Shown here: positions 1 to 64,000 of the stretch, piece after piece
How the letters are laid out: each line of letters opens with the position of its first letter
Position numbering within the stretch: position 1 is the stretch's first letter
Virus record (IMG/VR): IMGVR_UViG_3300042350_004528
Coordinates: 124,001-188,000 of that record
Length of the DNA stretch: 64,000 nucleotides
Reading direction: 5' to 3' (one strand)
DNA from: a virus
Notes under the pieces: generated by a model
Told to the model about the DNA's origin: nothing
The model's database searches: none
The model's input: the letters and a program-made list of their open reading frames with translations, nothing else
Translations under genes and position numbers: made by a program

Positions 1-309
1 AAAAACGGAAAACCAGACCATATGAAAGGATCTCACGATGATCTTATTATGGCTTTGGGTATGTGTTTATTCGTGGCTAACACATCATTTAAAAAGCTAC
101 AAGAGTCTGATAGTATGACAAAGGCTATGTTGGATAGTTGGAGAACAAATATTAATACAACTTCAACAAAAAGTAGCTATTTATTAGAAGATACAATAAA
201 ATCAGTACCAGATGAAGGTAGAGTCTACAATAAAAGAGAAGTAAATGACAATATTTTACAAAATACACGTGACTTTTCCTGGCTTTTTGGTAATATTAAT
301 AAAAGATAG
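1..309 (+). CDS. Terminase large subunit, C-terminal end (partial)
   Basis: The reading frame is open from the first base, so the gene begins before the window; about 102 residues are visible. The segment GSHDDLIMALGMCLF matches the conserved C-terminal nuclease-domain signature of T4 gp17-type terminases (an HDD-L-M-alpha element that supplies a metal ligand of the RNase H-like nuclease). The enzyme pumps DNA into proheads through the portal and cuts concatemers. It is directly followed by two small steps to the portal gene, the T4-like order. After the nuclease motif the tail is polar and unremarkable. Identification is from one strong motif plus position; the ATPase domain lies outside the window. 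Confidence 0.85.
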   Translation, partial: KNGKPDHMKGSHDDLIMALGMCLFVANTSFKKLQESDSMTKAMLDSWRTNINTTSTKSSYLLEDTIKSVPDEGRVYNKREVNDNILQNTRDFSWLFGNINKR

Positions 310-315
310 ATCATT

Positions 316-543
316 GTGGCTAATAAAAAAACAGTTATATCGAGAATAAATTCAATTGGCGCAATGCGTCAAAATATTACTGGTGTACAAGTAAATGATA
401 AAATTAGTGGTAGGGCGTTAAAAAAAGCATATTGCTCTATTGACAATGATAGTATAACCACTTATGTCCAAAAAAAAGAATGGGTTATAAGTTTAAACGA
501 TTACCTATTTCCACCTTATGTGGAATGTGAATATGTAGTATGA
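316..543 (+). CDS. Small hypothetical protein between terminase and portal
   Basis: A 75-residue ORF with a GTG start, 6 bases after the terminase stop and ending 1 base before the portal ATG, so it is almost certainly translated as part of the head operon. It starts MANKKTVISRINSIGAMRQN and ends in aromatic and acidic residues. No signal peptide, membrane segment or known motif is seen. Its place could suit a small terminase- or portal-associated virion protein, but I do not recognise the family and assign no function. Confidence 0.7.
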   Translation: MANKKTVISRINSIGAMRQNITGVQVNDKISGRALKKAYCSIDNDSITTYVQKKEWVISLNDYLFPPYVECEYVV

Positions 544-544
544 T

Positions 545-2392
545 ATGGCAGAAAAATTAACAGTATTTCAAAGATTAGGTCGCGTGTTGGGATCACAAAG
601 TGGTGATCCAGCATATATTATCGACCCAAAATCCTTCGCTAATTTAGATGCGAAAGAATTAGAACAAAAAAAATTAGAGGCTCAACAAACCTACTATCTA
701 CAAAATCAGTGGAAAAAAATTGACAATGAGCTTTACCAAAAAGCTGTATATTATGAGCCAACAAGAATGGCTTCATATTTCGATTATGAAGCCATGGAGT
801 ATACACCAGAAATAGCAGCTGCGTTAGATATTTTTGCTGATGAGGCAACAACTTCAAACGAAAGTGGTAAAATTTTAAGCATTTATTCGGACAGTACCCG
901 AATTAAGAATGAATTAATTGACTTATTTGAAAATGTGTTGGATATCAATACAAACTTAACTTCGTGGGCTAGAAATTTATGTAAATACGGAGATAATTTT
1001 GTATATAACAAAATCGTACCCAAAAAAGGTATTGTTGGTTGTGTACAATTACCAAATATTGAAATTACAAGAACCGAGCCTGGCTTTGTTCCAGTTAGAA
1101 ACTTAGATCAGTACCAAGAAGAAAATGCGATTCAGTTTCATTGGAAAGATAAAAATATAGATTTTAATTCATTCGAAGTTTCGCACTTTAGATTATTAGG
1201 TGATGATAGAAAATTACCTTATGGTACATCAATGCTTGAGAAAGTTAGAAGGATCTGGAAACAATTATTACTATCTGAAGATGCAATGTTGGTTTACCGT
1301 GTTACCAGAGCCCCAGAAAGAAGAGTTTATAAAATCTTTGTTGGTAACATGGATGACAAAGACGTTGATGGTTATGTTGACAAGATTGCAAATAATTTTA
1401 AAAGGATTAATATCGTAAATTCACAAAATGGTCAACAAGATACTAGATATAATCCATTAGCTGTCGATCAAGACTATTTTATTCCAGTAAGAGACCCAGC
1501 ATTAACAATGCCAATTGAGACTCTTCCTGGCGCACAAAACTTATCGGAAATCGCGGACATCGAATACATCCAGAAAAAAATGTTAGCGGCTCTTAGAGTA
1601 CCTAAAGCATTTTTGGGGTTTGATGAGGCAACTGGTGAAGGTAAAAACTTAGCCATACTTGATATTCGTTTTGCTAGAGCGGTACATAGAATACAAAAAG
1701 CCCTTATTCAAGAGTTAAATAAGATGGCGATTATTCATCTTTACCTTAAAGGTTATGAAGATGATTTAAATAATTTCACATTATCGTTAACGACACCATC
1801 AACACAAGCAGACATCCTTAAAGTACAAAACTGGAAGGAAAAAATTCAGCTATATCGCGATGCGGTATCTGATGCTGGAAATGGGTATGGTGCGGTATCG
1901 ATGACATGGGCCAAAAAAGAAATACTCGGTATGTCAGAAGAAGATATCAAACTTGATATTCAAAGACAAGCTGTTGAGAAAGCTGGTGGTGAAGAAATTA
2001 AAATGTTGGCTGAAACAATTAAACAAACTGGTTTATTCAGGGAAATTTATAAAGCTTACAAGATTAATCCAGATAACATGACAGCTGGTGGCGCCACTGG
2101 GGCAGCTGGAGCTGAACCTGGTGCTGAATTAAGTACCGCTATCGGTGGTGGTGGCGGTGGTGCTGAAGGTGGTTTAGGTACCGACTTTACAGCACCATTG
2201 GAAACACCAGAAACGGGGGCTGAGGTTGGAGCTGAAGCTGGAACTGAAACGGAGGCTGGAGCTGAAACTGAAACCGCACCAGAAGAAACTTTAGCTGAAA
2301 GATCTAAAAGATACATGGATAAAAGACGTAGCAACATTACCGAAACCATAAATAAAAGTATCGCTGAGATAGATAAAATATTAAAAGACTAA
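545..2392 (+). CDS. Portal vertex protein (T4 gp20-like)
   Basis: 615 residues, close to the size of T4-type portals. The N-terminal half has the typical T4-like portal pattern: YFDYEAMEYTPEIAAALDIFADEATT, then ENVLDINTNL, an RGxD-like surface replaced by WARNLCKYGDNFVYNKIVP, and FEVSHFRLLGDDRKLPYGTSMLE, followed by a VYRVTRAPERRVYKIFVG element. It forms the dodecameric DNA channel at one vertex and nucleates head assembly. The last ~110 residues are a low-complexity Gly/Ala/Glu/Thr tail (about residues 510-585) followed by a basic helix, an unusual extension compared with T4 gp20. It sits between terminase and the core/protease genes as in T4. Confidence 0.9.
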   Translation: MAEKLTVFQRLGRVLGSQSGDPAYIIDPKSFANLDAKELEQKKLEAQQTYYLQNQWKKIDNELYQKAVYYEPTRMASYFDYEAMEYTPEIAAALDIFADEATTSNESGKILSIYSDSTRIKNELIDLFENVLDINTNLTSWARNLCKYGDNFVYNKIVPKKGIVGCVQLPNIEITRTEPGFVPVRNLDQYQEENAIQFHWKDKNIDFNSFEVSHFRLLGDDRKLPYGTSMLEKVRRIWKQLLLSEDAMLVYRVTRAPERRVYKIFVGNMDDKDVDGYVDKIANNFKRINIVNSQNGQQDTRYNPLAVDQDYFIPVRDPALTMPIETLPGAQNLSEIADIEYIQKKMLAALRVPKAFLGFDEATGEGKNLAILDIRFARAVHRIQKALIQELNKMAIIHLYLKGYEDDLNNFTLSLTTPSTQADILKVQNWKEKIQLYRDAVSDAGNGYGAVSMTWAKKEILGMSEEDIKLDIQRQAVEKAGGEEIKMLAETIKQTGLFREIYKAYKINPDNMTAGGATGAAGAEPGAELSTAIGGGGGGAEGGLGTDFTAPLETPETGAEVGAEAGTETEAGAETETAPEETLAERSKRYMDKRRSNITETINKSIAEIDKILKD

Positions 2393-2408
2393 ATTTAACC
2401 AATAATTC

Positions 2409-2419
2409 AAATATTTATC
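2409..2419 (+). promoter_or_regulatory. Candidate late promoter (TATTTAT class)
   Basis: AATATTTATCT, 16 bases before the start of the gene at 2435. One of about 20 TATTTAT elements placed in gene orientation just before virion or accessory genes. Confidence 0.5.
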
Positions 2420-2434
2420 TAAAAATAGAAAATC

Positions 2435-3151
2435 ATGTTTGGAGTTATAAAAGAAAATATTTTAAGTAAGTTGGAAAAAACTTACGCTAATGGTGATGTT
2501 TCTTCTTTTAAGAAAGAATTTAACCGTTACATTAAAACAATAAAGGAAAACAAAGACCTGAAAGAATTCTATGAGGTGTACGACTTATTCAAGCAAGTTA
2601 ATTTTGATGATATTGATGTTGCAAAAGAATTTGTAGAAGAATCTATTAGTTATCTGAAGCAATTTAATAAATCAGAAGTTGATAAATTAACTGAATTAAC
2701 TGAGACTAAACATAATTTGAATAAAAAAACGATCGAATTTAAATTAGACCAGTTAATTTTTAACGAAAATATTTCTTTAAAAGAAAAAGCGCAGTACAAA
2801 GTTGAGTTAATCAAACAAATAACTCAAAAAGAAAACGCAAAGATTGATTATAAAGATAGTTTTGAGGTACTACATAAAAAAATAAATGAGAACATTTCAA
2901 AATTAAGTAACGATCAAACACAAGCTCTTGAATTGTTCATTGAAAATGATACTAATAAGATTAACGATTTTTATCAAAACTTAATTAATAACACGGAAAC
3001 TATTGTCGAAGGTAAAATTTTAAATACTGAAAATTCTGATGTTATTAAAAAATTAGTTGAGGTTAAAAAAAGATTAAATTCTCTTAAAGCAGAAAACCCG
3101 ACTATAATTGAAATAGAAAAAATTATAAATCTTAAGGAATCGCTTAATTAA
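2435..3151 (+). CDS. Hypothetical coiled-coil protein, possible head-core component
   Basis: 238 residues, very rich in Lys, Glu, Asn and Ile, with long helical heptad-like stretches across most of the length (for example the segments around residues 60-130 and 165-235). No catalytic motif, signal peptide or membrane segment. It lies between the portal and protease genes, where T4 encodes its small prohead-core proteins gp67 and gp68. A role as a core or chaperone protein is inference from position and composition only. A TATTTAT element precedes it, so it can also be made independently of the portal gene. Confidence 0.75.
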   Translation: MFGVIKENILSKLEKTYANGDVSSFKKEFNRYIKTIKENKDLKEFYEVYDLFKQVNFDDIDVAKEFVEESISYLKQFNKSEVDKLTELTETKHNLNKKTIEFKLDQLIFNENISLKEKAQYKVELIKQITQKENAKIDYKDSFEVLHKKINENISKLSNDQTQALELFIENDTNKINDFYQNLINNTETIVEGKILNTENSDVIKKLVEVKKRLNSLKAENPTIIEIEKIINLKESLN

Positions 3152-3225
3152 TTTGTTTTTATCGTAATTTTTGTTTATTATTATAGCGTTTATTAATAAT
3201 AAAATTAAAAAATTATGACAAAAAA

Positions 3226-3648
3226 ATGTTCAGTAAATTTGGCAAAGAGAAACAACTCTTTAAGAATGACTCCTTTAGGGTCAAGTATGGTACTATCGAT
3301 GCTTTAAAATTAAATGCGATATATGTTAATATCGAATCATGGGTTCAACCCAATGAACTAATAAATTTTGAATCAAATATACGATTGACCAGAAAAAATA
3401 TAATAAGCGAACTTAGGCAAAAAATTAATCAAGAATTATTTCATGAAAATTTCATCGTTGACTTGGATTTAAGATCATCGGGAATGATGTTAAATAAAAA
3501 AAGTTTTATGTTTATTGAGGTCACTGTATATCCGAAAAAATTTATAAAGTTTAATTCAGAACAACTAAAAAACGATATTAAAGATATTGCCGTTTCAGCT
3601 ATAAATGTTGTTCAAAAAAATAACTTTAACTTTTACTCAAAAAAATAA
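3226..3648 (+). CDS. Hypothetical protein of the head operon
   Basis: 140 residues starting MFSKFGKEKQLFKND, with a mixed alpha/beta appearance (IVNI ... FIVDLDLRSSG ... FMFIEVTVYPKKF) and a helical C-terminus ending in KK. It ends 3 bases before the AAA ATPase start, so the two are translationally linked. No family recognised. An ATG 11 bases upstream (3215) is in another frame and closes after about 30 codons, so 3226 is the start that gives a real protein. Confidence 0.7.
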   Translation: MFSKFGKEKQLFKNDSFRVKYGTIDALKLNAIYVNIESWVQPNELINFESNIRLTRKNIISELRQKINQELFHENFIVDLDLRSSGMMLNKKSFMFIEVTVYPKKFIKFNSEQLKNDIKDIAVSAINVVQKNNFNFYSKK

Positions 3649-3651
3649 AAT

Positions 3652-4575
3652 ATGGATATGACAGAAGATTTTTTAGACGAGCTCCAAAATGAAGCCGACA
3701 AAGAACACATCAACAATATTTTACCTAAAGTCGAATCTTGGGTTACAATAGATAATAAAAATTTCTTTTTTAGCTTTAAGTGTATAGATACAATACCATC
3801 TGGTTTGTATTCTATGACATATAATGACCAACAAGGTTTCGGTGTCACTAATATGGAATACAAAAGTGAGGAATTTTTTCACCTACCATCATTACCACAC
3901 GATAAAATAATTGGAGATTTACAAAAATTTTGGGATAATAAAGATAAATTCACCAAATATAATTTAAACCCAAAACGTGGAATTATTTTGCATGGTCATC
4001 CAGGTTGTGGAAAAACATCATTAATATATTTGTTGATTGAGGAAATAAAGAAACGAAATGGCCTTTCAATTTATTTTGATGTCCCCGAAAATTGGGTCGA
4101 AATTGCCAGATTAATTAGAAAGGTTGAAAAAGAAAGACCTTTGTTATGTATCATTGAGGATATTGATTTAGTTATTGCAAAACACGGTGAGGAACCATTT
4201 TTAAATTTTCTTGATGGGCTTAATTCAATAAATAATGTTGTTTATGTGGCAACCACAAATAATATTGAAAAAATTCCAGACAGAATCAAAGATAGACCTT
4301 CTAGGTTCGATAAAAAATATGAAATAAAAAAACCAAATGATAGTGATAGGTTACTTTATTTCCAGACAAAATTATTAGAAGAGGATAAAAAGAAATACGA
4401 TCTAAAAAAATTGGTTAAGGATACAACAAACTTTACCATGGCTCATATTAAAGAAGTTTTTATTTCGCTATACATATTAGATAACCCATATGAAGAGGTT
4501 ATTTCAAGATTAAAGAAAAGTAAAATCACCGACAACCCTATTGGTTTTAACCTTAATGAAGATTATGACGCTTAA
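3652..4575 (+). CDS. AAA+ ATPase in the capsid operon
   Basis: 307 residues. Walker A is GHPGCGKT (residues 115-122), Walker B CIIEDID (166-172), a sensor-1-like TTNN at 201-204 and an arginine-finger-like RPSRFDKK at 215-222. The RFDKKYEIKKP segment and single AAA module resemble Bcs1/FtsH-type AAA proteins rather than terminase or RecA folds. The N-terminal ~105 residues are a separate domain. The place, between portal and prohead protease, is not occupied by an ATPase in T4. A function as an assembly or maturation remodeller of head proteins is inferred from context. A second ATG two codons later (3658) is an alternative start. Confidence 0.85.
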   Translation: MDMTEDFLDELQNEADKEHINNILPKVESWVTIDNKNFFFSFKCIDTIPSGLYSMTYNDQQGFGVTNMEYKSEEFFHLPSLPHDKIIGDLQKFWDNKDKFTKYNLNPKRGIILHGHPGCGKTSLIYLLIEEIKKRNGLSIYFDVPENWVEIARLIRKVEKERPLLCIIEDIDLVIAKHGEEPFLNFLDGLNSINNVVYVATTNNIEKIPDRIKDRPSRFDKKYEIKKPNDSDRLLYFQTKLLEEDKKKYDLKKLVKDTTNFTMAHIKEVFISLYILDNPYEEVISRLKKSKITDNPIGFNLNEDYDA

Positions 4576-4598
4576 TGCGTGTTTTTAATTTACGTTAA

Positions 4599-4607
4599 GA
4601 TATTTAT
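4599..4607 (+). promoter_or_regulatory. Candidate late promoter (TATTTAT class)
   Basis: GATATTTAT ends 15 bases before the protease ATG at 4623. Confidence 0.55.
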
Positions 4608-4622
4608 ATTAAAGTTTAACCA

Positions 4623-5339
4623 ATGGCATTAAAAATTTTAAAAGAAAACGAAGAGGGTTTTGGTATAATCATTGACCATGATGCTGGATCAATCACAAGA
4701 GAAATTAACGAACAATTCTTAAACGAAAGTACGATTAGTGGTACTCTTGATTTAACAAAACCAATTATATACTATGCGACACTACAAAAATATGGTGTTG
4801 AGAATAGGAATGGTAGAATATATCCAGAGGATATTTTAAAGAAAGAGGTTGAAAGATATCGCGATGTTATAAGAAGAAACGCAAGCTTTCATGAATTAGA
4901 TCATCCACAAGAATCTGTTATATCATTAAAAGGCGGTTCACCGCATAGAATATTGGATATGTTCTGGGAAGGTAATGCGTTGATTGGTAAACTTGAGATA
5001 TTAGTATCTGATGGTTATAGAAAAAATGGCGTTATATCTTGTCATGGTGATTTAGTCGCTATGTACCTTTCATACGGTATGACACTTGGTATATCATCAA
5101 GGGGTATTGGCTCTCTTAAAAAAATTAATGGTAAAAATGTTGTTCAAAGTGATTTTGAACTTATTTGTTGGGATATAGTATCATCACCATCAACCCCAGG
5201 TTCTTATTTATACAAAAATCCTGAGGAATTTTCTAAATATGATGAGGTACTACCAGACACCGAACCACAAAAAATTATAACAACTAAAGAACCACAAGAT
5301 GAATTTTTGAGTAAATTAAGTTCATTTTTGGGTAAATAA
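4623..5339 (+). CDS. Prohead maturation protease (T4 gp21-like)
   Basis: 238 residues, near T4 gp21 length. Herpesvirus-assemblin-type serine protease features are visible: NGRIYP after the first strand, HELDHP at 90-95 supplying the catalytic His (probably His94), and GISSRG at 156-161 supplying the nucleophilic Ser (158 or 159). FELICWDIVSSPSTPGS near 178-194 is also typical of the family. It digests the scaffold and trims head proteins after an (L/I)xE motif in T4. This matters here because the capsid protein and several accessory proteins of this window carry matching LxE sites near their N-termini. Confidence 0.9.
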   Translation: MALKILKENEEGFGIIIDHDAGSITREINEQFLNESTISGTLDLTKPIIYYATLQKYGVENRNGRIYPEDILKKEVERYRDVIRRNASFHELDHPQESVISLKGGSPHRILDMFWEGNALIGKLEILVSDGYRKNGVISCHGDLVAMYLSYGMTLGISSRGIGSLKKINGKNVVQSDFELICWDIVSSPSTPGSYLYKNPEEFSKYDEVLPDTEPQKIITTKEPQDEFLSKLSSFLGK

Positions 5340-5364
5340 TTTGTTTTTATAAGTTTTTTTTACT

Positions 5365-5631
5365 ATGATTGTATCAATAAAAAAAAGTAATATGGATAAA
5401 AATTTTTATTGGTACACTGTAACGGTACAGTTTGTTGTTGAAGATGAACAAACTGGTAAAATTAAAAAAGTAAAAGAAATTTACCTGGTTAAAGCTGTGT
5501 CTATCACGGACGCTGAAACACAAGTAGCTAAAGATCTGGACGGTACAATGTCAGATTACAGAATTTTAACTGCAACCGAATCAAAAATTATCAGGGTAAT
5601 TAAACCAGATGATGTTGAAATAAACGGATAA
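5365..5631 (+). CDS. DUF4494-like protein
   Basis: 88 residues. The pattern WYTVTVQFV-EDEQTGKIKKVKEIYLVKAVSITDAE-TQVAKDL resembles the Bacteroidota DUF4494 family (an N-terminal strand with aromatic residues, then YLV-A-S-T-AE). Function unknown. An internal ATG at 5392 (MDKNFYWY) would start nearer the family's usual N-terminus and is a plausible true start. It lies between protease and scaffold and is followed at once by a strong terminator. Confidence 0.65.
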   Translation: MIVSIKKSNMDKNFYWYTVTVQFVVEDEQTGKIKKVKEIYLVKAVSITDAETQVAKDLDGTMSDYRILTATESKIIRVIKPDDVEING

Positions 5632-5670
5632 AAAATTAAAATTTTTTTTTACTCATTAAAACCAATTACC

Positions 5671-5698
5671 AAACCCGCCCAAAAGGCGGGTTTTTTTA
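5671..5698 (+). terminator. Rho-independent terminator after the protease/DUF4494 genes
   Basis: Stem AACCCGCC / GGCGGGTT with a CAAAA loop, followed by seven T residues. Confidence 0.9.
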
Positions 5699-5737
5699 TT
5701 TTATTTATTAAGAATTACGAACTTTTGCAAAATGCTT

Positions 5738-5746
5738 GATATTTAT
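5738..5746 (+). promoter_or_regulatory. Candidate late promoter for scaffold/capsid genes
   Basis: GATATTTAT right after the terminator at 5671-5698 and 43 bases before the scaffold start at 5790, so scaffold and capsid genes form their own transcription unit. Confidence 0.55.
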
Positions 5747-5789
5747 TATTAGCATTATAGACAAAATAATTTTTTTAAAAAAAAATAAT

Positions 5790-7040
5790 ATGAGTAAAAC
5801 TAGCATTTTAGCCGAAACCCTAGCTGAGATACAAGAAATCAAAGAGGGTATTGAAAAGAACGCAAATCATGTTCTTAGAAGTACTTTAAAAGATGACTTG
5901 GAAGCAATCGTTAGAAAAGGCTTAAACGAAGCTGAAGAAGATATTCAGCCAAATGATATGGTTGGTGATGGTGATCCAGCCGATCAAGGAAGTGAAATTG
6001 CGAATCCAGAAGAAATGCCTTCTGATGAAACGGACATTGACCCAACTGCTGGTGTTGATGCTGGTGAAACAGAAGTGATTGATTTAACACAAGAACCTTT
6101 TGAAAAGGTTTCAGATGAGTTTGATCGCATGCAATTAACTGACGAGATCGAAATCGTTAAAACCCCAGAAGGTGGCATTCAAATTAACATTGAACCTACT
6201 GGTGCTGAAGCTGGCGCTGAAGAGATGCCCGCTGATGAACCAACTCCAGGTGAAGACGAAATTGTTGCCGCTGATGATTTAGGTGCTGAAGCTGGCGCTG
6301 AAGAGATGCCCGCTGATGAACCAACTCCAGGTGAAGATGATGAAACCATGAAAGAAAATGAAGTTGTGTATGAGATTGAAATTGCAGAAGATGCCGCAAT
6401 TTCTGAGACTACCGAGGAAGTTAAAGAAGAAGGAACCGAAGAGGTTAAAGAAACTACTGAGGAAGTTAAAGAAACTGTTGAAGAAACATTAACTCCAGAA
6501 AAAGAAATGGAAGAGGATGTTAAGCATGTTACAGCAAAAGCTCATATGAAGCACAACACAGAAGAGTTACATGAGAGTTTAGTGGCTACTAGAAAGAAGT
6601 TACAGGCTTTAATGACTGAAAATAAAATTAAGTCTCAAGAACTAGACAATGTTAACACTTTAGTTGAAGAGTTTAAAAATGCTGAGGTTGAATATAAATC
6701 AGCAATTAAAAATCTCAAAGGTCAATTACAAGAAGTTGCATTGTTCACATCAAACTTAACTTACGCTGTTAAATTAATGACTGAAAATTCAACTACTAAG
6801 GATGAAAAATTAGATATCCTTAAGAGATTTGATTCAGCTAAAACTTTGACAGAATCAAGAGAGGTTTTCAATAGTTTAGAATCGTTATTTAAAACAAGCA
6901 AAAACACGGTTGAAAAAACTATCGAAGAAAGAGTTCTTGAAACACCTAAGGCCAGTGGCGCTTCAAATTTAAATGAGTCCACAGCCTACAAGAATCCACA
7001 ACTCGAAAGAATGTTGGATATCATTGGAAAAATTAAATAA
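5790..7040 (+). CDS. Prohead scaffold/core protein (gp22 position)
   Basis: 416 residues from the ATG at 5790; the frame is open 54 bases further upstream, but that segment overlaps the putative promoter. The sequence is strongly acidic and helical: an N-terminal helix (LAETLAEIQEIKEGIEKN), a central Glu/Asp/Pro-rich part with a duplicated GAEAGAEEMPADEPTPGEDE unit, then a long coiled coil (about 250-340) and a C-terminus NPQLERMLDIIGKIK. Composition and position directly before the major capsid gene match T4 gp22, the internal scaffold that the prohead protease digests. Assigned from context and architecture, not from a recognised domain. Confidence 0.75.
   Translation: MSKTSILAETLAEIQEIKEGIEKNANHVLRSTLKDDLEAIVRKGLNEAEEDIQPNDMVGDGDPADQGSEIANPEEMPSDETDIDPTAGVDAGETEVIDLTQEPFEKVSDEFDRMQLTDEIEIVKTPEGGIQINIEPTGAEAGAEEMPADEPTPGEDEIVAADDLGAEAGAEEMPADEPTPGEDDETMKENEVVYEIEIAEDAAISETTEEVKEEGTEEVKETTEEVKETVEETLTPEKEMEEDVKHVTAKAHMKHNTEELHESLVATRKKLQALMTENKIKSQELDNVNTLVEEFKNAEVEYKSAIKNLKGQLQEVALFTSNLTYAVKLMTENSTTKDEKLDILKRFDSAKTLTESREVFNSLESLFKTSKNTVEKTIEERVLETPKASGASNLNESTAYKNPQLERMLDIIGKIK
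6201..6337 (+). repeat. In-frame 81-bp duplication within the scaffold gene
   Basis: 56 bases at 6201-6256 recur identically at 6282-6337, an 81-base period. It encodes two copies of GAEAGAEEMPADEPTPGED in the acidic region. Confidence 0.9.
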
Positions 7041-7073
7041 TAATAAAATTAAAAACTTAAAAAAATACTAAAA

Positions 7074-8660
7074 ATGGGTGCATTATTAGAATCAGGAAAA
7101 GTTGGTAACGTAAGTTTAAATCATTTAAAAACTGTACGTACTGACGTAATTAACAGATGGGACAGCTTAGGTCTTTTAGAAGGCTTAAATGGACATCGTA
7201 AAGAGAACATCGCTCAGTTGTTCGAAAACCAAGCTTCATACATGTTGAACGAAGCTACATCATTAGGTGTTGAAGGTTCTTTCGAAACTGTTGTGTTCCC
7301 TATCGTGAGAAGAGTATTCTCAAAATTATTAGCAAACGAAATCGTTTCTGTACAAGCTTTGAACTTACCTATCGGTAAATTGTTCTACTTCGTACCGAAA
7401 ATCGGTAGATCAGAATTTGGTAAATCAGGTGGCCCAGAAAGCAATGACCCAAGAAACCAAATGCAGATGGCTGAAGCTTTCAGTGCTAACAAGAATACAT
7501 ACGATGCTTTCTACGGAGAGGATGGTTTGTATGATAAATCAAAAGGTGAGGCTACAACAGCTACTGGTACAACTCATACCGCTAGCTTGTTTAAGTTCAG
7601 CACATCTGGTTTCGCGGTAAAAGCTGGTACCACAATTACATCTGGTACAACTGAAATCGTTAAAGTTACTTTAACTGGTGCTGGAAACTTCGAAAATGCT
7701 GAAGAATTCTTAAGCACAATGGCAGTTTCTTATACTGGTGGTACTTTGGATTATTATTTCCCATCTCAGAAATATGGTACACAGTTAATGGATGGTTCAG
7801 GTGTAACTTATATCGCAGTTGTTGCCCCAGATAACGACAACGTTGATTTGTCTGACATCACTGTAACTTACAAGACTTACGATTCATTAGAATTGTCTGA
7901 CTCAATGGGTGAAGTAAGCTTCGAACTTCAATCTGTAACCGTATCGGTTATCGAAAGAAAGTTAAGAGCACAATGGTCTCCAGAATTAGCTCAAGACGTG
8001 TCAGCGTTCCATAACATTGACGCGGAAGCTGAATTAACAGCTTTATTGTCTGAGCAAGTTGCTGCTGAGATCGACCGTGAGATCTTAAGAGACTTACGTA
8101 GAGGTGCTGCTTGGAGATTGTCATGGGATTACGCTGGTGTTACTGGCCGTGGTATCGACACAACCAACGCAGGTGCATTCTATACTCAAAAAGAATGGAA
8201 CCAAACCTTGATCACTGCGATCAATCAAGTTTCTGCTCAAATCCACAAAGCAACTCTTCGTGGTGGCGCAAACTGGATCGTATGTTCAGCTGAGGTTTCT
8301 GCAATTTTTGATGATTTAGAATACTTCCACGTATCTAACGCTGCTCCTGAGCAAGATAAATTCAACATGGGTATTGAAAGAGTGGGTTCACTTTCTGGTC
8401 GTTACCAGGTTTACCGTGATCCTTACTTCCCAGCTGACACAATCTTGATGGGACACAAAGGAACTTCATTGTTAGACACAGGTTACATTTACGCACCATA
8501 CGTGCCAATGCAATTAACCCCTACAATGTATAATCCGTTTACCTTCGCTCCAGTTAAAGGTATCATGACTCGTTACGCTAAGAAAATGGTTAACAACCGT
8601 TTCTATGGTGTGATCAAAGTTAAGAATATCGTTAGCTTCGGTATCGATGGTTTCAGATAA
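7074..8660 (+). CDS. Major capsid protein (T4 gp23-like)
   Basis: 528 residues, T4 gp23 size. N-terminal part: VINRWDSLGLLEGL, then NIAQLFENQASYMLNEATS, then VFPIVRRVFSKLLANEIVSVQ, which is the gp23-family pattern. MLNE-A at residues 57-61 is placed like the T4 maturation site (after Glu65), so the mature shell protein would begin at Ala61. Codon use is richer in C- and G-ending codons than in neighbours, as expected for the most highly expressed gene. Ends with a shared bidirectional terminator. Confidence 0.93.
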   Translation: MGALLESGKVGNVSLNHLKTVRTDVINRWDSLGLLEGLNGHRKENIAQLFENQASYMLNEATSLGVEGSFETVVFPIVRRVFSKLLANEIVSVQALNLPIGKLFYFVPKIGRSEFGKSGGPESNDPRNQMQMAEAFSANKNTYDAFYGEDGLYDKSKGEATTATGTTHTASLFKFSTSGFAVKAGTTITSGTTEIVKVTLTGAGNFENAEEFLSTMAVSYTGGTLDYYFPSQKYGTQLMDGSGVTYIAVVAPDNDNVDLSDITVTYKTYDSLELSDSMGEVSFELQSVTVSVIERKLRAQWSPELAQDVSAFHNIDAEAELTALLSEQVAAEIDREILRDLRRGAAWRLSWDYAGVTGRGIDTTNAGAFYTQKEWNQTLITAINQVSAQIHKATLRGGANWIVCSAEVSAIFDDLEYFHVSNAAPEQDKFNMGIERVGSLSGRYQVYRDPYFPADTILMGHKGTSLLDTGYIYAPYVPMQLTPTMYNPFTFAPVKGIMTRYAKKMVNNRFYGVIKVKNIVSFGIDGFR

Positions 8661-8688
8661 TCGTAACTGAATAGGATAAACCTTAAAT

Positions 8689-8718
8689 AGAAAAGGGACT
8701 CAATTGAGTCCCTTTTTT
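8689..8718. terminator. Bidirectional terminator between capsid and lysis units
   Basis: Perfect inverted repeat AAAGGGACTC / GAGTCCCTTT with A-tract before and T-tract after, serving the + capsid unit and the - peptidase gene that ends at 8718. Confidence 0.9.
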
Positions 8719-9563
8719 TATTGATGGTATTTTTGTTTATAAAAATTTAAGAGATGTTCCTTGTCTTGTTTAAATGATTCCGTTATCAACTTTTTATTAT
8801 CCTTTGGTAAAAAATAATATTTTTGGCCTAGAGATTCAATTAGTTTAACAGCTGTTGTTAAACAAATATCAACATCAAGTATAGAAACATATTCACGTTT
8901 AGAGTGCATATTATAGTAACCAACAGAATAATTTACACAAGAAAAGTCATACAACGATTTTAACGCAGAAACATCTGTATACGGATGATAACCAAGACTT
9001 TTTATACCATACCCAGGTAAATTTGATTCAAAAATGGGATTAATTTTATCAAAAAATTCGCTATCGACAGCAAATAATCTAATACCATCAGAATAATGGC
9101 TCACCCAGTTATTAAATGGTGCATCAAATTGTATTGCATATCCCACATTTTCAAAAAATTCTGAGTCGGATAAATATGAACCTAAACAACCAACCTCTTC
9201 TGAAACAAAAAAAGCTGCTTTAATATTTTCAATACGATCTAATAATTCTAGACAAACGAATACACCAGCTTTATTATCCCCACCAATACCAGTTTGTTCA
9301 CCATATTTATTAATTGCTGTTAGTATAAAGTTATCCTCATGAACCGTAAACTCTTCCAAAGGATGTACGGTGTCAATATGTGCAACAACACAAGGAAAAT
9401 ACTCAGCATTACCCTTTACAGCGTAAATATTACCATATTTATCAACATAGTTCGGAATATTGCGTTCATTTAGTGCATTTACAATATAATCCCTCATTCT
9501 ATCTTCAGCACCATATACAGTTGGATTAGACAAGGTTTCAATTAGTCTATTTATATTAATCAT
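8718..9563 (-). CDS. M20/M42-type metallopeptidase (peptidase T-like)
   Basis: 281 residues from the ATG at 9563; a longer frame exists but would run through the upstream lysozyme gene. Metal-ligand motifs of the M20 family are in order: VAHIDTVHP (His62, Asp64), GGDNKAGV (Asp96), SEEVGCLGS (catalytic Glu122/ligand Glu123), QFDAP (Asp147) and HSKREYV (His220). This fits a di-zinc aminopeptidase or tripeptidase. The start overlaps the stop of the transglycosylase gene by 8 bases, so the two are co-translated. A peptidase in a lysis cassette is unusual; it could trim peptidoglycan stem peptides or free peptides. No signal peptide is seen. Confidence 0.8.
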   Translation of the reverse strand: MININRLIETLSNPTVYGAEDRMRDYIVNALNERNIPNYVDKYGNIYAVKGNAEYFPCVVAHIDTVHPLEEFTVHEDNFILTAINKYGEQTGIGGDNKAGVFVCLELLDRIENIKAAFFVSEEVGCLGSYLSDSEFFENVGYAIQFDAPFNNWVSHYSDGIRLFAVDSEFFDKINPIFESNLPGYGIKSLGYHPYTDVSALKSLYDFSCVNYSVGYYNMHSKREYVSILDVDICLTTAVKLIESLGQKYYFLPKDNKKLITESFKQDKEHLLNFYKQKYHQ

Positions 9564-10092
9564 AAGAAAATTCGTTTTCAGCTTCAAAATTAACGATGCT
9601 ACTGGCATATCCGTTAACAACTGGTTTTCCCGTATTATACGCACCCAATGCAAGTTGCCATGACCCATATTTCTTTTTAAGATGGGATAATATACGCATA
9701 CTTAATTCAACATTAAGTTCTAAATTATTTAACAAATCAGTTTTTGTTACAGAGAAGTCAGAAAAACTATTTGCTGTTGGCACTTGGATTTGCATGGCGC
9801 CATAAGCATTTGCTGATGATGTTAACCTTGGATTATATCTCCAATGAAAAGGCCCTCTATAACCCGTTTCATGATTAGCAACACCAAATGCAATATCGGC
9901 TGGTACATTATATTGTTTTGAATATTTTACAATATAATAATAAATTTGAATAGACGGGGGAGCATCTTGTGATATCTCCCCCAATTTGTCTATTGATTTT
10001 TCAATCTTCTTTGTTTCCGCATACCAACCTAAAAAAAGTGTCAGCATTAATACAGATACAAACAAAACAATAAGTTTACTTAAAAATTTCAT
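9556..10092 (-). CDS. Membrane-anchored lytic transglycosylase (endolysin)
   Basis: 178 residues. Residues 5-24 are a hydrophobic signal-anchor (LIVLFVSVLMLTLFLGW), followed by a charged linker and an SLT-type domain: NHETGYRGPF with catalytic Glu75, NAYGAMQIQVP (96-105) and LALGAYNTGK (148-156). These are the ES/GLMQI/AYN motif positions of soluble lytic transglycosylases. It would cut glycan strands in the periplasm. The signal-anchor suggests export by the host Sec route (SAR-like). It ends in an 8-base overlap with the peptidase gene and starts 6 bases after the small membrane-protein gene. Confidence 0.85.
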   Translation of the reverse strand: MKFLSKLIVLFVSVLMLTLFLGWYAETKKIEKSIDKLGEISQDAPPSIQIYYYIVKYSKQYNVPADIAFGVANHETGYRGPFHWRYNPRLTSSANAYGAMQIQVPTANSFSDFSVTKTDLLNNLELNVELSMRILSHLKKKYGSWQLALGAYNTGKPVVNGYASSIVNFEAENEFSYD

Positions 10093-10098
10093 AGTAAA

Positions 10099-10443
10099 TT
10101 ATTTAGTTATACCATCATGTTGCTTTACAAATAATTTGCTAGCATACATGTTAAAGATAACCATCCCAACAGAATCTTCGTATATCTTGTAAACCCCATT
10201 ATTTCGATCCATAATTAGAATTTGATTCTTTTCGTTGATCGCGATACTGGTTTCAGACATAGTTCTGATGTGCTTGAATTGGTTATTATCTTCCATTTTT
10301 TTAAACAAGGTGTTGTAGTAATAACCAACTACAAACCCAGCCCCGATAGCCATCAAAATAACTGATACGGCCCCGATTTTCTTCAAAGCATTACTAATGT
10401 ACGCTTTTACTTCTTCCATTTTGTTTTTTAATTCCATTTTCAT
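10099..10443 (-). CDS. Single-span membrane protein, candidate holin or spanin
   Basis: 114 residues with an amphipathic N-terminus, one transmembrane segment at about residues 22-43 (IGAVSVILMAIGAGFVVGYYY) and a 70-residue polar domain. First gene of the lysis-type unit with the transglycosylase and peptidase. Topology would suit a class III holin, an inner-membrane spanin or an anti-holin; the sequence does not decide between them. Confidence 0.65.
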   Translation of the reverse strand: MKMELKNKMEEVKAYISNALKKIGAVSVILMAIGAGFVVGYYYNTLFKKMEDNNQFKHIRTMSETSIAINEKNQILIMDRNNGVYKIYEDSVGMVIFNMYASKLFVKQHDGITK

Positions 10444-10461
10444 TTTTTTTTAAGTTAAACA

Positions 10462-10497
10462 AAAAACGTTAGAGCTTTTTTTAATCAAACTCTAACG
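10462..10497 (-). terminator. Terminator of the glycosyltransferase operon
   Basis: On the minus strand CGTTAGAG pairs with CTCTAACG (10490-10497 and 10467-10474) followed by TTTTTTG. It lies after the gene at 10545-12686 and directly downstream of a host-like promoter. Confidence 0.75.
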
Positions 10498-10529
10498 CAA
10501 ATGTAAGGTTAATATTTTAAATAACCAAA
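10498..10529 (-). promoter_or_regulatory. Host-like promoter of the lysis cassette
   Basis: Minus strand TTTG (10529-10526), exactly 20 bases, then TACATTTG (10505-10498): the Bacteroidota sigma-A pattern TTTG-N19-21-TAnnTTTG. The expected start point falls inside the 5' arm of the terminator at 10462-10497. Confidence 0.75.
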
Positions 10530-10544
10530 TTTTTCTGGAAATTT

Positions 10545-12686
10545 TTAACTAAGCGCCTGATTTACAGCATCAATTACTGTACCAATTTCAATGGTTTTAG
10601 TACATTCAAACATCCTTTCTGTGTTTTTGTGTTCTGGACACCATTCCCAATCACCAGGATTTAACCAGTGTCTGTTAAAACACCCAGAGCATATTGAAGG
10701 TGAATCATTAAAGACTCTAATACAATCACTAAACTCTGTATAAGGATAACTAAAACCAGAAATCATTATAGTTTTAGTACCCAGGGCCCAAGAAACCCAA
10801 CTTAAACCACTACCAACCCCAATGAATAAATCAGCGTTTAATATGTCGGTAAACCTATCTTGTATTGGATAGTCACCAGTTTTATCGATAACACCCGTTA
10901 ATGTCCCACCTAATTTAGAATCGTGCCAAGCGTCACCTAATTTTTCGTTAGTCAACATCAACACTTTATATCCAATAGAGTTTAAATAATCAATTATAGC
11001 TTGCCAGCCGCCTGGTTTATTCCAATATTTTGCGTGAGCTGACGCATGCGGTGCTATCACCGCGTATTTTTCGTTTATATTCCTCTCTTTTTTAAGAACA
11101 TCGATTATCGGTTTAACCTCAATAGGATCAACCCCCAATATGGATGATGCAGTTTCTTGTAAACTTTTTTCTCTAAAATTAATTGGATTTTTATTATAAT
11201 TTATTTTTGAGTCATCGTAATACCAACCAATTGTGTACATAGCATATAAATCGTATACTGCTTCACCAGGTTTTACAAATTTTAAATTAGGGTATGTTTT
11301 TTCGAACCAATCGTTTTTAAAAGTCGATACAACAACTTCACATTCATATTTTTTCCTAAATTCTTCGACAATTGGAAACCAAGCAAGTGTATCACCAATT
11401 GCACTGGACTCTAGCGCTACATAAACTTTTTTACCCTTTAAATCAAATAAGTGTTCTGAGAATAAAAACCCATCCCGATATACTTTTATATGCCATTTAA
11501 CGTTAAATTCTTTACTCGCTTTACACCAACAATTATTTTCTATTTTTGTGGTGTATTCGACTTTATTTGTTTCTGAATTAATAAATTCAACCGTATATTC
11601 TTCTTTATTATTACCTAATATTTCAACTTTTGGGCCATTTATAAAAGTATAAATAACTTTGTTTTCATTTATAACTTTATTTAATCGTCTTATGGGCGTT
11701 TCTTCGTAAATCCTAATTAAATTATCTTTCATGTCGTTTTTATTTTTTAATATTTCATTGTATATTTTTATTAGTTTTTTTGTTAAATTTTTAAATGAGT
11801 GAGCTTTCGCTGTCTTAAAACTCATATCGGCCATAGTTGTATAGTTGTTAATGACATAATTTAACCCATCAACAATTTGTTTTACATCACGCTCTATTCG
11901 ATACATTCCAGGTAATTCATTTCCTGGCTCAAATGTCGCGATAACGGGTAACCCACAAGCCATTGCCTCAAGTAGTGTTAAATTTGGGTGTCCAGCTTCT
12001 AGTATTGACGGATGTAAAAATATTGTATGTTTTTGGTAGGTATCTAAAAGTTGCTCTTCGTTTAAATCATATAATATTGTTAGTTTATTATATTCTTGAT
12101 TAAAACTGTTAAAAAAATTTTTGTTATTGGAAGGGCCAACAATTGTTATTGGTAAATCTAAAATTTTAGCTGCGTTAATCGCATATGAAAATCCTTTTCT
12201 ATCAAACCCTTGGTCATTGGCAAATCCATTATTTGCTACACATAACAATTTATGCCCGTAAGTCCTTTTTTGTGGGTCTGGTTTAAAAAAATCAGTATTA
12301 ACCGCATGCTCCAAATACCTCAGCTTTGGGTGATTATTAAAATAACCCAATAAAAATTTTGCTGGTACAAATGAAATTAAAGATTTATCGATAGCTTCTA
12401 AATTTTCTTTGTAAACATGAGAATCTTTTCCATAAACATATACATGGTGATCATGACAAGTAAATACATAATCAATACCTCTTTGTTTACCTTCTAGTGC
12501 TAAATTTGCAACATGTTGATGTACCACATCATAATTTTCTTTAACAACATCATTTAAATACTTTATTTCACTTTTGTGGCCAAATTCATTTGAGTTACAA
12601 TGATATTCCCATATGATTTTTTCAACCGCACCCCAACCGTTAGGTGGTATTGGAAGCAAACCAACTGTTACTTGACAAATTTTCAT
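10545..12686 (-). CDS. Fused GT4 glycosyltransferase and BAHT/TibC-type O-heptosyltransferase
   Basis: 713 residues in two modules. Residues 1-315 are a GT4, GT-B fold glycosyltransferase with HQHV at 56-59, a FDRKGF loop and EAGHPNLTLLEAMACGLPV (230-248). Residues ~340-713 match the bacterial autotransporter heptosyltransferase family (TibC, Aah): SSAIGDTLAWFP (428-439), VIAPHASAHAKYWN (543-556), ILNADLFIGVGSGLSW (615-630), and the four cysteines C666-x2-C669-x13-C683-x11-C695 that bind iron in TibC. Those enzymes O-glycosylate Ser/Thr of repetitive secreted proteins. The nearby gene for a 5316-residue Thr/Ser/Gly repeat protein is the obvious substrate candidate. It overlaps the upstream gene by 4 bases (ATGA). 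Confidence 0.85.
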   Translation of the reverse strand: MKICQVTVGLLPIPPNGWGAVEKIIWEYHCNSNEFGHKSEIKYLNDVVKENYDVVHQHVANLALEGKQRGIDYVFTCHDHHVYVYGKDSHVYKENLEAIDKSLISFVPAKFLLGYFNNHPKLRYLEHAVNTDFFKPDPQKRTYGHKLLCVANNGFANDQGFDRKGFSYAINAAKILDLPITIVGPSNNKNFFNSFNQEYNKLTILYDLNEEQLLDTYQKHTIFLHPSILEAGHPNLTLLEAMACGLPVIATFEPGNELPGMYRIERDVKQIVDGLNYVINNYTTMADMSFKTAKAHSFKNLTKKLIKIYNEILKNKNDMKDNLIRIYEETPIRRLNKVINENKVIYTFINGPKVEILGNNKEEYTVEFINSETNKVEYTTKIENNCWCKASKEFNVKWHIKVYRDGFLFSEHLFDLKGKKVYVALESSAIGDTLAWFPIVEEFRKKYECEVVVSTFKNDWFEKTYPNLKFVKPGEAVYDLYAMYTIGWYYDDSKINYNKNPINFREKSLQETASSILGVDPIEVKPIIDVLKKERNINEKYAVIAPHASAHAKYWNKPGGWQAIIDYLNSIGYKVLMLTNEKLGDAWHDSKLGGTLTGVIDKTGDYPIQDRFTDILNADLFIGVGSGLSWVSWALGTKTIMISGFSYPYTEFSDCIRVFNDSPSICSGCFNRHWLNPGDWEWCPEHKNTERMFECTKTIEIGTVIDAVNQALS

Positions 12687-13384
12687 TGATTGAAATATAT
12701 TTTGTTATAAATTGATTCTATTTTTCTATCCTGGCCAAAAGATCTAATGTCTAGTATCTGGGCATTTTTTAATTTTAACCAAAAATTTTCTTTCGTTTCA
12801 TTAATATAATAACCACCTTCTTTTTTAAATAAATAAAGATAAAATGGTAGTTTACACAAACTAAAATAAACAGATATATTATCAAAATTAATATGACGTT
12901 CCTTTGAGTATGCGAGTTCCCTTAATATGGAAAGCATATCCATATCATCTCTTATAATTTCGTAGTTTGGAAATATATCAGATAAACCAAACGTTGCTGA
13001 TATTTTTTTAAAATCATATTTAAAATCTAAATCTAGATTTAAAGCAAAATGATAATCAATTTTAAAATCATCATGTTGTGATTCATAAAAATTGGTTGGG
13101 TATTCAAAATGTTTTATCGGTGTAAAAAAATTGTAATACTCGTCAACTGGAGTACCTAAATAATCATTTGGGTTGAATTTATAATTGTTACCGTGGTATT
13201 TTATTAAAACAACATCTTGAGTAAATTTTTGTAGCTTTAATAAACTAACTATACTGTCTACTTTTTCAATATTGTCTGGAAAAACAAAAATAATTTTTTT
13301 ATTTTTTAATTTATATAAATGTGAGCATATTGGTAATATGTAAGCTATGTCGGTTACCGTTCCTAAAAGTGTTACTGCAATCAT
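12683..13384 (-). CDS. Hypothetical glycosylation-cluster protein (Rossmann-like N-terminus)
   Basis: 233 residues starting MIAVTLLGTVTDIAYILPICSHLYKLKNKKIIFVFPD, a beta-alpha-beta beginning like GT-B enzymes that compute on NDP-sugars, but no complete family signature follows. The rest is rich in Asp, Phe and Tyr. Flanked by two glycosyltransferase genes on the same strand and overlapping the downstream one by 4 bases, so a role in sugar supply or transfer is likely by context; the exact activity is unknown. Confidence 0.65.
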   Translation of the reverse strand: MIAVTLLGTVTDIAYILPICSHLYKLKNKKIIFVFPDNIEKVDSIVSLLKLQKFTQDVVLIKYHGNNYKFNPNDYLGTPVDEYYNFFTPIKHFEYPTNFYESQHDDFKIDYHFALNLDLDFKYDFKKISATFGLSDIFPNYEIIRDDMDMLSILRELAYSKERHINFDNISVYFSLCKLPFYLYLFKKEGGYYINETKENFWLKLKNAQILDIRSFGQDRKIESIYNKIYFNQ

Positions 13385-13412
13385 TTTTTTTAATAGTTAA
13401 TTTAGTAAATTT

Positions 13413-15428
13413 TTATTTTAATTCTATAAATCCGTTTTTATTTAAATTATTATAAAAATAATCTGGTGTTAAAATAATTTCTTTTACCTCAATAATTTGT
13501 TCTTTTTTTTCGTCTTTTTTATCAAAAAACAAACCTTTTATTTTATACGTTTTATTTTGAAAATCTATAATTTTATACCATCTATTATTACCATTTACGT
13601 TGATAGTTTCAATAAAGTTATCATCCATGTATAAATCCAATACTCTACTGTCGGTAGCGTTATTAACACTAAACCAAATGGCAAATTTACTAGGGTTATC
13701 TTTAACCGATAGTAAAGTAAAATATTCTACTCGAGAAAAATCATACCAATAAATTGTTTTACTAACCAAATCATCAAAATCTTTTTGCTTTTCATAAAAA
13801 ACTTTATTAGATACGGGTTTTAAACCATGAAACATCATATTTTCCAAAGAATTAGTTTCAGATCCCCAATCATACATAGCTTGTGTGTATTGTTCTTCTT
13901 TAAGTATGAGTGGAAAATGGTTGATGTAAAAATCAGGTTCAATTCCCATAAACCATGTTGTAACGGTTGGCCCCTCTTGATCCCCCTCCCTTAATTGACA
14001 ATAAATTTTATAATCATTTAATTTTTTAGAAACGTAGTCTAAAAAATACCTATCTTTAATTTCATAATCATAATTTAAAAAAAATACTTTTTTAAATCCT
14101 AAATTTTTAGCTAAACAAGCCCCATTGTAATAATTTGTATAGCAAGCGGGGCCGTGGTAAATATCATTCCCATACGCCTTTAAATTTACATGTGTGTAGT
14201 ATTCAGAATAATTCCAATACGAATAAGAATAAAAGGTATGTTTAGTTAATAAATTATTTTTATCAACCACAACATAATCTGCTGTTTCTTCTAAAATCTT
14301 GGGCACGGGTATGTGAGAAGTTAATATAACTTTCCTTCCCGATTTATGGGCGGATAATATACAATTTAAGGTTACTTCAATAACCCTTTGGGTATTTGGA
14401 TATGTGGAAATAACCACTACCTCTTCACTTTCATTTAAATACTCATTATTATTATTATTATTATTATTTAATAAATTTTTAATAGTTGTGTAATTATATT
14501 CAAAGTCATCAAATTTAAGATATTTTACTTTAGAAAATTCATCAAAATAATTTTCGTAAACGGGTAAATTATAAATTAGTGTTGGCAATTCCCAAGAAAT
14601 TGCTTCACGAATAACCAAAGGCATTGTTTCTTTATCGTTTACCGTACCTTTAGATGTAAATAAAAATAAATCCATTGCGGAATAAAATTTATCAACATCG
14701 GATCTTTCACCGTGGACAATTAAATTTTTGGGGATATTATTTAATAAAGGCTCCCAATAATATTTAAAATTGTCAGCGGTGTTTCCGACAGAATGAAACA
14801 TTATTTTTTCACCCTCAAACATCCTGGCGTATTCAAAAAATTCAGCTTGGTTTTTTCTTGGTGTGAATAAACCAACATGCAATACATGTTTATATTCAGG
14901 ATCCAATCCCAACTCTTTTAAAGAATTATAGCGGTCGGGTCTTTCTTTATATTCAATTGGGTATTCAACAACCTCAGAATCTATTTTTAGATCAGACAAC
15001 ATTTTACTTTGAAATTTTGACACCAAAATAAATTTATCTGGCATAAATCTTTTTGTATTAACGTCAAACGAGGAGTCATGTGACGTTTCAAATATTTTGT
15101 ATTGTCTTTCCTTTGTGTATATTTGTTCCGCAATATTATCAGCCATAAAATATTCTGGCATCTCCTCTAAATGAACTATATCGGGATTTAATCTTTGTAT
15201 GGTTTCGATTACAAATTGCTTATCCCCACCCCACGGAATGGTTAATAAATTATCACCGATTAAATTTTTTATTCTGTTTTTTTGAACCACTAAAACACCA
15301 CCAGTCACATCATCATATTCAATAACGTATATATTATAATTGTTTTTTAATTCCTCAATCTTTTTCGTTAGATATTGGGGTAAACCACCTGTTGATAGAT
15401 GTGGTGCAATATACAATATTGTTTTCAT
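13413..15428 (-). CDS. Multidomain glycosyltransferase (GT4 plus second sugar-processing module)
   Basis: 671 residues. Residues 1-325: GT4 fold, beginning MKTILYIAPHLSTGGLPQYLTK (a typical acceptor-binding loop), with HVGLFTPRKNQAEFFEYA near 190-207 and KETMPLVIREAISWELPTLIYN near 275-295. A run of eight Asn joins it to a second alpha/beta module (about 335-530) with STYPNTQRV, HTHVNLKAYGND and KVFFLNYDYEI, which looks like a GT2- or capsule-type enzyme but is not clearly assignable. The last ~110 residues are beta-rich (FAIWFSVNNATDSRVLDLYMDD), perhaps carbohydrate-binding. First gene of the minus-strand set after the giant fibre gene. Confidence 0.75.
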   Translation of the reverse strand: MKTILYIAPHLSTGGLPQYLTKKIEELKNNYNIYVIEYDDVTGGVLVVQKNRIKNLIGDNLLTIPWGGDKQFVIETIQRLNPDIVHLEEMPEYFMADNIAEQIYTKERQYKIFETSHDSSFDVNTKRFMPDKFILVSKFQSKMLSDLKIDSEVVEYPIEYKERPDRYNSLKELGLDPEYKHVLHVGLFTPRKNQAEFFEYARMFEGEKIMFHSVGNTADNFKYYWEPLLNNIPKNLIVHGERSDVDKFYSAMDLFLFTSKGTVNDKETMPLVIREAISWELPTLIYNLPVYENYFDEFSKVKYLKFDDFEYNYTTIKNLLNNNNNNNNEYLNESEEVVVISTYPNTQRVIEVTLNCILSAHKSGRKVILTSHIPVPKILEETADYVVVDKNNLLTKHTFYSYSYWNYSEYYTHVNLKAYGNDIYHGPACYTNYYNGACLAKNLGFKKVFFLNYDYEIKDRYFLDYVSKKLNDYKIYCQLREGDQEGPTVTTWFMGIEPDFYINHFPLILKEEQYTQAMYDWGSETNSLENMMFHGLKPVSNKVFYEKQKDFDDLVSKTIYWYDFSRVEYFTLLSVKDNPSKFAIWFSVNNATDSRVLDLYMDDNFIETINVNGNNRWYKIIDFQNKTYKIKGLFFDKKDEKKEQIIEVKEIILTPDYFYNNLNKNGFIELK
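14445..14468. repeat. ATT trinucleotide microsatellite (8 units) in a GT gene
   Basis: Eight uninterrupted ATT units, read as Asn8 on the minus strand, at the joint between two domains. Slippage would change linker length without shifting frame. Confidence 0.95.
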
Positions 15429-15475
15429 ACTTTTTTTTATTTTTAATAATAAGTAAAATTTATTTAAAAATAAAC

Positions 15476-15503
15476 AAAAAAGCCTAGAATATCTAGGCTT
15501 TTT
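15476..15503 (-). terminator. Terminator after the giant repeat gene
   Basis: AAAAGCCTAGA / TCTAGGCTTTT hairpin with ATA loop; the minus strand continues in TTTTTTG. It separates the giant gene from the glycosyltransferase genes. Confidence 0.85.
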
Positions 15504-15606
15504 CGCGTTTAAATTCGATAATAGTTAGATTTAAATTAATCTTACCTCATCGCCTGTTAGCTCAATGCGCGGATTGAGACTGTCTTTTGTGCCAAAGCAC
15601 AATTTC
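15504..15606 (-). other. Structured 3' untranslated region of the giant gene
   Basis: 103 non-coding bases with two strong hairpins, CTCAAT-GCGCGG-ATTGAG (around 15562-15579) and TTGTGC-CAAA-GCACAA (15587-15602), and a weaker one over the stop codon. Their order is faintly tRNA-like, but arm lengths and T-arm do not fit a tRNA. Confidence 0.4.
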
Positions 15607-18600
15607 TTATGAAATTCTATGTCCATAGAAATAAGTCATTACTGTACCACCACCACCAACAATATCAGCATCACAACTTGCGAAGGTTCCTACGATAAGT
15701 CCATTACCAGTCCCGCGAACCCTAACCTCAATTTCTTGATCTGTTCCACCATCATTATAAACTACCGTATCAATATTCACTGTTTCAGGACAATCTGTTG
15801 AGGTTATATCGTAAATTGCAACTTTTAAATATGTTGCTGTTGTTACGTTGTAAAATGCAACGCTTGTATATGCCGTCCAATTGGCAAAACCAATTTGAGC
15901 TTGAATTTCCCAGGTTTCACCTGGTTGTATAACAAATCTATAACCATTAGCCGAAACATAACCTGTTACATCGTATTGTGTGGTATCAAATTGAACTGTT
16001 GTATCAGTATTTGCGGTTAGGTTTAAATCACTCTGTGCTAATGTAATTTGGAAATAATTACCGCCACCAGCTGATACACCTGATGTACCTGAAGATCCAG
16101 CTGCGCCCGTACCACCCGAAACACCTGATGTACCAGAAGAACCAGAAGTCCCTCTCGCCCCTGATGTACCAGAAGTTCCTGATGTACCAGAAGTTCCTGA
16201 AGAACCAGAAGTCCCTCTCGCCCCTGATGTACCAGAAGTTCCTGAAGAACCAGAAGTCCCTCTCGCCCCTGATGTACCAGAAGTTCCAGAAGTTCCTGAT
16301 GTACCACCACCACCACCACCACCTATGGTCGATACGGCTCGTAATGTTAAAAAATTATTTGTGACGTTGTCTACGGCTAAAACGTGAGTTGCGGCATTAT
16401 CAATTGGCGCAGTGACCTCAGTTTTACCAGCATTACCCCCCGAAAGTATGGTTTTAAACCCACTTACCGCCCCTACGTACACCCAATCAGTTAAAGCTGT
16501 AAGATCATTCCATACGAGATATGGGGCTTTTTGGCTTATAGCTGTCGCAGTTACGTTACTTAAATCAAAACTTAATGTCACATCACTGACTAATTGGCCG
16601 CCACCCGCCAAACCAACTCCCGAAATAACCGAAACATACGTTCCAGCGGTACCGAGATTACCTGAAATTCCTGATGTGCCAGATGTTCCTGATGTGCCAG
16701 ATGTTCCAGATGTTCCTGAAGAACCAGATGTTCCTGAAGAACCTGAGCCCGTTGAAGTTCCACTTGTTCCGATAGCACTATTACCAGATGTACCAGCGCT
16801 ACCAGAAGTTCCTGATGTTCCGCTTAATGCTGATATACCATTTAGTCCACTCACACCAGAAGTTCCTGTCGTACCAGAAGTTCCTGAAGAACCTGATGTT
16901 CCAGATGTGGCACTCACACCTGAAGTACCTGACGTTCCATTTCTTCCCGATGTTCCGAAGGAACCAGAAGTTCCTGATGTAGCACCTGTACTCACACCTG
17001 AAGTACCTGACGTTCCATTTCTTCCTGAAGTTCCGAAGGAACCAGAAGTACCCGATGTAACACCCGTACTCACACCTGATGTTCCAGATGTACCATTTCT
17101 TCCCGATGTTCCGAAAGCACCTGAAGTACCCGATGTAACACCCGTACTCACACCTGAAGTACCTGATGTACCATCTCTTCCTGAAGTTCCCGATGTTCCT
17201 GAAGAACCATTTGTTCCTGATGTTGCAGAAACACCACTTGTGCCAGCAGTTCCGTTTATTCCTGAAGTTCCAGAAGTTCCTGAAGAACCTGATGTTCCAG
17301 ATGTGGCACTCACACCTGATGTTCCAGATGTACCATCTCTTCCTGAAGTTCCGAACGCACCAGAAGTTCCCGATGTAACACCTGTACTCACACCTGAAGT
17401 ACCTGACGTTCCATTTCTTCCTGAAGTTCCGAAAGCACCTGAAGTTCCTGATGTAACACCCGTACTCACACCTGAAGTACCTGACGTTCCATTTCTTCCT
17501 GAAGTTCCGAAAGCACCTGAAGTACCTGATGTAACACCCGTACTCACACCTGAAGTACCTGATGTACCATCTCTTCCTGAAGTTCCGAAGGAACCAGAAG
17601 TTCCCGATGTCGCGGATATTCCCGATGTACCAGCAGTTCCGTTTATTCCTGAAGTTCCAGCTGTTCCTGAAGAACCTGATGTTCCCGATGTGGCACTCAC
17701 ACCTGAAGTACCTGACGTTCCATTTCTTCCTGAGGTTCCTGAAGAACCTGAAGTTCCTGATGTAGCAGAAACACCACTTGTTCCTGATGTTCCTGAAGAA
17801 CCAGAAGTACCGCTTGTCGCAGATACTCCCGATGTTCCAGCTGTACCATTTATTCCTGAGGTTCCCGAAGAACCTGATGTTCCTGAAGTTGCACTTATTC
17901 CTGAAGTTCCAGCTGTTCCTGAAGAACCAGAAGTACCTGATGTAGCGGATACTCCCGAAGTTCCAGCAGTTCCATTTCTACCCGAGGTTCCCGAAGATCC
18001 GCTTGTACCTGATGTTGCTGATACACCTGAAGTACCAGAAGTTCCCGATGATCCATTAGTTCCACTTGTTGCAGAAACACCCGAAGTTCCAGCAGTTCCA
18101 TTTATTCCTGATGTTCCTGACGATCCACTTGTACCTGAAGTACCTGATGTTCCGCTCGAACCAGAAGTACCTGATGTAGCGGATACTCCCGATGTTCCAG
18201 CAGTTCCATTTCTACCCGCAGTTCCACTTGAACCAGAAGTACCTGATGTTGCAGATACCCCACTTGTACCTGAAGTCCCGCTTGAACCAGCAGTTCCGCT
18301 TGTTGCTGATATACCTGAAGTTCCAGCAGTTCCATTTATACCTGAAGTTCCTGACGATCCGCTTGTACCAGAAGTACCAGCAGTTCCACTTGAACCAGAA
18401 GTTCCTGATGTTGCTGATATACCTGAAGTCCCAGCAGTTCCATTTCTACCCGAGGTTCCTGAAGAACCTGATGTTCCTGATGTTGCAGATACACCAGAAG
18501 TACCTGATGTTCCACTCGAACCAGAAGTTCCTGATGTAGCGGATACTCCCGATGTTCCAGCGGTTCCATTTATACCTGAAGTTCCTGACGATCCACTTGT

Positions 18601-21600
18601 ACCAGAAGTACCAGCAGTTCCACTTGAACCAGAAGTTCCTGATGTTGCTGATATACCTGAAGTACCAGCAGTTCCATTTCTACCCGAGGTTCCTGAAGAA
18701 CCTGATGTTCCACTTGTTGCTGATATACCTGATGTTCCACTTGAACCACTTGTTCCTGATGTTGCAGAAACACCACTTGTACCAGCAGTTCCATTTCTTC
18801 CTGAAGTACCTGAAGATCCACTTGTACCTGATGTTGCGGAAACGCCTGAGGTTCCCGAGGTTCCCGAAGAACCTGATGTACCACTTGTTGCAGAAACACC
18901 TGAAGTTCCGTTTATTCCTGATGTTCCCGATGAACCACTCGTTCCAGCAGTTCCAGAAGTTCCCGAAGATCCACTTGTACCTGATGTTGCAGATACACCT
19001 GAAGTTCCAGCAGTTCCATTTCTACCTGAAGTTCCACTTGAACCTGATGTACCTGATGTGGCAGATACTCCACTTGTTCCTGAAGAACCTGATGTTCCAC
19101 TTGTTGCTGATACACCTGAAGTTCCAGCAGTTCCATTTATTCCTGAGGTTCCTGAAGATCCACTTGTACCTGATGTCGCAGATACCCCACTTGTTCCTGA
19201 TGTACCTGAAGAACCAGAAGTCCCCGATGTCGCAGATACACCTGAAGTTCCAGCAGTTCCATTTCTTCCCGATGTACCTGAAGAACCAGAAGTTCCTGAT
19301 GTTGCAGATACCCCACTTGTTCCTGATGTTCCACTTGAACCTGATGTTCCACTTGTTGCTGATATCCCAGAGGTACCATTTATTCCCGATGTTCCACTTG
19401 AACCTGATGTTCCACTTGTTGCTGATATCCCAGAGGTACCAGCAGTTCCTGAAGAACCACTTGTACCGCTTGTCGCAGACACACCACTTGTTCCAGCAGT
19501 TCCGTTTCTACCTGAAGTTCCTGAAGAACCAGAAGTTCCTGATGTTGCAGATATCCCTGATGTTCCCGAGGTTCCTGAAGAACCTGATGTTCCACTTGTT
19601 GCTGATATCCCAGAGGTACCAGCAGTTCCGTTTATTCCAGAGGTTCCTGAAGAACCTGATGTTCCTGATGTTGCTGACACACCACTTGTTCCCGCAGTTC
19701 CCGAAGATCCACTTGTACCTGATGTTGCAGAAACACCTGAGGTTCCAGCAGTTCCATTTCTACCCGCAGTTCCCGAAGAACCCGATGTTCCTGATGTTGC
19801 AGATATCCCTGATGTTCCCGAGGTTCCTGAAGAACCAGAAGTTCCTGATGTTGCAGAAACACCTGAAGTACCAGCAGTTCCATTTATACCTGAAGTTCCT
19901 GACGATCCACTTGTACCAGAAGTACCAGCAGTTCCTGAAGAACCTGATGTACCACTTGTTGCAGAAACACCTGAGGTTCCAGCAGTTCCATTTCTACCCG
20001 AGGTTCCTGAAGAACCTGATGTACCTGATGTTGCAGACACTCCTGATGTACCAGCAGTTCCCGAAGAACCTGATGTTCCTGATGTCGCAGATACACCTGA
20101 AGTTCCAGCAGTTCCATTTATTCCTGAAGTTCCTGAAGAACCATTTGTTCCTGATGTCGCAGAAACACCACTTGTCCCTGATGTACCTGAAGAACCAGAA
20201 GTTCCTGATGTTGCTGATATTCCTGATGTACCAGCGGTTCCATTTCTACCTGAAGTACCTGAAGAACCACTTGTTCCTGATGTTGCTGAAACTCCCGAAG
20301 TACCAGAAGTTCCAGAGGAACCTGATGTTCCTGAAGTTGCACTTATTCCTGAAGTACCAGCCGTACCGTTTATTCCCGAAGTACCTGACGATCCACTTGT
20401 ACCAGAAGTACCTGATGTTCCGCTCGAACCAGAAGTTCCTGATGTTGCGGATACACCTGAAGTTCCAGCAGTTCCGTTTATTCCAGAGGTTCCTGAAGAA
20501 CCTGATGTTCCTGATGTTGCAGATATTCCACTTGTACCAGCTGTACCTGAAGAACCTGAAGTTCCGCTTGTTGCTGATATCCCTGAAGTCCCAGCAGTTC
20601 CATTTCTACCTGAGGTACCACTTGAACCACTCGTTCCCGATGTAGCGGATACACCACTTGTCCCTGATGTACCTGAAGAACCAGCAGTTCCACTTGTTGC
20701 AGAAACACCTGAAGTTCCAGCAGTTCCATTTATTCCTGAAGTTCCTGAAGAACCTGAAGTTCCTGAAGTTGCACTTATTCCTGAAGTTCCAGCTGTTCCT
20801 GAAGAACCTGATGTTCCTGATGTGGCACTTATTCCTGAAGTTCCAGCAGTTCCATTTCTACCCGAGGTTCCTGAAGATCCAGAAGTACCTGATGTTGCAG
20901 AAACACCTGATGTACCTGAAGTACCTGAAGAACCACTTGTTCCCGATGTTGCAGAAACACCTGATGTACCAGCGGTTCCATTTATTCCTGATGTTCCCGA
21001 TGAACCAGAAGTTCCGCTTGTTGCGGATGTACCTGATGTTCCAGCAGTACCACTTGAACCAGAAGTACCTGATGTTGCAGAAACACCTGATGTACCTGAG
21101 GTTCCATTTCTACCAGCTGTTCCTGAAGAACCCGATGTCCCACTTGTAGCGGATACACCACTTGTTCCAGCTGTACCTGAAGAACCTGATGTACCTGATG
21201 TCGCAGATATACCTGATGTTCCAGCAGTTCCATTTCTACCAGCTGTTCCTGAAGAACCCGATGTCCCACTTGTAGCGGATACTCCACTTGTTCCTGATGT
21301 TCCTGAAGAACCAGAAGTTCCTGATGTTGCTGATGCACCTGAAGTTCCAGCGGTACCATTTATTCCTGAAGTTCCCGATGATCCATTTGTACCAGCCGTA
21401 CCAGAAGTGCCAGAAGATCCACTTGTTCCGCTTGTTGCGGATATACCTGATGTTCCAGCAGTTCCATTTATACCTGAAGTTCCAGAAGAACCAGAAGTTC
21501 CGCTTGTTGCAGATATTCCTGATGTTCCAGCGGTACCATTAATACCTGATGTACCAGCTGTTCCTGAAGAACCAGAAGTTCCGCTTGTTGCAGATATTCC

Positions 21601-24600
21601 TGAAGTCCCAGCAGTTCCGTTTCTACCAGAAGTACCTGAAGAACCAGAAGTACCTGATGTTGCAGAAACACCTGATGTTCCCGAGGTTCCTGAAGAACCA
21701 GAAGTACCTGATGTGGCGGATACACCTGAAGTCCCAGCAGTTCCATTTATTCCTGATGTTCCACTTGAACCTGATGTACCTGATGTCGCAGAAACACCAC
21801 TTGTTCCTGATGTTCCACTTGAACCAGAAGTACCCGATGTCGCAGACACACCTGATGTTGCTGATACCCCCGATGTACCTGATGTTCCGCTCGATCCACT
21901 TGTTCCTGATGTTGCAGAAACACCACTTGTTCCAGCTGTACCTGAAGAACCTGAAGAACCTGATGTTCCTGATGTTGCAGATATTCCACTTGTACCAGCA
22001 GTTCCATTTCTACCTGAGGTACCACTTGAACCACTCGTTCCCGATGTTGCGGATACTCCACTTGTTCCTGATGTTCCCGAAGAACCAGAAGTTCCTGATG
22101 TTGCTGAAACACCTGATGTACCAGAAGTTCCATTTATTCCTGAAGTTCCCGATGAACCACTTGTACCAGCAGTACCTGAGGTTCCTGAAGAACCAGAAGT
22201 ACCTGATGTTGCGGATATTCCTGAAGTTCCAGCAGTTCCATTTATTCCAGCTGTTCCTGAAGAACCATTTGTTCCTGATGTCGCAGATACACCTGAAGTC
22301 CCCGCAGTTCCACTTGAACCAGAAGTTCCCGATGTTGCTGATATCCCTGAAGTTCCAGCAGTTCCGTTTCTTCCTGAGGTTCCTGAAGAGCCCGATGTTC
22401 CTGATGTAGCAGAAACACCACTTGTTCCCGCAGTTCCCGAAGAACCCGATGTTCCTGAGGTTGCTGAAACACCCGATGTTCCAGCTGTACCATTTATTCC
22501 AGATGTTCCTGAAGAACCTGATGTTCCTGAAGTTGCTGATACACCCGATGTTCCACTTGTTCCCGAAGAACCTGATGTTCCTGAGGTTGCTGAAACACCC
22601 GATGTTCCAGCTGTACCATTTATTCCTGAGGTTCCTGAAGAACCTGATGTCCCACTTGTAGCGGACACACCACTTGTTCCCGCAGTTCCTGAAGAACCAG
22701 AAGTACCTGATGTTGCTGAAACACCCGATGTTCCAGCTGTACCATTTATTCCTGAAGTTCCAGAGGAACCTGATGTTCCTGAAGTTGCTGATATTCCTGA
22801 AGTACCAGCTGTTCCTGAAGAACCAGAAGTTCCGCTTGTTGCGGATATTCCTGAAGTTCCAGCAGTTCCGTTTCTTCCTGAGGTTCCTGAAGAACCAGAA
22901 GTACCTGATGTTGCCGATACTCCCGATGTTCCTGAGGTTCCTGAAGAACCTGATGTTCCTGATGTAGCAGAAACACCTGATGTACCAGCTGTACCATTTA
23001 TCCCCGAAGTTCCCGCAGTTCCCGAAGAACCTGATGTTCCTGATGTTGCAGAAACACCACTTGTTCCAGCTGTACCTGAAGAACCTGATGTTCCACTTGT
23101 TGCCGATATTCCTGATGTACCAGAAGTTCCATTTCTTCCTGAAGTACCTGAAGAACCACTTGTTCCTGATGTTGCTGAAACACCACTTGTTCCAGCTGTA
23201 CCTGAAGAACCAGATGTACCTGATGTTGCGGAAACACCTGATGTTCCAGCGGTTCCGTTTATTCCTGATGTTCCACTTGAACCAGAAGTACCTGATGTTG
23301 CAGATACCCCACTTGTACCTGAAGTCCCGCTTGAACCAGCAGTTCCGCTTGTTGCTGATATACCTGAAGTTCCAGCAGTTCCATTTCTACCTGATGTTCC
23401 ACTTGAACCCGATGTACCTGATGTTGCAGATACTCCTGAAGTTCCAGCAGTACCACTTGAACCTGATGTACCTGATGTGGCAGACACACCACTTGTACCA
23501 GCAGTTCCATTTCTTCCTGATGTTCCACTTGAACCTGATGTTCCTGATGTTGCAGACACTCCTGATGTACCTGAGGTTCCTGAAGATCCACTTGTACCTG
23601 ATGTTGCTGATATCCCCGAAGTTCCAGCAGTTCCATTTATTCCTGATGTACCTGAGGTTCCACTTGAACCCGATGTTGCAGACACACCTGATGTGCCTGA
23701 GGTTCCCGAAGAACCTGATGTACCTGATGTCGCAGATATACCTGATGTTCCAGCAGTTCCATTTATTCCTGAAGTACCTGAAGATCCGTTTGTACCTGAT
23801 GTTGCGGAAACACCTGAGGTTCCCGAGGTTCCCGAAGAACCCGATGTTCCTGATGTGGCAGACACACCACTTGTACCAGCAGTTCCATTTCTTCCCGATG
23901 TACCTGAAGTTCCGCTTGAACCAGCAGTACCGCTTGTCGCAGATACTCCACTTGTACCAGCAGTTCCGTTTATTCCTGATGTTCCAGCAGTACCACTTGA
24001 ACCTGATGTACCTGATGTTGCAGACACTCCTGATGTTCCAGCAGTACCATTTATTCCTGAAGTACCCGAAGATCCGTTTGTACCAGCAGTCCCTGAAGTC
24101 CCCGAAGATCCACTTGTACCTGATGTCGCTGATGCCCCTGAAGTTCCAGCGGTTCCGTTTATTCCTGATGTTCCACTTGAACCAGATGTTCCACTTGTTG
24201 CCGATATCCCTGATGTACCAGCGGTTCCATTTCTACCTGAAGTACCACTTGAACCTGATGTACCTGATGTTGCAGAAACACCTGATGTACCTGAAGTTCC
24301 ATTTATCCCTGATGTGCCTGAAGTACCGCTTGAACCTGATGTTCCTGATGTTGCAGACACTCCTGAAGTTCCTGATGTTCCCGAAGAACCAGAAGTTCCT
24401 GATGTTGCAGACACTCCTGAAGTTCCTGATGTTCCATTTATTCCTGATGTTCCACTTGAACCTGATGTACCTGATGTGGCAGATACTCCTGAAGTTCCCG
24501 AAGTACCTGAAGAACCAGATGTACCTGATGTTGCGGAAACACCTGATGTTCCAGCGGTTCCGTTTATTCCTGATGTTCCACTTGAACCAGATGTTCCTGA

Positions 24601-27600
24601 TGTGGCGGATACACCCGAAGTTCCCGAAGTACCTGAAGAACCAGAAGTTCCTGATGTCGCAGATACCCCACTTGTACCAGCGGTTCCATTTATTCCTGAT
24701 GTTCCACTTGAACCTGATGTTCCTGATGTGGCAGATACTCCACTTGTACCAGAGGTACCACTTGAACCCGATGTACCTGATGTTGCAGATACTCCACTTG
24801 TACCAGCAGTTCCGTTTATTCCTGAAGTACCTGAAGATCCACTTGTACCTGATGTTGCTGATATACCTGAAGTTCCAGCAGTTCCATTTCTACCAGCTGT
24901 ACCTGAAGATCCTGATGTTCCACTTGTCGCAGATACCCCACTTGTACCAGCGGTTCCATTTATTCCTGATGTTCCAGAAGAACCTGATGTTCCTGATGTG
25001 GCAGATACACCCGAAGTTCCTGAAGTTCCACTTGAACCCGATGTTCCTGATGTGGCAGACACACCACTTGTACCAGCAGTTCCGTTTATTCCTGATGTTC
25101 CAGCAGTACCACTTGAACCTGATGTACCTGATGTTGCAGACACACCACTTGTTCCAGCAGTTCCATTTCTACCAGCGGTTCCACTTGAACCATTTGTTCC
25201 AGATGTTGCAGATACCCCTGAAGTTCCTGATGTTCCGTTTATTCCCGAAGTTCCTGAAGAACCTGATGTTCCTGATGTTGCGGAAACACCTGAAGTTCCC
25301 GATGTTCCATTTCTACCTGATGTTCCCGAAGAACCTGAGGTTCCTGAAGAACCATTTGTTCCCGATGTTCCACTTATTGCTGATATACCATTTAATCCAT
25401 CAATACCCGATGTACCAGTTGAACCACTTGTTCCTGATGTTGCAGATACACCTGATGTTCCAGCACTCCCACTTCTACCTGATGTTCCCGAAGAACCTGA
25501 GGTTCCTGAAGAACCATTTGTTCCCGATGTTCCACTTATTGCTGATATACCATTTAATCCATCAATACCCGATGTACCAGTTGAACCAGAAGTTCCACTT
25601 GTCGCAGACACTCCTGATGTTCCAGCAGTACCATTTCTTCCTGAGGTTCCCGAAGAACCTGAGGTTCCACTTGTTGCAGATACTCCACTTGAACCTGATG
25701 TACCTGATGTCGCAGATACTCCCGATGTACCAGAGGTACCCGATGTTCCTGAAGAACCAGAAGTTCCAGATGTTGCAGAAACACCTGATGTTCCCGATGT
25801 TCCTGAAGAACCTGATGTTCCTGATGTGGCAGACACACCACTTGTACCAGCAGTTCCATTTATTCCTGATGTTCCCGAAGAACCAGATGTACCTGATGTT
25901 GCCGATATACCTGAAGTTCCAGCGGTACCATTTATTCCAGATGTTCCATTGGAACCACTTGTTCCCGATGTCGCAGACACACCTGAAGTCCCAGCGGTTC
26001 CATTTCTCCCCGATGTTCCACTTGAACCTGATGTTCCACTTGTAGCGGATACTCCCGATGTACCAGCAGTACCGTTTATTCCTGAAGTACCTGAAGAACC
26101 ATTTGTTCCAGATGTGGCAGATACTCCACTTGAACCAGCAGTACCGCTTGTCGCAGATACTCCACTTGTTCCCGAGGTTCCTGAAGACCCAGACGTTCCT
26201 GATGTTGCAGATACACCTGATGTTCCAGCACTCCCACTTCTACCTGATGTTCCCGAAGAACCTGATGTTCCTGATGTCGCAGACACACCTGAAGTTCCAG
26301 AGGTTCCGTTTATTCCCGATGTACCTGAAGAACCAGATGTCCCTGATGTTCCACTTATCGCTGATGTACCAGCAGTACCGTTTATTCCTGAAGTACCTGA
26401 AGAACCATTTGTTCCAGATGTGGCAGACACACCTGAAGTTCCTGATGTTCCATTTATTCCTGATGTACCTGATGAACCACTTGTACCAGCAGTTCCACTT
26501 ATCGCTGATGTACCAGCAGTACCATTTATTCCCGAAGTTCCTGATGACCCAGAAGTTCCTGATGTTGCCGATATTCCCGAAGTTCCTGATGTTCCATTTA
26601 TTCCTGATGTACCTGATGAACCACTTGTTCCTGATGTCGCAGACACACCACTTGTACCAGCAGTTCCATTTGAACCTGATGTTCCTGATGTTGCTGATAT
26701 CCCAGAAGTACCTGATATCCCAGAAGTACCTGATGAACCACTTGTACCAGCAGTTCCATTTCTTCCTGAGGTTCCGCTTGAGCCAGAAGTTCCTGAAGTT
26801 CCACTCTCACCTGAAGTTCCCGAAGAACCTGAAGTTCCTGAAGAACCACTTGTACCGCTTGAACCAGAAGTTCCCGAAGAACCTGAAGTATTCGATTCAC
26901 CTGATGTACCAGCACCACCTGATGTTCCAGCAGTACCACCTGTTCCCGAGGTTCCAGCCTGGGATGTACTTGTTCCAGATGTACCAGCACCACCTGATGT
27001 TCCAGAAGTACCACCTGTTCCCGAGGTTCCAGCCTGGGATGTACTTGTTCCAGATGTACCAGCACCACCTGATGTTCCAGCAGTACCACCTGTTCCCGAG
27101 GTTCCACTTATTGCTGATATACCATTTAATCCATCAATACCCGATGTACCAGTTGAACCAGAAGTTCCTGATGTTGCTGATATCCCCGAAGTTCCAGCAG
27201 TTCCATTTCTACCTGATGTTCCACTTGAACCAGAAGTTCCTGATGTTGCTGATATCCCTGATGTACCAGAGGTACCCGATGTTCCTGAAGAACCATTTGT
27301 TCCGCTTGTCGCCGATACCCCTGATGTTCCCGAAGAACCCGAAGTTCCAGCAGTTCCTGAAGAACCATTTGTTCCCGATGTCGCAGATATCCCACTTGTT
27401 CCCGATGTTCCATTTATTCCTGATGTACCTGAAGATCCACTTGAACCTGATGTACCTGATGTGGCAGATACACCTGATGTTCCAGCGGTTCCATTTATTC
27501 CTGAAGTCCCCGAAGATCCACTTGTTCCAGCAGTACCTGATGTACCCGAAGAACCCGATGTTCCCGAAGATCCGCTAGATCCTGAAGTCCCCGAACTTCC

Positions 27601-30600
27601 GCTTGAGCCAGAAGTACCTGATGTTCCTGAACTCCCCGAACTTCCGCTTGAGCCAGAAGTACCTGATGTTCCTGATGTTGCGGAAACACCTGATGTACCA
27701 GCGGTTCCATTTCTTCCTGAAGTTCCGCTTGAACCAGAAGTTCCAGATGTTGCAGAAACACCTGAAGTTCCATTTAATCCTGATGTTCCCGAAGAACCTG
27801 ATGTTCCCGAAGAACCTGATGTTCCCGAAGAACCTGATGTACCAGTAGTTCCTGATGTACCTGAAGAACCTGAGGTTCCAGAAGAACCTGATGTTCCCGA
27901 AGAACCTGACGTACCTGATGTCGCAGATATTCCAGAAGTACCTGAAGTTCCAGATGATCCACTTTCACCCGATGTTCCCGAGGTTCCAGACGTTGCGGAA
28001 CCACCACTCTCACCCGCTAGTCCATTAACACCCGAAGTACCTGAAGAACCTGATGTTCCTGATGTTGCGGAAATGCCTGAAGTACCACTTGTACCGTTTG
28101 AGCCTGATGTTCCAGAAGTACCTGAAGACCCAGACGTTCCCGAAGAACCACTTGTCCCATTTGTACCCGATTCACCTGAAGTACCTGAAGACCCAGACGT
28201 TCCTGAAGTTCCATTTGTTCCTGATTTACCTGAAGACCCAGACGTTCCTGAAGTTCCACTTTCGCCAGAAGTTCCTGAAGTTCCATTTGTTCCTGATTCA
28301 CCTGATGTTCCCGAAGAACCACTTGTACCACTTGTTCCAGAAGAACCATTTGTACCATTTGTTCCAGATGTTCCACTTTCACCAGAAGTTCCCGAAGTTC
28401 CACTTTCACCCGAAGTTCCTGAAGAACCTGATGTACCTGATGTTGCAGATATCCCTGATGTTCCCGAAGAACCATTTGTACCACTTTCACCTGAACTTCC
28501 ACTTTCACCCGAACTTCCACTTGTGCCAGAAGTTCCCGAACTTCCACTTGAACCTGATGTACCTGAACTTCCACTTTCACCCGAAGTACCGTTTGTACCA
28601 CCCTCACCCGAAGTTCCATTTGTTCCTGAAGTTCCCGAAGTTCCACTTATTGCTGATATACCATTTAATCCATCAATACCCGATGTACCAGTTGAACCAG
28701 AAGTTCCTGATGTTGCTGATATACCTGAAGTTCCAGCAGTTCCATTTATTCCCGATGTTCCACTTGAACCAGAAGTTCCCGAAGAACCATTTGTACCAGA
28801 AGTTCCCGAAGAACCATTTGTACCACTTTCACCTGAAGTACCGTTTGTACCCGACTCACCAGATGTCCCTGATGTTCCCGATGTACCTGAAGAACCAGAT
28901 GTTCCTGATGTTCCTGAAGAACCATTTGTACCGCTCTCACCTGAACTTCCGCTTGAACCAGAAGAACCTGATGTTCCACTTGAGCCAGAAGAACCTGATG
29001 TTCCACTTGAGCCAAATGTTCCTGAGGTTCCAGAAGAACCATTTGTACCACTCTCACCTGAACTTCCACTCTCACCCGAAGTTCCTGAGGTTCCAGAAGA
29101 ACCTGATGTTCCACTTGAACCAGAAGTACCCGATGTTCCCGAAGAACCATTTGTACCACTTTCACCTGAAGTACCACTTTCACCCGAACTTCCACTTGAA
29201 CCAGAAGTACCTGATGTTCCTGAAGAACCAGAAGTACCTGATGTTCCTGAAGTACCGTTTGTACCACTTTCACCTGAAGTACCACTTTCACCCGATGTTC
29301 CTGAGGTTCCTGATGTACCTGAGGAACCACTTGTTCCAGAAGTTCCCGATGTTCCCGAAGAACCATTTGTACCACTTTCACCTGAAGTACCACTTTCACC
29401 TGAAGAACCCGAAGTTCCTGATGTACCTGAGGAACCACTTGTACCTGAAGTTCCAGATGATCCACTTTCACCCGATGTGCCTGAAGTTCCAGAAGTTGCG
29501 GAACCACCACTCTCACCCGCTAGTCCATTAACACCCGAAGTTCCTGAAGAACCAGAAGTTCCCGAAGAACCCGATGTCCCTGAAGTTGCTGAAAAACCTG
29601 AAGTACCGTTTGTACCCGACTCACCCGAAGTTCCCGAAGTTCCCGAAGAACCTGATGTTCCCGATGTTCCCGAAGAACCCGATGTCCCTGAAGTTGCTGA
29701 AAAACCTGAAGTACCATTTGTGCCCGACTCACCCGAAGTTCCTGAAGTTCCTGAAGAACCCGATGTCCCAGAAGTTCCTGAAGAACCCGATGTTCCTGAA
29801 GTTCCACTTTCACCTGAAGTACCGTTTGTACCCGACTCACCCGATGTTCCCGATGTTCCCGATGTACCTGAGGAACCACTTGTTCCCGAAGAACCCGAAG
29901 AACCTGATGTTCCTGAAGTTCCATTTGAACCTGATGTTCCTGAAGTTCCACTTTCACCCGAAGTTCCACTTGAGCCAGAAGTACCTGAGGAACCACTTGT
30001 TCCCGAAGAACCTGAAGAACCTGATGTACCTGATGTTCCTGAAGAACCATTTGTACCACTCTCACCTGAAGTACCACTCTCACCCGAAGAACCTGATGTT
30101 CCTGATGTTCCAGATGATCCACTTGTACCTGATGTTCCTGATGTTCCCGAAGAACCATTTGTCCCTGACTCACCTGAAGTACCGTTTGTTCCCGACTCAC
30201 CAGATGTCCCCGATGTCCCCGATGTACCTGATGAACCAGAAGTTCCCGAAGAACCAGATGTCCCTGATGTTCCGTTTGTTCCAGATTCACCATTTGTACC
30301 ATTTTCACCAGACGTTCCTGAAGTTCCTGAAGTTCCGCTTGTTCCTGATGTTCCTGAAGAACCAGAAGTACCTGATGTTCCGTTTGTTCCAGATTCACCA
30401 TTTGTACCATTTTCACCAGACGTTCCTGAAGTTCCTGAAGTTCCGCTTGTTCCTGATGTTCCTGAAGAACCAGACGTTCCTGAAGTTCCTGAAGTTCCGC
30501 TTGTTCCAGATTCACCATTTGTACCATTTTCACCCGAAGTTCCTGAAGAACCAGAAGTTCCCGAAGAACCAGAAGTTCCCGAAGTTCCACTTGTACCCGA

Positions 30601-31557
30601 TGTACCAGACGTACCGTTTGTCCCACTTTCACCCGATGTTCCTGATGTTCCTGTTGTCCCCGATGTTCCTGATGTGCCAGATGTGCTTGGCAACACCATA
30701 TATTTGTCAATTCTTTTTGCTACGATTATAACAGAGGGCGCCGCTGGATAATTAACCCCAGCCCCTAAAGCTGTTATTTGTACATGTTGATTTGTGGATA
30801 AAAATACAAACTCAACACAATCATTAGCTTGTAAATTAAATTGATATGCAACAAATGGTAATTGATATGCGCCATTTCCGCTTAATGTTATAGTTGATGT
30901 TGTCCTGGGCTCGTCATTGCCATTAATTCTTGCCCAAATTATAATATCAGTACCGTTTGCATTTGATGCGGCTTCAATTTGAGCTGAATATCCTATTTCA
31001 TAAACACCAGCATTATCTACGGTAATTTGTGAATTATTTTGTACACTAATGCCATTTGCAATTTCGGTTGTATTATATTCCCAAACGGTTGGTATACTTG
31101 AACCACTGACTACTTGTGTGGTTGAATCACTAAACGACCCATAATAATTATCTCCAGTCCACGAAGTACCAGATGAACCTGCTGTTCCCGAAGTACCAGT
31201 AGTTCCTGATGTACCTGAAGAACCAGAAGTTCCCGACTCACCAGATGTCCCCGATGTACCTGAGTAACCAGATGTTCCTGAGGTACTAGCGGCGGAATAT
31301 GTGAATTGACCCGTTAGCGGATCAAATGTTACGACATATTGCGGATTTAATTCTTGAGTTAATTCCTGATTAACCCAATTACTACCATTATAAACTAAAA
31401 TACTACCAGCTGTTGCGCCAGTTGTTATTATTACATCAGTTAGGTCATCCAGACCTAAGTTCTCAATTGCATTTTTTAGATTATCAAAATTCGCGTCAAG
31501 TTCGCCGAATGTTAAAGGTCTACCTAGTGCGCATCTTAAATATATTGTAACCGCCAT
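15607..31557 (-). CDS. Giant 5316-residue collagen-like Gly-Thr-Ser repeat fibre
   Basis: One uninterrupted ORF of 15.95 kb. N-terminal domain (residues 1-89, [26 protein letters not shown]) is the short attachment type common in phage fibres. After a short GTS block comes a beta-rich TNF/C1q-like domain (~134-290: [25 protein letters not shown]). Then ~4680 residues of Gly-X-Y triplets with X/Y drawn from Thr, Ser, Asn, Glu, Ala, Val, Ile ([18 protein letters not shown]), nearly no Pro. A small domain (near 4970-5075), another GTS block, and a C-terminal C1q/TNF-like domain (~5165-5316: [14 protein letters not shown]) follow. End domains of this type trimerise collagen-like stalks. A late-type promoter motif precedes it. 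Virion fibre or decoration is inferred; the substrate of the adjacent glycosyltransferases is the likely reading. Confidence 0.9.
16651..30690 (-). repeat. 14-kb Gly-X-Y coding repeat array
   Basis: About 1560 triplets in three zones by reading direction: an N-proximal zone with GES and GTN triplets (about 27900-30690); a middle zone (about 17600-27900) with a higher-order period marked by GVSATS and GINGTAGTS or GRNGTAGTS; and a C-proximal zone (16651-17600) with [20 protein letters not shown]. Longer exact sub-repeats are scattered, for example the [17 protein letters not shown] block near 25375, 25540, 27110 and 28650, the [13 protein letters not shown] block near 28000 and 29500, and a 75-bp tandem ([14 protein letters not shown]) at about 26907-27105. 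Confidence 0.95.
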
Positions 31558-31581
31558 TTATTATCGAAATTTAAACTACTT

Positions 31582-31590
31582 ATAAATAGT
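31582..31590 (-). promoter_or_regulatory. Candidate late promoter of the giant fibre gene
   Basis: ACTATTTAT on the minus strand, 24 bases before the start codon at 31557. Confidence 0.55.
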
Positions 31591-31607
31591 CCAAATTCCG
31601 ATAATGT

Positions 31608-34064
31608 CTAACTCAATTTTACGAAAATTTTGTCTTTTTTCGAATCATATGTTATGTTAAACGCCCCTTCAGATGGCATACCGTGTTGTAATAGTTCCTC
31701 AGACATGGGATCTTCAACATATTTTTGAATTGTTCGATTCAATTCTCTCGCACCATATTTTCTATCATAACCAAGCTCAGCTAACTTTTCTTTCGCTTGT
31801 GTTGTTATTTTAAAAGTGTAATTTGACTCAAACAATCTTTCGGATAAATCATCCAATTGAATATCAATTATCTTTAAAATATCATCTTTACTCAAGTAAT
31901 TAAAATAAACTAATTCATCAAGACGATTTAAAAACTCTGGTTTAAAAAATTTACGAAGACTTTTTTCGATAATATCTTGGGCAGATTTTGTTGGATCTTC
32001 ATCAGTCGAAAAGCCAATTTTTGTACCAAAATCTTGTACATCTTTTAAACCAATATTTGACGTCATAATAATAATGGTATTTTTGAAATTAATTTTTCTA
32101 CCACTACCATCTGTTAAATGACCTTCATCCAATAATTGTAATAAAACGTTAAAGATATCTGGATGAGCCTTTTCAATTTCATCAAAAAGTATGAGCGAAT
32201 ATGGTTTATTCTTAACTTTTTCAGTTAACTGTCCGCCTTCATTGTATCCAATATATCCTGGAGGCGCACCAATTAATTTTGAAATGTTAAATTTTTCACC
32301 ATACTCTGACATGTCAACTCTAATCATAGCATCCTGGCTACCAAAAACTTTTTCAGCTAACATTTTTGCTAACTCTGTTTTACCAACACCCGTTGGGCCA
32401 ATGAATAAAAATGAACCAATTGGTTTATTTTGTTTTCTAATACCAGTGCGATTTCTTTTTATTGCAGATGAAATTTTTTGAATCGCTTCATTTTGGCCAA
32501 TAATTGTGTTAGACAATTCAGTATCTATCGTTAACAATTTTTTAATCTCGTTTTGTGAAATTTTTGTAATTGGTATCCCAGTCATAAGCGAAACAACCTC
32601 ACAAACCATTTCATCATTAACAACCATTCTTTTATTGTCGATATTTTCTTTCCAAATTCGAGTTTCTTTTTCTAACTCAGCTGTTGTTTTCTTTTCTAAA
32701 TCCCTCAAATCAGCGGCCAGTTCAAACTTTTGGCTTTTAACAACTTCTTGTTTTCTTTTTTTAATTTCCTTTATCTCGTTTTCGAGTTCTTTAATTTTTT
32801 GTGGGGCTTTAATACTAACTTGTGTTCGAGAGCCAGCTTCATCCATTATGTCAATTGCTTTATCTGGAAATTCTCGATTTGTGATATATCGATCAGCTAA
32901 TCTAATAATCTCGTTGATCGCATCATCGGTATACTCAACTTTATGAAAATCTTCGTACTTTTCACGAATATTCATTAAAATATCCTTTGTTTGTTCAAGT
33001 GTTGGTGGGTTCACCATTACTTTTTGAAAACGTCTATCCAAAGCACCATCCTTTTCAATATGCTCACGATATTCATCCAAAGTTGTAGCACCAATACATT
33101 GCACCTCACCACGAGCCAAAGCTGGTTTAAATACATTAGCGGCGTCTAACGCACCAGATGAATTTCCAGCACCAACAAGGGTGTGTAATTCATCCACAAA
33201 AAGAATGATGTTTGGGTTATCTCTAACTTCCTCAAGCAAAGCTTTAATTCTCTCTTCGAATTGACCGCGATACTTGGTTCCAGCAACCATTGATGTTAAA
33301 TCAAGAGTAACCAATCTTTTATTTTGTAAAGGCCTTGGACATTCATCCATGGCGATTTTAATCGCAAGACCTTCAGCGATTGCTGTTTTACCAACACCAG
33401 GGTCGCCAATTAAAACTGGGTTGTTCTTTTTTCTTCTTGATAAGACTTGAGCAACTCTTTCTACCTCACTATCTCTCCCAATAACAGGATCTAATTTACC
33501 CTCATTGGCTAAAGCGGTTAAATCCCGACTAAAATTATCTAAAATTGGCGTTCTAGATTTGTTTTTAGATGGTGCATTTTCACTTTGGGAACTTTTTTTA
33601 TTTTGATCTTCCTCGCTAAAATAGTTTGACGAAACATTTAATTGCTTTAAACGTCTTTGTATAAATGTTTTTGTGACACCATAATCTTTAATTATTTTAA
33701 TTACGGCAATATCTATATCAAATGAAGTTGTAAAAAATAACTCTGGTGTGATAAACTCATCCTTTTTTTTATTTTTAATACAAAGTTTAATCACTTCTTG
33801 AAGCTCTGGCTCAAAAGTTAAAATTGATTCTGAATTTATATTATCATCGTTTTCCGACTGTTGTTTGTTTATATTTTGAATATCCTGAACAAGCAGATCG
33901 AAATCTTTGATTTTATTTTTCAAAATCTCGTTTATAATATTATCTGATATGATTATTCCATATAATACATGCTCTATTCTTAACTTAGTATCTCTGTAAT
34001 TAACCGCACTTTCCCTACCAATCGCAAAAGCTTGTCGCAACTCATTTGTCATTTTATCATTCAT
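31608..34064 (-). CDS. ClpC-type AAA+ unfoldase
   Basis: 818 residues with the full Hsp100 class I layout: double Clp-N-like domain (1-145), D1 with GDPGVGKT (220-227) and LFVDELHTLVGAG (288-300), a short middle region with UVR-like FELAADLRDLEKK (447-459), and D2 with GPTGVGKT (556-563) and LILFDEIEKAHP (624-635). The middle domain is ClpC-like, not the long ClpB/Hsp104 coil. KIGFST at 682-687 sits where ClpA/ClpC/ClpX carry the ClpP-docking tripeptide. It unfolds proteins with ATP, handing them to host ClpP if the loop works. It is preceded by a host-like promoter, unlike the virion genes around it. No phage ClpP is in the window. Confidence 0.9.
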   Translation of the reverse strand: MNDKMTNELRQAFAIGRESAVNYRDTKLRIEHVLYGIIISDNIINEILKNKIKDFDLLVQDIQNINKQQSENDDNINSESILTFEPELQEVIKLCIKNKKKDEFITPELFFTTSFDIDIAVIKIIKDYGVTKTFIQRRLKQLNVSSNYFSEEDQNKKSSQSENAPSKNKSRTPILDNFSRDLTALANEGKLDPVIGRDSEVERVAQVLSRRKKNNPVLIGDPGVGKTAIAEGLAIKIAMDECPRPLQNKRLVTLDLTSMVAGTKYRGQFEERIKALLEEVRDNPNIILFVDELHTLVGAGNSSGALDAANVFKPALARGEVQCIGATTLDEYREHIEKDGALDRRFQKVMVNPPTLEQTKDILMNIREKYEDFHKVEYTDDAINEIIRLADRYITNREFPDKAIDIMDEAGSRTQVSIKAPQKIKELENEIKEIKKRKQEVVKSQKFELAADLRDLEKKTTAELEKETRIWKENIDNKRMVVNDEMVCEVVSLMTGIPITKISQNEIKKLLTIDTELSNTIIGQNEAIQKISSAIKRNRTGIRKQNKPIGSFLFIGPTGVGKTELAKMLAEKVFGSQDAMIRVDMSEYGEKFNISKLIGAPPGYIGYNEGGQLTEKVKNKPYSLILFDEIEKAHPDIFNVLLQLLDEGHLTDGSGRKINFKNTIIIMTSNIGLKDVQDFGTKIGFSTDEDPTKSAQDIIEKSLRKFFKPEFLNRLDELVYFNYLSKDDILKIIDIQLDDLSERLFESNYTFKITTQAKEKLAELGYDRKYGARELNRTIQKYVEDPMSEELLQHGMPSEGAFNITYDSKKDKIFVKLS

Positions 34065-34086
34065 AATCTTACTGTAATTTTTTTTG

Positions 34087-34118
34087 CAAATCTAAGCAAA
34101 ATCTTGACACAATGCAAC
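34087..34118 (-). promoter_or_regulatory. Host-like promoter of clpC
   Basis: Minus strand GTTG (34118-34115), 20 bases, TAGATTTG (34094-34087), then the start codon 23 bases on. A GATATTTAT on the same strand at 34149-34141 may give a second, late start. Confidence 0.65.
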
Positions 34119-34150
34119 TTTTTACCTAAATTTATCAAAAATAAATATCC

Positions 34151-34369
34151 ATGGATACAATTATAATAAATTTAACCAACGGATCGGTAAAAACGTATAC
34201 CGATATCTACAATACTATTATAAGTGGTAATCATTTGATTATAACCACAAAAACCACGGTTAAAAGCGAAGGTAATCATTTTGTTCTCACAGCAAATGAT
34301 GTTTTTGACCTAAAAAATATTATAAATTACACAACAAAGATAAAAACAATAAAATATGGTGAAGAGTAA
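34151..34369 (+). CDS. Small hypothetical protein
   Basis: 72 residues starting MDTIIINLTNGSVKTYTDIYN, with a beta-rich pattern and a basic C-terminus. It overlaps the next gene by 14 bases. No family recognised. Confidence 0.6.
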   Translation: MDTIIINLTNGSVKTYTDIYNTIISGNHLIITTKTTVKSEGNHFVLTANDVFDLKNIINYTTKIKTIKYGEE

Positions 34370-34595
34370 AAAATACGAAGGAACTAAAGTTATCTGTGAA
34401 TATGATAGTTCAAATTTAAGACAAGTATCTTACGATACAACGACAAAAAAATTAAACGTTACTTTCAACAACGGGGCAATCTATGAATATGATGATGTTC
34501 CTCATGAAACATTTGCTGGATTAAATCTTGCTGAAAGTCAGGGTAAATTTTTTAACCAAAATATATCTAAAAGTTTTACGTACAAAAAAATATAA
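34356..34595 (+). CDS. KTSC-domain protein
   Basis: 79 residues. SSNLRQVSYDTTTKKLNVTF, GAIYEYDDVPHETFAGL and ESQGKFFNQNISKSFTYKK follow the KTSC domain (S-x-V-x-YD, L-V-F-G-Y-Y-VP, G-x-FN-I) found in many phages and linked to lysyl-tRNA synthetase C-termini. Exact role unknown. Overlaps the preceding small gene. Confidence 0.8.
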   Translation: MVKSKKYEGTKVICEYDSSNLRQVSYDTTTKKLNVTFNNGAIYEYDDVPHETFAGLNLAESQGKFFNQNISKSFTYKKI

Positions 34596-34606
34596 TCGAA
34601 TTATTT

Positions 34607-34615
34607 GATATTTAT
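34607..34615 (+). promoter_or_regulatory. Candidate late promoter
   Basis: GATATTTAT, 24 bases before the LamG adhesin start at 34640. Confidence 0.55.
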
Positions 34616-34639
34616 CTTTAAGTAAAACTATACAAATAA

Positions 34640-36325
34640 ATGTCGGTTATAAAAAATAGTAATATTGAGGAAAATAATTCATTAACAAAAAATTATTTAA
34701 CAATTGGGAATAGTGATGTTGCTTATGGGCCAACTCAAGCAACAGGATTTTATAATGGAATAGAGCCGCCAGTTGGTGGTTGGGTTATTTATCGAGCAAA
34801 TTCCGCTGGAAAATTAAACATTTATGTCGCAAACGATAATAACGAACTAGTTCATATAGTTAATAGATTAATGGGTAATTTAACATTATCGTCTTGGGAA
34901 TTATGTTTAGAATGGCTATCAACCCAAAGCGACTATTTTGTGATTAATAAAATAATACCAGACATTACAACTGATAATTTACAAGTTTATATTGATGCGG
35001 GTATGTCGGAAAGTTACCCAAATACTGGTTCTAGTTGGTATAACCTATCATTAGACCAAAATCATGGTACATTGGTTAATGCACCAACGCATACAAATAC
35101 GGAGCCCGAGTGTTTTACTTTTTCAGATGCATCATATGAACATGCAACAATACCAAATATTGGGGATTTAAACATATGGACGATTGAAGCCTGGTTTAAA
35201 TTAAACTCGAGTTTAAATTCTAAAGTTACATCAATAGTATGTAACCAATACAATTTAATTGATAGGTTAAATTTTAGTTTAGGTACAAATAACGCTCCAA
35301 ACACATATAAATTATGTGTTGGATTTTTCGATGTAAATGGTTGGCACAACACAACTGGTTTCGATCCGCTTATTAATACGTGGTACCACGTAGTTGGAAC
35401 ATATGATGGTACAACAATTCGACAATATGTAAATGGCGTTGCAACTGGTGGTACCCTTTCGTATACTGGCATACCTGGTTCTGGTGGTGACGTAAGAATG
35501 ATGAGACGATGGGACAGTAGTGCTAGTAGCGACACAAACTACGTTAATGGTGACTTAGCGATTGTTAGAATATATTATGGTGCACTTACCGACAATCAAA
35601 TTTTAAATAATTATAATGCGGAAAAAGATAGGTTTATACAAAACGATATTGTACAAGATTCACTATTTATGAAACTAGACGCATCAACATATAGTTCAGG
35701 TTTATGGTTAGATTCGACACCCAACAACAATGATGCAACAATAAACGGGGCAACCTGGAGTTCAACGGATGGTGGCATTTTTGACTTTGATGGTAGTAAT
35801 GATACCATTAGCATACCACATACATCGGAACTTAGTTTAAATACATCCACACAAAAAACAATACAAGTATGGGTTAAATTTGATTCGTTGGCCTCTTTAA
35901 ATGCTCAAGTACCTGTTTTTGGAAAACTATCCTCCTCTTTTGGTTTTGACGGTTATTGGGGTGGCTTGTATTCAAACGCGGGTGAATTAAGGGTAACTAC
36001 AAATGGAACGGGTATTCAAAAAATAAGCACGTCACCAATTATAGTAACAACAAATACCTGGTATTTGTTAACATTTATTTCACAAATTACCAACACTAGT
36101 GGGACAACTAAATTATACGTAAATGACACCGAATATATATCAACCCAACATGGCACAGATACTTACAACGAAACAAATACATTATATTTAGGCTACATCG
36201 GTAATGGTGTTGGGTCAAATTATTTAAATGGTAAAATCGGCGCATGTTATTTTTACACAAAAGGTTTAAATTCATCCGAAATCGCACAAAATTTTAATGC
36301 AACCAAAGGTCGATATGGTTTGTGA
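34640..36325 (+). CDS. Double LamG (concanavalin A-like) virion adhesin
   Basis: 561 residues. N-terminal ~110 residues form an attachment-type module (PPVGGWVIYRANSAGKLNIYV, ELVHIVNRLMGN). Two LamG/ConA-like lectin domains follow: about 115-325 (WTIEAWFKLN, WYHVVGTYDGTTIRQYVNGV, VNGDLAIVRIYYGALTDNQI) and about 340-560 (KTIQVWVKFDSL, NTWYLLTFISQ, LNGKIGACYFYTKGLNSSEI). Each ends in the typical N(Y/F)NAxKxRF/Y element. Such domains bind glycans, so a receptor-binding tail or head fibre is likely. The N-terminal module resembles that of the protein at 53647-54741. A late-type promoter precedes it. Confidence 0.8.
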   Translation: MSVIKNSNIEENNSLTKNYLTIGNSDVAYGPTQATGFYNGIEPPVGGWVIYRANSAGKLNIYVANDNNELVHIVNRLMGNLTLSSWELCLEWLSTQSDYFVINKIIPDITTDNLQVYIDAGMSESYPNTGSSWYNLSLDQNHGTLVNAPTHTNTEPECFTFSDASYEHATIPNIGDLNIWTIEAWFKLNSSLNSKVTSIVCNQYNLIDRLNFSLGTNNAPNTYKLCVGFFDVNGWHNTTGFDPLINTWYHVVGTYDGTTIRQYVNGVATGGTLSYTGIPGSGGDVRMMRRWDSSASSDTNYVNGDLAIVRIYYGALTDNQILNNYNAEKDRFIQNDIVQDSLFMKLDASTYSSGLWLDSTPNNNDATINGATWSSTDGGIFDFDGSNDTISIPHTSELSLNTSTQKTIQVWVKFDSLASLNAQVPVFGKLSSSFGFDGYWGGLYSNAGELRVTTNGTGIQKISTSPIIVTTNTWYLLTFISQITNTSGTTKLYVNDTEYISTQHGTDTYNETNTLYLGYIGNGVGSNYLNGKIGACYFYTKGLNSSEIAQNFNATKGRYGL

Positions 36326-36337
36326 CCATAAAATGCA

Positions 36338-36369
36338 TTTGATTTTTTTATCTTTTTTGTCTATTATTG
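36338..36369 (+). promoter_or_regulatory. Host-like promoter of thymidylate synthase
   Basis: TTTG (36338-36341), 20 bases, TATTATTG (36362-36369), one mismatch to TAnnTTTG. The thyA ATG follows after only 4 bases. Confidence 0.65.
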
Positions 36370-36373
36370 TGGT

Positions 36374-37411
36374 ATGAACAATTTAGATAGACAATATCAA
36401 CAATTACTCAAGGATATACTTGAATATGGTGTTGAAAAAAAGGATAGGACTGGTACTGGAACCAAAAGTATTTTTGGTTACACAATTCGTCACAACATGA
36501 GTGAGGGTTTTCCTTTACTCACAACCAAGAAAATGCACTGGAAATCAATTGTAACTGAGTTACTTTGGTTTTTAAGAGGTGATACCAACATAAAATACCT
36601 TGTTGATAATGGTTGTCATATTTGGGATGGTGATGCTTATAAAAATTATTGTAAACACTTTGCGGGTCATGAAGATATTCCTAATAAAGATTGGTTTATC
36701 GATCAAATAAAAAATAGTTCAGATTTTGCCGAAAGGTTTGGTAATTTAGGCCCAATTTATGGGGCACAATGGAGAAAGTACAGAAATATAACACCACATA
36801 GTTATCTTCCTAGTGTTTATAATGAAACATATATAGACCAAATCCAAAACCTAATCTGTGACCTTAAAACAAACCCAGACTCGAGAAGATTAATGGTTAA
36901 TGCGTGGAATGTGGGTGAATTAGACCAGATGGTTCTTCCACCTTGTCATTATGGATTTCAAGTTTATACTAGAGAGTTGAGTTATTCTGAACGGTATCAA
37001 TATTGGTTTAATAAAAACTATGAAACTGGGATGGAATACAATGAGGATACGGTACCAGATTTTGAAAACACTTACTACGATAAAACCCCAACAAGAGCGC
37101 TTTCATTGATGTGGAATCAACGTTCGGTGGACACTTTCCTTGGTTTACCGTTTAATATTGCGTCTTACGGTTTGTTACTTATGATGATTGCTGACGAGGT
37201 GGGTATGTTACCAGATCAATTAATTGGTAATCTTGGTGACACACACATATACTTAAACCACATTGAGCAAGCCAAAGAACAAATTACCAGAGAACCATAC
37301 AAACTACCAAGGGTATATGTTCGTGATGGTATTGAATCTTATATGCCAGATGATATCGTTTTAGATAATTATCAATCACACCCAAAAATTAAAGCGCCAT
37401 TAAGTAATTAA
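36374..37411 (+). CDS. thyA: Thymidylate synthase
   Basis: 345 residues, longer than the ~264 of E. coli ThyA because of phage-type insertions (about 85-115 and 205-235). DRTGTGTKSIFG (24-35), the dUMP loop PDSRRLMVNAWN (168-179), the catalytic Cys191 in LPPCHYGFQVY, and RSVDTFLGLPFNIASY with a later GDTHIYLNH are all present. Makes dTMP from dUMP with methylene-tetrahydrofolate, raising thymidine supply for phage DNA. Works with the dNMP kinase encoded at 44354. It has a host-like promoter. Confidence 0.96.
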   Translation: MNNLDRQYQQLLKDILEYGVEKKDRTGTGTKSIFGYTIRHNMSEGFPLLTTKKMHWKSIVTELLWFLRGDTNIKYLVDNGCHIWDGDAYKNYCKHFAGHEDIPNKDWFIDQIKNSSDFAERFGNLGPIYGAQWRKYRNITPHSYLPSVYNETYIDQIQNLICDLKTNPDSRRLMVNAWNVGELDQMVLPPCHYGFQVYTRELSYSERYQYWFNKNYETGMEYNEDTVPDFENTYYDKTPTRALSLMWNQRSVDTFLGLPFNIASYGLLLMMIADEVGMLPDQLIGNLGDTHIYLNHIEQAKEQITREPYKLPRVYVRDGIESYMPDDIVLDNYQSHPKIKAPLSN

Positions 37412-37639
37412 ATGAAAAAATTTTTACTACCGATAAAAAAATTATTTGCCCCAAAAATTATTTGCCCATTAAGTTGGTCTTGCCATGATTTTGAAAAAGG
37501 AAAAAAATGGGCTAAATCAAGATTACACCCAGATTACAATAATAAAACCATATGGGATATAGTCTATTCTCCTAGAAAAGAAAGTATTGATATTATTCAT
37601 GAAATAAACAAATTTATAGAAATGGAAAATAGTTTATGA
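37412..37639 (+). CDS. Small hypothetical protein after thyA
   Basis: 75 residues; its ATG follows the thyA stop with no gap and its end overlaps the next start by 4 bases (ATGA), so it is translated with thyA. Basic N-terminus, four Cys/Trp-rich positions (IICPLSWSCHDFEKGKKWA) and an acidic end. Family not recognised. Confidence 0.65.
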   Translation: MKKFLLPIKKLFAPKIICPLSWSCHDFEKGKKWAKSRLHPDYNNKTIWDIVYSPRKESIDIIHEINKFIEMENSL

Positions 37640-38007
37640 AAAAACCAGATAATGTTGCTGATAATCCAGGGTTATTACCTTACGCTTCAAATGTTGGAGC
37701 CCCAGCTATAAAAGTTGAAGATATTTCTTTATGGAAATCAGCTAATGTTTTAAAAGTAAATAAACAATTTGAAGCCAAATTTAACGAATTAAAACTTGAG
37801 TATAAAAAATTGGTTGAAGAATACAAATGGAATGAATTAATCTACAACGCAAAGTTTGCGTTTGAGCCAATAATTGGGCATACATACCATTTGTACATCG
37901 GTAAAGATGGTAACGTTTTCTTATCAATCGTTAACCCCACAGAATGGTCATATGAGTGTTTGGGTAGTTTTACGTTGGATTCAAATAATAAATGGAATAA
38001 AATATAA
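37636..38007 (+). CDS. DUF2452-like protein
   Basis: 123 residues. The opening KPDNVADNPGLLPYASNVGAPAI is the hallmark of DUF2452 proteins, followed by a helical middle and a beta-rich end (HTYHLYIGKDGNVFLSIVNP). The family is widespread in Bacteroidota; function unknown. Last of the thyA-linked set. Confidence 0.8.
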   Translation: MKKPDNVADNPGLLPYASNVGAPAIKVEDISLWKSANVLKVNKQFEAKFNELKLEYKKLVEEYKWNELIYNAKFAFEPIIGHTYHLYIGKDGNVFLSIVNPTEWSYECLGSFTLDSNNKWNKI

Positions 38008-38018
38008 AAATTTAATTT

Positions 38019-38156
38019 ATGAGCATACAAATATACACAGTCGCATATCAAGTATACCTGTTACCTTATATTAAAATAACTCATGACATAACTTTAAATG
38101 GTAGTTATGAGGTGATAATCGGTTGGTTCAATAAAGAATTGGTTATAGCTTTTTAA
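38019..38156 (+). CDS. Short hypothetical protein (45 residues)
   Basis: ATG at 38019 opens a 45-codon frame (MSIQIYTVAYQVYLLPYIKI ... ELVIAF) ending at TAA 38156. It lies in the same direction, 11 bases after DUF2452, and ends just before a late-type promoter. Hydrophobic, beta-like. Too short for certainty. Confidence 0.4.
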   Translation: MSIQIYTVAYQVYLLPYIKITHDITLNGSYEVIIGWFNKELVIAF

Positions 38157-38166
38157 ATAAAGTAAT

Positions 38167-38175
38167 CTATTTATA
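38167..38175 (+). promoter_or_regulatory. Candidate late promoter
   Basis: CTATTTATA, 14 bases before the start at 38190. Confidence 0.5.
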
Positions 38176-38189
38176 ATTAAATAAGATTT

Positions 38190-38603
38190 ATGACTAAACC
38201 TACAAAGGTAACTGTAATTGGTGAGGGTTACAATATAAGCGCAAACAACTACCCGAGTACATATATGAGTGGAGATCCAGTAGTGTATATTGGTTCTAAC
38301 TCAGGTGATGTCGATGTCGTTGGCTCCTTTCAAGATAATAATTTACCAGATTGTTTATTTCAATTTGAGTTTAATAATCCTTGGATTGGTTCGCCTTGGG
38401 CCGCTGTTGGTAACGCAATAGATGATAGTGGTTGGGATAACGATAGAACCGACATGGATGTTAATGATGTTAAAGTTTTTCATTTACAATTTTATGATGG
38501 TGGGGATGATGGGGAATATAATGATTTTTACGTTAAAGTGACTCGCAATGATGATACTGATACTAAAAATTTTACAATGGAATTGGGTTATTGGCCAAAT
38601 TAA
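38190..38603 (+). CDS. Hypothetical acidic beta-rich protein
   Basis: 137 residues, strongly acidic with many Asp-Gly-Asn turns (DNNLPDCLFQFEFNNPW, YDGGDDGEYNDFYVKVTRND), suggesting a beta-sandwich, possibly Ca-binding, virion decoration protein. No family recognised. Preceded by a late-type promoter and followed 2 bases later by the next gene. Confidence 0.65.
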   Translation: MTKPTKVTVIGEGYNISANNYPSTYMSGDPVVYIGSNSGDVDVVGSFQDNNLPDCLFQFEFNNPWIGSPWAAVGNAIDDSGWDNDRTDMDVNDVKVFHLQFYDGGDDGEYNDFYVKVTRNDDTDTKNFTMELGYWPN

Positions 38604-38605
38604 TT

Positions 38606-38923
38606 ATGAAATTATTTGATGTAATATTAGAAGCTAAAGACAGTTTGATGGATTTTGCAAAAACCAGAGGTGCTGGTGCGGCTAAAATTTCAGATACAGC
38701 AAGAGAAAAAGGTGGTTTAGCCTTGTTAACTTGGCACCATTTTAAAGTTAAATTACCTTATTATAAAAAAGCTACTGAGGGTAATTTCGATATAGATTCT
38801 GCTAAAAAAGAATTCGATGAAACCTATAAAAAAATATCTTTGGATATGAGTCAAATTGAATTTCAAAGAGAGGTTGGTCGCCTTGAAGTTTTGGGTGAAT
38901 TATTGATTAAAAACTCAAAATAA
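38606..38923 (+). CDS. Hypothetical protein with a T4 internal-protein-like N-terminus
   Basis: 105 residues from the ATG at 38606 (a TTG 15 bases earlier overlaps the previous gene and is less likely). MKLFDVILEA resembles the T4 capsid-targeting sequence MKTYQEFIAEA, including an (I/L)xE-A cleavage pattern after residue 9. The rest is helical: DSLMDFAKTRGAGAAKI, then a HHFKVKLPYYKKATEG segment and a coiled coil. Candidate internal head protein; inference from the tag and a late-type context. Confidence 0.65.
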   Translation: MKLFDVILEAKDSLMDFAKTRGAGAAKISDTAREKGGLALLTWHHFKVKLPYYKKATEGNFDIDSAKKEFDETYKKISLDMSQIEFQREVGRLEVLGELLIKNSK

Positions 38924-38932
38924 ACTATTTAT
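38924..38932 (+). promoter_or_regulatory. Candidate late promoter
   Basis: ACTATTTAT only 7 bases before the ATG at 38940; a transcript from here would be nearly leaderless. Confidence 0.4.
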
Positions 38933-38939
38933 TAACATA

Positions 38940-39683
38940 ATGGATTCAATAATTAACAGCTTTAAATTACAAGACAACCTAAATAAAGATATTTGGGATA
39001 ATGTCGATTCTGGTGATATTGAAAATGTCAGATTAAAACCAGAAATCAGAAGAAGTTTATTGGAAATCGCAAAAAAATTTGTTGATTCTTTTAATATCGA
39101 AACTTTAGACATTGAGGATGTTTTATTCATTGGTAGTTTAGCTAGTTATAATTGGTCTAATTATTCAGATGTTGATTTGCACGTTGTTTTAGATAAAACA
39201 AAAATAAACGCAGATTCAACTGTATCCGATGAACTTTTTGATGCTAAAAAAGACGTATTTAATAATTTACACGATATAACAATTAAGGGTTACGATGTTG
39301 AATTATATGCACAGGCTTTTGATGAGAAATTAGACTCAGCCAAAGGAATTTATAGTGTACTATACAACAAATGGTTAAGCAAACCAGCAAAAGAAAATTT
39401 TTCTCTGGATAAAGAAACCGTGTTAAATAAAGTGAAAGAATTTAAAAAAACCTTAGAAACCATCTCAAAAATGGAAGATGGTCAAGAAAAGTTGGACAAA
39501 CTCAAAGCATTCAAAGACAAAATAAAAAAATATCGCAAAAGTGGCCTACAATCAGGTGGTGAACTGAGTAATGAAAACCTAGTTTTTAAATACCTTAGAC
39601 GTTCTGGTTTTATTGAAGAACTACTTAAACTAAAGGTAAAGACGCAAGATTCTTTATTATCTGTTGAAAACGCTGAACTTTAA
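38940..39683 (+). CDS. Nucleotidyltransferase-fold protein
   Basis: 247 residues. LFIGSLASYNWSNYSDVDLHVVLD (about 60-83) is the polymerase-beta superfamily signature: GS, spacer, then DxD (Asp78 and Asp80) for two metal ions. A third acidic strand is plausible at DVELYAQ. The C-terminal half is a helical bundle. Substrate unknown; such proteins are common in phages and could modify RNA, protein or a small molecule. Candidate for an injected or early effector. Confidence 0.75.
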   Translation: MDSIINSFKLQDNLNKDIWDNVDSGDIENVRLKPEIRRSLLEIAKKFVDSFNIETLDIEDVLFIGSLASYNWSNYSDVDLHVVLDKTKINADSTVSDELFDAKKDVFNNLHDITIKGYDVELYAQAFDEKLDSAKGIYSVLYNKWLSKPAKENFSLDKETVLNKVKEFKKTLETISKMEDGQEKLDKLKAFKDKIKKYRKSGLQSGGELSNENLVFKYLRRSGFIEELLKLKVKTQDSLLSVENAEL

Positions 39684-39693
39684 TAAAATTGAT

Positions 39694-39702
39694 GATATTT
39701 AT
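39694..39702 (+). promoter_or_regulatory. Candidate late promoter
   Basis: GATATTTAT, 32 bases before the start at 39735. Confidence 0.5.
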
Positions 39703-39734
39703 TATAAGAATAATTAACTAAAAATTTTTAGGAT

Positions 39735-40103
39735 ATGAAACCAATCGGTTCGGAAAAAATACAAAACGCAGATGAAAAACTAGCTAGAATTCTAGAAATT
39801 GCTGGCGTTAAAAAAGGATCAATAAATGAATCTAAACCATTGTATGGTAGATTAGCCAACGTTTTACACGAATCAGTTGCTGCTGATGGAACTGAATATG
39901 GCATTGTTCAAGAGGAAAAACACGTTTACATAAAAGTAAGAAAAAACGATAACTACGAATATATCACTGGAGTTGAAAACATCCGTGAACATTCTTATAG
40001 ATCATACGCTGATGCACTTAAACACTTGAACTTGATGTTCAAGCAAATTAATGAAAGTGTGGGGCAAAATGAAAACATTGACGTTTTAAAAAAAAAAGTC
40101 TAG
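39735..40103 (+). CDS. Hypothetical virion-type protein, N-terminal part of a frameshift pair
   Basis: 122 residues in frame 0: an N-terminal helix (KIQNADEKLARILEIAGVKKG), then a beta-rich domain (GTEYGIVQEEKHVYIKVRKND) and a helix. It ends KKKV-stop just after a run of ten A (40088-40097). In the -1 frame the sequence continues without break as SLDEKYVLRLKTPAAQ into the next ORF. Either a programmed -1 shift on A-AAA-AAA or a single-base indel joins the two. Confidence 0.7.
   Translation: MKPIGSEKIQNADEKLARILEIAGVKKGSINESKPLYGRLANVLHESVAADGTEYGIVQEEKHVYIKVRKNDNYEYITGVENIREHSYRSYADALKHLNLMFKQINESVGQNENIDVLKKKV
40088..40097 (+). other. Candidate -1 ribosomal slippery site (A10)
   Basis: Zero frame reads TTA AAA AAA AAA GTC TAG, a perfect A-AAA-AAA slip heptamer directly before the stop. 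Slipping back one base gives a 423-residue fused product of the ORFs at 39735 and 40115. Confidence 0.55.
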
Positions 40104-40114
40104 ATGAAAAGTAT

Positions 40115-41005
40115 GTGTTAAGGTTAAAAACACCAGCGGCACAACCAACTCAAGATTTTACTGACACAACATTTACGGAGCCATCTGGAGAGACATCAGA
40201 TGGTTCTTCTGTTTCTACCGATCAATCAACAGCTGATTTGGAGGCCGATTTATTAGATACAAATCAAAGTGAACCTGCTGTTGACGGTGCAGAAATGGAT
40301 ACAACCACAACCGACACAACTGTCGCTACTGACGGTACAGAAGCTCCAGCTGAGGGTGGTGAAGAAGATCCTGTAAAATCAATTCAAAAATTAACAGGTA
40401 AATTATCTCAACAGATTCGCGATACACAAGATAAACTCGAACCAGAGGATATTAAATACACATTAAATTCAATTATATCAGCAACCGATATCAATAAATT
40501 AAGTGACGAGGATAAAACTGATATTATGAATAAAATTGAGAATAAAGACCAGGAACCACAAGAAGAGGTTCCGACTGAAACTCCAGCTGAAGAACCAGTA
40601 ACCGAAGGTGAAGATGGTGATTCAGAATCTAATTTTTACGAATCTTTATTATCTGATAAAACAGTTATACATATTTTAGATATGGCTGACTTGAATTACG
40701 AGATGAGAAATAATCCAGAAGAGATTGCATTTGATTTTTGCGAAGCTGCTTATGTTTTTATTCATGATTATAATGATTCAAATGAATTTATTCAAAAACT
40801 AAAAATATTATTAAACGAAAATCAATTTAAGGCGAGACCTAGTTTAAATTCAAAAGATGATCTCGAATATTTTGGTGATAAGATTTATGATGCTTTGGTT
40901 AAACATGAAACCGAACATGGTGGTGAGGTTTTAATGGAACAAAGAATAATTTCAATTCTGGAGAGAGCAAGACAAAACGTAAAGAATAATTTAAATAAAC
41001 AATAA
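40115..41005 (+). CDS. Acidic hypothetical protein, C-terminal part of a frameshift pair
   Basis: The only start in the ORF's first part is GTG at 40115 (297 codons); the same frame is open back to about 40082 and lines up with the end of the preceding gene. Residues 10-90 are low-complexity Thr/Glu/Asp/Ala, then SIQKLTGKLSQQIRDTQDKLEPED and an EDINKLSDEDKTDIMNKI-type helical domain, more acidic linker, and a structured C-terminus (LLSDKTVIHILDMADLNYEM, EHGGEVLMEQRIISILERA). Likely a virion or assembly protein immediately before the 1085-residue gene. Function not recognised. Confidence 0.6.
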   Translation: MLRLKTPAAQPTQDFTDTTFTEPSGETSDGSSVSTDQSTADLEADLLDTNQSEPAVDGAEMDTTTTDTTVATDGTEAPAEGGEEDPVKSIQKLTGKLSQQIRDTQDKLEPEDIKYTLNSIISATDINKLSDEDKTDIMNKIENKDQEPQEEVPTETPAEEPVTEGEDGDSESNFYESLLSDKTVIHILDMADLNYEMRNNPEEIAFDFCEAAYVFIHDYNDSNEFIQKLKILLNENQFKARPSLNSKDDLEYFGDKIYDALVKHETEHGGEVLMEQRIISILERARQNVKNNLNKQ

Positions 41006-41012
41006 GTTAAAC

Positions 41013-44000
41013 ATGGCAACAAAACCAAATGTATTAAATGAAGTAAATGACATGAGAAGACATATGGGTCTTCCTTTGTTATCTGAGTCCGAGTTACTTA
41101 ATTTAGAAATAAATGAACTTTTAAATGAAGGTACCTGGGAAAATGTAAAATATGCCTTATCAAAATTGGGTAGATATAAAGCTGGTGGTAAAATATTCGG
41201 TAAATCACAAACCGATGCTAAGGCTTTAGCACAGATAACAGCCTTACTTGATAAAGTAGGTAATGAAAAAATCAAAGAATTAGATAGAAGTATCAAACAA
41301 TCTAATCCAGAATTTCCTAATAACAAAAGTCAACAACAGTTTTTGGATACTATTATTGAAATTGCAACTTTATATGATTCATTAGTGGCTGCAACTAAGT
41401 TAAAACCAAACGATAAAGGTTATCTACCAGTTGATGCCGCAAATGCGATTATTGAGGATTTAAGAGCTTACACACAAAAATATTTAGATGTTGATTTAAC
41501 AGCTGCGTTTAGTGTGTTTAATGAGAATGAGGAAATTGGTACTGAAAATTGGATTACACCCGATGAAGTTGAAAGTGATTATGGTTTTTATAGTGATATG
41601 TACAAAGGTGTTTATGGTGTAAGACCACACGGTCAATCAGCCGAACAACTTTGTAATTGGTTGAATTCTCAATTTAAACTCAATGGTAATAGGATCGTTA
41701 GAAAAGATGGTCAAGATGAATTATATGAAGCTGATTTAGATGCAACTAAAGCTAAAGTTGCTGGTAAATTTGCTGACACTAAAGCAGCAATTAAAAGTGG
41801 TGATTTAAAAGCGTATAATACAGAAAGAATGAAAACTTTAAAGTCGTGGAAATTACCATTGGCTTTATTAGGCGCTGGAGCGTCATTTGGTGCCCTGAGT
41901 TGGTTAATTGAATATATTTTCCCACCAGAAAAGATTACCACAATGACACCAGAAACGGTCAAACAAACAACTCAGGAATTACTTGGTAATATAAAACCAG
42001 GTGAGGGTATGACTCAAATCATGAATAGAACTTTGGGTCTTAGTTTAAGCCCAACCTCTAACCCAAATGATGTTGTAGAAGCACTTAAAACTTTAGGTGG
42101 TGGTAATGCACAAACTGGTGTTGATATTATAACACAACAAGGTGGTATATTCAGAGATCCAGTTGCGGCTAAAGAAACATTATCAGCTATCGTTGCAAAC
42201 CCAACTGAACATGGAACAACCTTAAAACAAGTTTTTACTGGAACTTGGGCTGGTACGGGTAAAATGGCTGGTGACACTTTAGTTACGGTGTCTGGCGGTA
42301 ACTTAGTTGGTATGGTAACTAAGGCCTTCACAACTTGGGTTGCAAAAACAACCACAATTAAAAGTGCTAAAGCAATTGTTGCCGCACCAATATTAAAGGG
42401 TTTAGGTATTTTGTTAGCCGCTGGTGCGGTTGCAACGGCATTGGGTAGATACAAAGGTAGAAAATCATCACGTGCACAAATAATGAATGATTTGGTTCAA
42501 TATATCAGACCTATTGAAGGTACAAAAGATAACCCAGATGTTGTTGATGATCCTAACAAAGATGATGGTGGAGATAATAAACAACAAGGTGGTGGAAATA
42601 ACAAGCAACTTTACGACAATCTTAAAAAATATTTTCAGGACATTTTTAATTTCAAAGCGCAAACAAACACTGATACCTACGGAAAAGGCGGTAGCGGAAA
42701 TGCAACTAAACAATATAGCGGTGGTGGACGTGTAACTAGTAAAGTAACACAACCTAATGACATTGACGATATCCTTAAATTAATGGAAGAGGATTTGAAG
42801 TTATACGAATCATTATGTGACATGGATATGTTAGCAGAAGCTGATAGTAGCTTAATGAGATCGATTAACACAAGAGCGACTAATGTTGATACAAGTGATA
42901 AAGGCTTAGCCGACATAGGGTTAAGTCAAAATCAATTAAAATTATTTAAAACACATGTTATGCGTTTAAGTAATTTGATTAAAATGATTAATAAGTTTAA
43001 TTCTGGTGATAAGAATTTAAACAAACTTGTTGCACAAGCAAAATCAAATCCAATATTTAATAAAATTACCGATGATAAAGTTGTTGGTATTGATATTAAC
43101 GAATTATTGAAATCTGACCCAAAAAGTTTAAAAATATTTGTAAGTGATTTTAATAAAGCTGTTTACGCCACTCAATTTAAGAATGGTAATAACATAATGG
43201 ATCAACTTAAAAACATTGGCATCAATAAACTATCAGAGGCTGCTGTAAGAACCCCAAGTAAATCGCAAGCAAACGCTGTTTATAACGCAAGAAGAGAGTT
43301 CTTACAAAACTTTCCTAACCTGATCAAAAGTTTTTATGCAATATTTTCATATTTAATCGATTTGGCCAAAAAGGGTGGTTTAACATCTGGATCAAATCGT
43401 GGCTCTGGACAAGGTGGACAACAAGGTGGTGGATCTGGTCAAGGAACTGGAACTGGACAAGGCGGACAACAAGGTGGTGGATCTGGTCAAGGAACTGGAA
43501 CTGGACAAGGTGGATCAAATCAAGGTGGTGGATCTGGACAAGGAACTGGCTCTGGACAAAGTGGACAACAAGGCGATGGATTCACAGATTTAGATTTTAG
43601 AAGAGAACCTTTACGTCTTGAAGAATCTATTGAATTAATGGAATTAATTGAAGCACATGACAACCTAAATTCAATAATTGAAAGTGTTCTAAAAGAGTTT
43701 GGTGAAAACCAACCTGAAATGGAACAAGGTAGACAAGATGCTGTAAAAAATAGCGATAGTGGTAGAATTTTCACCCAATTAGCTAGAGTTGTACCAGATT
43801 TAAGCACTAAGATAGCTTCTGAGTATAAACAAGCATATGGTCAACAAGTAAATCGCGTTAAATTAGCAAACTTTTTACAAACAGTTTTGGGCGCACTGGC
43901 TAATGTACCACAACAAAAAATGGTTCAATTAATTAATCGTGCCGATATGGATGTTACAGCGTACAGAAGAATGTTAAGAGACATAAAATCTGGTGCTGAA

Positions 44001-44270
44001 GGGCAAGGTCAAGAACCACAAGGTCAACAACAAGCTCAGGCCCCACAGTTTAATCCAGGTACACCAGAAAGGTTTTTACCAGATACGGTTGGTAATTATG
44101 ATTTATCAAAAATCAATCAATCCGCAAGAATAGCACTGGCACAAAAAGCCGCTCAGATCATTAGTAGAAACACTGATATGAAATTGGATTCCACTAATAT
44201 GATGGAGGTTATGAAACAACTTCTTGATGACATCAGTAAAAACGGACAAAAACAGATTCCAACAATCTAA
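41013..44270 (+). CDS. Large virion-type protein with two hydrophobic segments and Gly/Gln repeats
   Basis: 1085 residues. The N-terminus NVLNEVNDMRRHMGLPLLSE resembles the tag of other accessory proteins and is followed by further LxE sites (LNLE, LLNE). Two membrane-type segments lie near 287-307 (LPLALLGAGASFGALSWLI) and near 455-480 (APILKGLGILLAAGAVATAL). A Gly/Gln/Ser/Thr region near 795-855 is made of 16-residue units, and several helical domains flank it. This suits an internal or ejected protein that contacts the host membrane, or a tape measure. No T4 homologue recognised. Ends at a strong terminator. Confidence 0.65.
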   Translation: MATKPNVLNEVNDMRRHMGLPLLSESELLNLEINELLNEGTWENVKYALSKLGRYKAGGKIFGKSQTDAKALAQITALLDKVGNEKIKELDRSIKQSNPEFPNNKSQQQFLDTIIEIATLYDSLVAATKLKPNDKGYLPVDAANAIIEDLRAYTQKYLDVDLTAAFSVFNENEEIGTENWITPDEVESDYGFYSDMYKGVYGVRPHGQSAEQLCNWLNSQFKLNGNRIVRKDGQDELYEADLDATKAKVAGKFADTKAAIKSGDLKAYNTERMKTLKSWKLPLALLGAGASFGALSWLIEYIFPPEKITTMTPETVKQTTQELLGNIKPGEGMTQIMNRTLGLSLSPTSNPNDVVEALKTLGGGNAQTGVDIITQQGGIFRDPVAAKETLSAIVANPTEHGTTLKQVFTGTWAGTGKMAGDTLVTVSGGNLVGMVTKAFTTWVAKTTTIKSAKAIVAAPILKGLGILLAAGAVATALGRYKGRKSSRAQIMNDLVQYIRPIEGTKDNPDVVDDPNKDDGGDNKQQGGGNNKQLYDNLKKYFQDIFNFKAQTNTDTYGKGGSGNATKQYSGGGRVTSKVTQPNDIDDILKLMEEDLKLYESLCDMDMLAEADSSLMRSINTRATNVDTSDKGLADIGLSQNQLKLFKTHVMRLSNLIKMINKFNSGDKNLNKLVAQAKSNPIFNKITDDKVVGIDINELLKSDPKSLKIFVSDFNKAVYATQFKNGNNIMDQLKNIGINKLSEAAVRTPSKSQANAVYNARREFLQNFPNLIKSFYAIFSYLIDLAKKGGLTSGSNRGSGQGGQQGGGSGQGTGTGQGGQQGGGSGQGTGTGQGGSNQGGGSGQGTGSGQSGQQGDGFTDLDFRREPLRLEESIELMELIEAHDNLNSIIESVLKEFGENQPEMEQGRQDAVKNSDSGRIFTQLARVVPDLSTKIASEYKQAYGQQVNRVKLANFLQTVLGALANVPQQKMVQLINRADMDVTAYRRMLRDIKSGAEGQGQEPQGQQQAQAPQFNPGTPERFLPDTVGNYDLSKINQSARIALAQKAAQIISRNTDMKLDSTNMMEVMKQLLDDISKNGQKQIPTI
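43405..43580 (+). repeat. 48-bp tandem repeats coding GQGGQQGGGSGQGTGT
   Basis: About 3.5 slightly diverged units of 48 bases inside the 1085-residue gene, giving a flexible Gly/Gln linker. Confidence 0.9.
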
Positions 44271-44273
44271 TAG

Positions 44274-44302
44274 AAAAAGGCCAGAAATTTCTGGCCTTTT
44301 TT
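44274..44302 (+). terminator. Terminator after the 1085-residue gene
   Basis: AAAAGGCCAGAAATTTCTGGCCTTTTTT, written as stem AAGGCCAGAAA / TTTCTGGCCTT with T-tract. Confidence 0.92.
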
Positions 44303-44303
44303 A

Positions 44304-44335
44304 TTTGTTTATATCATTTTTTTTTATTATTCTTG
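44304..44335 (+). promoter_or_regulatory. Host-like promoter of the dNMP kinase
   Basis: TTTG (44304-44307), 20 bases, TATTCTTG (44328-44335), one mismatch to TAnnTTTG; ATG 18 bases on. It starts within the preceding terminator's T-tract. Confidence 0.65.
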
Positions 44336-44353
44336 TGTAAATAAATTACACAT

Positions 44354-44923
44354 ATGTTAATTGGAATAATCGGAAAAAAACGCTCAGGTAAAGATACATC
44401 TGGCGATTATCTTGTACAAAATAAAAATTTTACAAAATACAGTTTTGCAAACCCAATAAAACGTGGGGCTATGGAATTGTTCGGGTTCACTGAAGATCAA
44501 GTATTTGGTGACGCAAAAGACGTTATTGACCCAACCTGGGGAATAACACCAAGACTCGTTTTACAAATCATGGGAACTGAAGTATTCCAATATGATATGC
44601 CAGAATACATCCCAGAATTAAAATCCATTGGTCGTGGGTTTTGGGTTAAGAGATTTGAACAGTGGTATCAAAAAAATAAAAACCTGGATGTTGTGATTTG
44701 TGATGTTAGATTTCAGCATGAAGTTGACGCTATTTTAAAAATGGGTGGTACTGTTTGGAGAGTTGAACGTCCTAACTTAAACGGCGGTGACGAACATGCA
44801 TCTGAGAAAGAAATGGATTTAATTGAGGGTGTGACCAACATTCTCAATAATGAAGGTACCTTAGATGAGTTATACAATAAAATAGATTTGTTATTGCCTG
44901 ATAGTGTCGTTAGCAACGATTAG
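44354..44923 (+). CDS. Deoxynucleoside monophosphate kinase (T4 gp1-like)
   Basis: 189 residues. P-loop GKKRSGKDT (7-15), YSFANPIKRGAMELFGF with the LID-side FANPIK pattern of T4-type dNMP kinases, a GTEVFQYD segment, and VVICDVRFQHEVDAILKMGG (about 114-133), a hallmark of the family. It phosphorylates dNMPs to dNDPs for phage DNA synthesis, together with ThyA encoded upstream. Own host-like promoter. Confidence 0.88.
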   Translation: MLIGIIGKKRSGKDTSGDYLVQNKNFTKYSFANPIKRGAMELFGFTEDQVFGDAKDVIDPTWGITPRLVLQIMGTEVFQYDMPEYIPELKSIGRGFWVKRFEQWYQKNKNLDVVICDVRFQHEVDAILKMGGTVWRVERPNLNGGDEHASEKEMDLIEGVTNILNNEGTLDELYNKIDLLLPDSVVSND

Positions 44924-45329
44924 TGATAGAATTGATAGTATTGTAAGTTTATACAATTACAAAGTACCGTTTGTTGTGGCGGAGTATCTCTGTATGGCAT
45001 ACCACCAGAATATTGTTTGTAATCTAAAAATTAACTACAAAAATTTATTCGCTAATTTTATTGAACACAAAGACAACATTAAATATGTTTTTGGCAAAGC
45101 AATCGATGGTGGAACCAATAAATCCGAATATACTTTTATAAAATTATCTGGTGTTGAGATAGATATACCGATTGGTAAAGACGAAAGTTTTATGGAAAAA
45201 TACTCGAATTTAATTTTTGGGTCGAGTGTTAATTGTGGTTTGGAATGGTTTGATGAAGAAGATTACCCCAACGAAAAAATTGATCTAGATAAATCAAAAT
45301 ACATCGGTAGGTGTAAAATTACTTTTTAA
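44904..45329 (+). CDS. Hypothetical protein overlapping the dNMP kinase gene
   Basis: 141 residues from a GTG at 44904 inside the last 20 bases of the kinase gene, so translation is probably coupled. KVPFVVAEYLCMAYHQNI, a central beta region and an acidic C-terminus (EWFDEEDYPNEKIDLDKSKYIG) are seen. No recognised family. Confidence 0.65.
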   Translation: MSLATISDRIDSIVSLYNYKVPFVVAEYLCMAYHQNIVCNLKINYKNLFANFIEHKDNIKYVFGKAIDGGTNKSEYTFIKLSGVEIDIPIGKDESFMEKYSNLIFGSSVNCGLEWFDEEDYPNEKIDLDKSKYIGRCKITF

Positions 45330-45330
45330 A

Positions 45331-45597
45331 TTACCATCTACCAGATAAATAGGTTAACAACTGCCCAAATAATCTAATTTCAACATCATCGTAGGCACCT
45401 TTTTTATATTTTACTGAAGTTGCTCTTTGGCCTGTTGTATTAGTAATTGCCTTTAAAACATTTGTCATAATCGCATTAGGTAGATCTCTTCTCCTAAAAG
45501 AGCCAACTCTAACCATATCCCCTTCATATTTACCATTGAAGGAGTACTCATTAACCATTTCGATTATCTTACCTTTACTAAGTGTAAATGGATTCAT
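45331..45597 (-). CDS. Hypothetical protein (88 residues)
   Basis: Start taken at the ATG 45597, 1 base after the upstream gene's stop; the longer frame to 45759 only overlaps that gene out of frame. MNPFTLSKGKIIEMVNEYSF, VRVGSFRRRDLPNAIMTNVL and ALKYKK-type strands suggest a compact alpha/beta protein. Co-transcribed with the preceding gene. Function unknown. Confidence 0.65.
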   Translation of the reverse strand: MNPFTLSKGKIIEMVNEYSFNGKYEGDMVRVGSFRRRDLPNAIMTNVLKAITNTTGQRATSVKYKKGAYDDVEIRLFGQLLTYLSGRW

Positions 45598-45598
45598 A

Positions 45599-46138
45599 TT
45601 ACACCATTTTTGAAACTGGTTTTGTTGACCATGTTCTGCAAGCCCAGTATCTCGCTTTCCATCTTGGGCCTGGGTTATCGCAATGGTGTCTTGCTCTGAA
45701 GTTTTTTCTACGTCTAGGGTTATCCCTTTTGATTTCCATATTAGGGTCACCAAATTCAACTTTTACAACATTACCCTTAGCGTTTTTAACGTGTACTTTA
45801 TATTTTTTACGATCACCACGCATAATCTTACCCAAACTTACCTTTCTACCTTTATATTCAGCCTCATCTAAATTTTCCGTCATTGTATAATATTCATACA
45901 AAGCTTCGTTAACAATTTTTTCTAAAGCTATTTCGGTTAAAACGCCCTCATATAAACGTTCATCAACAAAACTCAAGTCATCGATTATACCATAACCAGT
46001 TTGCATATTGCAAACCTCATCTATTAAAGATGCGATTGTTTTATTCGTAAAACCAGATTCTTTTTTGATTTCTTCACTTTCCATTTTTGGACTATTTTCG
46101 TGGAATAATTCCACCAAATCTTTTTTAGTTGTGATCAT
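45599..46138 (-). CDS. Phage protein with a C-terminal HHCDNPGPRWKARYWACR motif
   Basis: 179 residues. An N-terminal helical part (about 1-110) precedes KYKVHVKNAKGNVVKVEFGD and NMEIKRDNPRRRKNFRARHH, ending in a Cys/His/Trp motif (HHCDNPGPRWKARYWACR) that I know from many tailed-phage proteins of unknown function and that looks like a small metal-binding fold. A late-type promoter precedes it, so a virion or maturation role is likely. The gene is followed by the 88-residue gene with a 1-base gap. Confidence 0.75.
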   Translation of the reverse strand: MITTKKDLVELFHENSPKMESEEIKKESGFTNKTIASLIDEVCNMQTGYGIIDDLSFVDERLYEGVLTEIALEKIVNEALYEYYTMTENLDEAEYKGRKVSLGKIMRGDRKKYKVHVKNAKGNVVKVEFGDPNMEIKRDNPRRRKNFRARHHCDNPGPRWKARYWACRTWSTKPVSKMV

Positions 46139-46151
46139 ATCCTTTTTATTA

Positions 46152-46160
46152 TAAATATCT
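46152..46160 (-). promoter_or_regulatory. Candidate late promoter (minus)
   Basis: GATATTTAT on the minus strand, 13 bases before the start at 46138; back-to-back with the one at 46181. Confidence 0.55.
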
Positions 46161-46180
46161 CTACAATCGCATTTGTTCAG

Positions 46181-46189
46181 ATATTTATA
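46181..46189 (+). promoter_or_regulatory. Candidate late promoter (plus)
   Basis: GATATTTAT, 14 bases before the start at 46204; diverges from the minus-strand copy at 46152-46160. Confidence 0.55.
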
Positions 46190-46203
46190 ACTAAATTTGT
46201 AAA

Positions 46204-46602
46204 ATGAAATTTATACCAAAAGAAAGGTACGCAATTAATTATCCAGGTAGAAATACCTTAATACTTGTTGACGTTGATAAATTTTTAAATCGTTTAAAAA
46301 AAGATGACCCAGATTTTTATGTTGGGCCAGATACAAAATTATTATTTAGTCAGGGTAGAATTAAAAACTCAATGGATTACATTGAAAAGTTTTCAGAAGA
46401 TCCCAGATCAATTCATCCAAAAACGGGTGAGAGGTGGTCGTACACTATGATGTTTGAACCAACCGAAACAAGTATATCTAACGGTAAATTAGGTATAAAA
46501 AATGGTAGACACAGAATGGTTGCTTTAAAGAATTTAGGTTACACCCATGCTTATGTTGAGGTACCCAAAGATCAAACTGATTTATTTAAAGATTTAGCTT
46601 AA
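46204..46602 (+). CDS. ParB-like (ParB/sulfiredoxin fold) protein
   Basis: 132 residues. The C-terminal half, GKLGIKNGRHRMVALKNLGYTHAYVEVP (about 98-125), is the ParB-like pattern (substrate loop G-R-H-R, then a helix and a final strand). The N-terminal half defines the entry strand (RNTLILVDVDKFLNRL). Such phage domains include nucleases, kinases and serine-dependent enzymes, so the activity is not fixed by sequence. Its 3' end overlaps the convergent gene by 4 bases. Confidence 0.7.
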   Translation: MKFIPKERYAINYPGRNTLILVDVDKFLNRLKKDDPDFYVGPDTKLLFSQGRIKNSMDYIEKFSEDPRSIHPKTGERWSYTMMFEPTETSISNGKLGIKNGRHRMVALKNLGYTHAYVEVPKDQTDLFKDLA

Positions 46603-47183
46603 CAACCAAGCGTTTGTTTTGCTTCATTGCGCAAGTTTTCGTTGTAAATCCCATCCTCGTCATCAACATTTTCACATGTAACAATTAGGAAAAATGCAGC
46701 GCCAGTAGTCCACTCATCCATATTACCAATACCTAAGTTTTTACCCTTTTTAGTATGATAATTTAAATAACTCTCCAAAGCATCACCAATTTGGTCATCA
46801 TCTACATATTCCTTCCAATCACTAGCGGTTGTTAAATATTTACCATCCTCATCCTCATCCTCTTCTTGAGCCCTTTCTAAAAAGTCCCATAATTCATCTT
46901 TTATGTCGCTGTTTTGATCATCCCAAACTTCATCCATTGTATATAACAATTCGTTAGTTTTTTTGTTTTTTAAAAGGTATTCACCACTAGTAACACTAAC
47001 TAATTCATAATCACCACTAGCTGTTATTGCATCACTCATATGCGGATCACTTTGATTCCATGGGGCGTCTGGCGTATCTGAGCCAGCTGGGTAATTATAA
47101 TTATCCATCTCTTGAACTCTCTTCATTTCTAATTTCTCGAACAATTTTTGTAATTGGTCTTCGGTTATTCTGTATTTAGCCAT
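46599..47183 (-). CDS. Hypothetical acidic protein with YRITEDQL tag
   Basis: 194 residues. N-terminus MAKYRITEDQLQKLFEKLEM matches a short helix tag also seen at 48177-48779 (MKKTYRISETQFAAIL). The body is acidic (EDEDEDGKYL, DDQIGDALESYLNYH) and ends in a LRNEAKQTLGC segment. Preceded by a late-type promoter. Function unknown; the tag suggests common targeting of the two proteins. Confidence 0.7.
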   Translation of the reverse strand: MAKYRITEDQLQKLFEKLEMKRVQEMDNYNYPAGSDTPDAPWNQSDPHMSDAITASGDYELVSVTSGEYLLKNKKTNELLYTMDEVWDDQNSDIKDELWDFLERAQEEDEDEDGKYLTTASDWKEYVDDDQIGDALESYLNYHTKKGKNLGIGNMDEWTTGAAFFLIVTCENVDDEDGIYNENLRNEAKQTLGC

Positions 47184-47198
47184 GATCTATATTTTAAT

Positions 47199-47207
47199 AT
47201 AAATATC
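47199..47207 (-). promoter_or_regulatory. Candidate late promoter
   Basis: GATATTTAT on the minus strand, 15 bases before the start at 47183. Confidence 0.55.
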
Positions 47208-47220
47208 TTAAATAATAATA

Positions 47221-47241
47221 AAAGCCTCGTGTGGCGGCTTA
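47221..47241 (-). terminator. 3' hairpin of the 47239-48045 gene with a 15-bp repeat
   Basis: Minus strand AAGCC-GCCACACGA-GGCTTTT spans the stop codon and ends in T residues. AAAGCCTCGTGTGGC (47221-47235) is an exact inverted copy of the 5' leader element at 48128-48142. Confidence 0.6.
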
Positions 47242-48045
47242 TTGTAATTGATTACCGCAAGTTGGGCAGAATTTCCAGTTTGATTTTTTTATTCTAACAC
47301 CACAACCTGTGCAATAATTTCTTAACTCACCAACCTCAATTGGCTTTTGTGAGTTCGGTAAAATTTTCCAAGTCACTGAATGTGTTGCATATGAACTAAA
47401 ATCCATGTTAACATCTTTGAATTTAGTGTTTGATTTTTCGCCTTTTTCAACACGACCAGTTTCAATACTTTTTGTTAAACTTCTTTTATTTGAGTTTAAT
47501 TTTAATGAAGCTGAAACACCAACCACATCTGAGGTATACGTAATACCAGCTGAATAGTTAGCTGTGTTATCAAAACACGTTATTGTGTTTGGATTTGGGT
47601 TTGTGTTATTGTAATAAATAACTGGAGGTTGATTCCACGGATAACCACCAAATCCAGAACTTGTTGATGCTATTCCAGATAAAACCGTTTCATCGTAAAA
47701 TTCGATTTCAACCAATCCGTTATTTTGAATGGCCTGTTTTATCACATCCTCATCACCATCTGCGATATAAGTGGAAAATAAGAATTTTCTAGCATCATCG
47801 AAATAACGATCCAAATGAATTCTTTGACCAGGTTTAATAACCAAGCCCCTGTTTGAGATGTAATTACCGTTTAATTTTATTTTCGCTAAAACCGAAATTG
47901 TTTTCGGATTAAATACCTCGATCTCAAATTGATCTTGGTTGTCAAGATAAACAACACCATCGTGCTGTTTGATTCTGTTTTTGCCTTTTGTGATGTAGGC
48001 TTCTGGGTTCGGGTTTAAACCGAACGAATAGTTTGTTGTGTACAT
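47239..48045 (-). CDS. Hypothetical protein with C-terminal zinc ribbon
   Basis: 268 residues. A beta-rich body (GVVYLDNQDQFEIEVFNPK, SVLAKIKLNGNYISNRGLVI) with a central Asn/Thr-rich linker, then YCTGCGVRI ... WKFCPTCGNQ at the end, a four-Cys zinc ribbon. Resembles secreted or virion proteins with a late zinc clasp; exact role not recognised. It has a ~100-base 5' leader with a hairpin and a late-type promoter at 48146-48154. Confidence 0.7.
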   Translation of the reverse strand: MYTTNYSFGLNPNPEAYITKGKNRIKQHDGVVYLDNQDQFEIEVFNPKTISVLAKIKLNGNYISNRGLVIKPGQRIHLDRYFDDARKFLFSTYIADGDEDVIKQAIQNNGLVEIEFYDETVLSGIASTSSGFGGYPWNQPPVIYYNNTNPNPNTITCFDNTANYSAGITYTSDVVGVSASLKLNSNKRSLTKSIETGRVEKGEKSNTKFKDVNMDFSSYATHSVTWKILPNSQKPIEVGELRNYCTGCGVRIKKSNWKFCPTCGNQLQ

Positions 48046-48127
48046 TTTTTTTCTCGTTTTATTTTTATTATACTAACCTTTTTGTCGCTCATCACGACTC
48101 AAGGGCAACAAGTACCCAAGGTTAATA

Positions 48128-48142
48128 GCCACACGAGGCTTT
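48128..48142 (-). promoter_or_regulatory. 5' leader hairpin element, inverted copy of 47221-47235
   Basis: GCCACACGAGGCTTT, on the minus strand AAAGCC-TCGTGT-GGC in the untranslated leader. Its loop is complementary to the loop of the 3' hairpin of the same gene. Confidence 0.55.
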
Positions 48143-48145
48143 CAT

Positions 48146-48154
48146 ATAAATATA
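48146..48154 (-). promoter_or_regulatory. Candidate late promoter
   Basis: TATATTTAT on the minus strand, 100 bases before the start at 48045, giving a long leader. Confidence 0.45.
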
Positions 48155-48176
48155 TGAAGCTTTAAAATGTAATCAA

Positions 48177-48779
48177 TTAATATTCAAAAATAATTTTATT
48201 TGGTTGTAATCTACCGCTGATGGCTTGAGTATAAAAAGCATCGCCACTTTCATAAGTTCTATTAGATTCAAATACAACCTCAGTATCCATTGATGGAATT
48301 TCAATATTTTTTCCACCCAAATCCATAGTCCCACTTAAAGTGTTTGTTTTTAAACCACTTCTATCGAACTCTAATTCAAAGTCTTTCTCAAAAGAATCAT
48401 CATCACCAGTTAATTCCAATGAGCCATAAATCAAAACACTAATAGGTGATAAATAAACATCTTTAATACCATATGACCTGTATTCTATTTCAATTGAATA
48501 GTTGGCAACGGCCCCACGAAATGTTATATATGTGTCATACTCAACACCATCCACAATCACAGTTGCCCCCCTTGTCCCTGGTTTTGCTATGTTTTTAAAT
48601 AAAGCTTCCATATCGATATCTAGATCAATATCGGAACCACTTTTCAATTCGTTTCTAAAAACATTATTAGATGCGTCAGCCTCATTCATATTAGCTGATT
48701 CGTTAGATTGTTTGTCTTTTTGTTTTTTACTGAGTATGGCAGCAAATTGAGTTTCAGATATTCTATATGTTTTTTTCAT
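48177..48779 (-). CDS. Hypothetical protein with YRISETQ tag
   Basis: 200 residues. N-terminal helix MKKTYRISETQFAAILSKKQ, then a short linker with ESANMNEADAS (an xNE-A site like the capsid cleavage motif) and a beta-rich domain to the end (SIEIEYRSYGIKDVYLSPIS, LELTGDD, FELEFDRSGL). Reads as a tag plus a jelly-roll-like domain. Preceded by a late-type promoter 12 bases upstream. Confidence 0.7.
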   Translation of the reverse strand: MKKTYRISETQFAAILSKKQKDKQSNESANMNEADASNNVFRNELKSGSDIDLDIDMEALFKNIAKPGTRGATVIVDGVEYDTYITFRGAVANYSIEIEYRSYGIKDVYLSPISVLIYGSLELTGDDDSFEKDFELEFDRSGLKTNTLSGTMDLGGKNIEIPSMDTEVVFESNRTYESGDAFYTQAISGRLQPNKIIFEY

Positions 48780-48791
48780 ACTTTTTTACAT

Positions 48792-48800
48792 ATAAATATC
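48792..48800 (-). promoter_or_regulatory. Candidate late promoter
   Basis: GATATTTAT on the minus strand, 12 bases before the start at 48779. Confidence 0.55.
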
Positions 48801-48805
48801 AACAA

Positions 48806-49378
48806 CTACGATATAAGTTCAATAAAGTCACCCAAATTCGAAGATATTGGTGTTAATCTTTCAAACCCGTAAAAACCAGATTTACCCCTCGCTTTATAAT
48901 AATCCGAAACCAATAAGTCAGATCTGGAATACATATCAATTATATTTGGTGTACCCACACCACATATATAAAAATCGGTCTTACTTAACATACAGATAAA
49001 AATCGATTTCCGATATGTCTTTTTATAGACCATAGGGAATAATCCATAATTGAATGTGACAACATCTATATTTTTTTTGGGTGCAGCTTGATTTAAAAAC
49101 GAAATTCGATTATCATCAAAAATTTTGTCGTAATCAACTATATTGTATAAACCAAGATGTTGTTCTAAAACCAAATCACCTGCGGTTTGCATGTAAGTTT
49201 TACGATAAATCGTAATTTCTTGCTCAAATAATTTTCTACCTTTGGATTTTTCTCGCTCCTTTATGCGGTTTCCAATAACAGTCGCTAACTTTGTGCGTCT
49301 ATCGGTATCAAGGGTCACCTTAGCAAACTTATTGACATAAGGTGTAAAATAATTATCGTATGTAAAAATTGAACTCAT
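48806..49378 (-). CDS. Hypothetical early-type protein divergent from the helicase
   Basis: 190 residues: basic helical N-terminal half (RRTKLATVIGNRIKEREKSKGRKLFEQEI), then strands NIDVVTFNYGLF and KSIFICMLSKTDFYICGVGT. No catalytic motif is certain. It shares a divergent, host-like promoter region with the UvrD-like helicase, so it is probably made early and may act in DNA metabolism. Confidence 0.65.
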   Translation of the reverse strand: MSSIFTYDNYFTPYVNKFAKVTLDTDRRTKLATVIGNRIKEREKSKGRKLFEQEITIYRKTYMQTAGDLVLEQHLGLYNIVDYDKIFDDNRISFLNQAAPKKNIDVVTFNYGLFPMVYKKTYRKSIFICMLSKTDFYICGVGTPNIIDMYSRSDLLVSDYYKARGKSGFYGFERLTPISSNLGDFIELIS

Positions 49379-49382
49379 GGGA

Positions 49383-49430
49383 CAAAATTAATAAAAGGTT
49401 TGGTAATAACCAAATTTTTTCATACCTTTG
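49383..49430. promoter_or_regulatory. Divergent overlapping host-like promoters
   Basis: Plus: TTTG (49399-49402)-N20-TACCTTTG (49423-49430), helicase ATG at 49449. Minus: TTTG (49414-49411)-N20-TAATTTTG (49390-49383), start at 49378. The two -33 elements lie in one inverted repeat, TTTGGT-AATA-ACCAAA (49399-49414). Confidence 0.75.
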
Positions 49431-49448
49431 TAGAAAATTAGGTAGAAT

Positions 49449-50834
49449 ATGAGCAAATACACCGAGGAACAACTTAAATTTATTAACTATAACGGGAACG
49501 ATTCTGTTATATTGTCCGCAACCGCTGGTTCAGGTAAAACACACTCAACTGTTGGTAGGTTGAATAAAATGATTGAAGATGGAGTCGATCCCAGTCGAAT
49601 TATCTTCTTTAGTTTCACGAACGATGCTGTTAATGAGCTAAGATCGAGGATAAAACATGACGTTAAAATAACCACAATTCATAGCTTCACAAGCTCAATT
49701 TTGGGTAAAATGGGGCTTTTTAAGCCAATTGTGACCTTTTATGAGTTTACTAACTGGTATAAGGACAAATACAAACCACACCCAAAGGATCCGATGAAAA
49801 TTAAAATGGATTACGCCAGAAATGTAGATAGATTCTACGAAGAGGGTGCTCAGATATCCGCTGGGTTTTCAGCTTATAAATTGCAAAATGCGGATAACAT
49901 CAAAGTCATGAAACCTAGTTTTTATGATGAATATTCGGCTTTCATTAAAGAAACTAAGAGTCGAGATTTTTCTGATATGTTAATTGATACCGAGAAGTAT
50001 TCAAGAAATGCTAAATATAAAGGATATTTTGAGAATTTGTATGATTATATTTTCGTTGACGAATACCAAGACACGTCAACACTTCAAATGAAGATACTAT
50101 TGGCGATTAAAGCCAAGCAATATCATTTGATTGGTGATAAGAACCAATCAATATATGGGTTTTCTGGTGCGAATTGTGAAGAAATTGAGAATTTATTAAT
50201 GAAAAACTCAACAGTAACTCAAATGACACTAACCAAGAATTTCAGGTCAACAAAAAAAATAGTTGAAAACTCAAATCGATATAGTAGTCTAGTAGCGGTT
50301 CCACATCACGAAGAAGATGGCTACATACATGATAATCTAATCAACGATGTTATGATGTATAACATGATGAATGACGGCAAACCTTTAACGGTATTGGCTA
50401 GAACAAACAATGTGATAAAAGAAATTGAAAAAGAATGCCTTAAGAAAAAAATTAAAATGCGTTATTTTAATTTTATATCACCTCAAGACATTGAAAAGAT
50501 TAATGAGGGTAAAGTTAACCCATCATTAAAGAAAAAAATTGATTCGGTTTCGCCTTACTACGGAAACACCTTTAATTTGATTAATTTTATTAAGGAAAAT
50601 CAAGAATCAGATGTTTTTGTAACTAGTATTCACAAAAGTAAAGGTCGTGAATTCCCAAGATGTATTATCATCAATTCAATCGACCCTGATATGTTGGCTG
50701 AAACGGACTATGATTTCGAAGAATATAGTTTTTTAACAAATAGTGGTGAGATTAATCAGGAAGCTAAAAATGTCCACTATGTGGCTGTTACCAGACCAAA
50801 AGAAGAATTATACTTCCTAGTGTACGAAAATTAA
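49449..50834 (+). CDS. UvrD/Dda-like superfamily 1 DNA helicase
   Basis: 461 residues with SF1A motifs in order: Q-motif region TEEQLKFI, Walker A SATAGSGKT (23-31), motif Ia FFSFTNDAVNELRSR, motif II YIFVDEYQDT, motif III HLIGDKNQSIYGFSGA, motif IV LTKNFRST, motif V FVTSIHKSKGREFPRCI and motif VI HYVAVTRPKEELYFLVYE. It is shorter than UvrD and closer in size to T4 Dda. Role in replication, recombination or repair. Host-like promoter 19 bases before its ATG and a terminator at its end. Confidence 0.9.
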   Translation: MSKYTEEQLKFINYNGNDSVILSATAGSGKTHSTVGRLNKMIEDGVDPSRIIFFSFTNDAVNELRSRIKHDVKITTIHSFTSSILGKMGLFKPIVTFYEFTNWYKDKYKPHPKDPMKIKMDYARNVDRFYEEGAQISAGFSAYKLQNADNIKVMKPSFYDEYSAFIKETKSRDFSDMLIDTEKYSRNAKYKGYFENLYDYIFVDEYQDTSTLQMKILLAIKAKQYHLIGDKNQSIYGFSGANCEEIENLLMKNSTVTQMTLTKNFRSTKKIVENSNRYSSLVAVPHHEEDGYIHDNLINDVMMYNMMNDGKPLTVLARTNNVIKEIEKECLKKKIKMRYFNFISPQDIEKINEGKVNPSLKKKIDSVSPYYGNTFNLINFIKENQESDVFVTSIHKSKGREFPRCIIINSIDPDMLAETDYDFEEYSFLTNSGEINQEAKNVHYVAVTRPKEELYFLVYEN

Positions 50835-50858
50835 AATGGGGGTTAAAAACCCCCATTT
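50834..50858. terminator. Bidirectional terminator after the helicase
   Basis: AAATGGGGGTT / AACCCCCATTT inverted repeat with AAA loop, between convergent units. Confidence 0.85.
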
Positions 50859-50859
50859 A

Positions 50860-51015
50860 TTATCTTCTTCCCTGTCCAGCGTACCTTTTTTTATAATTTT
50901 TTGACGCCTTATGTTTGCTTGCTTTTGTTTTTGAGTGAACGCCAGGTCTTTTTCTTTTTGGGTTAGACCTAAAAAGTTTTGCGTTTGAAGTTGATCCCCC
51001 TTTTTTAGCTGCCAT
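50860..51015 (-). CDS. Small basic protein (51 residues)
   Basis: MAAKKGGSTSNAKLFRSNPK ... RPGVHSKTKASKHKASKNYK ... YAGQGRR, strongly basic, starting 2 bases after the stop of 51018-52193. Very similar small Lys/Ser-rich proteins (KRxGVHxKTKxSKxKxSKNYKKxYxGQG) recur in environmental phages. Probably nucleic-acid- or capsid-associated; function unknown. Confidence 0.75.
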   Translation of the reverse strand: MAAKKGGSTSNAKLFRSNPKRKRPGVHSKTKASKHKASKNYKKRYAGQGRR

Positions 51016-51017
51016 AA

Positions 51018-52193
51018 TTAAATGTAATTAATAATCTTTTTAAATCTATTAATCGCCTCGTTAAGTTTCTCATCTTCTTCGTAAACTTTACCTTCAGCAC
51101 CAGCTCTCATTTTCATAAAAGAACCCTCTTCTTTAACTTCTTCCTGACCACCCTCTTCCATTGGCTTATCTTCACCTTCAGCAAAAGTACCGTCTTCTCT
51201 TACAGCGCCCGATTCAATATCATCCATACTTGGTACAGCGTATTTGTTAGTCTCTTGTTCTTCGTAATCTTTTATCATAGCTTCAATCTCATCAACACCA
51301 TCTTGAGCGTTTTTGGTGAAACCTGTTAGTCTGCTATAAGCATTACTCAACCACTGTTTAACTTTTCCGAACATTTCTTCAACACCCTCAAAAACTTTCG
51401 AACCATCAATCTTTAATTGGCCTTTAACCTTTGAGGCTACTTTAGAGTTTTCTAAAATTTGTTCAAGAACTTTTCTAGTGTTCTCGTTAACTTTTGTTAA
51501 CGCAGTCTCAAACGCATCTTTATATGATGTTGTTAATTTTTCAGATTCCTGGATTATTTCAACCAACATCTCATCTATTGAAATTTTTAGTTTTTCGGCA
51601 CCTTGGGTCTGACCTTTAAATGCATCCATAACCTCTGGAACCAAAGCGCTTTTTTGTGTTTCCAAATCAGCTATTGATTCTTTATAAGTTTTTAACGCCT
51701 CATCTAATTGAGTTTGAATTGTTTTTAATTCAGCTATTTTTTGGTTAATTGTATTTTCCATATTTTCATTTATATTTTTTTTATCGTCATTGGTTTTAAC
51801 ACCAATCTTGGTGGTTTTACCCCAAACTGATGTTCTTATTTTACCCTGTTTGTTTTTTAATGTCACCTCAACTTTTCCACTCGGCGTTTTAGCCCCACTT
51901 GAAACTGAAACTATTTCTTCACCACTGGTAATTATATCACCCTTTTTTAAGTATTGGGCTTCTTTTCGATCAACACCTTCCTGTAAACTTTTTTCATCTT
52001 TATCAATACCCATGGCAACTCTAAAATCATTATAATCGTAAGCCAAGTCGGTTGCATATCTGTAAACGGCTATATCAATTTTACCGTCTGGGTATTTACC
52101 CCAGCAATACACCCATTTCTCACCACCCATTTCAAATGGCGTTTCATCTCTGTATGGTTTGTAATATTCAACAACATCCATAGTACTTCTCAT
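51018..52193 (-). CDS. Virion-type protein: N-terminal phage domain plus coiled coil with C-terminal tag
   Basis: 391 residues. Residues ~18-60 (FEMGGEKWVYCWGKYPDGKI, DIAVYRYATDLAYDYNDFR) are a conserved phage domain of unknown role. A small SH3-like region follows (YLKKGDIITSGEEIVSVSSG), then a long coiled coil (about 150-320), an acidic linker and the terminal helix KLNEAINRFKKIINYI. That last helix resembles the tag placed at the N-terminus of other accessory proteins here. Late-type promoter upstream. Internal or tail protein is likely. Confidence 0.7.
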   Translation of the reverse strand: MRSTMDVVEYYKPYRDETPFEMGGEKWVYCWGKYPDGKIDIAVYRYATDLAYDYNDFRVAMGIDKDEKSLQEGVDRKEAQYLKKGDIITSGEEIVSVSSGAKTPSGKVEVTLKNKQGKIRTSVWGKTTKIGVKTNDDKKNINENMENTINQKIAELKTIQTQLDEALKTYKESIADLETQKSALVPEVMDAFKGQTQGAEKLKISIDEMLVEIIQESEKLTTSYKDAFETALTKVNENTRKVLEQILENSKVASKVKGQLKIDGSKVFEGVEEMFGKVKQWLSNAYSRLTGFTKNAQDGVDEIEAMIKDYEEQETNKYAVPSMDDIESGAVREDGTFAEGEDKPMEEGGQEEVKEEGSFMKMRAGAEGKVYEEDEKLNEAINRFKKIINYI

Positions 52194-52210
52194 AATGTGA
52201 TATTTTAATG

Positions 52211-52219
52211 ATAAATAGT
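52211..52219 (-). promoter_or_regulatory. Candidate late promoter
   Basis: ACTATTTAT on the minus strand, 17 bases before the start at 52193. Confidence 0.55.
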
Positions 52220-52270
52220 TTGCTTTTAATTAAAGTTTCGTATATTTACATATAAATAAACCTTACCACT

Positions 52271-52426
52271 ATGACGTATTTTTTTTATTCAAAAAATGAC
52301 AAAAAAAGAGAACCGATTAAAACTTTAAATAATATTGGTTCAAGGCTAGCTGCGGCAAAATATTTTTCAGAGTTAAAAAAATTATCTCTTAAAGAGTTTT
52401 TGAAAGTTTTTTCTATTTCCAGGTAA
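52271..52426 (+). CDS. Small conserved-type phage protein (51 residues)
   Basis: MTYFFYSKNDKKREPIKTLN ... SRLAAAKYFSELKKLSLKEF ... LKVFSISR. Ends 1 base before the ATG at 52428. The SRLxAAKxF-xxKxLxLKxFLKxFSxS pattern is one I associate with small proteins in large Bacteroidota phages. Function unknown. A partial TTTG-N18-TATATTTA lies upstream. Confidence 0.7.
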   Translation: MTYFFYSKNDKKREPIKTLNNIGSRLAAAKYFSELKKLSLKEFLKVFSISR

Positions 52427-52427
52427 A

Positions 52428-52625
52428 ATGGGTTTTAATAAAAGGCATATAGATTTTGAAAGGATAAAAAGTCATTACAAGCAAGATGGTATTGAATCTT
52501 TAAAACTTTTATTCTCTCCTAAAGTTGATGCTTATATTTTTTCGGATATGATTTCTCACAAAATTTATGAAATGTTTGAGAATAAAGAATATAGAAAAAT
52601 ATCGTGCCTTATCAGAATTGATTAA
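52428..52625 (+). CDS. Small hypothetical protein (65 residues)
   Basis: Starts 1 base after the preceding small gene. Basic and helical (RHIDFERIKSHYKQDGIESLKLL, YIFSDMISHKIYEMFENKEYRK). No family recognised; operon partner of the 51-residue gene. Confidence 0.6.
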   Translation: MGFNKRHIDFERIKSHYKQDGIESLKLLFSPKVDAYIFSDMISHKIYEMFENKEYRKISCLIRID

Positions 52626-52647
52626 AAATCTTTTACTAAACGGTGAT

Positions 52648-52655
52648 ATATTTAT
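52648..52655 (+). promoter_or_regulatory. Candidate late promoter
   Basis: ATATTTAT, 15 bases before the start at 52671. Confidence 0.5.
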
Positions 52656-52670
52656 TCCAAAAATAAATAA

Positions 52671-52907
52671 ATGCACGGAAAAACCATAAAACAACTTTTA
52701 GCATTAAAAGAAGAACTCAATTCAATTTTAGAAACTCGTAGTGAGAAATTATTAGAATCAACCAAATCATCTTATCTTCAAGAAGAATTACAAAGAAACA
52801 TTGTCGATTACATCTCAGAAACAATTGACCAGATCGATATGATTATGGACAACATCGAAGGTGGTGAATATGATGAGAACGATAATGAAGAGTTAGATGA
52901 TTATTAA
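52671..52907 (+). CDS. Small coiled-coil protein (78 residues)
   Basis: TIKQLLALKEELNSILETRSEKLLESTKSS and LQRNIVDYISETIDQIDMIMDN are two heptad-rich helices, followed by a very acidic tail (GGEYDENDNEELDDY). Oligomeric adaptor or chaperone-like shape. Late-type promoter before it; a structured RNA segment and terminator after it. Confidence 0.65.
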   Translation: MHGKTIKQLLALKEELNSILETRSEKLLESTKSSYLQEELQRNIVDYISETIDQIDMIMDNIEGGEYDENDNEELDDY

Positions 52908-52912
52908 GATAT

Positions 52913-52992
52913 TCCACCTTAGAGTGGTATTTTAGGATCGTTCATGGTTATGGACAAACTAAGGTCGGAATTCGCTACTCCGACCTTTTTTA
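52913..52992 (+). ncRNA. Structured 3' RNA with three hairpins and terminator
   Basis: Three consecutive stem-loops: ATTCCAC-cttaga-GTGGTAT, GTTCAT-GGTT-ATGGAC (one G-U pair) and AAGGTCGGA / TCCGACCTT followed by TTTTTT (52961-52992). More structure than a plain terminator needs; could be released as a small RNA. Confidence 0.45.
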
Positions 52993-53001
52993 TTTGCGCT
53001 G

Positions 53002-53010
53002 GATATTTAT
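53002..53010 (+). promoter_or_regulatory. Candidate late promoter
   Basis: GATATTTAT, 17 bases before the start at 53028. Confidence 0.55.
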
Positions 53011-53027
53011 CTAAGTAACACATTTCA

Positions 53028-53645
53028 ATGAATCATCATATCGAAGACGAATTAAAACAAAAGTACCCAGACATCAGGTTTGAGTTATACCCAAATGAAA
53101 AGCACAAAAGGATATATCTCACTGGATTTATGGTTCCACCTAACATGCGTGGAACTGGTATTGGTACTTCTTTTATGAACGATTTAACAAGTCTTGCTGA
53201 TCAACACGGTTATAAATTAACATTAACACCATCAAGCAGTTATGGTGGAAATGTGAACAGATTGAAAGATTTCTACCAGAGATTTGGTTTTGTTTTTAAT
53301 AAAGGTGATAATCGTGATTTCACACACAAGGAAGATATGTACAGGGATCCTAAGATTAATGAAGAGGATTCGTCAAGCACATCGAGCACATCAAGTGGTT
53401 CAAGTGGTGGGACATCAGCCTCAAATAGTCCAGTACCAGATAGAGTTAAAAAAGGAAAAGCAAATCCAATATCAAATACTGGTAAATACGAATTTGGTAC
53501 AACCAGAGGAAAAGCAAATCCAATATCAAATACTGGTGCTTATGACTTTGGAACAAATCGTGGCCCAGCAAACCCAATATCAGAAAATAAAAATAATCGC
53601 CTGGATGAGGCGATTATTAATATGAAAAAATTGATTAATTTTTAA
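53028..53645 (+). CDS. GNAT-type acetyltransferase with repeat tail
   Basis: 205 residues. MVPPNMRGTGIGTSFMNDLT (about 45-62) is the acetyl-CoA P-loop-like motif A (R-G-x-G-I/L-G) and RLKDFYQRFGFV near 78-90 is motif B. A Ser/Thr-rich linker follows, then GKANPISNTG(K/A)Y(E/D)FGT units twice and a shortened third, and the terminal helix NNRLDEAIINMKKLINF. The acceptor is unknown. The C-terminal helix fits the accessory-protein tag, so it may be packaged. Late-type promoter upstream. Confidence 0.7.
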   Translation: MNHHIEDELKQKYPDIRFELYPNEKHKRIYLTGFMVPPNMRGTGIGTSFMNDLTSLADQHGYKLTLTPSSSYGGNVNRLKDFYQRFGFVFNKGDNRDFTHKEDMYRDPKINEEDSSSTSSTSSGSSGGTSASNSPVPDRVKKGKANPISNTGKYEFGTTRGKANPISNTGAYDFGTNRGPANPISENKNNRLDEAIINMKKLINF

Positions 53646-53646
53646 T

Positions 53647-54741
53647 TTAAGACCATTTGTTTAACATTTGGTAATTGTGAACTTCGTTCCATTTATTTGC
53701 GTCATAATTACCCCCTTTCCAATATTGGAATGAACCTATTCTTATATCACCCCCAGCTGTTAAGCCCAATCTGAAAATATTATCAAATATCAGTTCAGTT
53801 GTTCCAACTTGTTGTACATAATTTTCATTACTATCATCAGCAATAAATAGTTGACCAGCATCGTTTCTACCAAAAATAAGGGTTATCCAAGTATTAACTT
53901 GTGCACTCATTGATACGGTATCAGCACCCATAGTAAATTGGTATACGTTTGTAGCAATATCATATCTAAGTCTCGTAATCCCCCCATCAGCATAAATTAT
54001 TGCTGGTGAATTACTGGCCTGCGGTGTGAATCTGAGCCTCAACGCAAACATAAAAGACTCACCAGATGAAGTATTAAGGGGTGCTATATATGAAGCCGCA
54101 TTGGATGAATCTAAATCTATGTATAAATTTGCCGCATTAAATCTTCTATTATAAGTTGAATTATCGCCCGCGGTTTGTATTGATGTGGAGATATTTCCAG
54201 CGACATTTTTTGTAAACCATCTTTCTATTACACCATCAGTTGCTTGAACCAAATCGTAACATTTTGTTAAATTAGTCTCAAGAATGTCGCAATTAAGATT
54301 ACCGAAATCAATATTTAACATTAAATTAGGGGTGTCAGCGTATTTGTATTTTGATAAATCAGCCAAAAAATGATTTAAATTTTCATTTTCAATAACGTAT
54401 CTTTTGGCAACATCCACGTCACTATAATACGTGCCATCAATTTTTATTGAATGCAAACTATTAATTATGTGTACAATTTCCGCATTGGTTTTACCAGTGA
54501 CGTGATATGTTGGAATCGTGGGCTCACCGCCAACACCTTCTACATTTCCTCTTGATACGATATAATATTTTTCGCCACCAAAATTACCCGCAGGATAACC
54601 TGGTCTCCAAGTAAGACCCGTTGAATTTCCGTCTTGAAAATTAAACCCTTCATTAATGTGGCCATAGCAATATTTACCAATTCTATGATATTGATCAATC
54701 GTTGGTGCGGTACCGTATTGTATAGTTACTGGAACTGACAT
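53647..54741 (-). CDS. LamG-like virion adhesin
   Basis: 364 residues. N-terminal part has PGYPAGNFGGEKYYIVSRGN and a TNAEIVHIINSLHSIKIDG module like that of the double-LamG protein (ELVHIVNRL). From about residue 150 a ConA/LamG-type sandwich follows: FMFALRLRFTP, NVYQFTMGADTVSMSAQVNT with WITLIFGRNDAGQLFI, and FRLGLTAGGDIRIGSFQYW. Likely receptor-binding or fibre-tip protein. Late-type promoter 16 bases upstream; converges on the GNAT gene. Confidence 0.7.
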   Translation of the reverse strand: MSVPVTIQYGTAPTIDQYHRIGKYCYGHINEGFNFQDGNSTGLTWRPGYPAGNFGGEKYYIVSRGNVEGVGGEPTIPTYHVTGKTNAEIVHIINSLHSIKIDGTYYSDVDVAKRYVIENENLNHFLADLSKYKYADTPNLMLNIDFGNLNCDILETNLTKCYDLVQATDGVIERWFTKNVAGNISTSIQTAGDNSTYNRRFNAANLYIDLDSSNAASYIAPLNTSSGESFMFALRLRFTPQASNSPAIIYADGGITRLRYDIATNVYQFTMGADTVSMSAQVNTWITLIFGRNDAGQLFIADDSNENYVQQVGTTELIFDNIFRLGLTAGGDIRIGSFQYWKGGNYDANKWNEVHNYQMLNKWS

Positions 54742-54757
54742 AATTTAATATTTTACA

Positions 54758-54766
54758 ATAAATAGT
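54758..54766 (-). promoter_or_regulatory. Candidate late promoter (minus)
   Basis: ACTATTTAT on the minus strand, 16 bases before the start at 54741; divergent from 54789-54797. Confidence 0.55.
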
Positions 54767-54788
54767 ATTAAAGTTTAAAATAACTCGA

Positions 54789-54797
54789 GATATTTAT
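54789..54797 (+). promoter_or_regulatory. Candidate late promoter (plus)
   Basis: GATATTTAT, 7 bases before the start at 54805. Confidence 0.5.
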
Positions 54798-54804
54798 ATT
54801 ATAT

Positions 54805-55518
54805 ATGAATTTAAACGAGCAGATATTAAGAATGAAAACCATGATCGGTTTATCCGAGGTTACCATTCCACAATCAATTAAAAAATCGGTTGGTGATGTT
54901 TTGTTTGGTTCAAATCCAATAATTGCAAAAATTCAAAACAAACCAATTGAAAAGAATACCCCATACGAGGATAACCTGGTTGACAAAATAAAGGATTGGA
55001 CATTTCAATCAACAGAAAAATCCGAGATGGGCGTTGTATCAACAATATCCGATTTAATTAAACTAAAAAAATATTTTCCAGAGGTTCTCAACCCACCGTA
55101 TGGTGAAAAAGTTTACAGAGGAACATCGGTTAAATTACCAGAGCTATCCAAATTCATAAAAGAAAACCCAGAACATGATGTTTTGGATAACGGTGCGGTT
55201 AAATTTAAAACACCCTACCAGTATACCCCAAAAAGAGAAGTTAGTAGTTGGAGTGCATCCTTGTTCTACGCATCATCATTTCAGGGCAAATCATTCGAGA
55301 GTGCTGTGAATGTCCCAGTTATTTTTGAAACAACTGTCGATGACACATTCATTATGAATCCAAAAGTTATGAACATCATATTTAAATCAACGGGCGGTGT
55401 TCACCAGGATTTTATAAGGGACGAGGACGAGATTATGAAGTACAACCCGAGTGGTACTTACCATCTAATTTTGTCAGAAGACGAATACGAAATATTCGCA
55501 CCAAATGCCGAGGTCTAA
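54805..55518 (+). CDS. Predicted ADP-ribosyltransferase with capsid-targeting-like tag
   Basis: 237 residues. Residues 1-19 are the tag NLNEQILRMKTMIGLSE-V. From about 100 on, an R-S-E class ADP-ribosyltransferase core is visible: KVYRGTS (Arg105), SSWSAS (147-152, the STS-type strand) and DEDEIM (Glu207-x-Glu209), followed by the usual closing strands. The order and spacing are those of VIP2/C3/Alt-type enzymes. T4 Alt is such an enzyme that is packaged in the head and injected to modify host RNA polymerase. Here the tag ending in LSE suggests packaging by the same protease-linked route. Fold assigned from motifs; target unknown. Confidence 0.7.
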   Translation: MNLNEQILRMKTMIGLSEVTIPQSIKKSVGDVLFGSNPIIAKIQNKPIEKNTPYEDNLVDKIKDWTFQSTEKSEMGVVSTISDLIKLKKYFPEVLNPPYGEKVYRGTSVKLPELSKFIKENPEHDVLDNGAVKFKTPYQYTPKREVSSWSASLFYASSFQGKSFESAVNVPVIFETTVDDTFIMNPKVMNIIFKSTGGVHQDFIRDEDEIMKYNPSGTYHLILSEDEYEIFAPNAEV

Positions 55519-55535
55519 AACCGCCGAAGGCGGTT
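55519..55535 (+). terminator. Hairpin after the ADP-ribosyltransferase gene
   Basis: AACCGCC-GAA-GGCGGTT overlapping the end of the gene; followed by GCGAAAAAATTTTTC, not a clean T-tract. Confidence 0.5.
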
Positions 55536-55568
55536 GCGAAAAAATTTTTCTTTTAAATGAATTTTTCT

Positions 55569-55576
55569 TATTTTTG
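55569..55576 (+). promoter_or_regulatory. Possible host-like -7 element
   Basis: TATTTTTG matches TAnnTTTG; the -33 position is TTTT only. Start of the next gene is at 55606. Confidence 0.4.
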
Positions 55577-55605
55577 TGATATATATGTAAAATAATCAGA
55601 ATATA

Positions 55606-55788
55606 ATGTCGATGACCAACGAAGAAATAGCAGAAGAAATCTACCACCAAGCGTTTGATCTCGGATTTATCGATTTACTTCGTGAAAAGGTTGGTTATAT
55701 TTACAAAACAACGCATGTGAAAGATCACAGTGATGTTGTGCAAAAAGCATATAATTTATTGGTTACAGAAGGTTTGATACAACTATGA
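55606..55788 (+). CDS. Small hypothetical protein (60 residues)
   Basis: MSMTNEEIAEEIYHQAFDLG ... VGYIYKTTHVKDHSDVVQKA, helical. A 21-codon frame (MRFRRKYNNNNN...) overlaps its stop as ATGA and runs into the terminator; too short to accept. Function unknown. Confidence 0.6.
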   Translation: MSMTNEEIAEEIYHQAFDLGFIDLLREKVGYIYKTTHVKDHSDVVQKAYNLLVTEGLIQL

Positions 55789-55835
55789 GATTCAGAAGAA
55801 AATACAATAACAATAATAATAAAATAGTAATTGGA

Positions 55836-55864
55836 AATCCTGTCATTTGACAGGATTTTTTTTT
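55836..55864 (+). terminator. Terminator before the aaRS-like gene
   Basis: AAATCCTGTC-ATTT-GACAGGATTT followed by eight T. Confidence 0.9.
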
Positions 55865-55892
55865 GCGCCAAAAATTAAACAAAAAAAAACAA

Positions 55893-56708
55893 ATGAAAAA
55901 CACAGAAACTTACAATGAACTCGTGCAGAAGATGCGCAAATTCTTTCTTGAAAGAGGATTCAAGGAAGTGCCAACACAATCAAGATTATCAATTCTCGCG
56001 GCTTGTGAGAACCCACACTCGGTTAAAACGTTCGAGTATGGTGGTTTGATCTGGCCGTTGCCACAGACTGGACAGATGTGGCTTGAGTATGAGTTGTTAA
56101 AGAATCCAGAATGGAATGGCGTATTTTGCGTATCAACATCGTACAGAGAAGAAAAGAACCCAATCCCAGGAAGGCATGAGCTTATCTTCCCAATGTTTGA
56201 GTTTGAGTCAAAGGGAACCATGGAGGATTTAATCAAAATGGAAGGCGACCTTTTGGCTTATCTTGGATTTGGTGATGAGATGGTTCAAGTTAAATACGAT
56301 GATGTGTGTGAGGAATACGGTGGGGTACCAATTCTTGAGGATGAGCATGAATCCAGAATGTGGAATGAAAAGGGTAATGTTGTTTCATTACAACACTTCC
56401 CAATCAGAACAAATCCATTCTGGAACATGAAACACAATAACGATGGGATTTTCAACAAGGTTGATGTGATTCTTTACGGACAGGAAACAATTGGATCCGC
56501 CGAGAGAAGCTGCGATGTTGAGAAGATGAGAGAAATGTTTTATGCTATTGAGAACGGTGCGTATTGCGCCAAGTTGTTCGAGTTATTCGGAAAAGAAAGG
56601 GTTGAGGCTGAGCTTGAGGAATTCTTGAAGCACAATTTCTTCCCAAGATATGGTGGTGGAATCGGGATGACCAGAATGGCCAGAGCGTATGAGTTATTAA
56701 AGAAATAA
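55893..56708 (+). CDS. Class II aminoacyl-tRNA synthetase-like catalytic core (Asp/Asn type)
   Basis: 271 residues from ATG 55893 (a TTG 30 bases upstream lies in the terminator T-tract and is rejected). Motif 2 is CVSTSYREEKN-PIPGRHELIFPMFEFE, motif 3 GGGIGMTRMARAYELL at the end, and GQETIGSAERSCDVEKM lies between. That is the AspRS/AsnRS-AsnA catalytic fold with no N-terminal OB anticodon-binding domain. Stand-alone cores act as asparagine synthetase A (AsnA), or as amino-acid ligases (PoxA/GenX). Which one is not decided here. Codons (AAG, GAG, TTG) differ from AT-rich neighbours. It ends at a bidirectional terminator. Confidence 0.75.
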   Translation: MKNTETYNELVQKMRKFFLERGFKEVPTQSRLSILAACENPHSVKTFEYGGLIWPLPQTGQMWLEYELLKNPEWNGVFCVSTSYREEKNPIPGRHELIFPMFEFESKGTMEDLIKMEGDLLAYLGFGDEMVQVKYDDVCEEYGGVPILEDEHESRMWNEKGNVVSLQHFPIRTNPFWNMKHNNDGIFNKVDVILYGQETIGSAERSCDVEKMREMFYAIENGAYCAKLFELFGKERVEAELEEFLKHNFFPRYGGGIGMTRMARAYELLKK

Positions 56709-56737
56709 AAAAAGGGGCGAAAGCCCCTTTTTCTTTT
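56707..56737. terminator. Bidirectional terminator
   Basis: AAAAGGGGC-GAAA-GCCCCTTTT between the + aaRS-like gene and the - gene ending at 56743. Confidence 0.9.
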
Positions 56738-56742
56738 TATCT

Positions 56743-57360
56743 TTAATCTTCTCCGCCCCAATCTTTATAATCACCAAATCTTTCGTTGTCTTCATAACCA
56801 GCGTTGTACGCTTCGATTTCTTCTGGTGTTAAATCGGTGATTCTCTCACCTTTGTAAGTTCCTTCTGGATACTTATGTGGGCTCTTGGGTCTTCTGTAAT
56901 ATGAATCGGCGTGACCGCGATCATATGGTGATCCGTGCGAATCATCGTATTTCTCACTTCTACCCTCCTGAAATATTTCAGTTCTTGGTTCATCGTAATG
57001 ATCCAACTTACCTATTGGGTAACGTTCGCCCGTCTCAGCGTTGTATTTAATGATTATCTTACCATCATCACTATCACCTATAAAATAATGTACATTATCA
57101 TCAGCTAAACTATAATATAATGGTCTGTCATAATCGTCAAACTCTCTTTGAACAACTTTTTCACCACTTGCGGATTCGATCGCGGCTTTTTCGAAATCGA
57201 AATCACTTTCCATTTCCTCGCCACCTCTTTCGGAATTATAGTTAAAAATATCATCGGTGTATGCATTTGGATTATCCACCTTTGATAGATCAATTTCTTC
57301 ATTAAGACCCATTATTTTGCGGAGTCTCGCAATTTCTTCATTTAATGTATTCTTTTTCAT
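56743..57360 (-). CDS. Acidic accessory protein with capsid-targeting-like tag
   Basis: 205 residues from ATG 57360; the frame extends 19 codons upstream through the promoter and is rejected. Tag NTLNEEIARLRKIMGLNE-E (4-21), then a strongly acidic body and a C-terminal element DRGHADSYYRRPKSPHKYPE ... LTPEEIEAYNAGYEDNE known from other phage proteins of unknown function. Late-type promoter 19 bases upstream. Candidate packaged protein. Confidence 0.7.
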   Translation of the reverse strand: MKKNTLNEEIARLRKIMGLNEEIDLSKVDNPNAYTDDIFNYNSERGGEEMESDFDFEKAAIESASGEKVVQREFDDYDRPLYYSLADDNVHYFIGDSDDGKIIIKYNAETGERYPIGKLDHYDEPRTEIFQEGRSEKYDDSHGSPYDRGHADSYYRRPKSPHKYPEGTYKGERITDLTPEEIEAYNAGYEDNERFGDYKDWGGED

Positions 57361-57379
57361 AGAAAAAAACAATTTATTG

Positions 57380-57388
57380 ATAAATAGT
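57380..57388 (-). promoter_or_regulatory. Candidate late promoter
   Basis: ACTATTTAT on the minus strand, 19 bases before the start at 57360. A plus-strand AATATTTAT at 57403-57411 lies too near the next + start to be a usual promoter for it. Confidence 0.5.
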
Positions 57389-57415
57389 TTGTCAAATCCA
57401 AAAATATTTATGAAC

Positions 57416-57724
57416 ATGGTAAAACTTTTTGAGAGAATACATATCCCATTGTGGATCGCAAAGGATATGTTCTGGATGTTGGGTCAGGGCGAACTCTCAT
57501 TGGCTTTCGCGATACCAACCATAATATTATCAACAATACTCATAACAGTAAAACAGGGGTCGGAAAGGTGGCTCGAGATGATGATGGCCTTTTGGTTATC
57601 AGCCAATACCTTATGGATGTCCCACGAGCTTTTTCATACGGACACAAAAGAAATTGCATTAACCTGTTTTTTATTTGGCATTTTAACAATTCCAATCTAT
57701 TTATTAAAGATAAAAGAAGAATAA
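57416..57724 (+). CDS. Multi-span small membrane protein
   Basis: About 102 residues from ATG 57416 (57410 also possible). KLFERIHIPLWIAKDMFWML, LAFAIPTIILSTILITVKQG, WLSANTLWMSHELF and ALTCFLFGILTIPIYLL give about three membrane helices. The IHIPLW-KD-FW and AN-WM-HELF patterns are ones I associate with a small Bacteroidota membrane family of unknown function. It lies 8 bases before the fusion gene at 57733. Confidence 0.65.
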   Translation: MVKLFERIHIPLWIAKDMFWMLGQGELSLAFAIPTIILSTILITVKQGSERWLEMMMAFWLSANTLWMSHELFHTDTKEIALTCFLFGILTIPIYLLKIKEE

Positions 57725-57732
57725 AACTAGTT

Positions 57733-59307
57733 ATGAAACTAACTGAGGAAATAAAGAAAATGCAATCCATGATGGGCATTATGTCCGAGGATGTGAAAAT
57801 ATACGCAAACGGTGTTGGATCTGAGGTGTTTAATGATAACGAACATTACGGAAAGGTTGATGATATTAATTTAAATGACACCATAGCAAATGAACCGTTT
57901 AAGGATATGGAATACATGGATAAAAGTTCCAATGTCGATGATATGGTTCAAGCCTTGAAATCTGGTGAAGAGCTGCCACCAATACTTGTTATTCAACACC
58001 CCTTCGACCAATCAAAATATTTGGTTGTCGATGGAAACCATAGAAGATACGCATATGACCGCGCAGGTGCTGATAAGATTCCAGCCGTTGTGATTAAACC
58101 AGAGGATGTTTTGTTAATGCAATCCGATTGGGGTGATCCAGAGGAAAAGGCGATCAGATTATCTGATGTTATATCCGATCCAGAGTTGTTTGCTCGAGAA
58201 AACACAAGAATGTTAATTGACAAGTATTTTGTTAAACCAGACGGATCACATGAGTTCGAATTGAATGAAAATTTATATGAGGAAAAGAAAAAAGCCGATC
58301 GTTGTTTAAGAATAGCGAGAAGAAAATACAGCAAACCATCAGCATATAGATCTGGTGCAATCGTTCAATGCAGAAGAGGAAAGATATGGAGAGGTTTGAA
58401 GGAAGAGGAGATCCAAATGATTGACAACGCACCAGAGGAAATGCAAGGTTTGATCGCCAAGGCTCACGATGCTTTGACGTGGAAGAGGGGTCGAAAAGAA
58501 TATGCTCCAGATTTTAATGAACTTCAAACATGGGTGGATGCTTATTTGGAGACTGACGGTGGAATGCATGAAGCGAAGAAAACCGATTTCTCAAAGGAGA
58601 AAAAGAGCGGACTTCACGGATGGTTTTCAAGAAGAGGTGGTGGCGGAAGCAAAGGATGGGTTGATTGCAACACATGCAGAAAAGTTGACGGAAAGAAAAA
58701 ATGCAAGGCTTGTGGAAGACAAAAGGGTGAGGTGAGAGCCAAGTACCCATCATGCAGACCAACACCAGCATCATGCGGAACACCAGGAAAGGGAAAATCT
58801 TGGGGCAAGACAAAGGAAGAGGGTTACAGCTTGAATGAAGCCAAGGAGATGAAGAGAGTTGCTTTGCTTTTCATTGTGATTGACAACGAAGCGTTGTTGT
58901 TCAAGAGAAGCGAAGACGAAACAACAAATCCAGGAAAATACGGAATGCTTGGTGGTGGAATTGAAAAGAATGAAACGCCAGAGGAAGCAATCGTGAGAGA
59001 GATCAGAGAAGAAGCTGGTGTTGAGTTGAAATCATTCAAACCACTGAAGAAATATATTTACAACAACGAGTGTGAATTAAACGTATTCTACACAAACGAA
59101 TTTCCAATTGATGATGTTGTGCTTGACAAGAACGAACACACATCGTACAAATATTTCACGATGGAACAATTGATAGATATGGATCCAAAGGATATGATTG
59201 GTTCCAACAAAGAAATCGCGAAGGATTACAACGAGATCGCAAACAAGAAAAAGAAATTGGAAGAAGAGATAGAGAGAATAAAAGCTACGATGAAGATTCT
59301 TATTTAA
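57733..59307 (+). CDS. ParB-like / Cys-rich / Nudix fusion with tag
   Basis: 524 residues; an upstream extension in the frame overlaps the membrane-protein gene and is rejected. Tag KLTEEIKKMQSMMGIMSE-D (2-20); ParB-like domain (~60-125) with VVDGNHRRYAYDRAGADKIP; the phage motif ADRCLRIARRKYSKPSAYRS and CRRGKIWRG (188-221); a Cys-rich DUF5872-like region (~290-360) with GLHGWFSRRGG, C312/C315, C324/C327, YPSCRPTPASC; and Nudix hydrolase (~373-490) with box G408-x5-E414-x7-REIREEAGV. Ends in KKKLEEEIERIKATMKILI. ELNE-N (176-179) and SLNE-A (366-370) lie between domains and could be cut by the head protease. The 3' half has G/C-richer codons. Nudix could remove NAD caps, NAD-derived or (p)ppGpp-type nucleotides; substrate unknown. 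Confidence 0.75.
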   Translation: MKLTEEIKKMQSMMGIMSEDVKIYANGVGSEVFNDNEHYGKVDDINLNDTIANEPFKDMEYMDKSSNVDDMVQALKSGEELPPILVIQHPFDQSKYLVVDGNHRRYAYDRAGADKIPAVVIKPEDVLLMQSDWGDPEEKAIRLSDVISDPELFARENTRMLIDKYFVKPDGSHEFELNENLYEEKKKADRCLRIARRKYSKPSAYRSGAIVQCRRGKIWRGLKEEEIQMIDNAPEEMQGLIAKAHDALTWKRGRKEYAPDFNELQTWVDAYLETDGGMHEAKKTDFSKEKKSGLHGWFSRRGGGGSKGWVDCNTCRKVDGKKKCKACGRQKGEVRAKYPSCRPTPASCGTPGKGKSWGKTKEEGYSLNEAKEMKRVALLFIVIDNEALLFKRSEDETTNPGKYGMLGGGIEKNETPEEAIVREIREEAGVELKSFKPLKKYIYNNECELNVFYTNEFPIDDVVLDKNEHTSYKYFTMEQLIDMDPKDMIGSNKEIAKDYNEIANKKKKLEEEIERIKATMKILI

Positions 59308-59378
59308 CCTTCGCAAAGACAAACGCTACCTTCACATTCTGGGCAGCAAGTTCCTGGTTCAACCACGGGTAAAAACAT
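59304..59378 (-). CDS. Possible Cys-rich micropeptide (24 residues)
   Basis: MFLPVVEPGTCCPECEGSVC then LCEG, with C-C-x2-C-x5-C-x-C, could bind a metal ion. It lies after a terminator and converges on the fusion gene, with stop codons overlapping. No clear promoter. Confidence 0.25.
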   Translation of the reverse strand: MFLPVVEPGTCCPECEGSVCLCEG

Positions 59379-59400
59379 TAAAGACAATTTTTATTATAGA

Positions 59401-59425
59401 AAAAAAGGATCGATTAGTTCGATCC
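59401..59425 (-). terminator. Terminator after the gene at 59414-59965
   Basis: Minus strand GGATCGA / TCGATCC around the stop codon followed by seven T. Confidence 0.8.
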
Positions 59426-59965
59426 ATTTTCATTTATATTCTTTTCAACATTCTGTTTCATCCCGCGAACCATTTTAAGAAGACTGGAGTTATCGGTCTT
59501 AACGATGGTTGTCACCTGTGGTTCAGGTTCACGTGGCATTATCATGGCTGATACCTCACCGTCCCCAGAACCAGAACCGCCAGTTTCCATGCGAAGAGTT
59601 CTTTCGAAACGAACTGGTGAGCTGGTTGAGGTTGAAACAACTTTATTATGTGTCTTTTGAGCTTCACTCTCCATATTGGTCAACATCTCAAGAATTTCCT
59701 TCTCACGAGATATGAATCTGTCCGTGCAAACGGTTTGATTGCTGATAACAATATCATTAAGTTCATTCACCCTGTCACTAAGGCTCTTTATCATAACCTT
59801 TTGGTTTTCCACCTTGTGTAATAATTCCTCATTATCTTGGGTAAGACCTTCGATAAGCTTAGGGCCAATTGAGATAATCACAATGGACAAAAGAACAATC
59901 CCAAGAGCAGCAAGACGCTGTTTCATGGAGATCTTTGAGATGATTTCTGAAATATATTTAAACAT
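59414..59965 (-). CDS. Membrane-anchored coiled-coil protein
   Basis: 183 residues. N-terminal amphipathic part, one membrane span at about 19-38 (LAALGIVLLSIVIISIGPKLI), a coiled coil (45-105: NEELLHKVENQKVMIKSLSDRVNEL), then a Ser/Thr/Gly-rich part and a MPREPEPQV linker. Shape is that of an inner-membrane spanin or other lysis accessory, but it stands away from the lysis cassette and has a late-type promoter. Function uncertain. Confidence 0.65.
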   Translation of the reverse strand: MFKYISEIISKISMKQRLAALGIVLLSIVIISIGPKLIEGLTQDNEELLHKVENQKVMIKSLSDRVNELNDIVISNQTVCTDRFISREKEILEMLTNMESEAQKTHNKVVSTSTSSPVRFERTLRMETGGSGSGDGEVSAMIMPREPEPQVTTIVKTDNSSLLKMVRGMKQNVEKNINENGSN

Positions 59966-59983
59966 GTCTCTATTTGTTTAAAT

Positions 59984-59992
59984 ATAAATATT
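59984..59992 (-). promoter_or_regulatory. Candidate late promoter
   Basis: AATATTTAT on the minus strand, 18 bases before the start at 59965. Confidence 0.5.
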
Positions 59993-59995
59993 CGT

Positions 59996-60022
59996 GTTTA
60001 CAGTAAATTGTTTACTGTAAAC
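59996..60022. promoter_or_regulatory. Perfect 12-bp palindrome upstream of a late-type promoter
   Basis: GTTTACAGTAAA-TTG-TTTACTGTAAAC, no T-tract on the minus side, placed where a -35 region or operator would lie for the gene at 59965. Confidence 0.6.
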
Positions 60023-60120
60023 TAAATTAAAAGCAACGGGGGTAAAAATTACCATAATGTGTCACCATCCCCAGGAGGGTGTTCGGAATAAAGGGTTTGT
60101 AAAAATTGTGGGGTTATGAA
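60023..60120. other. Short non-coding stretch
   Basis: Between the palindrome and the stop of the next gene. Holds GGTAATTTTTACC (minus) and no ORF above 20 codons. Confidence 0.5.
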
Positions 60121-60804
60121 TTATATTCCAACGGTTGGTGAGTCCATGTTCTCACTTAAACCATAATGTTTCTCAACCAAAGTTTCAAAGTAATTTAAAA
60201 GTCCTTCTTTACCAATACCACTTTCTTTGGCTTTCGCAATGAAGTCATCAGCACTAGCACCAATTCCACCTTGAATCCAGTCCACATCAGCAGCTGTGAT
60301 TATTTTTTCATTGATTGGTTCCTCACTCATTCTATTTAAAAAACTATTTAATTTTCCATTACTATAAGTTAAACCAAGTTCTTTGGTTAACTTTTCAAGT
60401 ACTCTAACCACTTGAGTTTTATATGGGTCTGAATAAGCTCTAACAAAAGATCCAGAGCCACGATTAAACATGAAACCGTATATTCTTTGATCTATTTGAC
60501 TAATCACATATTTTTTCTTCTCTTCTGGTTCTGTTGGTATTGACCCAGTATATTTTTGGTCTGACTCAACAAAATCGGTTACCAGTTTATTAAAAGCTTC
60601 CACAAATTCTTTTGCTTTTGTTGGATTTTCTTGCCAAGAATCATTACGAGCACTATTATTAATTGATAAACCTTTAATTATTGGTTCCATACGTCCAAAG
60701 CCATCATCAATTATTTTAACGGAATCAACGAACTCGTTTAGATTCTCATTAAGGCCCATCATCTGGCGTATTCTTAAAACTTCTTCATTTAAGGTATTAT
60801 TCAT
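60121..60804 (-). CDS. Accessory protein with capsid-targeting-like tag
   Basis: 227 residues. Tag NTLNEEVLRIRQMMGLNE-N (3-20) is nearly the same as in the protein at 56743. The body is helical (about 55-135 with KAKEFVEAFNKLVTDFVESD, RVLEKLTKELGLTYS) and ends near MDSPTVGI. No catalytic motif recognised. Late-type promoter 21 bases upstream. Candidate packaged protein of unknown activity. Confidence 0.7.
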   Translation of the reverse strand: MNNTLNEEVLRIRQMMGLNENLNEFVDSVKIIDDGFGRMEPIIKGLSINNSARNDSWQENPTKAKEFVEAFNKLVTDFVESDQKYTGSIPTEPEEKKKYVISQIDQRIYGFMFNRGSGSFVRAYSDPYKTQVVRVLEKLTKELGLTYSNGKLNSFLNRMSEEPINEKIITAADVDWIQGGIGASADDFIAKAKESGIGKEGLLNYFETLVEKHYGLSENMDSPTVGI

Positions 60805-60825
60805 GGTAAAATCAATTAATTTACT

Positions 60826-60834
60826 ATAAATATC
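60826..60834 (-). promoter_or_regulatory. Candidate late promoter
   Basis: GATATTTAT on the minus strand, 21 bases before the start at 60804. Confidence 0.55.
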
Positions 60835-60856
60835 TGAAAAATGGATAAAAAAAACA

Positions 60857-60903
60857 CCCCCAGAAATTTTTTGAGAAAACGATTTGAAAATAAAACAAGG
60901 GTC
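60857..60903 (+). repeat. Short direct repeat, copy 1
   Basis: CCCCAGAAATTTTTTGA followed by A-rich DNA, GATT and ...AACAAGGGTC; repeated downstream of the nuclease-like gene at 61520-61564. Confidence 0.75.
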
Positions 60904-60928
60904 ACTTTTTAGTTTATGGTTTTTTTAT

Positions 60929-60936
60929 TACTTTTG
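60929..60936 (+). promoter_or_regulatory. Host-like -7 element of the nuclease-like gene
   Basis: TACTTTTG matches TAnnTTTG; -33 is weak (CTTT at 60905-60908). ATG follows after 4 bases. Confidence 0.5.
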
Positions 60937-60940
60937 TTTT

Positions 60941-61507
60941 ATGATATTACAGAACACAAATACCGAGGATAAACTTTCATATTGCAAGGAAGCATCGGAT
61001 GTACAAGAACCAGCGTTTGTTGAGTTCATAAACGGGTTGAATGGATTGGTTACATTGAAGATTAATCCAGATAAGGAATTTGATCCATACACACACGATT
61101 TGGTTGTGAATGGAGCCCCAGGAGATCTTAAGACACAAGACACACCATTCTTTAAATCTGAGACGCTTTACGATATCGATCCTCAGTGGGCCATCACATA
61201 TAACCATAAGGATTACCTGAGGTACAAGAAGAAGTACACAAGCGTTGGAAAGAACGTTGTATTGTTCTTTGACGTGACAAGAAAGGATGAGGTTAAATAC
61301 GATGTGAAGACATTCCCCATGAGGGCCATCTTTTACACAAAGGCATCAGACATTGAAAAGATGATTGAGAACAAAGAGGTTCCCCTTCATGAGTACCTTA
61401 ACAGAAAGAATGACGACCAGGGAAACGCAAAGAGCAGTTATGTGATCGATGTCAGACGCTTTAACATGATATACTATTCAGGAAAAGGATTCAGGTTGAA
61501 AATCTGA
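60941..61507 (+). CDS. PD-(D/E)XK-like nuclease-fold protein
   Basis: 188 residues from ATG 60941 (an upstream TTG in frame lies before the promoter). DPYTHDLVVNGAPGDLKTQD (about 47-66) gives the H-D-L ... G-D-L-K pattern of PD-(D/E)XK restriction-like enzymes, with Asp and Lys in DLK as metal ligands; VVLFFDVTRKDEVKYDV is a likely later core strand. No DNA-target domain is obvious. Codons are unlike neighbours (AAG, GAC, TTC rich), and the gene lies between two copies of a short repeat, which suggests acquisition as a unit. Fold assignment moderate; function not proven. Confidence 0.5.
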   Translation: MILQNTNTEDKLSYCKEASDVQEPAFVEFINGLNGLVTLKINPDKEFDPYTHDLVVNGAPGDLKTQDTPFFKSETLYDIDPQWAITYNHKDYLRYKKKYTSVGKNVVLFFDVTRKDEVKYDVKTFPMRAIFYTKASDIEKMIENKEVPLHEYLNRKNDDQGNAKSSYVIDVRRFNMIYYSGKGFRLKI

Positions 61508-61791
61508 GAAAAAAAAATTCCCCAGAAATTTTTTGAAAAAATGATTCCCCACAGAACAAGGGTCGATTTTCCAGAAAAAAGTACCCCCAGAAATTTTTTT
61601 CAGAAATACTTCATTTAGATATTTGAGCCCCCCTTTGCCCCCCATAAACGGGGGGTAGGGAGGGGGATACGGGAGGGGGGAGGGTGTACCACCCCCTATA
61701 CTGCTATTTTCTTTTAATGTGCAAGTTTATATAAAACAAAGTTATCCACACTTGTGATGTGGATAACATTATTTGTTTATGTGGTTAAAGG
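61508..61791. other. Origin-like intergenic region
   Basis: 284 bases without a gene. Contents in order: two more copies of the CCCCAGAAATTTTTT repeat (61520 and 61584), C6-TTTG-C6 (61628-61643) facing a G-rich run with six G-tracts of 3-6 (61650-61684), an AT-rich stretch (61695-61740), and GTTATCCACA-CTTGTGA-TGTGGATAAC (61741-61767), which is two exact TTATCCACA DnaA-box consensus sites head to head. Confidence 0.5.
61520..61564 (+). repeat. Short direct repeat, copy 2
   Basis: CCCCAGAAATTTTTTGA ... AACAAGGGTC, matching copy 1 at 60857; a third, shorter copy begins at 61584. Confidence 0.75.
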
Positions 61792-61811
61792 TTATCCGAA
61801 GATAACCTTTT
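61788..61811 (-). terminator. Terminator of the gene at 61792
   Basis: AAAGGTTATC-CGAA-GATAACCTTT over the stop codon; the minus-strand side lacks a long T-tract. Confidence 0.6.
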
Positions 61812-62313
61812 CCCCACACTTGATATTCTCAATACCCTCAACCTTGATAGTACGGATAACAATATCATTATCCAAACCTTGATTGATTGCCTTGCTTGGC
61901 TTTTGTTTGAACTGCTTGATAACCTCAACTTGTTCAGCGTTTGCCTCAACCCCGTCAACGAAGTATTTAAGCGTTTTAGAAGTGTTACAAGCGAACTTTA
62001 AGTACTCACACGATAGGTCGCTTTTCTTTGCTACGATAGAGCCGTTAAAGCCGTCATTTACGGGCGTAAACCAATTTTCTTTGGCTACGAAGTCAGCCTC
62101 TTTACCCTCACGAATACGGGCGTTATTCACCATATTTTGATAGTTAGCGTTTAACAACATATTGTAGTCAACTAACTTGGTGATAACGGCACTACGCAAA
62201 GGGTTGCCCGTCTTTAACATTTTTTGTTCAACCACTGCTAATACTTGGGCGAACTTTGCACTGCCTCCGTCATTGATAAGGCTTGCGATTACTTGTGATT
62301 TTTTGTTTTGCAT
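61792..62313 (-). CDS. Early-type hypothetical protein
   Basis: 173 residues: SQVIASLINDGGSAKFAQVL, then NPLRSAVITKLVDYNMLLNANYQNMVNNARIR and ENWFTPVNDGFNGSIVAKKS, ending with beta strands VRTIKVEGIENIKCGEKVIFG. Looks like a compact soluble protein; family not recognised. Preceded by a host-like promoter and followed by a hairpin. It is the innermost of a run of small minus-strand genes with individual promoters. Confidence 0.7.
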   Translation of the reverse strand: MQNKKSQVIASLINDGGSAKFAQVLAVVEQKMLKTGNPLRSAVITKLVDYNMLLNANYQNMVNNARIREGKEADFVAKENWFTPVNDGFNGSIVAKKSDLSCEYLKFACNTSKTLKYFVDGVEANAEQVEVIKQFKQKPSKAINQGLDNDIVIRTIKVEGIENIKCGEKVIFG

Positions 62314-62338
62314 ATCTGTTTGTTTTGATTTGATGATA

Positions 62339-62370
62339 CAAATGTAGGTGTAATTTTTTTAACCCGCAAA
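62339..62370 (-). promoter_or_regulatory. Host-like promoter of the gene at 62313
   Basis: Minus TTTG (62370-62367)-N20-TACATTTG (62346-62339). Confidence 0.75.
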
Positions 62371-62399
62371 TTTTAACGCAAATTTTTTTATCTTTTTTT

Positions 62400-62500
62400 T
62401 TGTTTAACTTTTCGGGCAAAACATTAAACACAAAAAGTATCGTGTAGGTTGGAGTATACTCTCCCGACTTGTTCAGCCCGCCCGTTGTCTTTAACAACAA
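62400..62500 (-). ncRNA. Candidate small RNA with its own promoter
   Basis: About 100 bases follow the promoter at 62503-62534 with no ORF above 6 codons. Self-complementary segments: GTTGT/ACAAC, GGAG/CTCC around AGTATA, and a distant CGGGC/GCCCG pairing, then an A-tract. Confidence 0.35.
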
Positions 62501-62502
62501 TA

Positions 62503-62534
62503 CAAAGGTAAATGAAATAAATTTAACTTGCAAA
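62503..62534 (-). promoter_or_regulatory. Host-like promoter without an obvious gene
   Basis: Minus TTTG (62534-62531)-N20-TACCTTTG (62510-62503). Spacer carries the conserved GAAATAAATTTAACTT on the plus strand. Confidence 0.7.
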
Positions 62535-62647
62535 CTTTAACACAAATTTCTTTGTTTTTTTTTTGACTCATTTTAAGCCGTTTTAAGACACTCTAACAAC
62601 TAAACCATACGAACATATACCTTTGTTCCTTTCGTTTAATCTGAGCA
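62535..62647. other. Non-coding stretch
   Basis: AT-rich, with a T10 run and TACCTTTG on the plus strand at 62618-62625 lacking a -33 element. No supported gene. Confidence 0.4.
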
Positions 62648-62674
62648 TAAAAAAAGGGGCGATTTGCCCCTTTC
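62648..62674 (-). terminator. Terminator of the gene at 62692
   Basis: AAAGGGGC-GATTT-GCCCCTTT; minus strand continues in seven T. Confidence 0.9.
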
Positions 62675-62691
62675 TTTGTTTCTTGTTTACC

Positions 62692-62925
62692 TTACCAAAC
62701 CAAAACCGCTGGGTCTTCCGTTTGGGCGATTTGTTCCGCCTTTGTTTTTAACTCGGTCATTTGAGCGATTAAAACCTCATAGGTCGGTCTTTGATTTGTT
62801 TTGTAACCCAAAATTCGTTTGGCACAATCCCTCGCTGAAATTCGGCTCATTTTCATTCCTGTTTTTTTCTCGAACTCTAAGCCGCGAAGGCATACTACGA
62901 TTTGAAAAAGTGATGTTGTTGTCAT
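62692..62925 (-). CDS. Small early-type protein (77 residues)
   Basis: Start set at ATG 62925 (MTTTSLFQIV); a longer frame to 62949 begins inside the promoter. FQIVVCLRGLEFEKKTGMKM, ISARDCAKRILGYKTNQRPT and a C-terminal helix ending VLVW. No family recognised. A single-gene cassette with its own promoter and terminator. Confidence 0.65.
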   Translation of the reverse strand: MTTTSLFQIVVCLRGLEFEKKTGMKMSRISARDCAKRILGYKTNQRPTYEVLIAQMTELKTKAEQIAQTEDPAVLVW

Positions 62926-62946
62926 TGTTTGTTTGTTTTGATAGTT

Positions 62947-62978
62947 CAAAGATAAACGAAATAAATTTAACTTGCAAA
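62947..62978 (-). promoter_or_regulatory. Host-like promoter of the gene at 62925
   Basis: Minus TTTG (62978-62975)-N20-TATCTTTG (62954-62947); conserved spacer GAAATAAATTTAACTT. Confidence 0.8.
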
Positions 62979-62990
62979 TTTTAACATAAA

Positions 62991-63014
62991 AAAAAGGGGA
63001 ATTTCTTCCCCTTT
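62991..63014 (-). terminator. Terminator of the gene at 63033
   Basis: AAAGGGGAA-TTTC-TTCCCCTTT with T-tract on the minus strand. Confidence 0.9.
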
Positions 63015-63032
63015 CTTTGTTTCTTGTTTACC

Positions 63033-63173
63033 TTAAAAATTTCTTCCCGAAATTTTATATTTGTCTTCTTTTGGATTACCCCAAAACCAATTGTTAAGTT
63101 TACGAACTATAACTATTGATAGCCAAATGGTAAGAAAAAATATGGGCAATCCGATAATAAAGAAATCTTTCAT
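63033..63173 (-). CDS. Single-span membrane miniprotein (46 residues)
   Basis: Start at ATG 63173 (MKDFFIIGLPIFFLTIWLSI), because the longer frame passes through the promoter. One membrane helix (4-23) and a basic tail (VRKLNNWFWGNPKEDKYKIS). Own promoter and terminator. Possible inhibitor or superinfection-type protein; not assigned. Confidence 0.65.
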   Translation of the reverse strand: MKDFFIIGLPIFFLTIWLSIVIVRKLNNWFWGNPKEDKYKISGRNF

Positions 63174-63195
63174 AGGTTTGTTTGTTTTGTTGATA

Positions 63196-63227
63196 TAAAG
63201 ATAAGTTAAATTTATTTCATTTGCAAG
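63196..63227 (-). promoter_or_regulatory. Host-like promoter of the gene at 63173
   Basis: Minus CTTG (63227-63224)-N20-TATCTTTA (63203-63196). The spacer holds the conserved element in the opposite orientation (AGTTAAATTTATTTC on the plus strand). Confidence 0.7.
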
Positions 63228-63240
63228 TTTTAACATAAAA

Positions 63241-63262
63241 AAAGGGGAATTTCTTCCCCTTT
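63241..63262 (-). terminator. Terminator of the 21-codon gene
   Basis: AAAGGGGAA-TTTC-TTCCCCTTT with T-tract on the minus strand. Confidence 0.9.
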
Positions 63263-63282
63263 GTTTGCATTAGCACTTTTGT

Positions 63283-63348
63283 TTACATTAGCACAGCCAT
63301 GATTAACAAAGCACCGCAAAAAAGCGTTAAGACGAATAGAATACTCAT
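63283..63348 (-). CDS. Hydrophobic micropeptide (21 residues)
   Basis: MSILFVLTLFCGALLIMAVL-M, almost wholly hydrophobic, one membrane span. It is the only frame between a strong host-like promoter (63371-63402) and its terminator (63241-63262), so the cassette makes sense only as this peptide or a small RNA. Confidence 0.5.
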   Translation of the reverse strand: MSILFVLTLFCGALLIMAVLM

Positions 63349-63370
63349 TGTTTATTTTGATTTGTTGATA

Positions 63371-63402
63371 CAAAGATAAGTTAAATTTATTTCATTTGCA
63401 AG
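63371..63402 (-). promoter_or_regulatory. Host-like promoter of the micropeptide gene
   Basis: Minus CTTG (63402-63399)-N20-TATCTTTG (63378-63371); about 47 bases identical to the promoter at 63196-63227. Confidence 0.8.
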
Positions 63403-63410
63403 TTTTAACA

Positions 63411-63441
63411 TAAAAAAAAGGGAACTTTTTTTGTTCCCTCT
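63411..63441 (-). terminator. Terminator of the gene at 63466
   Basis: AGGGAAC-TTTTTTT-GTTCCCT; minus strand continues in eight T. Confidence 0.85.
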
Positions 63442-63465
63442 CTTTTGATCCACAACCCTATTCTT

Positions 63466-64000
63466 TTAATATGAACAACCTTTTGATTTAACAAAGGGAA
63501 TAAAAACCCCGAAGTTTGCACTAACTTGTTTTTGTGTGTTTATATCAACCCTAACCCAACCAACATAATAGTTAAGATACAAACCCCCAACCAAAGTGTT
63601 TATGTTTTTGCGACAACTTAAAACGCTGAACTCCCCGACACTTGTTTTTGTGTAGTTTGTGTATGTTTCTCTTTGATTAAAGTTTAACCCTGCGTGAACC
63701 CCAACCCGAACTGCGTTATCATTGTTCAACACTTTACCAACCAACAACTTTGTGTTTGTTTCTTTTGTTGATATGTTTCTAACCTCGTAATTGTTGTATT
63801 GTGGGTGTTGTTCGGGTGCAACATAATCATATTGAAACAAAGGTGCTTGTTCCCCTTGTTTAATACAACCATAAGAAACTGAACCATAGTAACCCCAATT
63901 GTTTGCGTCAACCCCCAGGGTTATATCGTTTAACTTTGTGTTTGTTCCTACCAACATTTGTCCGTTTGCAACCATTGAAGAAACTCCGAGTGCGATTGAG
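63466..64000 (-). CDS. Beta-barrel-like exported protein (partial, start outside)
   Basis: About 178 residues visible; the frame is open at the window edge and the first visible part (SIALGVSSMVANGQ) looks like the end of a signal peptide. Alternating strands follow: DITLGVDANNWGYYGSVSYG, VRVGVHAGLNFNQRETYTN, LVGGLYLNYYVGWVRVDINT and a last strand VSANFGVFIPFVKS. Pattern suggests a small outer-membrane or surface beta-barrel, rare for a phage early gene. Family not recognised. Confidence 0.55.
   Translation of the reverse strand, partial: SIALGVSSMVANGQMLVGTNTKLNDITLGVDANNWGYYGSVSYGCIKQGEQAPLFQYDYVAPEQHPQYNNYEVRNISTKETNTKLLVGKVLNNDNAVRVGVHAGLNFNQRETYTNYTKTSVGEFSVLSCRKNINTLVGGLYLNYYVGWVRVDINTQKQVSANFGVFIPFVKSKGCSY

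Follow-up and report, generated by a model that had tools for sequence, protein, structure and literature searches.

Introduction

The closest described enzymes to the one reported here are TibC and Aah, which belong to the curated family TIGR04414 ('autotransporter strand-loop-strand O-heptosyltransferase', curated cut-off of 200 bits), referred to below as autotransporter-type heptosyltransferases (BAHTs). In TibC, the thumb tip residues Phe265/Val266 are required for the active dodecamer (PMC4358343). Virion protein glycosylation is rarely documented in phages, and phage glycosyltransferases (GTs) are mostly taken to modify DNA or LPS. Phage-encoded GTs glycosylate virion proteins in mycobacteriophages (Freeman et al. 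2023, according to passages in PMC12619734 and PMC11256854), and the XacN1 jumbo phage encodes GTs and has glycoproteins that were detected in the virion (PMC5852040). A literature search, whose coverage lay outside subscription journals, returned no report of a BAHT-type enzyme in a phage and no paper pairing GTSGTSG with phage fibres. Here we describe a phage locus in which a BAHT domain accompanies a giant fibre gene, and we propose from gene comparisons, with a probability of roughly 0.75, that it encodes a cassette for cytoplasmic O-glycosylation whose dedicated target is the Gly-Thr/Ser-Ser repeat fibre of the phage itself.

Results

The window analysed is a stretch of 64,000 nucleotides, bases 124001-188000 of a 298,833-bp IMG/VR record. 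The gp23 capsid gene in the window, and a contractile tail sheath seen in relatives, identify the source record as a 298.8-kb T4-like phage. The relevant features are:

7074..8660, + strand: gp23 major capsid protein (PF07068, 1e-74; phrog_138)
10545..11663, - strand: GTS-type BAHT domain, residues 342-713 of a 713-aa fusion (TIGR04414, 4RAP match, residue alignment)
11697..12686, - strand: GT4 domain, residues 1-330 of the 713-aa fusion (PF00534; most relatives encode it in a 315-aa gene of its own)
12683..13384, - strand: 233-aa protein of no family, otherwise only in one close relative (L007)
13413..15428, - strand: 671-aa GT of the 'GT664' family (PF00534, 2.9e-11)
15607..31557, - strand: giant collagen-like G-T/S-S repeat fibre, 5,316 aa (PHROG and Pfam Collagen matches)

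These open reading frames lie precisely where the preliminary description had placed them. Its statement that the BAHT gene is directly beside the fibre gene holds as to nearness; the two do not adjoin, as the genes at 12683-13384 and 13413-15428 intervene.

The 713-aa protein (10545-12686, - strand) had been described as an autotransporter-type heptosyltransferase fused to GT4, and it matches both families: PF00534 at residues 162-256 (9e-11) and TIGR04414 at 342-710 (E-value of 7e-91, 304.9 bits). The top PDB match is TibC (4RAP, 1e-58), and the four Cys residues first noted as iron ligands, Cys666/669/683/695, align with the TibC iron-finger Cys 339/342/358/370. By alignment, Asp432 is the predicted catalytic residue (TibC Asp110) and Lys553, Arg611 and Trp630 are predicted donor contacts (TibC Lys230, Arg286 and Trp305), while the TibC Thr226 position is Ser549 and Gly625 sits at TibC Pro300. 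Among the aligned phage relatives, Asp110, Lys230, Trp305 and the four Cys (TibC numbering) are present in 64/64 and Arg286 in 63/64. The hydrophobic thumb tip of TibC differs here, Phe265/Val266 being replaced by Asp585/Ala586; the Asp occurs in 60 of the 64 phage rows and the second residue is variable. Since the bacterial BAHTs in the comparison do not conserve the tip either, we do not count it as family-defining, and for the same reason dropped the idea that the change demonstrates another oligomeric form.

A tree of BAHTs separates TibC-type and GTS-type clades, both with support of 100, with the GTS-type clade set off by a long branch. TibC-type BAHTs adjoin autotransporter-like adhesins, and a (GTSG)n neighbour was found at 0 of about 62 of their loci. 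Bacterial GTS-type BAHTs adjoin small secreted (GTSG)n proteins in 9/11 loci, 8 of them within 1.1 kb and a Methylococcaceae pair being one example, an indication that the enzyme's acceptor is the repeat; these bacterial proteins are unrelated to the phage fibre. The partner of the 713-aa protein is likewise a GTSG protein, the phage fibre, rather than an autotransporter. Given this partner and the clade apart from TibC, we file the enzyme in a new sub-family and not as an autotransporter enzyme, and consider it quite probable that the GTS-type BAHTs are such a sub-family with a likely fibre-glycosylation cassette.

A heptose-like first unit is plausible, since the TibC residues Asp110, Lys230, Arg286 and Trp305 are conserved. 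A possible, if rather doubtful, alternative is that the BAHT-like enzyme does act on the fibre but uses a sugar donor other than heptose (a different ADP- or UDP-sugar, for instance), in which case the heptose name is a legacy of TibC. The long branch between the clades would fit this, as would the stereoselectivity site (TibC Pro300/Aah Ser294), where GTS-type members from phages and bacteria alike have Gly, and the adenine contact Arg286, which is variable in the bacterial ones. An HldE-like gene occurs in only 1/15 phage records, and a gmhA search of the source record gave no match. One member infects a cyanobacterium, as Microcystis phage Mel-JY01, the only cultured relative found, encodes a GTS-type BAHT, and to our knowledge cyanobacteria are not known for heptose LPS. 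Against a different donor stand the invariance of Lys230 and Trp305 and near-invariance of Arg286 in phages, and a nucleotidyltransferase in the source record that, among NCBIfam models, scores best against HldE domain II (1.5e-25), though it falls short of the equivalog cut-off. Gram-negative hosts, moreover, normally make ADP-heptose. We also considered an HldE-like gene as a common part of the cassette and rejected it, as other phages are without it.

The putative substrate is a single open frame (15607-31557) whose product is 29.7% Ser, 28.2% Gly and 20.2% Thr, with 1,581 Ser and 1,074 Thr. Non-repeat islands occupy residues of about 1-90, 140-300, 4960-5100 and 5160-5316. Both ends match PHROG tail-fibre and collagen-like tail families (Pfam Collagen, 2e-8), and the G-X-Y repeats together with these fibre-like ends assign it to the collagen-like tail fibres. 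An antisense frame of 4,779 aa (16412-30751, + strand) is a mechanical shadow of the repeat and not a gene. Classification by N-terminal motif was abandoned, as the fibres differ widely at the N-terminus and yielded no class.

The 671-aa GT comprises an N-terminal GT4 and a conserved C-terminal half that gave no match in a PDB sequence search; in longer relatives (about 880-920 aa) alignment reveals an added C-terminal extension resembling a GT domain. This family is found in 53/85 BAHT loci. Neither the 671-aa GT nor the BAHT matches any PHROG family, and the 233-aa protein gave no match in family or PDB searches. None of the cassette enzymes examined has a transmembrane-like stretch, which fits cytoplasmic protein glycosylation. 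Further genes found in relatives encode FkbM methyltransferases, a carbamoyltransferase, a sugar epimerase and other GTs.

BAHT relatives are encoded by at least 126 viral contigs, usually in an overlapping operon of GTSG fibre, 650-900-aa GT, 315-aa GT4 and 400-aa BAHT. In 62/72 the GT4 gene directly precedes BAHT and their frames overlap; in 39/42 the gene directly before GT4 is that of the GT664 family. The fusion is not unique, being found in several other relatives, although most have two overlapping genes. A GTSG fibre is present in 27 of the 28 IMG/VR loci that have at least 5.5 kb upstream.

We used gp23 and the tail sheath as baits that are independent of BAHT. In the records so recovered, GTSG occurs in 10/10 with BAHT and in 2/25 without (Fisher 3.6e-7, relatedness ignored). 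Among sheath-bait contigs whose upstream sequence spans 9 kb or more, 10 have enzymes and fibre and 10 have neither, one fibre being confirmed at record level. On the sheath tree the BAHT state changed, by gain or loss, at least 6 times, and the fibre changes the same way as the enzymes in 4/4 supported independent pairs. At the same site, contigs without BAHT have fibres of other kinds and lack a cassette GT. In a phage of 735 kb, the GTSG pattern occurs 216 times; the listed occurrences lie near 103-109 kb, and the BAHT is at 580 kb, about 470 kb from the GTSG genes.

A one-to-one rule was refuted by a fibre-first scan: BAHT is absent from 19/35 GTSG contigs of at least 40 kb and from 3/10 of those of at least 100 kb. 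Three records (G049, G063 and G075) have a sheath-proximal GTSG fibre with no adjoining cassette GT. Thus, the GTS repeat does not need this modification. A GTSG pattern search of the 636-kb phage LR756504, which has a BAHT, gave no match, and no GTSG protein was found near the GTS-type relatives L263/L264, L266 and L271. The association therefore runs one way. The survey of relatives that the preliminary description proposed as a check does not refute its reading, though the outcome is one-sided: the enzymes nearly always come with a GTSG protein, whereas BAHT is missing beside many GTSG proteins.

We think it improbable that these GTs instead remodel the host surface (LPS/O-antigen) against superinfection and travel with a fibre that uses the altered receptor. 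GT clusters in the host-recognition region of pelagimyophages have been read in this way (PMC7029224), and a fibre and a receptor modification could be co-inherited. However, TIGR04414 enzymes target protein Ser, the cassette enzymes examined include no membrane-embedded or lipid-carrier enzyme, the bacterial enzymes of the same clade adjoin small GTSG proteins with no LPS-locus arrangement among the loci listed, and BAHT accompanies a GTSG protein even at long distance. Still less probable, and disfavoured, is a mere hot spot in which the tail-fibre region gathers GTs and fibres independently and common ancestry and synteny yield the association: the region before the sheath is variable and related phages are non-independent data points, but the repeated state changes with the fibre following, the association without adjacency and the independent association in bacteria all argue against it.

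Discussion

The presence of these enzymes beside a GTS fibre, and the same pairing in many phages, suggest that the fibres are sugar-coated before release. That the phage decorates its own fibre, as first suggested for this locus, is well supported by comparison, through the obligate operon, joint gain and loss, the pair in the 735-kb phage and the bacterial (GTSG)n neighbours. We infer that the GTS repeat is the acceptor and, from the extra GTs, that a sugar chain is built; the donor, the order of steps and the benefit given below are offered in the same spirit. After translation, the BAHT domain would place the first sugar, probably an ADP-activated heptose, onto hydroxyl groups of Ser and Thr in the G-X-Y repeat. 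Its GT4 fusion partner, together with the separately encoded 671-aa GT, would next extend the glycan, which in relatives may be modified by the FkbM methyltransferases, carbamoyltransferase, sugar epimerase and other GTs. The coated fibre would then become part of the virion. There, the sugar may make the repeat shaft stiffer, more soluble or better protected, or it may hide the fibre surface or make it more diverse.

A broader proposal, which we favour with somewhat less assurance, is that some bacteria share with aquatic T4-like and giant phages a distinct protein O-GT sub-family whose acceptor is the collagen-like (G-T/S-S)n repeat. Its enzymes would give giant virion fibres a glycan coat that the phage specifies, and phages would exchange fibre and cassette as one unit. 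If so, the BAHT family splits into two sub-families with different acceptors. Since the comparison identifies an enzyme together with its probable substrate, and many phage contigs carry the gene set, the role of these GTs is directly testable by co-expression, and the soluble pair may serve to glycosylate a simple GTS repeat.

Among known systems, the Gram-positive serine-rich repeat loci (Fap1/GspB) also place a giant Ser/Thr repeat gene beside genes for an initiating protein O-GT and chain-extending GTs, roles that are putative here; initiation there is by GtfA/GtfB with GlcNAc and secretion by the accessory Sec system, with no BAHT, in contrast to the present locus. Mycobacteriophage virion glycosylation shares phage GTs and virion proteins as targets, which in the present case are predicted ones; the modified sites there are reportedly capsid and tail-tube C-termini, with other enzymes and no BAHT or dedicated repeat fibre. 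XacN1 is likewise a GT-bearing large phage, with glycoproteins seen in the virion itself, but no enzyme-substrate link, tail-fibre homologue or BAHT was reported for it (PMC5852040).

TibC/Aah (TIGR04414; PDB 4RAP/4RB4; PMC4358343) are closest, sharing the curated family, the Asp, Lys, Arg and Trp residues, the four-Cys finger and an enzyme gene beside a long repetitive Ser-rich putative substrate. Unlike them, the present enzyme has Gly at the stereoselectivity site, Trp for Phe355 and a non-hydrophobic thumb tip. It is phage-encoded, is fused to a GT4 (or overlaps one, in most relatives), belongs to a separate well-supported clade, and is partnered with a G-T/S-S collagen-like repeat in place of a β-helical autotransporter.

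A giant repeat fibre followed by glycosyltransferase genes

The window is taken from a 298,833-bp IMG/VR virus record (bases 124001-188000). Its fibre cluster is listed in order of transcription, together with the capsid gene.

Genes of the fibre cluster and capsid gene (window coordinates)
15607-31557, minus strand, fibre, 5,316 aa (first)
13413-15428, minus strand, glycosyltransferase, 671 aa (second)
12683-13384, minus strand, 233-aa protein with no family match (third)
10545-12686, minus strand, GT4-BAHT fusion, 713 aa (fourth)
7074-8660, T4-type gp23 capsid gene

The preliminary description had reported a glycosyltransferase (GT4) fused to a TibC/Aah-type O-heptosyltransferase (BAHT) beside a giant fibre, and both were confirmed at these positions. 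The fibre consists of 29.7% Ser, 28.2% Gly and 20.2% Thr, with mostly Gly at every third residue and non-repeat islands at both ends, and matches collagen-like and tail-fibre families. We refer to such Gly-Thr/Ser-Ser repeat proteins as GTSG fibres. Within the fibre gene (16001-30000) the G+C content rises from about 32% to 47.5%, probably from GGN-ACN-TCN codons and not from foreign origin. The plus strand opposite the fibre gene holds an open frame of 4,779 aa (16412-30751), which was dismissed as a mechanical by-product of the G-T-S codon repeat and not taken as a gene. A ClpA/ClpC-type AAA protease ATPase is encoded just upstream of the fibre gene (31608-34064, minus strand). An M42-like peptidase and an SLT transglycosylase lie downstream of BAHT (8718-10092, minus strand), in an order kept in the phage loci L006 and L007.

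Conservation of the operon in related phages

An IMG/VR scan found BAHT relatives in 126 contigs, of which 80 were kept (52-69% identical). Gene maps reveal a recurrent order of GTSG fibre, a glycosyltransferase of 650-900 aa homologous to the window 671-aa protein, a 315-aa GT4 whose homologue forms the first half of the 713-aa fusion, a 400-aa BAHT and then the tail sheath (PF04984). GT4 immediately precedes BAHT in 62/72 cases, with overlapping frames, and the large glycosyltransferase immediately precedes GT4 in 39/42, mostly with a 4-base overlap. GT4 and BAHT are fused in the window phage and in L006/L007; BAHT frames reach about 700-1,450 aa in further phages, and Microcystis phage Mel-JY01 has GT4-FkbM-BAHT in one frame. 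Some loci additionally carry FkbM methyltransferases, a NodU-like carbamoyltransferase, an epimerase or another glycosyltransferase. Three phage contigs with these enzymes (L253, L254, L265) were binned as Flavobacteriales, Winogradskyella and Bacteroidetes, a weak hint of Bacteroidota hosts, or mis-binning.

Co-occurrence of fibre and enzymes

With BAHT as bait, 27/28 IMG/VR loci whose upstream sequence extends 5.5 kb or more had a GTSG fibre. We also used two baits blind to BAHT, gp23 and the sheath. Among sheath contigs whose upstream sequence extends 9 kb or more, 10 had enzymes and fibre (the fibre seen locally in nine, and by the record-level GTSG pattern in one) and 10 had neither. At record level, the pattern was present in 10/10 BAHT-positive versus 2/25 BAHT-negative bait records (Fisher 3.6e-7, relatedness ignored). 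The sheath tree requires at least six gains or losses of BAHT; in 4/4 supported independent pairs the fibre went with it (sign test p 0.125, not significant alone). BAHT-negative relatives carry unrelated fibres at that site, with none of the companion glycosyltransferases there. In the 735-kb phage LR756501, most of the 216 GTSG pattern hits fall within a GTSG-rich region that starts near 103 kb; its BAHT gene lies at 580 kb. The pattern gave no hits in the 636-kb phage LR756504, which has a BAHT.

Many T4-like virion proteins include GTSG repeats as a module, and BAHT is not obligatory for such repeats: in a fibre-first scan it was present in 16/35 GTSG contigs with a length of 40 kb or more and in 7/10 of those with 100 kb or more. 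Contigs G049, G063 and G075 have BAHT-less GTSG fibres with no companion glycosyltransferase adjoining. Contig G060 has a BAHT-less GTSG fibre among other sugar-enzyme-like genes; at this locus (L454, G060:C1:40000-59999) the 1,543-aa fibre lies downstream of the apparent sugar-enzyme genes, and another initiating enzyme may serve the GTSG repeat there.

Bacterial relatives and the likely acceptor

Bacterial BAHTs were collected by scanning 84,980 species genomes, and the trees resolve two clades, each supported at 100. The TibC-type clade contains Burkholderiaceae, Selenomonadales, Lentisphaerota and others; the GTS-type clade contains phages, Methylococcaceae, some gammaproteobacteria and Schekmanbacteria. 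Bacterial GTS-type genes have as neighbours short genes for secreted proteins or lipoproteins that contain runs such as [10 protein letters not shown] (L255-L258, L261, L270, L278, L286), at distances of 8, 22, 53, 110, 127, 172 and 1,091 bp. GTSG-type runs occur in 9/11 bacterial GTS-type loci (exceptions L259 and L271; L257 has runs but was left out of the tree, its reading frame being found only in part) and in 0 of about 62 TibC-type loci; a rough composition filter places a large G/S/T/N-rich, AIDA-like adhesin no more than 4 kb from the gene in 32 of the latter. The repeat is the sole feature common to the small bacterial proteins and the phage fibres, which points to it as the likely BAHT acceptor.

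The proposal that the phage decorates its own fibre is thus strongly supported by comparison, through operon order, co-occurrence and the bacterial GTS-type loci; the phage enzymes would glycosylate the fibre encoded beside them.

Sugar donor

Heptose as the transferred sugar is the least certain step; the preliminary description had proposed a heptose-like first unit. Outside the window, the phage record (G000) encodes a 140-aa nucleotidyltransferase whose best match is HldE domain II (1.5e-25, below the equivalog cut-off), then a WbuC-like cupin; this site (G000:C1:97732-98058; L086:1471-1893) could provide or modify a nucleotide sugar. Searches of 14 other phage records gave no counterpart of this nucleotidyltransferase, and GmhA is missing from G000. 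Should the enzyme use heptose at all, this would probably come as ADP-heptose from the host.

Comparison with TibC and Aah

Residues 342-710 of the fusion score 304.9 bits against TIGR04414, whose cut-off is 200, and TibC is their best PDB match, at 1e-58 with the single sequence and 9e-139 with a profile built from phage relatives and TibC itself. Using published TibC numbering and roles (PMC4358343), the catalytic base Asp110 corresponds to Asp432, and the donor contacts Lys230/Arg286/Trp305 to Lys553/Arg611/Trp630. Of the 64 phage relatives aligned, 63-64 keep each of these residues and the iron-finger cysteines (666, 669, 683 and 695). Relative to TibC, Thr226 is replaced by Ser in the window fusion, and Phe355 by Trp in all GTS-type rows. 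The stereoselectivity residue is Pro300 in TibC and Ser in Aah, as in 56/63 TibC-type rows, but mostly Gly in the GTS-type (68/71 phage and 8/9 bacterial rows). The phage enzyme lacks the hydrophobic thumb tip of TibC; this position also varies among bacterial BAHTs, so no conclusion on oligomeric state is drawn.

As judged from sequence, the window BAHT is a TibC/Aah-family enzyme with a predicted mode of action like theirs. Because it belongs to a separate clade and has another partner, despite passing the family model, we class it as a variant of the TibC/Aah kind and not as identical with it.

Follow-up and report, generated by a model that had tools for sequence, protein, structure and literature searches.

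Here, we report a short peptide tag that appears to mimic the C-terminus of the scaffold protein of the phage that carries it. The tag likely acts as a capsid-targeting (prohead-loading) signal, T4-like in function and unrelated to T4's in sequence; judged from sequence, tagged proteins probably enter the head during assembly, are released there by cleavage, and reach the host on infection. We hold with somewhat less assurance to a wider reading, in which widespread uncultured T4-like phages use a scaffold-derived "address and cut" cassette, modular and placed at either end of a protein or between its domains, to load anti-host proteins by the dozen, an anti-CBASS enzyme among them, in proprotein or polyprotein form; trimming by the head protease would let counter-defences enter with the DNA. 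New here are the scaffold-like tag core, the C-terminal and between-domain copies with an LxE motif, and a graft of the scaffold end onto another gene; the tag was undescribed in the literature searched (subscription papers and preprints lay outside its scope).

The window is the whole stretch of DNA analysed, 64,000 nucleotides of IMG/VR record IMGVR_UViG_3300042350_004528 (Table 1). A tag HMM, built from 40 tags and scanned over the whole 298,833-base record, found exactly four copies, at 54805(+), 57360(-), 57733(+), and 60804(-) (E values from 4.7e-9 to 2.8e-6); these share an N-terminal tag of 16 to 18 residues, LNEEIxRIKxMMGLNE, and the leaders in the window measure 18 to 21 aa. With the profile built from the other tags (leave-one-out, six frames), the three closest copies were each recovered, far above all else. 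A first-pass annotation had assigned the tag to these four otherwise unrelated proteins and, more loosely, to a fifth starting at 41013, and had proposed a profile search; the four were recovered, further copies were found in other virus records, and the four cargoes indeed share no relationship. The 41013 protein (LNEVNDMRRHMGLPLLSE), which has three [LI]NE tripeptides within its first 40 residues, gave no profile match and was rejected as a tag carrier, its resemblance being loose only. The earlier list had also interchanged the first two tag strings, and where it gave xMMG the 57360 copy has KIMG.

Table 1. Head genes, tags, and cargo genes in the window (positions are those of the window; a slash marks a proposed cut)
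Feature	Position	Strand	Evidence or remark
gp21-like head maturation protease	4623..5339	+	phrog_207 8.4e-35; FLNE/STIS close to N-terminus
Scaffold, gp22 position	5736..7040	+	Between protease and major capsid protein; likely start ATG 5790
Scaffold C-terminus LNE/STAYKNPQLERMLDIIGKIK-stop, proposed docking helix	6969..7040	+	Profile comparison
gp23-like major capsid protein	7074..8660	+	phrog_138 1.4e-68; MLNE/A at residues 57-61
C-terminal tag KLNE/AINRFKKIINYI-stop of gene 51018-52193(-)	51018..51065	-	Sequence scan
Cargo, 205-aa GNAT acetyltransferase	53028..53645	+	PF13508 8.6e-7; phrog_10691 2.8e-23 (3925-position family)
C-terminal tag RLDE/AIINMKKLINF-stop of GNAT protein 53028-53645	53601..53645	+	Sequence scan
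Cargo, 237 aa, ADP-ribosyltransferase (ART)-like by motif only	54805..55518	+	Y-R105-G-T, S147-S148-W, E207-D-E209 invariant in 6 homologues
N-terminal tag MNLNEQILRMKTMIGLSE/ of gene 54805-55518	54805..54858	+	HMM E 1.1e-8
Cargo, 205-aa acidic protein, no family	56743..57360	-	Family searches
N-terminal tag MKKNTLNEEIARLRKIMGLNE/ of gene 56743-57360(-)	57298..57360	-	HMM E 6.1e-8
Cargo, 524-aa multidomain protein, ParB-like + DUF5872-like + Nudix, C-terminal tag	57733..59307	+	Nudix 1.1e-16; ParB 6.9e-5 and DUF5872 3e-4 (both scores under Pfam's curated cut-offs)
N-terminal tag MKLTEEIKKMQSMMGIMSE/ of gene 57733-59307	57733..57789	+	HMM E 2.8e-6
C-terminal tag KLEE/EIERIKATMKILI-stop of 57733-59307 protein	59257..59307	+	Sequence scan
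Cargo, 227 aa, no family	60121..60804	-	Family searches
N-terminal tag MNNTLNEEVLRIRQMMGLNE/ of gene 60121-60804(-)	60745..60804	-	HMM E 4.7e-9

The tag occurs far beyond chance. A degenerate pattern matched at least 119 stretches in IMG/VR, and a Met lay within 12 residues of 152 of the 165 in-frame matches found elsewhere in that collection. The 113 tagged cargoes fell into 52 unrelated clusters, with up to ten tags per record. Tagged phages probably infect Bacteroidota. Thirty-seven random virus records gave zero matches, as did 84,980 bacterial and archaeal genomes with a stricter pattern (which itself matches 75 of the tagged loci in hand). HMM scans found the tag absent from some T4-like relatives (G019, G021, G022, and G024) and from immuto, Mel-JY01, LR756508, LR756511, and T4, the last giving no match at E ≤ 1, in keeping with the earlier claim that the tag is distinct from T4's. 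In a cultured-phage collection, tblastn with a 23-residue query, a weak test at that length, gave no tagged relative.

The gp21-type cut motif [LIVMF]xE stands directly after the tag in 39 of the 52 clusters (75%; background, 10.6%; P = 1.3e-27), and the strict form [LI]xE lies at offset 0 or 1 in 32; about a quarter of tags have no LxE immediately after the helix. Homologues of the 54805 protein keep L and E unchanged, with S, T, or N as x. All 81 major capsid protein sequences read [LI]NE/[AS] at the expected cut site, with variable residues beyond it; the residue after the cut is A or S there, whereas in tags it is mostly N, D, S, or E. The gp21-like protease that the first-pass annotation had placed in the window is present, together with gp22- and gp23-type genes. 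Members of the gp21 family were found in 11 of 17 truly tagged large records and in none of the 37 random ones (Fisher, 1.3e-7; among records of at least 80 kb, 0.006). The six tagged records lacking the protease look like fragments because the major capsid protein is missing from them too. The cut motif, the head module, and the tag-protease association across records together give good sequence-level support to the earlier proposal of a capsid-targeting tag cut by a gp21-like protease after LxE. That proposal was also too narrow, given the copies at C-termini and between domains and the likeness to the scaffold end described below.

All 55 scanned relatives had a scaffold homologue at the corresponding position. 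The tag core matched the C-terminal helix of the scaffold (hhalign P = 4e-6 over 12 columns), and the C-terminal window was the best or second best of ~447 windows in 53 of 56 scaffolds; since the scaffold relatives are not independent, this ranking amounts to a single event or a few. The scaffold C-terminus is also portable: an unrelated gene at G000:236866-237375(-) of the record carries the last ~80 bp of the scaffold gene in frame as near-identical DNA, differing at two of the 80 bases that precede the stop. This gene, whose 169-aa product has zero homologues in IMG/VR, has its own place within a co-directional gene run. Mel-JY01, a cultured relative with no tagged cargo, has a scaffold ending in LNE/SNNVVERMKKLAGIVK-stop, with a differing end (RMKKLAGIVK), and the C-terminus of T4 gp22 (DIVSVYAKVASRF) shows no obvious likeness to the tag.

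These data bear on whether the tag might instead dock its carriers to another late structure (tail, baseplate, or replication compartment) or to a host factor, with LxE belonging to the docking motif and not marking a cut site. We consider this improbable: the tag matches the scaffold helix, the scaffold end was copied onto another gene with its LxE included, LNE is invariant in the major capsid protein, and homologues keep a fixed-L, free-x, fixed-E pattern, although the adjacent LxE is missing from about a quarter of tags and the cut sites here are predicted from sequence.

N-terminal, C-terminal, and interdomain copies of the same element were found, bordered by LxE. The first-pass annotation had overlooked the C-terminal copies (51018-, 53028+, and the 57733 end) and the scaffold C-terminus. 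Positions 4741 and 10404 of the record also showed weak C-terminal resemblances to the tag. GNAT and ART, separate genes in the window, are in relative L377 a single frame joined by KLNE/QIIRMREMLNLNE/; L111 and L377 both join GNAT to further domains. Such fused and split genes, with the 80-bp graft, show that recombination between gene ends occurs, and mobile 5' or 3' cassettes spreading by homology could in principle explain the shared ends with no function of their own. This is the least probable of the alternatives considered here, as E, MMG, R/K, and LxE are retained across the 52 unrelated cargo clusters even though tags have diverged to between 28 and 67% identity to the first tag, and a 55%-identical ART homologue keeps its tag although the tag is now internal.

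Tagged cargoes matched the Nudix, GNAT, ART-PolyVal (two cargoes), DUF3990, M15 peptidase, and Acb1 (anti-CBASS) families. Earlier cargo predictions fared unequally: the Nudix domain was found in the 57733 protein, whereas the ADP-ribosyltransferase assignment of the 54805 protein was not borne out (no Pfam match, no PDB profile match, AlphaFold2 pLDDT of 42), only an R...S-S-W...E-x-E pattern being conserved in six homologues. The 57733 protein has [LI]NE between its domains, at residues 179 and 369, and is a candidate packaged polyprotein. Tagged proteins could also be prohead core components like T4 gp67/gp68 or IPIII, assembly helpers largely digested or lost rather than delivered to the host. 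The likeness of the tag to the scaffold end, the recurrence of LxE sites inside some proteins, and the cutting of T4 core proteins to fragments speak for such a role; we nevertheless think it unlikely, since the cargoes, enzymes whose functions are directed at the host (Acb1, ART-PolyVal, Nudix, M15 peptidase, and GNAT), are sparse and patchy between genomes and have their LxE sites at domain borders, not throughout.

For the capsid-targeting signal that we prefer, three steps can be proposed. The amphipathic helix hxRhKxMMG would imitate the scaffold C-terminal helix QhxRMKDLMxK and recruit tagged proteins to the scaffold core as it assembles, or to the inside of the shell. After shell closure, the gp21-like protease would cut past the LxE seen at the tag border and free the cargo, equivalent to LNE/A in the major capsid protein and LNE/S in the scaffold; given these LxE-bordered tags at either protein end or between fused domains, a multidomain cargo may enter as a polyprotein and be separated into its parts within the head. 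By analogy with T4, the freed proteins would leave the head together with the DNA and start to act in the host immediately. The tag would also serve as a sequence rule by which the proteins that uncultured phages inject could be listed without any data but their DNA, flagging many unannotated proteins of first-minute host takeover and counter-defence.

Engineered P22 scaffold fusions offer a parallel in which a scaffold-derived peptide carries cargo into a capsid, as proposed for the tag; unlike the tag, they are engineered, belong to another phage family, and involve no release by a head protease. The tag itself may offer a loading signal for protein delivery via phage heads. Its closest counterpart is the T4 capsid-targeting sequence (CTS) of IPI, IPII, IPIII, and Alt, likewise a short N-terminal leader on unrelated proteins that ends in (L/I)xE and is cut by gp21, and the tagged phage, like T4, has gp21-, gp22-, and gp23-like genes, its gp23-like protein showing this cut motif too. 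In T4, gp21 cleaves behind L/I-x-E, and Alt is processed at its two ends, ITE-6 and LTE-619, so that it also has a C-terminal propeptide that is cut (PMC9026906; PMC5694885). The tag differs from the T4 CTS in having no sequence match in T4, in its length (roughly double that of the 10-residue IPIII CTS), in its further use C-terminally and between domains, in its likeness to the scaffold C-terminus of the same phage, and in its far more numerous and more varied cargoes. In the SPN3US/phiKZ group, head-protein N-terminal propeptides are likewise removed by a gp21-related protease and have been proposed to target the prohead (PMC5694885), but most exceed 100 residues (cut at A-x-E in SPN3US), versus 16 to 21 residues and [LIV]-x-E in the tag. 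Phage polyvalent proteins are multidomain conflict proteins with ParB-like, ART, and GNAT domains, thought to be co-injected with DNA (Iyer et al. 2017, PMC5512222). The 57733 protein, L111, and L377 similarly combine several conflict-related domains in one polypeptide, and two cargoes match the ART-PolyVal family; unlike polyvalent proteins, for which splitting by an embedded metallopeptidase was proposed (PMC5512222), they bear a loading tag and have borders with LxE sites suited to the head protease, and many tagged cargoes are single-domain. How T4 internal head core proteins are recognized is still described as an unanswered question (PMC9958956); a natural tag mimicking the scaffold end, together with a grafted example, suggests an answer, namely, that cargo joins the core by imitating the scaffold.

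A profile of 40 tags (16 to 18 residues, LNEEIxRIKxMMGLNE-like) found exactly four copies in the 298,833-base virus record of which the window is bases 124001 to 188000, at the N-termini of the genes starting at 54805 (+), 57360 (-), 57733 (+) and 60804 (-), all within 54.8 to 60.8 kb. The first-pass annotation had claimed these four and 41013, which was not recovered by this profile over the whole record; it had also swapped the first two tag strings. Two proteins adjoin 41013, both possibly further core proteins; one starts EKLARILEIAGVKKGSINE/SKP (slashes, proposed cut points), a looser tag-like stretch ending INE, and the other is very acidic. The head module is T4-type and includes the gp21-like protease reported earlier.

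Features of the window, and a graft gene elsewhere in the genome (positions in the whole record)
Feature	Position	Strand	Basis or detail
Portal	545-2392		phrog_213
gp21-like protease	4623-5339		phrog_207, 8.4e-35
Scaffold-position gene	5736-7040		by position
gp23-like major capsid protein (MCP)	7074-8660		phrog_138, 1.4e-68
Probably a giant repetitive fibre-like protein	15607-31557	-	5316 aa open frame, strongly repetitive; opposite strand also open for 4779 codons
Thymidylate synthase	36374-37411	+	~150 bp match Flavobacterium immuto phages at ~90% DNA identity
Two proteins adjoining 41013	39735-41005	+	
Second tag family	46599-47183	-	
Second tag family	48177-48779	-	
Gene with C-terminal tag	51018-52193	-	ends KLNE/AINRFKKIINYI, stop
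GNAT protein, C-terminal tag	53028-53645		ends RLDE/AIINMKKLINF, stop
Graft gene (L366)	236866-237375	-	169 aa; ends GTSNLNESTAHKNPQLERMLDIIGKIK, stop

The tag is widespread and N-terminal. In IMG/VR, at least 119 stretches fitted a degenerate DNA pattern encoding E[EQ]hxxhxxMMGh, and 152 of 165 in-frame matches had a Met at most 12 residues upstream. Removal of duplicates left 117 tagged N-termini, and the 113 cargoes (tagged proteins) long enough to compare fell into 52 clusters without detectable similarity between clusters. Copies numbered as many as ten in the large tagged records and often clustered on short series of adjacent genes. A stricter pattern, matching 75 of the loci already collected, had no match in 84,980 bacterial and archaeal genomes, and no tag was found (E ≤ 0.1) in 37 virus records picked by random 14-mer. 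Of the truly tagged large records, 11 of 17 contained the gp21 family, versus 0 of 37 random records (Fisher 1.3e-7; 0.006 for records of at least 80 kb only); the six tagged records lacking it were without the MCP too, as expected of fragments. Because several T4-like records chosen by MCP and the cultured Mel-JY01 had no tag, it is a feature of part of the T4-like group. The host is likely in Bacteroidota, since the region's one close match to cultured phages in DNA was to the thymidylate synthase of Flavobacterium phages.

Immediately C-terminal to the tag helix, [LIVMF]xE was present in 39 of 52 cluster representatives (strict [LI]xE, 32 of 52), against a background of 10.6% for an xE site behind hydrophobic residues in general in these proteins (P 1.3e-27), bearing out the annotated LxE ending across unrelated clusters. 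LNE, INE, LTE, IKE and ITE were commonest. Six homologues of 54805 have LSE, LTE or LNE there, and these fixed outer residues around a free middle one match the described specificity of T4 gp21, L/I-x-E (PMC9026906). The MCP of the window and of 80 relatives carried [LI]NE/[AS] at residues 58 to 61 without exception, followed by varying residues and close to the cleavage position of T4 gp23 (after residue 65). LNE also occurred in the scaffold (KGLNE/AEED, SNLNE/STAY) and protease (FLNE/STIS). We infer that the border LxE is a gp21-type cut motif, where cleavage would occur.

The scaffold of the window ends in LNE/STAYKNPQLERMLDIIGKIK before its stop, and 55 relatives share the related ending LxE/S..YENPQFxRMKDLMxK[IL]K. 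The tag core aligned with this helix in a single register that pairs EEIxRIKxMMG with PQFxRMKDLMG (hhalign P 4.2e-6, 12 columns). With the tag matrix run over all windows (~447) per scaffold, the C-terminal one came top in 33 of the 56 scaffolds and second in another 20; the scaffolds are mutually related and amount to one or a few independent observations. Shuffled C-termini scored as high as the real ones in 78 of 11,200 cases. The clearest sequence evidence for the connection is the graft gene, unrelated to the scaffold, without detectable relatives and normally placed in a same-strand gene run. Over the last 80 bases before the stop, its sequence and the 3' end of the scaffold gene disagree at two positions; immediately upstream of the LNE site, similarity drops to background level. 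Cut site and helix have been transferred together onto another protein. Separately, many relatives' scaffolds (e.g., L142, L154, L177 and L187) have a second tag-like helix (DEEILKVFKAMG or DEEILRVFKLMG) near residues 110 to 155.

Cargoes in the window included Nudix (1.1e-16, as annotated), GNAT (8.6e-7) and ParB-like plus DUF5872-like regions; other IMG/VR loci added ART-PolyVal (L048, 1.5e-19), DUF3990/ART-PolyVal (L076), M15/VanY peptidase (L046), thioredoxin-like (L112) and Acb1 anti-CBASS proteins (L035, 6.1e-7, above the curated cut-off). The protein at 54805 is a candidate ADP-ribosyltransferase by a conserved YRGT, SSW, E-x-E pattern; family, PDB and structure searches returned nothing usable.

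Tags also lay at C-termini, as in 57733 (KLEE/EIERIKATMKILI, stop) and relatives (LNE/TIERMKSIIGL, LNE/SVHRMKSIISYAI and LNE/DIQRVKEWFKILN, each before a stop); LxE began 9 of 18 helix-like protein ends in tagged loci versus 0 of 5 in random loci. The GNAT and ART-like genes, which the window carries separately, form one frame in L377, joined via KLNE/QIIRMREMLNLNE/, so that the GNAT C-terminal tag and the ART-like N-terminal tag correspond to one element, internal and flanked by a cut motif on either side. L111 combines GNAT, tag, DUF5872-like, ParB-like and Nudix regions, with a further tag at its end; L083 is tagged both N-terminally and internally; and in the 57733 protein the DUF5872-like and Nudix regions are closely preceded by [LI]NE (residues 179 and 369). 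Such multidomain proteins look as if loaded as polyproteins and freed by the head protease.

The same phages carry a second N-terminal tag family, M-x-[IL][ST]E[SNT][EQD]Lxx[IL][IL]xx[VL][IL]xE/ (cases: tag loci, 17; MCP loci, 14; random loci, 1), with members in L141, L142, L146, L161, L199 and L212. The L141 example, MSKIYLTESELIDLIERVIKE/KTDYSKEKSSGLYGWFSRRG, is fused to a region also present within the 57733 protein.

Sequence establishes the tag with its unrelated carriers, LxE border, scaffold-end likeness and graft, together with genes for the protease and capsid; the further steps are modelled on T4 internal proteins, whereby tagged proteins would dock to core or shell, be cleaved and retained in the head, and later be ejected. 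In T4, internal proteins are loaded via N-terminal capsid-targeting sequence (CTS) leaders that gp21 removes, Alt is cut back at each end, and both IPI and Alt are active once inside the new host (PMC9026906, PMC5694885, PMC9958956); how core proteins are recognised is described as unresolved (PMC9958956). Capsid targeting is already known. The literature searched contained no description of the tag, nor of a scaffold-mimicking, cut-site-bordered cassette at either end of or between domains of dozens of cargoes, an anti-CBASS protein among them. As annotated, the tag is distinct from the T4 CTS, which it resembles in proposed function and not in sequence; given no sequence kinship, it would work like a CTS without being one.
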